Virus record (IMG/VR): IMGVR_UViG_3300046170_000119
Span: 1-25,615 of that record
Direction: 5' to 3' (one strand)
Origin: a virus
DNA: 25,615 bases
Shown here: in pieces, positions 1 to 25,615 of the stretch
Numbering within the stretch: position 1 is the first letter of the stretch
Layout: each line of letters opens with the position of its first letter
Position numbers and translations under genes: made by a program
The notes under the pieces: model-generated
Databases searched by the model: none
The model's input: only the letters and a program-made list of their open reading frames with translations
What the model was told of the DNA's origin: nothing

Positions 1-2
1 AA

Positions 3-200
3 ACTATAGAAACCTTTGGAAGTGCCTTAAAAGGAGACAGCTATAAAGAAGGCAACACAAATAGCTGGTATGTGGCAGAAATGGCAGAGAAACGAGCAAT
101 GAGCAGAGCCGTTTTAAAATTAACAGGCTTCTACGAGTTAGGAGTCTTTGGAGAGGATGAGTCCGAATCTTTTAAAAAACCTACAATTAAAACCCTATAA
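3..200 (+). CDS. C-terminal part of a conserved phage protein, possibly recombination-related (5' truncated)
   Basis: The reading frame is open from base 3 to a TAA at 198-200, giving the last 65 residues of a gene that starts outside the window. The visible part contains the motif AEMAEKRAMSRAVLKLTGF. Similar 'AEKRAxxRAxLKLxG' motifs occur near the C-terminus of phage proteins often encoded beside SSB-like genes and sometimes linked to single-strand annealing. The tail is acidic (GEDESES). It is followed after 30 bases by the SSB-like gene and probably shares its operon, which ends at the terminator near 531. The link to DNA annealing is inference from neighbours (SSB at 231, RecE-like nuclease at 4149). 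The N-terminal domain that would decide it is not in the window. Confidence 0.65.
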   Translation, partial: TIETFGSALKGDSYKEGNTNSWYVAEMAEKRAMSRAVLKLTGFYELGVFGEDESESFKKPTIKTL

Positions 201-230
201 TATAAATAAATAAACATAAATAAATAAACT

Positions 231-527
231 ATGAGTGCACTAATAAATTTTAATTTGAATGTCGCTAAGCTACCAAAGGAGAAATTCGTAGCTGGTAAGG
301 AAGGGGCAGTATATGTCAATCTTACAATGGCTGTAAATGATGAAACTAGATACGGCAACAATACAAGCGTATATGTGGCACAGTCAAAAGAAGAAAGAGA
401 GGCTAAGAAGCAACGCCAATACTTAGGTAACGGCAAAGTGTTATGGACTGACAATGTAATAACTCTCGCAGAAAGAGAGCCACAAGCTGACCCAGTAACA
501 ACTGAAAAAGTAGATTTACCATTTTAA
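231..527 (+). CDS. Small SSB-like single-stranded DNA-binding protein
   Basis: A 98-residue protein. The N-terminal half (INFNLNVAKLPKEKF ... VYVNLTMAVNDE) looks like the beta-strands of a short OB fold. The C-terminus is an acidic stretch ending in DLPF, which resembles the SSB C-terminal tip (usually D-D-x-P-F) that recruits replication and repair partners. It is shorter than typical bacterial SSBs (about 110-180 residues), as is common for phage versions. The ATG lies after an A/T-only leader with repeated TAAA units and no Shine-Dalgarno sequence. It directly precedes a terminator. The assignment rests on fold-like pattern, tail motif and position. A generic conserved phage protein remains possible. 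Confidence 0.6.
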   Translation: MSALINFNLNVAKLPKEKFVAGKEGAVYVNLTMAVNDETRYGNNTSVYVAQSKEEREAKKQRQYLGNGKVLWTDNVITLAEREPQADPVTTEKVDLPF

Positions 528-530
528 ATA

Positions 531-558
531 AAGGGGGGTTTTTTAACCCCTTTTTTTT
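531..558 (+). terminator. Rho-independent terminator after the SSB-like gene
   Basis: Four bases after the stop codon the sequence runs AAGGGG, GGTTTTTTAA, CCCC and then eight Ts. GGGGTT pairs with AACCCC around a TTTT loop and is followed by the T tract, a textbook intrinsic terminator. It separates the first operon from the ATPase operon at 594. Confidence 0.8.
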
Positions 559-593
559 ATATCTTTATCCAAAACAAAAACAAAATATAATTA

Positions 594-1454
594 ATGACCG
601 AAAAAGAAACGACACAGGCTATGTTAATGGAACTCATAAAAGAAGAGTGTACAATAGACACTACAGAAGTTATGGAGTACCCACCAACGGCCTTGAGTTA
701 TGGAGAGAAAACAATACAAACACCAAACGGAGAAATAACATTTCCAATCCCTTTGGGTACTTACGGTAACTTTAGTTTTGTACAAGCACCGCCTAAAAGT
801 AAAAAGACCTTTTTTGCCTCACTATTAGCCTCTGTTTATTTAAGCGGAGGTAATAACTTTGGCGGTAACATAAGGGGACACAGAGACGGCAAATGCCTTT
901 TGCACTTTGATACAGAGCAAGGCCACTGGCACTCACAGCGAGTATTCAAAAGGGTTATAGATATGGCAAACATAAAAGAGGTGGGATGTTACCAGACCTA
1001 TGCGCTTAGAACAATAGGCTACAAAACAAGAATAGAATTTATTGAGCATATATTAAAAAACAACAAAGATAAAAACGGACTTGTAATTATAGACGGAATC
1101 GCTGACTTAGTAAGTGACGTAAACAACCTTGAAGAGTCTAACCTTTGTGTTCAAAAGATAATGGAATGGTCTGCAAAATTCAATTGTCATATTGTGACGG
1201 TTATACACAGCAACTACGGCAGCGAGAAACCCACAGGCCACCTTGGTTCTTTTCTTGAGAAAAAGACAGAGACCCAGATACAACTAGAACTAAACTCAGT
1301 ACATAAAGAAAACATAACGGTTAAGTGTAAAAGGTCAAGGGGCTACGCTTTTGACACCTTTAGTTTTAGCGTCAATGAGTTTGGTTTGCCTTTTGTAATT
1401 GGAGAGATTTACGACCCCTTAGAGTATTTTGTAACAAGTAATAAAAAGCTATGA
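594..1454 (+). CDS. RepA-like RecA-fold ATPase / replicative helicase (AAA_25 type)
   Basis: A 286-residue P-loop NTPase. The Walker A position is APPKSKKT (residues 65-72), a degenerate loop lacking the usual glycines but keeping K-T. Walker B is GLVIIDGIADL, and a later strand HIVTVIHSN followed by GHLGSFLEKKTE matches the sensor/arginine region of RepA/DnaB-like hexameric helicases. In phages this family unwinds DNA at the replication fork, often replacing a full DnaB. The ATG follows the terminator at 531 and an A-rich leader, so it probably opens a new transcript. Its stop overlaps the next start by ATGA. A recombination ATPase is an alternative, but the RecA-like core is clear. Confidence 0.75.
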   Translation: MTEKETTQAMLMELIKEECTIDTTEVMEYPPTALSYGEKTIQTPNGEITFPIPLGTYGNFSFVQAPPKSKKTFFASLLASVYLSGGNNFGGNIRGHRDGKCLLHFDTEQGHWHSQRVFKRVIDMANIKEVGCYQTYALRTIGYKTRIEFIEHILKNNKDKNGLVIIDGIADLVSDVNNLEESNLCVQKIMEWSAKFNCHIVTVIHSNYGSEKPTGHLGSFLEKKTETQIQLELNSVHKENITVKCKRSRGYAFDTFSFSVNEFGLPFVIGEIYDPLEYFVTSNKKL

Positions 1455-1654
1455 AGAAATACAGATTTTTTTTTCATTACTATAAAAGGTATAAGTGTAT
1501 GAGTATCCATTTTAAGGGCTCTTGTTTAAGAGCTGAAGATGTTAAGTGTCAGGTACCAATAGAAACTAAATGGAACAAAAATCAACCAAATTTAGTTATG
1601 CGCGGGTTTGCTGAAAGCGTACAAATTAAAAATAATATTTGTTACATAAAATGA
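1451..1654 (+). CDS. Conserved small phage protein
   Basis: A 67-residue basic protein of unknown function. The segment KCQVPIETKWNKNQPNLV, followed by MRGFA, resembles a small family seen in flavobacterial phages. It has three cysteines (C16, C25, C33) but no clear zinc motif. The start overlaps the ATPase stop (ATGA at 1451-1454), and its stop overlaps the next gene's ATG (1651), which supports translation as part of a coupled chain. An internal ATG at 1499 could give a 51-residue form, but the upstream start gives the tighter overlap. No function can be assigned. Confidence 0.65.
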   Translation: MKKYRFFFHYYKRYKCMSIHFKGSCLRAEDVKCQVPIETKWNKNQPNLVMRGFAESVQIKNNICYIK

Positions 1655-2145
1655 AATCACTTGTTGAACTTGCCTACTTAAAGCACAAAGACTGGATTAA
1701 CGTAGTCAAAAGTTTTGGCTGCAATCCTAGCCTAGCCGAAGACATCGTCCAGAGTATGTACTTGCAGTTAATTTGCGACATCCAAAAAGGCTTAGACCTT
1801 TGGTACGGAGACGAAATCAACAGTTACTACGTATATAAAGTATTGCGAGGAATATTTTTAAACACCCACAAGAAACAAGCAAGGGAACTAAAAACCTACA
1901 TAGAAGAGATAAAAGGAGAAATAAAACAAATAGATGACCTATCAATAGACGAGGTACAATACGCCAAGAACAAAAACAAAATAGACAGTATTTTAAAAGA
2001 TATGTACTGGTATGACTCCAAGGTTTTCACTTTAGTTGCTAGTGGGAAGTCTGTAGCCTCACTAAGTCGAGAAACTAAAATTTCTTACTATAGTTTATAT
2101 AATACATATAGGACAGCTTTAAAACACATAAAAGACAATTTATGA
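1651..2145 (+). CDS. Sigma-70-like phage RNA polymerase factor
   Basis: A 164-residue protein. The N-terminal part contains CNPSLAEDIVQSMYLQL, matching the region 2 helix of ECF-like sigma factors (the 'AEDxxQxxF' pattern). The C-terminal part, GKSVASLSRETKISYYSLYN, followed by a basic segment, fits a region 4 helix-turn-helix that would read a -35-type element. Phage sigma factors of this kind redirect host RNA polymerase to middle or late genes. The ATG at 1651 is chosen because it overlaps the preceding stop (ATGA). A TTG at 1639 would add four residues without support. The repeated element found at four late gene starts is a plausible target. That link is inference. Confidence 0.7.
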   Translation: MKSLVELAYLKHKDWINVVKSFGCNPSLAEDIVQSMYLQLICDIQKGLDLWYGDEINSYYVYKVLRGIFLNTHKKQARELKTYIEEIKGEIKQIDDLSIDEVQYAKNKNKIDSILKDMYWYDSKVFTLVASGKSVASLSRETKISYYSLYNTYRTALKHIKDNL

Positions 2146-2282
2146 GACTAGGGGACTTTATTTACTACATTACATATTATACTGGTATTAATTGGCTGGT
2201 AAAAAAGATAAGCAAACTACTTAAAAAAGACTGCGGCTGTGATAAGCGAAGGGACGAGTGGAATGATATAGAGCTATGGTAA
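2142..2282 (+). CDS. Small conserved phage protein with CGCDKRR motif
   Basis: A 46-residue protein. Its ATG overlaps the sigma-like stop (ATGA, 2142-2145), and its stop overlaps the next start (ATGGTAA). An aromatic, hydrophobic N-terminal stretch (FIYYITYYTGINWLV) is followed by a lysine-rich segment and the motif KKDCGCDKRRDEWN. CGCxKR-type short proteins recur in Bacteroidota phages, with unknown role. The hydrophobic part could be a short membrane anchor or an amphipathic helix. The two-sided overlap is the main evidence that it is a real gene. Confidence 0.6.
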   Translation: MRLGDFIYYITYYTGINWLVKKISKLLKKDCGCDKRRDEWNDIELW

Positions 2283-2476
2283 AAGAAGATATTATATTGT
2301 GGGCTAAATTTAAAGAGGACGTAAAAGACCGCCTCACAAAAGAACAATATAAACTCTTGTGCCGTTTGCACTCAGAACTTTTAAATCACAAATACTACGA
2401 GCCTTGTAACTGCAACCCCCAAAAGTTGGTGGGATGGATTAAAGATATAGATAAAATTTATGGAGAATATATTTAG
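2276..2476 (+). CDS. Conserved small phage protein with CNCNP motif
   Basis: A 66-residue, mostly helical protein containing LTKEQYKLLCRLHSELLNHK, then CNCNPQKL and a C-terminal IKDIDKIY. The closely spaced C-x-C-x-P could contribute to metal binding, but no complete site is visible. It overlaps the genes on both sides by a few bases, consistent with the coupled early gene chain. Similar short proteins sit next to nuclease genes in related phages. No function is assigned. Confidence 0.65.
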   Translation: MVKEDIILWAKFKEDVKDRLTKEQYKLLCRLHSELLNHKYYEPCNCNPQKLVGWIKDIDKIYGEYI

Positions 2477-2897
2477 CGCAGAGGGGCTTAACCAAGTACA
2501 CCTTTGGGAGAAAGCCGTAGTACACTTGCTTAACCTAGACGGCTGGGACTTAACACATACTGGCAGCGGTTCACAAAGCTGGGATGCTGAGGGCTACAGC
2601 CCCAAAGGTAAGGCGGTAGTGATAGAGATGAAATTTAGAAACAAATACTACCAAAAGAAAATGATACAGCTTGATAAGTTCAAAAGACTTATAGACACTG
2701 GCAAGACGGCTTTATATTTTGTCAATGACCCAAAAGGCAATTATTTATTTTGGTTAAACAACCTCAAAGACTTAGAGCCTATTGAATTTTACCTACCAGA
2801 TACCACACTCTGGAGCAAAAAGAAACACAAAAAGCCTTGTTATCTACTAGACGAGCGGCTTGCTTCAATAGTCAATCTTACCGATTTTAAGAAGTAA
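2460..2897 (+). CDS. PD-(D/E)XK nuclease-like protein (Holliday-junction-resolvase type)
   Basis: A 145-residue protein with the layout of a small PD-(D/E)XK nuclease: an N-terminal helix with E17, then D42 in the WDAEG strand, then E56-x-K58 in VVIEMKFRNK, followed by a helix (QLDKFKRLI). These residues form the metal site of resolvase-like and Vsr-like enzymes. It probably cuts branched or recombining DNA during phage replication. It is the last gene of the chain starting at 594. An intergenic region of 90 bases follows. The exact substrate cannot be read from the sequence. Confidence 0.65.
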   Translation: MENIFSAEGLNQVHLWEKAVVHLLNLDGWDLTHTGSGSQSWDAEGYSPKGKAVVIEMKFRNKYYQKKMIQLDKFKRLIDTGKTALYFVNDPKGNYLFWLNNLKDLEPIEFYLPDTTLWSKKKHKKPCYLLDERLASIVNLTDFKK

Positions 2898-2918
2898 AAT
2901 AAATTTTTTTAAAAAAAG

Positions 2919-2940
2919 TTTGTTTATAATTTGTTTATAA
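2919..2940 (+). repeat. Tandem 11-bp repeat TTTGTTTATAA x2 in the intergenic leader
   Basis: Two perfect copies of TTTGTTTATAA sit head to tail in the 90-base gap. A near copy, TTTGTTTATAT, occurs at 7271-7281 ahead of another gene. Both sites follow an A run, so this is a candidate operator or promoter-proximal element. Confidence 0.55.
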
Positions 2941-2987
2941 CAATTATTTATTTGTATATTGCGGTATATTAATAAAACAAAAACAAA
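2930..2987 (+). promoter_or_regulatory. Candidate Bacteroidota-type promoter and A-rich leader
   Basis: TTTG at 2930-2933 is followed 21 bases later by TATATTGC (2955-2962), a partial match to the Bacteroidota -33 TTTG / -7 TAnnTTTG pattern. An overlapping alternative -7 box is TTTATTTG at 2947-2954. The leader AAAACAAAAACAAA before the ATG is like the one before 594. The match is imperfect and the site is tentative. Confidence 0.3.
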
Positions 2988-3245
2988 ATGACAACAAAAC
3001 AAAAAGATACAGTAAGCAGATTAACAAAGGTAGTCGAAAGATTAAATGGTAAGCAAACTGTAAGTGTTAACGAACTTAGAAAAGGTCATATTTCTCTTGA
3101 CATATTCAACGTAAGAGATAAAGTTGACTTCATCAGAACAACTACTTTTGTTAGTGTTGATATAAATACAAACGGCAAAGTAGTAAAAGGTTTTGTAAAC
3201 GAGTATAGCCCAAAAGAAAAAACAGTATTTCCTTACATAAATTAA
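2988..3245 (+). CDS. Hypothetical early protein
   Basis: An 85-residue basic protein with no family I recognise. It begins with a polar helix (KDTVSRLTKVVERLNG), then a mixed beta segment (VDFIRTTTFVSVDINTNGKVV). It has no membrane segment and no cysteines. It follows the largest gap of the early region and an A-rich leader, so it is probably the first gene of a new transcript covering the tiny genes downstream. The start is the only ATG near the beginning of the frame. The clear leader and good length for the frame support expression. Function unknown. Confidence 0.55.
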   Translation: MTTKQKDTVSRLTKVVERLNGKQTVSVNELRKGHISLDIFNVRDKVDFIRTTTFVSVDINTNGKVVKGFVNEYSPKEKTVFPYIN

Positions 3246-3254
3246 GCAAAAACA

Positions 3255-3368
3255 ATGAAAACAATTACAGAAACAGAAAAGGCTTGGATTACTATGATGG
3301 TTCAAGCTTACGGAATGAACGAACAAACTGCGCTTACTTATATTCAGAACGTAAACACTCACAAATGA
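3255..3368 (+). CDS. Tiny conserved-looking phage protein
   Basis: A 37-residue helical peptide (MKTITETEKAWITMMVQAYG then MNEQTALTYIQNVN). It lies nine bases after the previous stop, with an A-rich leader (GCAAAAACA). Its stop overlaps the next ATG (ATGA at 3365-3368). That coupling and the amphipathic pattern suggest a real small gene rather than chance. No function can be assigned. Confidence 0.5.
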   Translation: MKTITETEKAWITMMVQAYGMNEQTALTYIQNVNTHK

Positions 3369-3520
3369 GAACGCAGCTAGATGACCTTAGGAAGGAGTTA
3401 AAGGACATTGACGCTATATTATACTACAACAAGCGCAAGAAGTCTTTAACCAAAGAGAAAAAAGCTGAACTAGAAAAAAGAGGCAGCGAGATAAGAACAA
3501 TTATTTATAATATACAATGA
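3365..3520 (+). CDS. Small coiled-coil protein
   Basis: A 51-residue, highly charged helical protein (LDDLRKELKDIDAIL ... KEKKAELEKRGSEIRTI), likely a short coiled coil. An upstream ATG at 3284 in the same frame would overlap the preceding gene by 85 bases. The ATG at 3365 overlaps its stop by ATGA and matches the coupling seen through the operon, so it is preferred. The stop again overlaps the following start by ATGA. Function unknown. Confidence 0.55.
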   Translation: MRTQLDDLRKELKDIDAILYYNKRKKSLTKEKKAELEKRGSEIRTIIYNIQ

Positions 3521-3699
3521 AAAAAACAAAAACAGGTCTGCATATACAGACAAGAAAAAATAGGATAGAGGTATATACTCAAAAAGAACTTGAGGCTAAG
3601 ATTAAAAAACAACAGCTACAAAAAGATTTAATAATTTATACAGGCGTAGTAGTGTTTTCTTTTTTGTGCGCTTTAATTATTTATTGTGCTTTACTGTAA
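3517..3699 (+). CDS. Small single-pass membrane protein
   Basis: A 60-residue protein with a lysine/arginine-rich N-terminal half and one strong hydrophobic segment at residues about 39-60 (LIIYTGVVVFSFLCALIIYC). By the positive-inside rule the N-terminus should stay in the cytoplasm, with the C-terminus in or across the inner membrane. It overlaps its neighbours by ATGA and TAATG. A role in host takeover, superinfection exclusion or lysis is possible. It does not look like a typical holin, and no endolysin lies nearby, so I leave the function open. Confidence 0.55.
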   Translation: MKKTKTGLHIQTRKNRIEVYTQKELEAKIKKQQLQKDLIIYTGVVVFSFLCALIIYCALL

Positions 3700-3953
3700 T
3701 GACCTTGCTACAAAGACAGTCTTACTTAGTCTGGTATTCGTTTCTTATGGATAAACTCTTAGAGTGGCAAAAAGAAAAACCAAACAACAAGGACTTAAAA
3801 AACTGCGTCAAGGCTATAACTCAAATCGGTTTATATAACAACCTTCTACAAACAGAGTTAGAGGTACAAACAAAAAAAGAAAGCCTTACAAGACAAGAAA
3901 AAAACAAACATATACTAAAACTAGAACAAGAACTAAAACAATTTGAACTATGA
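3699..3953 (+). CDS. Small coiled-coil phage protein
   Basis: An 84-residue protein with an aromatic N-terminus (QSYLVWYSFLMDKLLEWQ), a middle helix and a long charged C-terminal helix (KESLTRQEKNKHILKLEQEL) predicted to form a coiled coil. The ATG at 3699 overlaps the previous TAA (TAATG). A GTG at 3666 would extend it 11 residues back into the membrane protein gene and is not favoured. The stop overlaps the next start by ATGA. No known domain is recognised. Confidence 0.55.
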   Translation: MTLLQRQSYLVWYSFLMDKLLEWQKEKPNNKDLKNCVKAITQIGLYNNLLQTELEVQTKKESLTRQEKNKHILKLEQELKQFEL

Positions 3954-4156
3954 CAATAAACTATTGCGGTGTAAAATTACTTGTAGACTTTAGCTACGAG
4001 GCACCAGAAAAAGAAACTTACGACCACCCTGGAAGCCCAGACAGTGCGGATATTGAAAGCATCCTTGTAGAAAATACAGACATCTACGACCTCTTAACAG
4101 CAGAGCAGCTTTACGAGATAGAAGAGTTAATCTGCCAAAAGAAAAGAGATGAGTAA
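3950..4156 (+). CDS. Conserved small acidic phage protein
   Basis: A 68-residue acidic protein. The pattern YDHPGSPDSADIESILVENT, then DIYDLLTAEQLYEIEELI, resembles a short family in many Bacteroidota and proteobacterial phages, where a 'PGxP' turn is followed by a 'DIxDxLTxEQxxEIEE' helix. The role is unknown. It overlaps the nuclease gene downstream by eight bases, so the two are probably co-translated. Confidence 0.65.
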   Translation: MTINYCGVKLLVDFSYEAPEKETYDHPGSPDSADIESILVENTDIYDLLTAEQLYEIEELICQKKRDE

Positions 4157-4937
4157 AATAAAACTACTAGACGGCAAATACTACGACAAAGCAGAACTGC
4201 TTAAACGGATGGACGATGACACCTTTTATTATGGGGAACTAAACAAACTTGCACTTAGCAGCAGCAGTCTTAAGCTATTATTGTCAAGCCCCAAAACTTA
4301 CAAGTTTAGTTTACAGTACGGCAGTTCGGATAGTCAAGCACTAAGGGACGGCTGGTTATTTCATACCGCCATACTAGAGCCAGAGGTATTTTCTGCTCAA
4401 GAGTTTGTAGAGGTACAATCTAAGAACACAAAGAAGTTTAGAGAGGCAAAGGCAAACAACCCTAGAGTATTTACAGCAAAAGAGCGAGGGGATGCAGAGA
4501 GGCTTGTAGATGCGTTCTACAGAAACGAATACGCAAAAGAACTAATCACAAAGGCAGAGTTTGAAGTCCCAGCTATAGACAATATTTCTGCTGGAGATTT
4601 TACAATGCCTTTCAGAGGCAAAGCAGACGTATTGGCTGCGGATAGAATCGTAGACCTAAAAACATCTGCATCCAGCGTTAAAGACTTTAGCTATACGGCA
4701 CAAAAATATTCTTATGATGTTCAATGCTATCTTTACTGTAATTTGTTTAAAAGAGACTTTAAGTCGTTCTATTTTTTAGTGCTTGACAAGAAGAGTTTAG
4801 ACATAGGTATATTTAACTGCTCAGAAGAGTTTTACTACAGAGGCGAGGAGAAAGTAGAAAAAGCCCTAGACTTATACAACAAGTTCTTTATAGAAGGGGC
4901 AGACTTAGACAACTATTGCTTAACTGGGGAACTATGA
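4149..4937 (+). CDS. RecE/exonuclease VIII-like PD-(D/E)XK nuclease
   Basis: A 262-residue protein with the RecB/Cas4/RecE-type nuclease layout. H72 lies in GWLFHTAILEPE, D160 in FRGKADVL, D169-x-K171 in IVDLKTS, and a Q192/Y195 pair in YDVQCYLYC. This family resects double-stranded DNA to expose 3' single strands, which a phage annealing protein then pairs. It probably works with the protein truncated at the window start and the SSB-like protein, forming a phage recombination module. The start at 4149 overlaps the preceding gene by eight bases. Its stop overlaps the homing endonuclease ATG (ATGA). Confidence in the fold is good; polarity and partners are inferred. Confidence 0.75.
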   Translation: MSKIKLLDGKYYDKAELLKRMDDDTFYYGELNKLALSSSSLKLLLSSPKTYKFSLQYGSSDSQALRDGWLFHTAILEPEVFSAQEFVEVQSKNTKKFREAKANNPRVFTAKERGDAERLVDAFYRNEYAKELITKAEFEVPAIDNISAGDFTMPFRGKADVLAADRIVDLKTSASSVKDFSYTAQKYSYDVQCYLYCNLFKRDFKSFYFLVLDKKSLDIGIFNCSEEFYYRGEEKVEKALDLYNKFFIEGADLDNYCLTGEL

Positions 4938-5485
4938 TAGAAAGTTTATTAAGTATAATAGGTGTTGAGGTTTGGAGAGACATACCAACCTATGAAGGTA
5001 AATACCAAGTAAGCAATTTAGGCAATGTAAAAAGCTTAAATTATAATAAAACAAAAGCTGCAAAGGTTATGACAAAGTACTTAAACACAAATGGCCGCCA
5101 TAGTGTTGGCTTGTCAAATAACGGTAAGCATAACGGAAATTGTAAAATTTCTCAGCTTGTGGCTATGGCCTTTTTGAATCATAAGCCTTGCGGTCATAAA
5201 ATGGTTGTTGACCACATAGACAATAATAAGCTAAACGATAGGCTTTACAATCTTCAAGTAATTACAAATAGACAGAACACTTCAAAAGATAAAAGAGGCG
5301 GCACTTCAAAATATACAGGAGTTTACAAAGACAAAACAAAATGGAGAGCCGCTATAAGAATCAACGGCAAAATAAAATATTTAGGTCTTTTTGTGGATGA
5401 AAAAGAAGCTGCTCAAGCATATCAAAACGAATTAAAGAAAATAAATGAAACAAAAGAAACACACACAGATACAACGCATACTTAG
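4934..5485 (+). CDS. HNH homing endonuclease (NUMOD4-HNH-AP2 type)
   Basis: A 183-residue protein with three DNA-binding or cutting modules. NUMOD4-like EVWRDIPTYEGKYQVSNLGN covers residues about 12-35. An HNH region follows, with VVDHIDNNKLNDRLYNLQ, then VITNRQN (about 92-115). The C-terminal segment SKYTGVYKDKTKWRAAIRIN continues with YLGLFVDEKEAAQAY and is AP2-like (about 125-170). Such enzymes are selfish elements that cut unoccupied sites and spread by repair. The ATG at 4934 overlaps the previous stop; a TTG at 4916 is less likely. Its 3' end overlaps the next gene by 41 bases. The short N-terminus before NUMOD4 may derive from the displaced gene, which is inference. Confidence 0.85.
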   Translation: MIESLLSIIGVEVWRDIPTYEGKYQVSNLGNVKSLNYNKTKAAKVMTKYLNTNGRHSVGLSNNGKHNGNCKISQLVAMAFLNHKPCGHKMVVDHIDNNKLNDRLYNLQVITNRQNTSKDKRGGTSKYTGVYKDKTKWRAAIRINGKIKYLGLFVDEKEAAQAYQNELKKINETKETHTDTTHT

Positions 5486-5639
5486 ACTTGAGAACATAGT
5501 ATCTCAATTATATGTACAGATAGAAGCTATAAAACTAACTTTAGCAAAAAAAGATGAAAACAAAGAAATCAATTTGGAGAAAAATAAAGGGAAAGTGGGT
5601 AAACCTAGCGGAGATAAGCAAAACAAAAAACAAGGTTAG
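5445..5639 (+). CDS. Small coiled-coil protein overlapping the HNH gene
   Basis: A 64-residue protein. The N-terminal part, TQIQRILRLENIVSQLYVQI, continues as a leucine-rich helix typical of short phage coiled-coil proteins. The C-terminal part is low-complexity and lysine/asparagine rich. The ATG lies inside the end of the endonuclease gene (41-base overlap) and another frame overlaps its last 86 bases. These overlaps are larger than elsewhere in the operon, which suggests that the homing element joined onto an existing gene. Real expression is likely but not certain. Confidence 0.5.
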   Translation: MKQKKHTQIQRILRLENIVSQLYVQIEAIKLTLAKKDENKEINLEKNKGKVGKPSGDKQNKKQG

Positions 5640-5736
5640 GTTTTTGTCTTGTAATGAAAATGTCCAAACAAACTACTACAGCAGAACAAATGTAAGGTCT
5701 AAGATAGCACCAGCAACGGCAACAAAGAAAATATAA
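5554..5736 (+). CDS. Possible small basic protein
   Basis: A 60-residue frame whose stop codon directly abuts the next ATG (TAAATG at 5734-5739), the kind of spacing seen between real genes here. The segment WRKIKGKWVNLAEISKTKNK, followed by VRFLSC and NYYSRTNV, looks like a compact beta protein rather than random translation. It overlaps 86 bases of the preceding frame, so one of the two may be spurious or the pair may be a frameshifted gene. No family is recognised. Confidence 0.4.
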   Translation: MKTKKSIWRKIKGKWVNLAEISKTKNKVRFLSCNENVQTNYYSRTNVRSKIAPATATKKI

Positions 5737-6165
5737 ATGAAAACAAAGATTGACTATATAAACGAAATAGAAAAAGCCTATTTAATGCAAGAAGAGCTGG
5801 ACTATGAAGAAGAAAGGGCTGGGGTCTATGATGATGACGAAATACCAGAACAAGCAGACAGAAAGACAATGCCAGTATTTAGCGGAGTCTTACAATACTT
5901 CCCAGACGCTATAAGAGAGGTAGCAAAGACTTCCTGGATAGGCAACCAACAGCACCACCCCAACAAACCCTTACACTGGGACAGAAATAAAAGCTCAGAC
6001 GAATTAGACGCTTTAACAAGACATCTTATGGAAGTGGGGACAATAGACACTGACGGTATAAGACACTCTGCCAAGGTATGCTGGAGAGCCTTAGCCAACC
6101 TACAAAAAGAACTTGAAAAAGAAGGCAAAGCACCTTTAAGTAAATATAATAAGAAACAATGGTAA
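5737..6165 (+). CDS. dATP/dGTP diphosphohydrolase-domain protein (MazG-like)
   Basis: A 142-residue protein. The core VLQYFPDAIREVAKTSWIGN, then HPNKPLHWDRNKSSDELDAL, then TRHLMEVG and GIRHSAKVCWRALANLQKE matches the widespread phage family named for the dATP/dGTP diphosphohydrolase N-terminal domain (PF18909). Its E-x-x-x and D-x-x-x-R-H residues would bind metal and phosphate. Related enzymes hydrolyse purine deoxynucleotides and shape the nucleotide pool during infection. In some phages a relative (MazZ) supports 2-aminoadenine genomes, but no PurZ or DatZ is present here. It directly abuts the previous frame and overlaps the next small gene. Confidence 0.65.
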   Translation: MKTKIDYINEIEKAYLMQEELDYEEERAGVYDDDEIPEQADRKTMPVFSGVLQYFPDAIREVAKTSWIGNQQHHPNKPLHWDRNKSSDELDALTRHLMEVGTIDTDGIRHSAKVCWRALANLQKELEKEGKAPLSKYNKKQW

Positions 6166-6290
6166 TACATAACGAAATATTTTGCACTTACAGACAAGAG
6201 CAAGAGAAAATAGACAAAGCAATACAACTACTAAAACAAAACGGCTATATTATACACAAGGTTAAAAACTATGAAGTTAGAAACGATTAG
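6159..6290 (+). CDS. Tiny conserved-looking phage protein
   Basis: A 43-residue protein. Its ATG overlaps the stop region of the preceding gene (ATGGTAA), and its end overlaps the next start by 20 bases. The helix EKIDKAIQLLKQNGYIIHKV resembles the short 'KAIxLLKxNGY' proteins found in early regions of Bacteroidota phages. Function unknown. The overlaps on both sides and the amphipathic helix are the evidence that it is genuine. Confidence 0.5.
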   Translation: MVIHNEIFCTYRQEQEKIDKAIQLLKQNGYIIHKVKNYEVRND

Positions 6291-6627
6291 GGACACAATC
6301 AAAGAACTTAGACAAATAGACATCTTTGAACAAACAAGACGTAGGGAGGTAATAGAAATGCGCTCCGTAGCAAACAGATATTTAAGCAAAGTTAAAAAGA
6401 TGCGACTCACTGAAATAATGAGAGAGTATAAACGCTGCGGGTACGACATACATCACGCCACTATATTATACCACTTAAAAAACTATGAGCAAATTTGTTT
6501 TTATAACCCAGAAATTGAAATAGTATTTAAAGCACTTATAGGAGACCCTAAACTTTATGTCTTAGGACAGATACCAAAGGCCTCAGATAAACAGATAGAA
6601 CAAATAGAAGAGATACTGTTAAAATGA
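6271..6627 (+). CDS. DnaA domain IV-like DNA-binding protein
   Basis: A 118-residue protein. The central segment RSVANRYLSKVKKMRLTEIM, then REYKRCGYDIHHATILYHLK, resembles DnaA domain IV, the helix-turn-helix that reads DnaA boxes (the DHxTVxHxxK signature appears here as HHATILYHLK). Phages use such proteins to mark a replication origin or to regulate host initiation. It lacks the ATPase part of DnaA. It overlaps the methyltransferase start by ATGA. An alternative is a general HTH regulator of the Trp-repressor superfamily. Confidence 0.6.
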   Translation: MKLETIRDTIKELRQIDIFEQTRRREVIEMRSVANRYLSKVKKMRLTEIMREYKRCGYDIHHATILYHLKNYEQICFYNPEIEIVFKALIGDPKLYVLGQIPKASDKQIEQIEEILLK

Positions 6628-7259
6628 AAATTACTAACGAGGACAATATGGAACTTATGGCAAGGTATGAGGATAATTACTTTGACTTGGCTATTGTAGA
6701 CCCTCCCTATGGTGCTAATGATGCGATAGGTTTAAAAGATAATAAAGGGTGTAAAAAACAAGCAACTAAAAGAACAGGTTACAAAGTTTTTAAAAATGTA
6801 GAACCATCAAAAGAATACTTTGTGGAACTTAAAAGAGTTACTAAACATCAAATTATATGGGGGGTAAACTTTTACAATAATTTTAATTTAAGCGGTGGAC
6901 GTATATGTTGGGATAAAAAAGGTACTGCTTTTGGTAGAGCTGAATTAGCTTATTATAGTAATAGTAAAAGTGTTAATATTTGTGAGATAGTTTGGAATGG
7001 TATGTTGCAGTATGATATGAAAAATAAAGAAGTAAGAATACACCCCACACAAAAACCAGTTAAGTTGTATGAGTGGCTTTTAATGAATTACGCAAAAGAA
7101 GGAGATAAGATACTTGACACTCACTTGGGTTCTGGTTCTATTGCTATTGCTTGCCATAATTTAGGGTTTGATTTAACAGCTTGTGAACTTGATAAAGACT
7201 ACTACAATGCAGCAATAAAAAGAATAGAGCAACACAAAGCACAACAAAGGTTGTTCTAA
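6624..7259 (+). CDS. DNA methyltransferase (adenine-N6 / cytosine-N4, beta-type order), apparently orphan
   Basis: A 211-residue protein. The catalytic motif DPPYG is at residues 26-30, and the SAM-binding motif comes late (KILDTHLGSGSIAIACHNLG, then CELDKDYY), an order typical of beta-class methyltransferases. HPTQKP, the usual motif before the SAM site, is also present. It would methylate A-N6 or C-N4 in a short target, perhaps protecting phage DNA from restriction. No restriction gene is beside it. Its codons end in T much more often (GAT, AAT, TAT) than those of its neighbours, suggesting recent acquisition. The recognition sequence cannot be read from the protein. Confidence 0.85.
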   Translation: MKITNEDNMELMARYEDNYFDLAIVDPPYGANDAIGLKDNKGCKKQATKRTGYKVFKNVEPSKEYFVELKRVTKHQIIWGVNFYNNFNLSGGRICWDKKGTAFGRAELAYYSNSKSVNICEIVWNGMLQYDMKNKEVRIHPTQKPVKLYEWLLMNYAKEGDKILDTHLGSGSIAIACHNLGFDLTACELDKDYYNAAIKRIEQHKAQQRLF

Positions 7260-7316
7260 AAAAAAATAAGTTTGTTTATATATTAATAATTCAGTTAACT
7301 AATTAAAAACTGATTT
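7258..7316 (+). promoter_or_regulatory. Candidate promoter with variant of the phage late element
   Basis: TTATATATTA at 7276-7285 is followed by ATA, like the element at four later gene starts, but here the ATG lies 31 bases further on and the -18 position is an A run rather than AAAAT. It also carries TTTGTTTATAT, shared with 2919-2940. It is probably a promoter for the packaging genes with a normal untranslated leader. Confidence 0.45.
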
Positions 7317-7778
7317 ATGGATAAACGGAAATTTAATGGTGGTAGTAGAAAAAACGCTGGTAGAAAAAAAGGGTCTGGGTTTTCAAATCTTATAAAAAAG
7401 TATGTAGATGACTTTATGTATGAACTATTAGATAATACAAAAGTTAAGGATAAAATACTTAAAGATTTAAAACAACTTTCTTTAACTTCTGGCTTTATAT
7501 ATATTATCAAAGACTTAGACACACTTGAAATAAAAATAGGTGTTACGCAAGTATCAAATCCAAAAAGAAGATTGTCTCAATACTCTTCACATAAAATTAA
7601 TTACGAGTTGATGTTTATTGACACAATAGAAGATTGTTACGAAATAGAAAACGAGATACATTTAATTATAGAAGATAAAAGAGTAAAAGGGGATTGGTTT
7701 AATATTGATGATGTTGTTTTGTTAGATATTATTAAATTAATAAATAAAAGAAAATACCAAAAACTACACAATGGATAA
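7317..7778 (+). CDS. T5orf172/MUG113 (GIY-YIG-like) nuclease with small-terminase-like N-terminus
   Basis: A 153-residue protein. Residues 1-20 (MDKRKFNGGSRKNAGRKKGS) resemble the start of the next gene (MDKRKFNKGTKGNKGGRPSK). The C-terminal part, SGFIYIIKDLDTLEIKIGVT, then NPKRRLSQYSSH, matches the T5orf172/MUG113 branch of GIY-YIG domains (Y-I-I-K, K-I-G, R-x-L). Such domains occur in free-standing homing nucleases. The gene sits directly before the small terminase and overlaps it. Its third-codon bases are T-rich like the methyltransferase and unlike the terminase. I read it as a mobile insertion that copied or captured the terminase N-terminus. Activity is not shown. Confidence 0.65.
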   Translation: MDKRKFNGGSRKNAGRKKGSGFSNLIKKYVDDFMYELLDNTKVKDKILKDLKQLSLTSGFIYIIKDLDTLEIKIGVTQVSNPKRRLSQYSSHKINYELMFIDTIEDCYEIENEIHLIIEDKRVKGDWFNIDDVVLLDIIKLINKRKYQKLHNG

Positions 7779-8043
7779 GAGAAAATTTAACAAAGGTACA
7801 AAAGGAAATAAAGGCGGCAGACCTTCCAAGGCTGCAGAGCAAAAACTAATAGAACGCCTAGACAATATAATAGACAAAGACGAGGCAATACAAACCCTAG
7901 GGAAGCTTGTAGCAAAAGGGGATATGCGAGCCTTACAGACGTATTTAAGCTATCGTTACGGCAAGCCTAAGGAAAGTATGGACATAAACTCTAGTGAGGG
8001 CTTAAATATCAATTTTAAAGACTTAATTAAATTCGTTGACTGA
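7771..8043 (+). CDS. terS: Probable small terminase subunit
   Basis: A 90-residue protein. The basic glycine-rich N-terminus (KGTKGNKGGRPSK) is typical of phage small terminases. The helical middle, EAIQTLGKLVAKGDMRALQT, followed by YLSYRYGKPKES, matches a short family found immediately before PBSX-type large terminases. The small subunit recognises the packaging start site and recruits the large subunit. At 90 residues it is short for the role, so the assignment leans on position and pattern. The ATG overlaps the preceding stop, and the large terminase begins two bases after its stop. Confidence 0.65.
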   Translation: MDKRKFNKGTKGNKGGRPSKAAEQKLIERLDNIIDKDEAIQTLGKLVAKGDMRALQTYLSYRYGKPKESMDINSSEGLNINFKDLIKFVD

Positions 8044-8045
8044 CA

Positions 8046-9254
8046 TTGATTAAAGTAAAAAAAAAGTATCTGCCTATAATCTCAAACGATAGTAGGTACT
8101 ATATAGTAAGCGGAGGCAGAGGGTCTGGCAAGTCTTTCTCAATCAATGCGCTTTTAGTGATGCTTACTTACGAGTCTAAACATACAATACTATTTACAAG
8201 GTACACTCTAACGAGTGCTTACATTTCAATTATCCCAGAGTTCTTAGACAAGCTGGAACAGTTGCAAATGACACAGGACTTCCACATAACAAAAGACGAA
8301 ATAATAAATAAAAAGACTGGCAGCAAAATAATCTTTAGAGGTATAAAGACATCAAGCGGAGACCAAACAGCAAACCTTAAATCCTTGCAAGGTATTACTA
8401 CTTGGGTAGTAGATGAGGCAGAGGAACTAACAGACGAGCAGAAGTTCGACACTATAGACCTAAGTGTTAGACAGCAAGGCAGACAAAACAGAGTTATTCT
8501 AATACTTAACCCTACAACCAAAGAACACTTTATATATAGACGTTTCTTTGAGGACAGAGGGGTACAAGAGGGAAGCAATATAAACAAAGGCAATACAACC
8601 TACATACACACCACTTACAAGGATAACTTAGAACACCTATCTAAAAGCTACATTGAGCAGATTGAACAAATGAAGCAGAGACGTCCAGAGAAATACAAAC
8701 AACAAATGCTGGGGGCTTGGATGTCAAAGGCGGAAGGGGTTATATTTAACAACTGGACAATAGGGGAGTTCAAAAGATACAGCGTTAGCGTTTGGGGTCA
8801 AGACTACGGCTTTGCAGCAGACCCTTCGACTTTAGTAGAGTGTAACATAAACACCTCAACAAAGACTATTTATTTAAAAGAGTGCTTTTATCTGCCTAGA
8901 CTTACAACTTCACAAATAGCAGAGCTGAATACTAAATACGCAAAGGACGGCCTTATAATAGGGGACAGCGCAGAACCTAGACTATTAAGCGAAATAAAAG
9001 CCAAAGGCTGCAACGTAAAGCCCAGCATAAAAGGTCAAGGCAGTGTTACTTATGGTATAAGCCTTTTACAAGACTATGACTTAGTTGTAGACCCAGCAAG
9101 CAGAAACCTAATAAAAGAACTCAATAACTACCGCTGGTTAGAGCGAAAGTCAAACACTCCTATTGATAAGTACAACCATCTACTAGACGCTATTAGATAC
9201 GCTGTAGGCTACCAACTACAAAACCCAAACAGAGGGAAGTATATTGTTCACTAA
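8046..9254 (+). CDS. terL: Large terminase subunit (PBSX/Terminase_3 type)
   Basis: A 402-residue packaging motor. The ATPase domain has Walker A GGRGSGKS (residues 23-30) and Walker B TTWVVDEAEEL. The nuclease domain has acidic positions in VWGQDYGFAADPSTLV, LIIGDSAEPRLL and LLDAIRYAVGY, the RNase H-like metal site that cuts concatemeric DNA. The start is a TTG at 8046: the next in-frame ATG lies after Walker A, so an alternative start is required. The gene belongs with the small terminase just upstream. The next gene, at 9283, begins the tail module rather than the portal, which is unusual. Confidence 0.93.
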   Translation: MIKVKKKYLPIISNDSRYYIVSGGRGSGKSFSINALLVMLTYESKHTILFTRYTLTSAYISIIPEFLDKLEQLQMTQDFHITKDEIINKKTGSKIIFRGIKTSSGDQTANLKSLQGITTWVVDEAEELTDEQKFDTIDLSVRQQGRQNRVILILNPTTKEHFIYRRFFEDRGVQEGSNINKGNTTYIHTTYKDNLEHLSKSYIEQIEQMKQRRPEKYKQQMLGAWMSKAEGVIFNNWTIGEFKRYSVSVWGQDYGFAADPSTLVECNINTSTKTIYLKECFYLPRLTTSQIAELNTKYAKDGLIIGDSAEPRLLSEIKAKGCNVKPSIKGQGSVTYGISLLQDYDLVVDPASRNLIKELNNYRWLERKSNTPIDKYNHLLDAIRYAVGYQLQNPNRGKYIVH

Positions 9255-9285
9255 AATAATTTAAAAACGTTTATATATTAGTATG
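9253..9285 (+). promoter_or_regulatory. Bipartite AAAAT / TTATATATTA element at a gene start (copy 1)
   Basis: AAAAT at 9253-9257, then 13 bases, TTATATATTA at 9271-9280, G, and TATG, with the ATG at 9283. The TATATTAG part matches the Bacteroidota -7 box TAnnTTTG at all but one fixed position. The AAAAT box begins inside the terminase stop codon region. This copy begins the tail module. Confidence 0.6.
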
Positions 9286-9939
9286 AAAGTCAACCTAAGA
9301 ATACCAACAAGCCTTAACGAAATAACCCTAGCACAATACCAAGAGTTTGCAAAGCTAGAAGCAGACCTAGACAAAACCAAAGACACAGCGATACAATTAA
9401 AGATTGTTGAGATATTTTGTAAAGTGCCAGAGGTAGTTGTAAGAAATATGAAGGCCACAGACATAGCGGAGATATGCGAAATTATAAACACTATGTTTGA
9501 CACTGAACACCAGCTAATAAATAGGTTTAGACTCAAGGGGATTGACTACGGTTTTATCCCAGAGCTTGACGATATGTCTTTCGGGGAGTATATGGACTTA
9601 GATACTTTTATAAGTGATAACGATAATTTACACAGAGCAGTCAATGTACTATTTAGACCAATAGAACACAAGCGAGGCAACCGATACACAATAAAAGACT
9701 ACAACCCAGACACAAGCGAAATAGCAAAGGACTTCCCACTAGATGCAGTCTTAGGGGCTATTGTTTTTTTTTACAGTTTAGGCAAGGACTTATCACTGGT
9801 TATGCTGAACTCTTTGGACAGCAAGAACGAGAAGGCTTTAGCACAGCATCTAATTTCACAGCAAAGTGGGGATGGTTTAACTCACTCTATGCAATCGCTC
9901 AAGGCGATATTACAAGATTTAAAAATATCACTGAATTAA
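9283..9939 (+). CDS. Tail assembly chaperone, short form
   Basis: A 218-residue protein in the zero frame. It starts with a family pattern of Bacteroidota phages (LRIPTSLNEITLAQYQEF), continues with FIPELDDMSFGEYMDLDTF and NVLFRPIEHKRGNRYTIKDY, and ends in QSLKAILQDLKISLN. Position right before tail completion genes, upstream of the tape measure protein, and the frameshift site at 9764 all fit the lambda G/GT type of tail assembly chaperone, which coats the tape measure during tail assembly. It is transcribed from the element at 9253. The specific chaperone role is inferred from context and the frameshift. Confidence 0.65.
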   Translation: MKVNLRIPTSLNEITLAQYQEFAKLEADLDKTKDTAIQLKIVEIFCKVPEVVVRNMKATDIAEICEIINTMFDTEHQLINRFRLKGIDYGFIPELDDMSFGEYMDLDTFISDNDNLHRAVNVLFRPIEHKRGNRYTIKDYNPDTSEIAKDFPLDAVLGAIVFFYSLGKDLSLVMLNSLDSKNEKALAQHLISQQSGDGLTHSMQSLKAILQDLKISLN

Positions 9940-10025
9940 ATATACATCAATGCTTGACCTACTTAGAATATACAAAAGAAAAAAACCAAATAGAAGCAGC
10001 ACAAATTAAAAACAAGTTTAAATAA
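9771..10025 (+). CDS. -1 frameshift extension of the tail assembly chaperone (GT-like)
   Basis: A -1 shift on the T9 run (9764-9772; slippery heptamer T TTT TTT at 9765-9771) takes the ribosome into a frame open until TAA at 10023-10025. It adds 84 residues to the first 163, a 247-residue protein. The new part includes AKWGWFNSLYAIAQGDITRF, then ITELNIHQCLTYLEYTKEKN, which resembles conserved phage tail sequences. The segment has no ATG of its own, so it needs the shift. It also fills the otherwise empty 92 bases before 10032. A homopolymer sequencing error is the main alternative. Confidence 0.65.
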   Translation, partial: LQFRQGLITGYAELFGQQEREGFSTASNFTAKWGWFNSLYAIAQGDITRFKNITELNIHQCLTYLEYTKEKNQIEAAQIKNKFK

Positions 10026-10031
10026 AAGTAA

Positions 10032-10502
10032 ATGAGCCAACAAGGGATAAGAGGTTTTTACCAACTTACAGAAACAATAGAAACACAGCTACTAGCGGAT
10101 GTTAATGTAAACACCGTCACTACTGGGGACATATACGATATTGACTTATCAAAACAAAGTATCTTCCCTTTGTCGCATATTGTTATAAACTCTGTAACAA
10201 CCCAAGAACAAGTCTTATCTTTTAATATTACTGTAATGGCAATGGATATTGTAGACGAGAGCAAAGAAAAAACAACAGATATATTTAGAGGCAACAATAA
10301 CGAACAAGACGTTTTAAACACTCAATTAGCGGTGCTTAATAAACTTATAATGGTGCTAAGACGAGGGACACTATATAGCGAGAAATTCCAACTTGAGGGC
10401 GACCCTACACTAGAGCCTTTCTATGAGAGGTTTGAGAATCGACTTGCTGGGTTTGCTGCCACAATGGACGTAATAATACACAATGATATTGATATATGCT
10501 AG
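10032..10502 (+). CDS. Conserved tail/neck structural protein (candidate tail terminator)
   Basis: A 156-residue protein with IFPLSHIVINSVTTQEQVLS, then FNITVMAMDIVDESKEKTTD, NEQDVLNTQLAVLNKLI and a closing FENRLAGFAATMDVIIHNDI. This mixed beta/alpha pattern recurs in Bacteroidota siphoviruses next to the gp10-like gene. Size and position suit a tail terminator or tail completion protein capping the tail tube. The ATG follows the frameshift product's stop by six bases, and its stop overlaps the next start. The structural role is inferred from synteny. Confidence 0.55.
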   Translation: MSQQGIRGFYQLTETIETQLLADVNVNTVTTGDIYDIDLSKQSIFPLSHIVINSVTTQEQVLSFNITVMAMDIVDESKEKTTDIFRGNNNEQDVLNTQLAVLNKLIMVLRRGTLYSEKFQLEGDPTLEPFYERFENRLAGFAATMDVIIHNDIDIC

Positions 10503-11002
10503 GGGACAAGTTTTTAAGGGACGAGCTAAACAAGTTTGCTAAGTATGTGATACAACAAAGCCGCAGCAACTTAACTAAGGGCAAAAAGAACGTATCTAAG
10601 GAACTTTACAACTCTTTAGGGTTCAAAGTATCACAAAGCGCAAAACAAACGTCCTTAGCCTTTGAAATGGCAGACTACGGCAAATATCAAGACAAAGGGG
10701 TAAGCGGTACTGAAAAGAAGTATAACACTCCTTACAAGTATACAAGTAAGATGCCACCTGTAAAAGCTTTTGACAAATGGGTAGTAAGAAAGGGAATAGC
10801 ACCCAGAGGGTCTGGGGGGCAGTTTGCAAAGCGAGAGGGCTTGAAGTTTGCAATAGCTAAAACAATATTTAAAAAAGGTATAAGACCAAGTTTGTTTTTC
10901 ACAAAGCCTTTTGAGGCTGCTTTTAAAAGACTGCCAGACGAATTAGTAGAGGCCTATTCAATAGGACTTGAGAAACAGATACAAGTAAACATAAACAAAT
11001 GA
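10496..11002 (+). CDS. HK97 gp10-like head-tail / tail completion protein
   Basis: A 168-residue basic protein. It contains FEMADYGKYQDKGVSGTEKK, then GGQFAKREGLKFAIA and a C-terminal GIRPSLFFTKPFEAAF. The 'YGxYxDxG' strand and the late 'GIxPSxFFxKPF' segment resemble the HK97 gp10-like family, which joins head and tail. It overlaps its neighbours by seven and four bases, in keeping with a translationally coupled tail operon. The family call is by pattern only. Confidence 0.55.
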   Translation: MLGDKFLRDELNKFAKYVIQQSRSNLTKGKKNVSKELYNSLGFKVSQSAKQTSLAFEMADYGKYQDKGVSGTEKKYNTPYKYTSKMPPVKAFDKWVVRKGIAPRGSGGQFAKREGLKFAIAKTIFKKGIRPSLFFTKPFEAAFKRLPDELVEAYSIGLEKQIQVNINK

Positions 11003-12117
11003 GCAAGATTAACGTAAGAAGTCCGTTTTATATTTCAATCACAGCAACAAACCTTACAAGCTGCCAGTTAGAATTATTTATATATACAGGCACTCAAACA
11101 AGCAGCAGACCTACAGCGGCCACTTATACCCTAAATTCTTTTGCAGTCAATAACGTATGTACATTTGAAATAGCTGAACTTGTAAGGGACTATTTTGATA
11201 ACGAGTTTGACGGAGACTACAGCACTTCTATCTTTTGGGTTGACTATAGAACTACAAACACAATACAAACTACTGTAGGGTCTGCAACAGCCTTTACACA
11301 ACTCAAAGGTTTTTACGGCTACGGCTTTTTTGAGGACGGCGTAAACCCAACAAACAACAAAGCGGTATTACAATCAAACACAAAGATAGTCAAGCTAGAT
11401 GACGCCCCAGCGGTTATTGCTGTAGACACTTCCCTAGCGACCCAAGTAACATACCTTAAAAACGGAACGCAAGTATTTACTAAGGCCATAAGTTCAACAA
11501 CAAGCAGCACTACGCAAATAGAATACGTTACAAGCGGTGTAAACGGTTCAGACGAATTCGAGGACAGAGTGATACAAGACGGCGGAACTTTCGAAGGCAG
11601 TGACTGTCTTACTAATTTCTCAAAGGAGTTTACCTTGTTCGACTTTGATACAATACTTGTAGATAGTTCTTTGGGGGTTACAAAACTAACGGTAACAAAC
11701 GAGGAAGAGTGTAAATTCACACCCCTTAAAATAACTTTCATAAATAAATACGGAACACTGCAAGACATCTGGTTTTTTAAACGCTCAAACGAAGCCTTAA
11801 CAACAAAGACAGAGGACTTTAAAAAGAACATCACAAGCGCAGCGAGTTACAACATAAGTAAACACCAAAACAAAACCCTAACAAAAAACGGTAAGGAGAA
11901 ACTAACCTTAAATACTGGTTACTACCCAGAGGCTTACAATGATGTCTTTAAAGAGATGCAATTAAGCGAGGACTGCTGGATAGAGATAGACTCAAAGACT
12001 TTACCTATAAAAGTCACTAGCAGTTCTTTTGCTTACAAGACTCAACTAAATGATAAAATTATAAACTACACAATAGAGGTAGAGTTTGCCTTTGACACTA
12101 TTAATAACGTCCGTTAA
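10999..12117 (+). CDS. Conserved tail/baseplate structural protein
   Basis: A 372-residue beta-rich protein. The region KFTPLKITFINKYGTLQDIW, followed by FFKRSNEAL, and the end, INYTIEVEFAFDTINNVR, match a family recurring in Bacteroidota phage tail modules. The N-terminus starts as a beta strand (VRSPFYISITATN). It starts by ATGA overlap and ends by TAATG overlap with the large protein at 12117, suggesting the two are made together as parts of the tail tip or baseplate. No enzymatic motif is visible. The precise position in the virion is unknown. Confidence 0.6.
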   Translation: MSKINVRSPFYISITATNLTSCQLELFIYTGTQTSSRPTAATYTLNSFAVNNVCTFEIAELVRDYFDNEFDGDYSTSIFWVDYRTTNTIQTTVGSATAFTQLKGFYGYGFFEDGVNPTNNKAVLQSNTKIVKLDDAPAVIAVDTSLATQVTYLKNGTQVFTKAISSTTSSTTQIEYVTSGVNGSDEFEDRVIQDGGTFEGSDCLTNFSKEFTLFDFDTILVDSSLGVTKLTVTNEEECKFTPLKITFINKYGTLQDIWFFKRSNEALTTKTEDFKKNITSAASYNISKHQNKTLTKNGKEKLTLNTGYYPEAYNDVFKEMQLSEDCWIEIDSKTLPIKVTSSSFAYKTQLNDKIINYTIEVEFAFDTINNVR

Positions 12118-14660
12118 TGCAGATAATTGAACTATATATAAGAAACGGTTTAAGATATTACGGCAGTTCTACAAGCACATCTGCAAACAACCTAGTGGAC
12201 GGCTCAAAGGACTTTACAACTGGGGTGCAAGTTGGTTTTGTTGCTGTAAACTTAACAGACAAAACAGAGGCTTTTGTTACCTCTGTTGCTGCAACTACTT
12301 TGGGACTTAGTGCGGATATATTTACTGCTGGGGAGTCTTATATTGTCAAGAGTGATTTTAAACGTTTGGACTTGTTTGAGGACGAGAGTGTAACAATAAC
12401 GGACTCAATAAAAAACGTCAAAGACATAGGTAAAATATTTACACCTTTCTCGCAGCAGTTTAACGTACCAGCTTCCAAGCACAACTCCAAAATATTTAGA
12501 CACTACGAGGATAGCGACATTACTAATAGCTTTGATGCTAGATACAAAGTAGATGCGCTTATAAAACTAAACGGCACAGACTACAAGAAGGGCAAAGTAA
12601 GACTTAACAGCGTATCAATGAAAGACAATAAGCCACACTCTTACAAGTTGGTTTTTTTTGGCGATACCGTAGAACTAAAAGACATCTTAGGAGAGACAAT
12701 GTTAAGCGGCCTGACCTACGACCCTAGCCTAGACTTTGACTACACAAGGGCAAACGTACTAACTAAATTCACAACAGACAATTTAGATGTTTCTTACCCA
12801 CTTATTACGCACACCAAAAATATGCGGTTTACAAATGCTGGATATAAAAGCAACGAGCAGGCACCAACGCTGTTAAACTTTACAGACATAAAGCCAGCTA
12901 TAAAAATCCGAAAAATAATAGATGCGATAGAGACCACATTTAGAGAGATAGAGTTTACGGGGGACTTTTTTAACACCGAGGACTTTAACCGTATTTATAT
13001 GTGGATGCACAGAGAAAAAGGGTTTATGTCAAATGCTACTGAGGGCGGTGGGCAAACTATTTTAGAAGATGTTTTTTACAGACCCGAAGACCCTGGGTTT
13101 ACTGCTATAGGCACAGACAATAGGCCGTATTTTGTTGAGGGCAATTCACTCTTCCCAGAACTAAGCCCTACTATTTTAGTCACATTTTCAATACAGACCG
13201 CCTCTACGGCTAACAATTTTGACATAAGAGTTGAGGGACTTACAGGAAACGTACTTATTGACAGCCCCAACAATACTGGTAGCACAAGTTATACATTTAG
13301 CTACACAATCAACGTAGGCTTTTTTGCTACTGTTGCTTTTAGGTCTATTATCACATCAACTGACACTTTAAACTTAACGCTTTACAGAGTTAGTGTAGTC
13401 TCTGTTTTGGCTGGTATAAACGATACCTACGAAAGTGACAGTCTAGCAATAGCAAATAAAATAGTAATAGGCCGACATATGCCAAAAATGAAAGCTATAG
13501 ACTTCCTTACAAACATATTTAAACTTTTTAATCTAGTAGCTTTTAAACAAGACGATAAAATAAGGGTTTTGCCTTTAGATGACTTTTACAATGAAGGTGT
13601 AAATTACGACATAACAAAATACACAGACGTTACAAAAAGCGACATAGGGAAAGTCTTACAATTCAAAAACATAGACTTTAATTTTAAAAGCAAAAAAACA
13701 TTTCTAGTACAAAAGTCTGACGAACTGCAAGGGGTCAATTTTGCTGGGGAAGACTATAGCCCAGAAAACTCACAATTCAACTCCTTAAACGTAGACGGTT
13801 CAGAATATAAAATCGAGCCTGATTTTGAAAAAATGATGTTTGAGAGATTGTCAAACGAGAACGATGGAACTCTTAGTACAATATGCCAAGGGGCTTTTTT
13901 AGACAAAGACTTTAACCCTACCATTGGCAAACCGCTTCTTATGTATATAGCAAGTCAATCAACAAGCGACACTTTTGTTTTTGGTAATTCTACTGGAAGC
14001 CCTGACAACATAACAACCTACAACAGACCTAGTCAAGTATTAGTACAGAGCGGTGCTGTTGGTGCAGCTTCTGCGGCTTTAAATTTTGGAGTTGAAGCGG
14101 ACGAGTTTTTTCAAGAGGCAAAAGGGACAAACCTTTTAGAGAAATACTACCTTAATTATATTATTAGTGTTTTTGATAGACAAGCAAGAATCAAAAAACT
14201 AGAGGCCTATTTACCTTTGCATATTATTTTAAGTTACAACCTAAGTGACAGATTTATAATAGGTAACAAAGTCTACCGCATCAACTCTATAAAAACAAAC
14301 CTACTGACTAATAAAAGCAGTCTTGAGCTTTACAGTTTAACTCAGAGTGTTACAGGGATAGCCAACAGCCAAACAGACGCACTAGAGAGACTATCTTCTA
14401 TAAGTGTAACATCTAAAAACACTACAAGTATAACGATAGGATGGACGGCTTTAGCTGACCCAGTTGCAAATAATATAACTGGGTATGATGTTTACAAAGA
14501 TGATGTTTTTGTGCAGAGTCTAGCAAACGACAAAGTTAGTGTAGTTTACACAGGACTTACAAGCGGTGTTACATATAAACTTGCAATAAGAGTAAAGTAC
14601 ACAATTAGTAGCACTGTAGCCTATTCACAAGACACTATAATTTTTGCAACAACAGACTAA
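12117..14660 (+). CDS. Large tail-tip/baseplate protein with C-terminal fibronectin type III domain
   Basis: An 847-residue protein. The first 700 residues are beta-rich and match the conserved tail-tip family by pattern (FTPFSQQFNVPASKHNSKIF; a later MKAIDFLTNIFKLFNLVAFK typical of hub-like proteins). The last ~92 residues (ISVTSKNTTSITIGWTALAD, then ITGYDVYKDD and VYTGLTSGVTYKLAIRV) form a clear Fn3 domain. Fn3 domains on phage tails usually bind carbohydrate on the host surface. Its length and position before the tape measure gene suggest a central tail hub or receptor-binding tip. Role inferred. Confidence 0.65.
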   Translation: MQIIELYIRNGLRYYGSSTSTSANNLVDGSKDFTTGVQVGFVAVNLTDKTEAFVTSVAATTLGLSADIFTAGESYIVKSDFKRLDLFEDESVTITDSIKNVKDIGKIFTPFSQQFNVPASKHNSKIFRHYEDSDITNSFDARYKVDALIKLNGTDYKKGKVRLNSVSMKDNKPHSYKLVFFGDTVELKDILGETMLSGLTYDPSLDFDYTRANVLTKFTTDNLDVSYPLITHTKNMRFTNAGYKSNEQAPTLLNFTDIKPAIKIRKIIDAIETTFREIEFTGDFFNTEDFNRIYMWMHREKGFMSNATEGGGQTILEDVFYRPEDPGFTAIGTDNRPYFVEGNSLFPELSPTILVTFSIQTASTANNFDIRVEGLTGNVLIDSPNNTGSTSYTFSYTINVGFFATVAFRSIITSTDTLNLTLYRVSVVSVLAGINDTYESDSLAIANKIVIGRHMPKMKAIDFLTNIFKLFNLVAFKQDDKIRVLPLDDFYNEGVNYDITKYTDVTKSDIGKVLQFKNIDFNFKSKKTFLVQKSDELQGVNFAGEDYSPENSQFNSLNVDGSEYKIEPDFEKMMFERLSNENDGTLSTICQGAFLDKDFNPTIGKPLLMYIASQSTSDTFVFGNSTGSPDNITTYNRPSQVLVQSGAVGAASAALNFGVEADEFFQEAKGTNLLEKYYLNYIISVFDRQARIKKLEAYLPLHIILSYNLSDRFIIGNKVYRINSIKTNLLTNKSSLELYSLTQSVTGIANSQTDALERLSSISVTSKNTTSITIGWTALADPVANNITGYDVYKDDVFVQSLANDKVSVVYTGLTSGVTYKLAIRVKYTISSTVAYSQDTIIFATTD

Positions 14661-14669
14661 TTTACGGAA

Positions 14670-14810
14670 ATGATAAAACTAATACTAGACAATTTAAAAT
14701 ATGCAAACGGCGAAACAGAAAACATCCGTATAGCACAAGGTAAATACAAACTGCCTACGACACTAAAAGAGGGATACAAAGCACTTAAACAAGAGATAAA
14801 ATGGGGATAG
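14670..14810 (+). CDS. Small phage protein upstream of the tape measure gene
   Basis: A 46-residue protein starting nine bases after the tail-tip stop and overlapping the tape measure start by ten bases. It begins MIKLILDNLKYANGETENIR and ends in a basic helix (KEGYKALKQEIKWG). The coupling to the tape measure gene suggests a small tail assembly factor, but no family is recognised. It is real by position and by codon use like its neighbours. Confidence 0.5.
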   Translation: MIKLILDNLKYANGETENIRIAQGKYKLPTTLKEGYKALKQEIKWG

Positions 14811-16546
14811 TAAAAACAGTTAATATAGACGTAAATTCTAAAAAAGCCCAAAAGGACGTTAAAGACTTAGAGAAATCAATAGAGAGTGTAAACAAAGAAG
14901 TCAAAGAGGTAAGCGAATCTAGCAGCGAATTAACAGGGCAGTTAGACAATCTTACGGGCGGTGCAATCTCTAAATTTAAGGGTCTTAGAGGTGGTTTAAA
15001 AAATGTGATAAACAGTTTCAAAAGTCTTAAAGTTGCTATTATAGGGACTGGGATAGGGGCTTTACTTATTGCAGTGGTTGCTTTAGGTCAAGCCTTTACT
15101 AGAAGTGAAGAGGGGCAAAACAAGTTTTCTAAGATACTTGGGGTCATTGGCAGTGTTATAGGGAATCTCTTAGACTTACTCGCAGACTTAGGAGAAAATA
15201 TAATATCTGTTTTTGAAAACCCAAAACAAGCCTTAAAAGACTTCACTAAACTAATTAAAGAAAACCTAATAAACAGGTTTGAGGGTTTGCTTGAGTTATT
15301 CCCAAAACTTGGCAAGGCTATAAGTCTTTTGTTCAAAGGGGAGTTTAGCGAGGCTGGTAAGATTGCTGCTGATGCAGTTGGCAAAGTTACTCTGGGGGTT
15401 GATAGTATTACAGACAGTGTAAGCGGTGCAATAGAAAAAGTTAAAGAGTTCGGAGCAGAGGTTGCAAAAGATGCAGCAAACGCAGCAAAGATAGCAGACC
15501 TAAGAGCCAAGGCCGACAGACTAGATAGACAATTAATAGTAGACAGAGCAAAGGCAGACAGAGACCGAGCCACACTTTTAGAACAATCCGTAAACAAAGA
15601 AAAATTTACAGTACAAGAGAGGATAGCATTTTTGCAAGAGGCAGCAGACTTAGAAGAGAAAATAACAAACCAAGAAATAGAAGCGGCTAGATTAAGACTT
15701 CAAGCCCAACAAGCCGAGAACGCTTTAGGTAAATCAACAAAAGAGGACAAAGAAGCAGCGGCACAATTAGAGGCAAACCTTATACAACTAGAAACAGCAA
15801 GGCTTACAAAACAAAAAGAGGTTACCTCTCAAATAATAGCTTTTAAGGCAGAGGAAGCAGCAGCACTTAAAGCAATAGCAGACCAACAAGCCGCAGATGA
15901 CAAAGAAAGGGCAGACCGAATAGCAGCAGAGGACAAAGAGCGCAAAGACAAACAAGCACAAGAGGATAAAGAAAGAAAAGAAAGACAAATAGAAGTTGAC
16001 AAAATAGTAGGCGAAGCACAGCAGCAAATACAAATGGCGCAGCTAAATAATGCACAAAGAGGTTTTCAATTACTAAGCAGTTTGGCTGGTAAAAACAAAG
16101 GACTTCAAGCCGCTGCAATTATAGGGGAGAACGCAATAGGAATCGCAAAACAAGTTATATCAACTCAGGCCGCAAATAGGGCGGTAGATTTAAAATATGC
16201 TTTAATACCTGGAGGGGTTGCTTTGGCTGCTGCTGAAAAATCAATAAACAGAATTTCTTTAGGTATTGGAGTTGCTTCCTCTGTAGCTGCTACCGCAAAG
16301 GCCTTATCTGCTTTAAAAAGTGGGGGGTCTGCTGCTGGTGCTTCAATTGGTGGTTCTGGAGGTGGTGGAGGCGGTGCAGAACCTCAAGCACCGTCCTTTA
16401 ACATAGTAGGGGCTAGTGATACAAACCAACTAGCAGACGCAATAGGTGGACAGACTCAACAACCAGTACAAGCGTTTGTTGTAGCAAATGACGTTACAAC
16501 CGCCCAGAGCCTTGAGAATAACATAGTAGAAGGGGCTACATTATAA
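14801..16546 (+). CDS. Tail tape measure protein
   Basis: A 581-residue protein with tape measure layout. There is an N-terminal coiled coil (KKAQKDVKDLEKSIESVNKE), two hydrophobic stretches (KVAIIGTGIGALLIAVVALG; ILGVIGSVIGNLLDLLADLG), a long charged coiled coil with three exact-length 11-residue repeats (bases 15890-15988), then an alanine/glycine-rich tail region. The tape measure fixes tail length and leaves the virion during DNA injection. The modest length suggests a short siphovirus tail of under 100 nm by the usual length rule. It is the last gene of the tail transcript, before the element at 16551. Confidence 0.8.
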   Translation: MGIVKTVNIDVNSKKAQKDVKDLEKSIESVNKEVKEVSESSSELTGQLDNLTGGAISKFKGLRGGLKNVINSFKSLKVAIIGTGIGALLIAVVALGQAFTRSEEGQNKFSKILGVIGSVIGNLLDLLADLGENIISVFENPKQALKDFTKLIKENLINRFEGLLELFPKLGKAISLLFKGEFSEAGKIAADAVGKVTLGVDSITDSVSGAIEKVKEFGAEVAKDAANAAKIADLRAKADRLDRQLIVDRAKADRDRATLLEQSVNKEKFTVQERIAFLQEAADLEEKITNQEIEAARLRLQAQQAENALGKSTKEDKEAAAQLEANLIQLETARLTKQKEVTSQIIAFKAEEAAALKAIADQQAADDKERADRIAAEDKERKDKQAQEDKERKERQIEVDKIVGEAQQQIQMAQLNNAQRGFQLLSSLAGKNKGLQAAAIIGENAIGIAKQVISTQAANRAVDLKYALIPGGVALAAAEKSINRISLGIGVASSVAATAKALSALKSGGSAAGASIGGSGGGGGGAEPQAPSFNIVGASDTNQLADAIGGQTQQPVQAFVVANDVTTAQSLENNIVEGATL

Positions 16547-16550
16547 AAAC

Positions 16551-16583
16551 AAAATAAATTAAAAATACTTATATATTAATATG
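16551..16583 (+). promoter_or_regulatory. Bipartite AAAAT / TTATATATTA element at a gene start (copy 2)
   Basis: AAAAT at 16551-16555, 13 bases, TTATATATTA at 16569-16578, A, TATG, with ATG at 16581. The spacing is identical to copy 1. It opens the head gene module immediately after the tape measure stop. Confidence 0.6.
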
Positions 16584-18170
16584 CGAATAGTAGAACTTAT
16601 CATTGACGAAGAGCAAGAAATAGGGATTGAAGCTATTTCAGTTGTAGAAAACCCAGCTATTGAAGAGGACTTTGTAGCCCTTAAATCTCAAGAGTTTAAA
16701 CTTGCAGAGGTAAACAAAGAGAAACGTATTTTATTAGGGGCTTTACTAGTACCAAACAAGCCTATATACAGACGTAACGGCAAAGACGAGTATTATATAT
16801 ATTTCTCAAAAGATACTGTCTTAAAAGCCTCGCAAATGTTCTTACAACAAGGCAAACAAAACAACTCAACCTTAGAACACCAACACAAACTAAACGGATT
16901 GTCTTTAGTGGAGTCTTGGATTGTTGAAGATTCTAAAATGGACAAGACTAAGTTATACGGTATGGAACTCCCTCAAGGGACTTGGGTGGGTGCTGTAAAG
17001 GTAAACAACGAACAAGTTTGGAACGAGTTTGTAAAGACTGGCAGAGTCAAAGGGTTTTCAATAGAGGGCTATTTCGCTGACAAAATGGAGCGACCCAAAG
17101 ACAAAACTCTTAAAGACGATTTAGCTAAGATTGAGGAAGAGGAAGCTGAATACTTACTAAAACAAGTTACAGCAATAATCAAAAAAGACAATCGTTACAA
17201 GAGCGGTAAAAAGACTACTTTAGAAAGTTACACAGACTATCCAGATGCAGTAAAGAACAACGCTCAAAAAGGTATTGACCTTAACAAAAAGGTAAACAAC
17301 AAATGCGCTACAGAGGTAGGCAAAATTAGAGCGCAGCAATTAGCCCAAGGCAAAGCAATAAGCGAAGAGACAATCAAGCGTATGTATTCATTTTTGTCAA
17401 GAGCAGAAGAGTATTACGATGAGACAGACAATGAGGCTTGCGGTACTATTTCTTATTTATTGTGGGGCGGTTTAGCTGGTAAAAGATACGCTGCTAAAAA
17501 ACTAAAAGAGTTCGGGGAGCTGAGTTTGGCCTCAGTTCTTGTTAATGATGACTTCGCTATTATAGACGATAGACTTGCTTACTCAACCGAAGAGAAAGCC
17601 AAAGAAATGGCCTCTAATATAGGATGCGAAGGAATACACCAGCACCAGTATGAGGGTAAAACTTGGTATATGCCTTGTGAGAAACATAGCGTCAATATGT
17701 ACGACAAATGCCCAAAGGGGTATAAGAAAAAAGACGGCAAATGCGTAAAGATGGCAGAGGTAGGAGAAAGAGGCGGTATAAGACCAAGCAAGAAAGCACC
17801 AAAGAGCGACACTAAGAACCCAAACCCTAAAGGCAAAGGAACAGCTAAAGGGGACGCTTCTACAAGTAGAGGGGCAAAGGTATCTAAGGCAGACGAGGCC
17901 ACCTTAAAAAAGAAGTCTGATGACTTTAACGAGAGATACAAAAAAAAGCTAGGGTATGGCGTAAACGTAGGCACTCTTAAAGCTGTATTTCAAAGAGGTC
18001 TAGGGGCTTTTAATACAAGCAGAAGTCCTAGGGTCAAATCTGCCTCACAATGGTCTTTTGCTAGAGTCAATGCGTTTTTATACTTAGTTAAGAACGGCAG
18101 ACCACAAAACCCAAAATATACAGGGGACAACGATTTACTCCCTAAAGGACACCCAAAGAGCGATAAGTAA
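16581..18170 (+). CDS. XkdF-like prohead protease fused to Cys-rich and DUF5824-like domains
   Basis: A 529-residue multidomain protein. Residues ~48-170 match XkdF-like serine proteases: LLGALLVPNKPIY, the histidine region STLEHQHKLNGLSLVESWIV and the serine region VKGFSIEGYF. Residues ~205-315 form a helical domain (ESYTDYPDAVKNNAQKGIDL, then EACGTISYLLWGG) seen fused to other phage head proteins. A Cys/His segment follows (CEGIHQHQYEGKTWYMPCEK, then CPKGYKKKDGKC). The last ~100 residues (FQRGLGAFNTSR, then SASQWSFARVNAFLYLVKNG, ending LLPKGHPKSDK) resemble DUF5824. The protease would process capsid or scaffold. The roles of the extra domains are unknown. Confidence 0.75.
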   Translation: MRIVELIIDEEQEIGIEAISVVENPAIEEDFVALKSQEFKLAEVNKEKRILLGALLVPNKPIYRRNGKDEYYIYFSKDTVLKASQMFLQQGKQNNSTLEHQHKLNGLSLVESWIVEDSKMDKTKLYGMELPQGTWVGAVKVNNEQVWNEFVKTGRVKGFSIEGYFADKMERPKDKTLKDDLAKIEEEEAEYLLKQVTAIIKKDNRYKSGKKTTLESYTDYPDAVKNNAQKGIDLNKKVNNKCATEVGKIRAQQLAQGKAISEETIKRMYSFLSRAEEYYDETDNEACGTISYLLWGGLAGKRYAAKKLKEFGELSLASVLVNDDFAIIDDRLAYSTEEKAKEMASNIGCEGIHQHQYEGKTWYMPCEKHSVNMYDKCPKGYKKKDGKCVKMAEVGERGGIRPSKKAPKSDTKNPNPKGKGTAKGDASTSRGAKVSKADEATLKKKSDDFNERYKKKLGYGVNVGTLKAVFQRGLGAFNTSRSPRVKSASQWSFARVNAFLYLVKNGRPQNPKYTGDNDLLPKGHPKSDK

Positions 18171-18319
18171 TGTTAAGACGAATTAAAAGATTTATAACAC
18201 CAAGTAGAACCAGCCCCAAAGGGGGGCGCAGAGCTTGTCTATGTGAGGACAATACTTATAAGATAGAGTGCTGTGATGGTTCACTAAGGGCGCAAGGGAT
18301 AGGAAAAATATCAAAGTAA
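18170..18319 (+). CDS. Small Cys-rich conserved phage protein (CLCEDNTY...CCDGSLRAQGIG)
   Basis: A 49-residue basic protein overlapping the protease stop (TAATG). The C-terminal half, ACLCEDNTYKIECCDGSLRA, then QGIGKI, is a recurring signature in Bacteroidota phages, usually near the head genes. Four cysteines spaced C-x-C...C-C could bind a metal ion or iron-sulphur cluster. Function is unknown; a small head decoration or assembly factor is possible. Confidence 0.7.
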   Translation: MLRRIKRFITPSRTSPKGGRRACLCEDNTYKIECCDGSLRAQGIGKISK

Positions 18320-18325
18320 AAATGC

Positions 18326-18358
18326 AAAATTAATTTTTAAACATTATATATTAATATG
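18326..18358 (+). promoter_or_regulatory. Bipartite AAAAT / TTATATATTA element at a gene start (copy 3)
   Basis: AAAAT at 18326-18330, 13 bases, TTATATATTA at 18344-18353, A, TATG, with ATG at 18356. It precedes the scaffold and major capsid genes, which need very high late expression. Confidence 0.6.
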
Positions 18359-18949
18359 AAATCAAATGATATGATAACTAAAATCAAAGAGGTTTTAAAC
18401 TTGACAGAGGAAGTCAAGCTAGAACAACTAAAACTTGAGAACGGTACTATTTTAGAGGCCGACTCTTTTGAATCTGGCAAAGAAGTCTTTATTATTACAG
18501 AGGACGAGAAAGTAGCCCTCCCAGTTGGGGAGTATGAACTAGAGGACGGCCGCAGCTTACTTGTTGAAGAGGTAGGCTTAATTGCTGAAATCAAAGCCGA
18601 GGAAGAAGAAAAAGAAGAAGTAGAGGCAGAAGAAGAAAAAGAAGAAATGCAATACGCTACAAAAGAGGAACTAGCAGAGGTTAAAGAAATGATTGAGGAA
18701 ATCAAAGCAATGCTAGAGCCAAAAGAAGAAATGAGTGCTGACGAAATGGGCAACCTATTGACAGAGGAATTGTCAAAACAAGAAATCCCAGACGAGGTAC
18801 AAGTAGAACTAAACAAACCAGCAGCGGAGCCAATCAAGGCAAACCCAGAGGCTGAGACAAACAATATCGGTAAATTTACTTGGGGACAAAACAGAAAGAA
18901 AACAACTGCCGATAGAGTAATGGAGAAAATCTTAAATATTAACAACTAA
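18356..18949 (+). CDS. Probable capsid scaffold protein
   Basis: A 197-residue very acidic protein. A small N-terminal domain (LENGTILEADSFESGKEVFI, then PVGEYELEDGRSLLVEE) is followed by a glutamate-rich coiled coil (EEEEKEEVEAEEEKEEMQYA). The C-terminal end is basic and aromatic (KFTWGQNRKKTTADRVMEKI), as in scaffolds that hold the capsid protein by a C-terminal helix. It lies twelve bases upstream of the major capsid gene, the usual scaffold position. Cleavage by the protease at 16581 is likely but no site can be named. Confidence 0.7.
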   Translation: MKSNDMITKIKEVLNLTEEVKLEQLKLENGTILEADSFESGKEVFIITEDEKVALPVGEYELEDGRSLLVEEVGLIAEIKAEEEEKEEVEAEEEKEEMQYATKEELAEVKEMIEEIKAMLEPKEEMSADEMGNLLTEELSKQEIPDEVQVELNKPAAEPIKANPEAETNNIGKFTWGQNRKKTTADRVMEKILNINN

Positions 18950-18961
18950 AAATAAAATAAA

Positions 18962-19873
18962 ATGAGTGTAACAATTACAAGTTCTTATGCTGGCCAGTTT
19001 GCTGGGAAGTATATCGCAGCAAGTTTATTAGCTGCAAAAACTATCGATGACGGAGCAATAACAGTGCTTCCAAACATCAAATACAAAGCAGCTATGAAAG
19101 TAGGGGCTTTTTCAAACTTAATTAAAGGGGCTTCCTGTGACTTTGACACTGCCACTTCTAGTTTAGCTTTGACAGAAAAAGTCTTGACTCCAAAAGAGTT
19201 ACAAGTCAATATTGACATTTGTAAAAAAGACTTGCACAGTGACTGGGAAGCTGCACAAATGGGCTTTAGTGCTTTTGACAATTTGCCTCCTTTATTCTCA
19301 GACTTTGTTATCTCTAGAGTGGCTGCCGAGGTTGCCTCTTCTACTGAGACATCAATCTGGGACGGTGCTTCTGGTGCTGATAACTTTGATGGACTAAGAG
19401 CCTTAGCCCTAGCGGATGGAACTGTAAACGATGTTACTGGGACTGCTTCAACTTCTGCTAACGTAGTTACTGAGTTGGGGAAAATTGTTGATGCTATTCC
19501 TTCAGGGGTTTACGGTGCTGACGATTTATATATCTATGTATCTCAAAACATCTTTAAAAGTTATGTACGCGCTTTAGGTGGGTTTGCTGCAACAAACAGC
19601 GGTGTAGATGCTAAAAGTCACACTTTCTACAACGGTGGGGAGTTAAGCTTTGACGGTGTTAAATTGTACCCAACAAGCGGACTAAGAGACAACTGCGCTA
19701 TCGCTGCAAGACAATCAAACTTATTCTTTGGAACTGGTCTACTAGATGACAGAAACGAGGTACGAGTTATTGATATGGCAGAGAATGACGGAAGCCAAAA
19801 CGTAAGAGTCGTAATGCGATATACTGCTGGTGTTCAAATCGGAGTTGGTGCAGACGTAGTTCTTTACGATTAA
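18962..19873 (+). CDS. Major capsid protein (HK97-fold)
   Basis: A 303-residue protein placed directly after the scaffold and before a strong terminator. The beginning, SYAGQFAGKYIAASLLAAKT, the middle segment KELQVNIDICKKDLHSDWEA and the end, VRVVMRYTAGVQIGVGADVV, match flavobacterial HK97-like capsid proteins, in which the last segment forms an A-domain strand. Its codon choice (GCT, GGT, AAC) fits high expression. It forms the icosahedral shell. A cleaved N-terminal delta domain is not evident, since the scaffold is a separate gene. Confidence 0.8.
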   Translation: MSVTITSSYAGQFAGKYIAASLLAAKTIDDGAITVLPNIKYKAAMKVGAFSNLIKGASCDFDTATSSLALTEKVLTPKELQVNIDICKKDLHSDWEAAQMGFSAFDNLPPLFSDFVISRVAAEVASSTETSIWDGASGADNFDGLRALALADGTVNDVTGTASTSANVVTELGKIVDAIPSGVYGADDLYIYVSQNIFKSYVRALGGFAATNSGVDAKSHTFYNGGELSFDGVKLYPTSGLRDNCAIAARQSNLFFGTGLLDDRNEVRVIDMAENDGSQNVRVVMRYTAGVQIGVGADVVLYD

Positions 19874-19896
19874 TAACAACAATTAACTAACATAAG

Positions 19897-19926
19897 AAGG
19901 GTGGGCAAAACTGCCTGCCCTTTTTT
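19897..19926 (+). terminator. Rho-independent terminator after the major capsid gene
   Basis: An 11-bp stem (AAGGGTGGGCA paired with TGCCTGCCCTT, two wobble pairs) closes around AAAC and runs into a T tract. It lies 23 bases after the capsid stop and would set the ratio of capsid to tail tube transcripts. Confidence 0.88.
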
Positions 19927-19941
19927 ATTAAATCTAAAAAT

Positions 19942-20481
19942 ATGGCTTGTGCAATCACAAAAGGTAGAGGGGTAGGATGTAAGACCGCCTTTGCTGGAAT
20001 CAACAATATTTACATACTAGACTACAGCGACACTATTGCAGCTTTAGGGGACTCAAGCGGAACAATAACACTGCCTACGGATAACAGTGCAGAGTTCTTT
20101 AAGTTTGAAGTACAAGGGGCTTTAAGTAGCCTTGAGACTGCTGTAACAAGTTCAAGAGATAATGGTACTACTTTTTACGAAAGTACCTTAAACATCACTT
20201 TTCAAAACTTAGACGTAGCAACTCAAGAAGAGCTAAAACTCTTAAACAGAGGAAGAGCGCACTACGTAGTTGAGTTATTTCAAGACGGTGCTGGAAACAC
20301 TAAAAGACTTTTACTTGGCCGAGATAACGGCTGTGAGGTTACTGCTGGAACAATCGTTACTGGTGCTGCCCCTGGAGATTTACAGGGCTTCACTTTAACA
20401 GTTGTAGCCACAGAGGTATTCCCTCCGTTTTTCTGTACTGCTCCAGACGTAGCAAGTGCTTCACCTATTACGCCAGCATAG
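19942..20481 (+). CDS. Probable major tail tube protein
   Basis: A 179-residue protein. The middle, FFKFEVQGALSSLETAVTSS, continues with NGTTFYESTLNITFQNLD, then LLNRGRAHYVVELFQDG and finally PGDLQGFTLTVVATEVFPPF. This strand order and the 'GDLxGFTLTxxxxE' closing segment are typical of tail tube proteins of Bacteroidota siphoviruses. The tail tube polymerises around the tape measure. It lies away from the tail module, between capsid and portal. It is enclosed by two terminators. A decoration protein is an alternative. Confidence 0.6.
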   Translation: MACAITKGRGVGCKTAFAGINNIYILDYSDTIAALGDSSGTITLPTDNSAEFFKFEVQGALSSLETAVTSSRDNGTTFYESTLNITFQNLDVATQEELKLLNRGRAHYVVELFQDGAGNTKRLLLGRDNGCEVTAGTIVTGAAPGDLQGFTLTVVATEVFPPFFCTAPDVASASPITPA

Positions 20482-20503
20482 TAGTTTATTTATATTTAAA
20501 ACG

Positions 20504-20531
20504 AGCCTTCCTTTTTGGGGGGCTTTTTTTT
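20504..20531 (+). terminator. Rho-independent terminator after the tail tube gene
   Basis: AGCCTTCC pairs with GGGGGGCT (two wobble pairs) around TTTTT, followed by eight Ts. Twenty-two bases later the AAAAT/TTATATATTA element starts a new unit, so transcription appears to stop and restart here. Confidence 0.8.
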
Positions 20532-20535
20532 ATAC

Positions 20536-20568
20536 AAAATATTTTAATTTTATTTATATATTAGTATG
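20536..20568 (+). promoter_or_regulatory. Bipartite AAAAT / TTATATATTA element at a gene start (copy 4)
   Basis: AAAAT at 20536-20540, 13 bases, TTATATATTA at 20554-20563, G, TATG, with ATG at 20566. Its placement immediately after a terminator is the best single argument that the element is a promoter. Confidence 0.65.
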
Positions 20569-20916
20569 AAGATTATTACAACAAGCGGCACAAAGGCTTT
20601 AAAGATAATTCCAAGGACTTTTTTTGCTGGAACTATTAATCTAAAACTAACAAACGAAAGTACAGGCGGTGTAGTAAATACAACAGCTACAGCCACAACA
20701 GATAAAAATTATATGAGTTTCACTGGTACTTTTGGCACTCTTATAGAGGGGGAGTTTTACAATTTAGAGGTTTTATTGTCTGGGGCTACAATATACAAAG
20801 ACAAAGTATTTTGCACAGACCAAACAATAGACCAAACAAATAACAATTACTATTCTGTTAATAGTGGAGAATATAACACAGAGGATAGCTTTGATAATGA
20901 TTATATAATTTTATGA
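20566..20916 (+). CDS. Conserved beta-rich phage protein upstream of the portal
   Basis: A 116-residue protein. It reads IITTSGTKALKIIPRTF at the start and ends KVFCTDQTIDQTNNNYYSVN, then EDSFDNDYIIL. This ending is characteristic of a small beta-sandwich family in flavobacterial phages located next to the portal or tail tube gene. A role as a minor structural or decoration protein is likely. It overlaps the portal start by ATGA. The start is fixed by the element at 20536. Confidence 0.65.
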   Translation: MKIITTSGTKALKIIPRTFFAGTINLKLTNESTGGVVNTTATATTDKNYMSFTGTFGTLIEGEFYNLEVLLSGATIYKDKVFCTDQTIDQTNNNYYSVNSGEYNTEDSFDNDYIIL

Positions 20917-22745
20917 ACGATTTACGGATAGTTAATTTAAGCAGCTATACAAGCCCAGAGATTATTGAGAAATCAAACAAGAAGTTTGTAGCTTACGGAA
21001 GTGACAACAACTACTTTCAATATCTTATAGACAGATACAACGGCAGCCCTACAAATAACGCTATTATAAACGGTGTAAGTCAAATGATTTACGGCAAAGG
21101 TTTAGATGCCTTAGACTCAAGCAAAAAGCCTGAGCAATATGCTCAAATGGTAGCCTTGTTTAACAAGGACTGTGTAAGAAAGCTGTGTTATGACCTAAAA
21201 CTTATGGGTCAATGTTCTATGCAAGTTATTTACTCAAAGGACAGAAAGACAATAGCACAAGTAGAACACATACCAGTTGAGAATCTAAGGGCTGAGAAAT
21301 GCAACGAAAAAGGGGAGATAGCCGCTTATTACTATTCTGATAACTGGCAAAAGGTAACAACAAGAACAGAACTTAAAAGAATCCCAGCCTTTGGGTATTC
21401 AAACGAAAATATCGAAATTGTTTACGTCAAACCTTACCGAGCTGGTTACAAGTACTATTCAAGCCCAGACTACCAAGGCGGGCTGCAATATGCAGAACTC
21501 GAAGAGGAGATAAGCAACTATCACTTAAACAACATACTAAACGGCCTTGCACCGTCAATGCTTATCAACTTCAATAACGGCACTCCAAACGCTGAGGAAC
21601 GTCAAATGCTAGAAAACCGTATTTACCAAAAGTTTAGCGGTTCAAGTAATGCTGGTAAGTTTATTCTAGCTTTTAACGACAATGCAGAAAGCGCAGCACA
21701 AATAGAGCCTATTCAATTAAGTGACGCTCACAATCAATACCAATTCTTGTCAGACGAGAGCGGTAAAAAAATAATGGTAGCCCACCGAATTGTAAGCCCT
21801 ATGCTTTTAGGAATCAAAGACAGCACTGGTTTAGGGAATAATGCAGACGAATTGCAAACCGCTAGTATATTAATGGATAACACCGTTATTAGACCTTTTC
21901 AGCATCTTTTAATTGATGCCTTTGACTCTATACTAGCTTTTAACAATATAGCCTTAAAACTATACTTTAAGACCTTACAGCCGCTTGAATTTACAGACCT
22001 TGAAAACGTTGAGGACGAAGAAACGAAAGAGGAAGAGACAGGAGTAAAACTTTCAAAGGACTTACCAGCAGACTTGGGGAGTGAAATAGCAGACGCCTTA
22101 ATAGACTTAGGAGAGGACGAAACAGACCTTTTAAACGACTTTGACGTAATGGACGAGCGAGAGGTAGACTACGACCAAGAAGAGGGCTTAGATGAAGTTA
22201 TAACAGACTTAAACAAACCAAATACTGAGGAAAAAGAAAAAAGCACACTTGCTAAAATCTGGGAGTTTGTAAGTACAGGCAGTGCAAAGCCTTATACTAA
22301 GAGCGACCAAGACGGTAAAAGCAAACAAAGCACAGAAGAAGGTAATACTTTTTTAGTACGGTATATGTACAGCCCACAGCGATACAGTAAGAATTCAAGA
22401 CCTTTTTGCAAAAAAATGGTAAACGCAAAAAAGGTTTACCGCAAAGAGGACATCCAAGCTATGACTACAAAGGCTGTAAATAGAGGCTTTGGCAAAGGTG
22501 GTAGTGATACTTACTCAATCTGGTTATATAAGGGCGGTGCAAGATGTCAACACAAATGGCTTAGAAAAACTTACGTTCGAAAGGACGGTGCTAAAAGTTT
22601 AGGGGATGCAATCACAACCACAGAGGCAAGGTCAAGAGGGTTTAAACCAGAGGCAAACGCTCAAAAGGTACCTGTAGCCCCAAAAGATATGAAATACAAA
22701 GGTTACACAGCGGAATATTGGAACAAAATAGGATTTAAGAACTAA
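20913..22745 (+). CDS. Portal protein with C-terminal Cys/His extension
   Basis: A 610-residue protein. The first ~370 residues match phage portals: an N-terminal segment with YGSDNNYFQYLIDRYNGSPT, then NAIINGVSQMIYGKGL, the middle YHLNNILNGLAPSMLINFNN and the clip/stem region IVSPMLLGIKDSTGLGNNAD. The portal ring is the DNA channel and head-tail vertex. An acidic linker (about 370-440) leads to an extra domain, SRNSRPF-like sequence FCKKMVNAKKVYRKEDI, then SIWLYKGGARCQHKWLRKTY, also seen fused to portals in related phages. The gene lies downstream of the capsid gene instead of next to terminase. Confidence 0.85.
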   Translation: MNDLRIVNLSSYTSPEIIEKSNKKFVAYGSDNNYFQYLIDRYNGSPTNNAIINGVSQMIYGKGLDALDSSKKPEQYAQMVALFNKDCVRKLCYDLKLMGQCSMQVIYSKDRKTIAQVEHIPVENLRAEKCNEKGEIAAYYYSDNWQKVTTRTELKRIPAFGYSNENIEIVYVKPYRAGYKYYSSPDYQGGLQYAELEEEISNYHLNNILNGLAPSMLINFNNGTPNAEERQMLENRIYQKFSGSSNAGKFILAFNDNAESAAQIEPIQLSDAHNQYQFLSDESGKKIMVAHRIVSPMLLGIKDSTGLGNNADELQTASILMDNTVIRPFQHLLIDAFDSILAFNNIALKLYFKTLQPLEFTDLENVEDEETKEEETGVKLSKDLPADLGSEIADALIDLGEDETDLLNDFDVMDEREVDYDQEEGLDEVITDLNKPNTEEKEKSTLAKIWEFVSTGSAKPYTKSDQDGKSKQSTEEGNTFLVRYMYSPQRYSKNSRPFCKKMVNAKKVYRKEDIQAMTTKAVNRGFGKGGSDTYSIWLYKGGARCQHKWLRKTYVRKDGAKSLGDAITTTEARSRGFKPEANAQKVPVAPKDMKYKGYTAEYWNKIGFKN

Positions 22746-23260
22746 TGGCAACAGCACTTTTTATAAATAGAACAGACCTTGTAAAAAACTCTATCTTAGA
22801 CGGCAACGTAGATACTGACAAATTTATACAGTTTATTAAGGTAGCCCAGCAAATAGACATCCAAAACCTTTTAGGGACAGACCTCTACAACAAGATAAGT
22901 GCAGATATTACAAGCGGTGCTGGAGGTGGTACTGGTTTAACTGGTAATTATTTAACCTTAGTTAATACTTATGTACAACCTACTTTAATTTGGTTTGCTC
23001 AAATGAACTATATACCTTTTGCGGCTTACAGTATTAAAAACGGTGGAGTGTTTAAGGGGTCAAGTGAAACAGCAGAAACAGTAAATAAAAACGAGGTGGA
23101 CTATTTAGTAGACAAAGCAAGAGAATACGCAAACTATTACTCCACTCGCTTAGTAGACTATTTGCAGTTTAATACGGATTTATTTCCAGAGTACAATTCA
23201 AACACTGATAACGATATACACCCCGATACAGATACAACCTTTAAAGGCTGGGTTTTATGA
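22745..23260 (+). CDS. Head-tail connector/adaptor-like protein (DUF6712-like)
   Basis: A 171-residue protein. The helical N-terminus, FINRTDLVKNSILDGNVDTD, continues with IQFIKVAQQIDIQNLLGTDL; the latter segment 'AQxxxIxxLLGxxLY' is typical of the DUF6712/gp6-like connector proteins that sit under the portal. The end is acidic (NTDNDIHPDTDT). It starts at the portal stop (TAATG), consistent with a portal partner. Role inferred from position and pattern. Confidence 0.6.
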   Translation: MATALFINRTDLVKNSILDGNVDTDKFIQFIKVAQQIDIQNLLGTDLYNKISADITSGAGGGTGLTGNYLTLVNTYVQPTLIWFAQMNYIPFAAYSIKNGGVFKGSSETAETVNKNEVDYLVDKAREYANYYSTRLVDYLQFNTDLFPEYNSNTDNDIHPDTDTTFKGWVL

Positions 23261-23361
23261 AGTATAAAGTAAAAGAAACAAACCTTACTAAACTAAAAAA
23301 ATACATTATTGAAACTTTGAAAAAAGAAGAGATAAAAGAAAAACCAAAAAACAATGAGTAA
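23257..23361 (+). CDS. Tiny lysine-rich protein
   Basis: A 34-residue, very basic helical peptide (LTKLKKYIIETLKKEEIKEK). It overlaps the previous stop by ATGA and the next start by eight bases, the same coupling as its neighbours. No function is known. It could be a small assembly factor or a translational coupler to the fibre gene. Confidence 0.45.
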   Translation: MKYKVKETNLTKLKKYIIETLKKEEIKEKPKNNE

Positions 23362-24298
23362 CCCTATCTTAGCTTTAATACCTAGCGGCTATCACACCGC
23401 CAAGGTTTATAGTATTTTACCAAGTGACGGCACTGGGGATTTTACCTACGATAGAGACACCCCAACAGAAGGCACTAGAATAAGAGAGGACGGTATTATG
23501 GAGTTGATGGGAAATGACATACCAAGACTTGATTGGTTAAATAGCAACTGCCCTAGCTTGCTTATAGAGGCTGCAAGAACAAACAGACAGATAAGGTCTG
23601 AGGAGTTTAGTGACGCAGCTTGGGTAAAACAAGCAGACATTACAGTAACAGCAAACCAAGTAACCGCACCTACTGGAGAAATGACAGCAGACAAAATACA
23701 AAGGGGTTCTACTACAAACACAAACAACTTTATTTCTGACAGTGTTAGTAAAAGCGGCTCAAGTGCTTTAGATGCTTGTACCTCTGTTTTTGTAAAACAA
23801 GGGGAAGGGGATTTTTTCGCTATGAGAGCGCAAGGGTCTGGACTCAACCAAGTGAACGGTGTTTACCAATTCAGTACAAATACTTTTACAACAAGTGCAG
23901 ATGGTAGCGGCTTTACTGTAACAAGTTCAAAGGTTGAAAACTACGGCAGTGGTTGGTATCGGCTTTCTATTGTTTACAATACAGACACCGCAGCAACAAT
24001 AACAACAGTATTCAGCCCAAGGGGTACGACTGGGGACGTAGACGATACGGACACAAGCACAACTGCTTTTGTTTATTTGTGGGGATGTCAAGTAGAAGAG
24101 GGGTCAAGTCTTTCTAGTTACATAAAAACAACTAGCGGAACGGCCACAAGAAATGCAGATGTTTGCAGCGTTACAACCCCCAGCGGAGTGGTAAAAATTA
24201 CTGAGACATTTTCAGACGATACAACAAACGAAATAACAAGCATACCAACAACTTATACTGTAAGTGCTGGTAAAATTAAAAAGGTAATAATGATATGA
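23354..24298 (+). CDS. Tail fibre / spike-like receptor-binding protein
   Basis: A 314-residue protein. It begins with a repeated spike-type pattern (VYSILPSDGTGDFTYDRDTP, then DIPRLDWLNSNCPSLLIEAA and RTNRQIRSEEFSDAAW). The middle forms a beta-sandwich, probably carbohydrate-binding, and ends WGCQVEEGSSLSSYIKTTSG, then TATRNADVC. This arrangement is typical of head-spike/fibre proteins in many phages, in which the 'WGxQxExGxxxSSYIxTTxxxxTR' motif closes a concanavalin-like domain. It likely touches host surface glycans. The next long gene has the same layout and is a probable paralogue. Confidence 0.7.
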   Translation: MSNPILALIPSGYHTAKVYSILPSDGTGDFTYDRDTPTEGTRIREDGIMELMGNDIPRLDWLNSNCPSLLIEAARTNRQIRSEEFSDAAWVKQADITVTANQVTAPTGEMTADKIQRGSTTNTNNFISDSVSKSGSSALDACTSVFVKQGEGDFFAMRAQGSGLNQVNGVYQFSTNTFTTSADGSGFTVTSSKVENYGSGWYRLSIVYNTDTAATITTVFSPRGTTGDVDDTDTSTTAFVYLWGCQVEEGSSLSSYIKTTSGTATRNADVCSVTTPSGVVKITETFSDDTTNEITSIPTTYTVSAGKIKKVIMI

Positions 24299-24474
24299 GC
24301 TACGGTGAAATTTACAAACAGAGTAATTTTGGAACTGCTGTCAATAACGACATAGGGTACGGAGACACTTACTTAGCCCCTTCCTTACTTAACCAACTAT
24401 TTATAAGAGTTACAAACTTTGAAAACTTTGGCGGTTCTTTGGATTTACTAACTGAAATACAAGACGTACTATGA
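24295..24474 (+). CDS. Small phage protein between two fibre genes
   Basis: A 59-residue protein overlapping both neighbours by ATGA (24295 and 24471). It reads MSYGEIYKQSNFGTAVNNDI, then GYGDTYLAPSLLNQLF and ends FGGSLDLLTEIQDVL. It is glycine and tyrosine-rich at the start. Position suggests a small virion or fibre-associated protein. No family is firmly recognised. Confidence 0.55.
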   Translation: MSYGEIYKQSNFGTAVNNDIGYGDTYLAPSLLNQLFIRVTNFENFGGSLDLLTEIQDVL

Positions 24475-24953
24475 GCAATTTATTGAGCAAAGCAAGTATC
24501 TTACTAACGCCAACAGCCTACAGTGACGGCACACTTCACAGCGTTAAACCAATTCAAACTTTTGGGAGTGAGTTAGTCACAAACGGCGATTTTGCAACTG
24601 ATAGTAATTGGAGTGTCAATGCGGGGTGGAGTATTTCAGACGGCAAAGCTAACATTGATACAGATAACGGAACTTTAAATCTTACTCAAAGTGGCGTCCT
24701 TGTTGTTGGCAAAAAATACAAACTTTCTTTAATCGCAAATGTAACTGTTGGAAGTATTAAGTTTGAAAGCGGTGAAGGAGATAATCTTGTTTTTACTAGC
24801 AATATTGATAGTCATATATTTACTGCTGATAGCACACAGGTAATATTTAGGAGACAAGTAGTACCAACAAGAGGCTATATTGACAATGTTAGTATTGTAG
24901 AAGTAACGGACGGCGATTTTGACTTCACAAGAGCAACACAGCTACAAGAGTAA
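24471..24953 (+). pseudogene. Fibre/spike protein, N-terminal part, frame interrupted near 24941
   Basis: A 160-residue frame. Its N-terminal segment has a carbohydrate-binding-like module (GSELVTNGDFATDSNWSVNA, then GWSISDGKANID). Its end reads DGDFDFTRATQ and then LQE-stop. The expected family continuation is 'TRATQATRVNSSGLIES', which is found in the -1 frame starting at base 24941 (GCT ACA AGA GTA AAC). A missing G after CAG, a sequencing error or a -1 shift would each explain it. The start overlaps the preceding stop by ATGA. Confidence 0.6.
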
Positions 24954-25615
24954 ACTCAAGCGGTCTTATAGAGTCTGTTGCAAGTGGTTTACCTAGGATT
25001 GATTTTACTGGAGGTACGGGTCAAATTTTATTAGAACCAGCCTCAACAAATTTAATTACTTATAGTGAGGATTTAGCAGTTGGTTCTGGTGGCACATCGA
25101 GCCAAAATAACGCAGCAACAACCCCAAGCAGCTTACCATCTCCAGACGGCGGTACAAACGCTTTTACTTTTATTTATGACGGAACAAACAATTCTTCAAT
25201 AAAAAAACCAACAACTATTAGCGCAGACCAAGTAGTGACTTTAAGTGTTTTCATTAAAAAAACTGCTGATACTCCAACTTTTTCAGCAGACAATGAAATA
25301 CAAATAGGTATTTTTGGAAACGTTGTTTCAACTGTTAGTTTAAATTTAGGGAACGCTTTAAATGCTGCTACTACTGGTGAGTGGGTTAAATACAGTGTAA
25401 CTGCTACAGGAGATTCAGATGGAGGTAGTACAAACCCAAACTTACGCTGTGATGTAGCCGCTCAAGTTGATGTTTTTGGTTGGCAACTTGAAACTAGTTC
25501 TTTTGCCACATCATATATCCCAACAAGCGGAAGCACTGTGACCCGTAACAAAGAAGAAGCAAACAACAGCGGAGATACAAGCCTTATAAGCTCAACAGAA
25601 GGGGTTTTATATGCA
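24941..25615 (+). pseudogene. Fibre/spike protein, C-terminal part in the -1 frame, running off the window
   Basis: The frame is open for 225 codons to the window edge with no stop and no suitable ATG near its beginning. It reads ATRVNSSGLIESVASGLPRI, then GQILLEPASTNLITYSEDL and later VFGWQLETSSFATSYIPTSG, then STVTRN, matching the layout of the protein at 23354 (IPRLDW...LLIEAARTN...WGCQVEEG...SYIKTTSG). It is the missing continuation of the frame ending at 24953. Whether it is expressed depends on the shift discussed there. The 3' end lies outside the window. Confidence 0.65.

Follow-up and report, generated by a model that had tools for sequence, protein, structure and literature searches.

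A likely late promoter at structural gene starts and its candidate ECF-type sigma factor in phages related to Nonlabens phages P12024L and P12024S

The late sigma factor gp47 of phage 7-11 contains region 4, works with the host core polymerase and serves several bipartite late promoters of the form GTAAtg-(16)-aCTA, an arrangement like the one proposed here (PMC8948821). The two systems differ in host, genome type and boxes, transcription in phage 7-11 begins 6-9 bp from the promoter sequence, and the term leaderless is absent from that paper's text (PMC8948821). Phage phiEco32 likewise encodes its own sigma factor, gp36, for middle and late genes with the motif tAATGTAtA, but its promoter is a single element and its sigma lacks region 4 (PMC8948821), whereas the system described below has two boxes and a predicted sigma4 domain. 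The authors of the phage 7-11 study foresaw that more phage sigma genes would turn up together with their promoters (PMC8948821). Two promoter types of flavobacterial hosts also invite comparison. The ECF-type motif SM6 carries CGT in its -10 region, as do relatives with the box CGTTATATA, but it belongs to a host regulon, and the type described here has TT where CG stands (PMC9723704). The downstream box of host sigma-A promoters, TTTG or TAnnTTTG, is also rich in A/T and also stops a few bases short of the start (PMC6847099, PMC9723704). The Nonlabens phages P12024L and P12024S (Inhavirus) encode a sigma-70 region 2 protein of their own, gp35, and carry AAAAC...CGTTAATA at late gene starts. 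Their gp35 and the sigma considered here share 21% identity across 149 residues, their box reads CGTTAATA, CGTTAATATA followed by ATG is absent from 233 IMG/VR loci, and their upstream box lies, by hand count, 3-4 bases further off. The literature searched, largely open-access, yielded no description of the promoter presented here.

The DNA analysed (the window) is a stretch of 25,615 nucleotides from the IMG/VR virus record IMGVR_UViG_3300046170_000119. A bipartite element in it is very probably a late promoter of a phage lineage related to P12024L/S, read by a phage ECF-type sigma factor and giving rise to four leaderless transcripts, a reading built on sequence comparison and a predicted protein structure. 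Kinship to P12024L/S likewise suggests the host group.

The bipartite element and its genes in the window

Four copies of the element, AAAAT-13-TTATATATTA-R-TATG, lie in the window, each at a gene start, and a fifth has a spaced ATG. The copies, their genes and two neighboring terminator-like structures are as follows.

7258..7288, + strand: putative promoter copy 5, leadered; AAAAA 7258-7262, TTATATATTA 7276-7285, proposed +1 7288, ATG 7317; matrix score 40.9
9253..9285, + strand: putative promoter copy 1; AAAAT 9253-9257, TTATATATTA 9271-9280, proposed +1 9283 (A of ATG); matrix score 42.0
9283..9939, + strand: gene of copy 1, after terminase; phrog_32199, function not known
16551..16583, + strand: putative promoter copy 2; proposed +1 16581; matrix score 35.7
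16581..18170, + strand: gene of copy 2, head maturation protease-like (XkdF-like); PF14550
18326..18358, + strand: putative promoter copy 3; proposed +1 18356; matrix score 27.0
18356..18949, + strand: gene of copy 3, called scaffold-like from its position and a weak phrog_24921 match
19899..19926, + strand: terminator-like hairpin and T run, downstream of the capsid-like gene
20503..20531, + strand: terminator-like hairpin and T run, before copy 4
20536..20568, + strand: putative promoter copy 4; proposed +1 20566; matrix score 36.5
20566..20916, + strand: gene of copy 4, pre-portal; ATGA-coupled to the portal gene at 20913, function not known

The original prediction placed AAAAT and TTATATATTA at four gene starts, and a search of the window with AAAATN13TTATATATTARTATG returned exactly these four on the forward strand (9253, 16551, 18326 and 20536), none on the reverse strand and none for the pattern read backwards. 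Its further details agree with the sequence: TT occupies spacer positions 4-5 in all four copies, the four genes lack ATGA coupling (gaps from the previous stop of 28, 34, 185 and 84 bases), and one copy, at 20536, follows a terminator-like hairpin at 20503-20525. The additional copy at 7276 was described as retaining TTATATATTA without an adjacent ATG, which holds, and as lacking the upstream box, which does not, AAAAA being present at the -18 spacing. This copy lies in the terminase small subunit region, and its ATG (7317) is 31 bases past the box. Equally frequent occurrence inside genes had been named as grounds for rejecting the element; all five copies are intergenic, apart from a two-base overlap with the preceding stop codon in each of the upstream boxes at 9253 and 7258. 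A capsid-like gene at 18962 lies downstream of the copy 3 gene, and copy 3 is supported by the element at orthologous gene starts in relatives.

TTATATATTA is matched five times in the window against 0.18 expected, with a maximum of two in 100 shuffles. A matrix built from relatives' copies, nearly all with exact TTATATATTA so that strongly altered copies would be missed, scores the five element sites at 27.0-42.0 and the next site, on the opposite strand, at 11.3; the top score in 40 Markov-1 random sequences was 15.3.

Spacing, leaders and start codons in related phages

The proposed fixed-spacing motif search, applied to relatives, showed the element recurring at gene starts on the forward strand. 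In 2.3 Mb of relatives, TTATATATTA with the following ATG is found 85 times forward and never in reverse, with AAAAT at the exact spacing in 77 of the 85, and the exact window pattern is found in at least 120 IMG/VR stretches, whereas its reversal is found in 4. The bipartite element is present in 71 of the 73 pre-portal regions given; among the 72 that were testable the forward strand has it in 71, while the reverse strand, shuffled sequences and equal stretches within the portal gene have none. Heptamer counts at ORF starts, made with no motif set beforehand, place the box or one of its registers within the top four words in 21 of 35 genomes. The same element thus stands before several structural genes on the coding strand, as in phage late sigma/promoter systems.

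Two classes of copy can be distinguished by the distance to the start codon. In the first (42 distinct copies), ATG lies 2 nt past the element and opens an ORF in 40, the ORF test failing in 2; among 49 distinct forward copies of the TTATATATTA form only, the codon at this distance is ATG in 49 and never GTG or TTG. Leadered copies (58 distinct, selected for AAAA in the upstream box) carry the same bipartite element with ATG 14-47 nt downstream, and beyond distance 2 the nearest ORF-opening ATG in the distinct copies examined is at 14. Distinct copies outside the ATG class have AAAAA as upstream box, at the -18 spacing, in 45 of 85 and AAAAT in 13 of 85. Because such an element standing either 2 or 14-47 nt before ATG would be unexpected for a translation signal, it is most likely a promoter on these sequence grounds, and the leadered copies, whose two boxes keep their spacing, together with the orthologous gene starts, favor the late-promoter reading of the original prediction. 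The base at -1 is T in 42 of 42 ATG-class copies and in 98% of leadered ones, and +1 is A or G in both. Since both classes share this step and the purine coincides with the A of ATG, the four late transcripts are probably leaderless, and the start earlier placed at or near the ATG gains comparative support from the leadered copies' spacing.

In the mechanism proposed, the host RNA polymerase core together with the phage ECF-type sigma (1651-2145) would bind the element, sigma4 reading the upstream AAAAT box (-30) and sigma2 reading and melting TTATATATTA (-12 to -3). Transcription would start at the purine two bases past the box. In four of the five window copies this purine would be the A of ATG, yielding leaderless structural-gene transcripts, and at copy 5 the leader would be about 29 nt long.

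The candidate sigma factor and the type of box

The proposed reader is encoded upstream of all five copies.

1651..2145, + strand: proposed reader, a predicted ECF-type sigma factor of 164 aa; sigma2 ~1-85, sigma4 ~101-164

All 21 of 21 sigma members match the TIGR02937 profile (best E 1.1e-10). The window protein itself matches over residues 14-164 at E 3e-7 with 30.2 bits against a cut-off of 42.9, and its Pfam score of 15.1 is below the cut-off of 24. ECF sigma entries are among the top fold matches of its predicted model (pTM 0.47), in which residues 1-74 align with SigR sigma2 (Z 9.2, rmsd 2.5, 70 aligned) and residues 101-164 with SigF sigma4 (Z 9.8, rmsd 2.0, 63 aligned), Z values near 9 being possibly a common arrangement among helical models. 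As modeled, the protein consists of sigma2 and sigma4 only, the domain make-up of ECF factors. Foldseek returned no match for the model at E 0.001, and the sigma profile found nothing significant among solved-structure sequences, one sigma factor appearing at E 0.89 only. Single-sequence tblastn with the sigma returned nothing from the phage collection at E 0.01, yet P12024L has one, and the test lacks reach. A sigma, identified by profile and predicted fold, was found in 34 of 50 records, as would be expected of a system of the phiEco32 and 7-11 kind; the 16 of 50 without a match are all 9.9-24.8 kb and may be fragments.

Across relatives the downstream box varies (TTTATATATTA, CGTTATATA, CGATATATA, CTATATATA) while the upstream box is constant. 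When box type was compared with protein identity in two classes (TT vs CG, 24 genomes; labels set by eye, G015 omitted, and the test picked after the five-class result), the AUC was 1.000 for sigma, 0.603 for terminase and 0.516 for capsid. It was also 1.000 for pre-portal and scaffold-like proteins and 0.992 for portal, and for early genes near sigma (9-12 genomes) it was 0.912 (AAA), 0.932 (ERF) and 0.950 (SSB). With five-class labels, pairwise identity gave 0.739 for sigma, 0.725 for pre-portal, 0.672 for portal and 0.539 for terminase; AAA (0.759, 13 genomes), ERF (0.893, 10) and SSB (0.898, 11) were above sigma. Loci with sigmas of 67-94% and a visible post-terminase promoter have TTTATATAT(T/A) in 25 of 25, ten of them with terminases of 30-32%, and loci with sigmas of 40-44% have CG boxes in five of five despite terminases of 72-84%. 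The boxes CGATATA and CGTTATA are found with sigmas that are as much as 85% identical. In two loci with a sigma of 69% (L200, L201) terminase is followed by CGTTATATATT(C/T)G, interpreted as a box of host type; both share the TTTATATAT(T) box further downstream. Eight loci were checked for stray AA/AT/TG labels, and L495, L501 and L119 among them have CG boxes at the terminase-region promoter. None of these boxes was found at -12 in nine genomes with strongly diverged sigmas (G034, G035, G040, G041, G044-G046, G048, G049). By these sequence comparisons box type goes with how alike the sigmas are and not with how alike the terminases or capsids are; linkage or shared descent may also explain the association, pre-portal, scaffold-like and portal proteins tracking equally. 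With the ECF sigma match and the predicted fold, this makes the 1651 protein, named as candidate reader in the original prediction, the likely reader of the element.

At sigma positions 68/71/74, in predicted region 2.4 and singled out post hoc, all 32 TT-type sigmas have I/N/K and all 17 CG-type sigmas have L/D/R; 29 of the 164 positions, scattered through the protein, differ strongly between types. All N71 sigmas form one clade of the sigma tree and the CT type another, implying few switches, so the link between box and residues rests on few independent events. A wide box scan gave TT 97 and CG 23 for N71, CG 70, TT 5 and CT 2 for D71, CT 6, TT 8 and CG 3 for Q/S/A71, TT 1 for R71, and a single CG overall on the reverse strand; by eye, many of the mismatches resemble conserved coding sequence or starts rich in A/T. 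For position 64 the counts were T 33 and A 1 (T64), A 10 and T 2 (Q64, CG boxes), A 10 and T 9 (I64), T 4 (M64) and A 17 and T 10 (V64), the A in CT boxes being preset by the search pattern.

Alternative readings and significance

A translation signal was the rival named originally, here taken as an initiation signal of the Bacteroidetes type on longer mRNAs, with A at -3 and -6 before AUG. The element does have these bases, which raise translation in Flavobacterium johnsoniae (PMC6847099), and its distance to ATG is constant in the four window copies. Such a signal would keep a fixed distance to the start codon, which the 58 copies at 14-47 nt do not, and none of the 31 capsid-like starts listed has its own lineage's box, although TTTATATAAA stands there in G028 and G029. 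Conservation further extends to -30 and the box varies with lineage. The variable distance and the capsid-like starts tell against this reading, which is accordingly highly improbable. Recognition by the host polymerase (with sigma-A or a host ECF factor), or activation through a different phage factor, the 1651 protein playing no part, draws on the reported ECF-type promoters of flavobacterial hosts and on the portal, pre-portal and scaffold-like proteins that also track box type. A sigma-A promoter was rejected: TAHHTTTG is missing from the + strand at all five window sites, and its one occurrence there, within copy 3, is on the - strand. Phages whose terminases are 80-84% alike can also have different box types where their sigmas are unlike, and the exact window pattern in 84,980 prokaryote genomes amounts to 20 stretches in taxa scattered by title; this reading is unlikely. 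A scan of 6000-25615 for E. coli-type sigma-70 sites was uninformative (63 against 41.6 expected).

There is a modest chance that the promoter is valid but transcription begins several bases off, so that the mRNAs have short leaders, or start downstream of the ATGs, instead of being leaderless. The placement rests solely on the common T-purine step, and leaderless transcripts are reported to make up just 5.5% of mapped mRNAs in F. psychrophilum. A start five or more bases upstream would land in the box, a downstream one would cut the AUG, and the gap in ORF-opening ATGs between distances 2 and 14 also speaks for the proposed position. Leader hairpins are weak and inconsistent.

A wider reading of the phage-sigma promoter is offered tentatively, as somewhat less probable than its opposite: the phage family would be a natural series of sigma-promoter recodings holding a protein-DNA code, with the start codon fused to the promoter. 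Residue 71 would pair N with TT, D with CG and Q/S/A (one clade) with CT at -12/-11, at residue 64 Q would tend to accompany A, and T to accompany T, at -10, and sigma4 and the upstream box would be near-fixed. The initiating A would serve at once as the start of the transcript and as the first base of AUG, and the A at -3/-6 would aid translation of RNA reading through from upstream.

With the proposed late promoter, a large group of uncultivated relatives of the cultured Nonlabens phages would gain a sigma/promoter pair, and their late operons would become callable from sequence. The promoter predicts that late mRNAs are systematically leaderless in a group of bacteria with seemingly few such transcripts and without Shine-Dalgarno signals, and offers a comparative set for how ECF sigma factors select the -10 sequence. 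The virus, one of marine bacteria, appears to encode a sigma factor together with a DNA switch that matches it and abuts the start codons of structural genes, and in its relatives the two seem to have changed together.

Copies of the element in the window and at orthologous gene starts

A pattern search of the virus record (25,615 bases of DNA) found the element, composed of AAAAT, 13 bases, a downstream box, a purine and TATG, in four exact copies carried on a single strand.

Features of the window
9253, 16551, 18326 and 20536, same strand: starts of the four exact copies
7276: downstream box of a fifth copy, with its ATG at 7317
1651-2145: predicted ECF-type sigma factor, 164 aa, proposed reader of the element
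20566: pre-portal gene, ATGA-coupled to the portal gene

The original prediction of an identical element at four gene starts is borne out, with exact copies in the same orientation and a count of TTATATATTA in the window far exceeding chance. The copy at 7276 had been thought to lack the upstream box; an AAAAA box is present there instead of AAAAT, and 31 bases separate the downstream box from the ATG. A matrix of 103 copies (99 distinct copies from relatives with exact TTATATATTA and four variants typed from orthologous-start sequences) recovered these five window sites and no sixth. No close DNA match to the window was found in the phage collection searched, and kinship to the Nonlabens phages P12024L/S is distant (terminase 55.6%, portal 36%). 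In window 19899-19942, a terminator-like T run is followed about 15 bases on by the start of gene 19942, which has no promoter copy; the terminator may be leaky, or the gene may be served by another signal. The consecutive genes 7317-7778 and 7771-8043 have identical first residues (MDKRKFN), and the product of the former is also similar to endonuclease families, a pattern that would fit a homing nuclease having invaded a small-terminase-like gene at its start or having copied that start.

The same kinds of element occur at protease, scaffold-like and pre-portal starts. Pre-portal regions were given for 73 of 80 portal loci, and CAAA[ATC] with one of several downstream boxes lies upstream of the gene in 71 of them; of the two exceptions, one lies at a contig end and L080 is without such an element.

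Downstream boxes in the 71 pre-portal regions
CGTTATA: 39
TTATATATTA: 24
CGATATA: 4
CTATATATA: 3
CGTTAC: 1

Among the 72 testable regions, 71 matched on the forward strand and none on the reverse strand or after shuffling; equal stretches within the portal gene, used as a control, gave no match. At capsid-like starts the lineage's own box was found in 0 of the 31 listed, and TTTATATAAA is nonetheless present at those of G028 and G029. Phage P12024L carries AAAAC followed by CGTTAATA at 3031, 5412, 24771, 26011 and 27612, and CGTTATTA at position 179. On its minus strand, small genes (2750-2980, 5123-5365 and 25649-25945) stand back to back with three late promoters, preceded by host-like boxes (TATATTTG twice, TATATTGC once). 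When heptamers before ORF starts were counted with no motif set beforehand, the four top-ranked words of the raw counts included the box, or one of its registers, in 21 of 35 genomes; they did not in G016, G020, G023, G024, G026 and the nine most diverged genomes.

Distance between the element and the start codon

In 233 loci from three scans (2.3 Mb in total, some loci being parts of one record), the forward and reverse counts of TTATATATTA are 195 and 27. An ATG follows two bases on in 85 forward and 0 reverse copies, and in 77 of these 85 the AAAAT box sits at precisely the window spacing. The exact window pattern was found in at least 120 IMG/VR stretches; the reversed control gave 4. In the prokaryote genome collection the exact pattern hit 20 stretches, from scattered taxa as judged by title.

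Removal of identical 40-mers left 127 copies, 42 before an ATG and 85 otherwise. From the latter, 58 selected for AAAA in the upstream box form a leader class; the remaining 27, several inside coding sequence as judged by eye, were left out. Under a 45-codon ORF criterion, the ORF-opening ATG lies 2 nt past the box in 40 of 42 ATG-class copies (two failed the ORF test) and 14-47 nt past it in the leader class, with none in either class at distances in between. T at -1 is present in 42/42 of the ATG class and 98% of the leader class, and a purine at +1 is common to both. The upstream box of the ATG class, for which no selection was made, is AAAAT in 37 of 42 copies, AAAAA in 3 and AAATT in 2. 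At distance 2, ATG occurs in 49 distinct copies, and GTG and TTG in none.

The element thus looks like a fusion of promoter and start codon. The rival reading, a translation signal, is disfavoured because such a signal should keep its distance to the ATG. In Flavobacterium johnsoniae, translation is reported to be aided by A at -3 and -6, and predicted leaders exceed 10 nt in 87% (PMC6847099); leaderless mRNAs account for 5.5% in F. psychrophilum, which also has a CGT-type ECF promoter class (PMC9723704). Host promoters are described as TAnnTTTG (PMC6847099, PMC9723704).

Box type and the predicted phage sigma factor

Among the 1651 protein and its relatives, 21 of 21 members match an ECF sigma model, the window protein's own score being below the curated cut-off. 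The predicted structure of the window protein (mean pLDDT 82, pTM 0.47) has two helical parts, of unreliable mutual placement, which resemble sigma2 and sigma4 in structural comparison; all Foldseek E-values exceed 0.001, and Z of about 9 is modest for helical models. P12024L gp35 is annotated as sigma-70 region 2, above the Pfam cut-off. The sigma was found in 34 of 50 records.

Boxes are typed here by their first two bases (-12/-11) as TT, CG or CT. Across 33 fetched records, the window and P12024L, TTATATATTA stands at -12 in each of the six records whose sigma is at least 60% identical to that of the window, although terminase identity runs from 29 to 89% in the five where a terminase was found; the four with terminase at 80-84% but sigma at 40-49% have CGATATA or CGTTATA. 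Lone CGATATA or CTATATA heptamers were also counted in TT-type G006 and G008. A two-class test on 24 genomes with sigma, excluding G015 and nine genomes without an assigned box, gave perfect separation by sigma (AUC 1.000, 0/500 label shuffles). The AUC was likewise 1.000 for pre-portal and scaffold-like proteins and 0.992 for portal, with 0.912-0.950 for AAA, ERF and SSB, which are early genes (9-12 genomes); terminase (0.603, 63/500 shuffles), capsid (0.516, 188/500), tape measure (0.508) and protease (0.656) did not separate the classes. None of these boxes was found at -12 in the more distant G034, G035, G040, G041, G044, G045, G046, G048 and G049 (terminase 65-69%); CGTAAATA before the protease gene of G048 is perhaps a further variant.

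In the 75 bases after terminase, read by eye in loci with measured sigma and a visible promoter, the box is TT in 25/25 with sigma at 67-94% and CG in 5/5 with sigma at 40-44%. No late box was found within that distance in L088, L093, L094, L097, L099, L102, L175 and L207. Host-like TATATTTG or TATCTTTG takes its place in L088, L099, L102 and L175, which would fit the insertion of an additional gene that brought a promoter along. Terminase-region leaders (e.g., L087, L090, L091, L119) often open with similar words, TTGAATAATCAA and TTCAGTTAAC, in TT- and CG-type phages alike, and the hairpins there are weak.

Sigma residues and box type

Comparison of 32 TT-type rows (two records, G003/L235 and G004/L229, being counted twice) with 17 CG-type sigmas gave strong differences at 29 of 164 positions. 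Residues 68 (I/L), 71 (N/D) and 74 (K/R) are fixed within each type (TT/CG) and all lie in the helix predicted to hold region 2.4. Of the segments measured, the two types agree best in the predicted sigma4 recognition helix (overlap 0.77 versus 0.47 for sigma2). A separate clade, in which residue 71 is Q, S or A, has CTATATA boxes; Q71 is also seen in distant sigmas that lack any recognised box.

Box types of distinct promoters, grouped by residue 71 of the distinct sigmas (countable promoter in 60 of 135)
N71: 55 TT, 0 CG, 4 other
D71: 46 CG, 1 CT, 5 other
Q/S/A71: 10 CT, 2 other

The sigma tree unites every N71 sigma in a single clade (96/98) and the CT type in a second (100/99), CG types being the remainder, so the switches number a few rather than dozens. 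The close pair G028/G029 (sigmas 85% identical) has Q and T, respectively, at residue 64 and CGATATA and CGTTATA boxes, with one CTATATA also in G028. A box code at residues 71 and 64 is suggested, with confidence somewhat below even and slightly lowered by the mixed Q/S/A counts in a wider box scan, itself noisier than the tally.

Late phage sigma systems are already known in phiEco32 and 7-11 (PMC8948821). As judged from sequence comparison, the element is very likely a promoter; it is likely read by the phage sigma, and the predicted transcription start is likely the A of the ATG.
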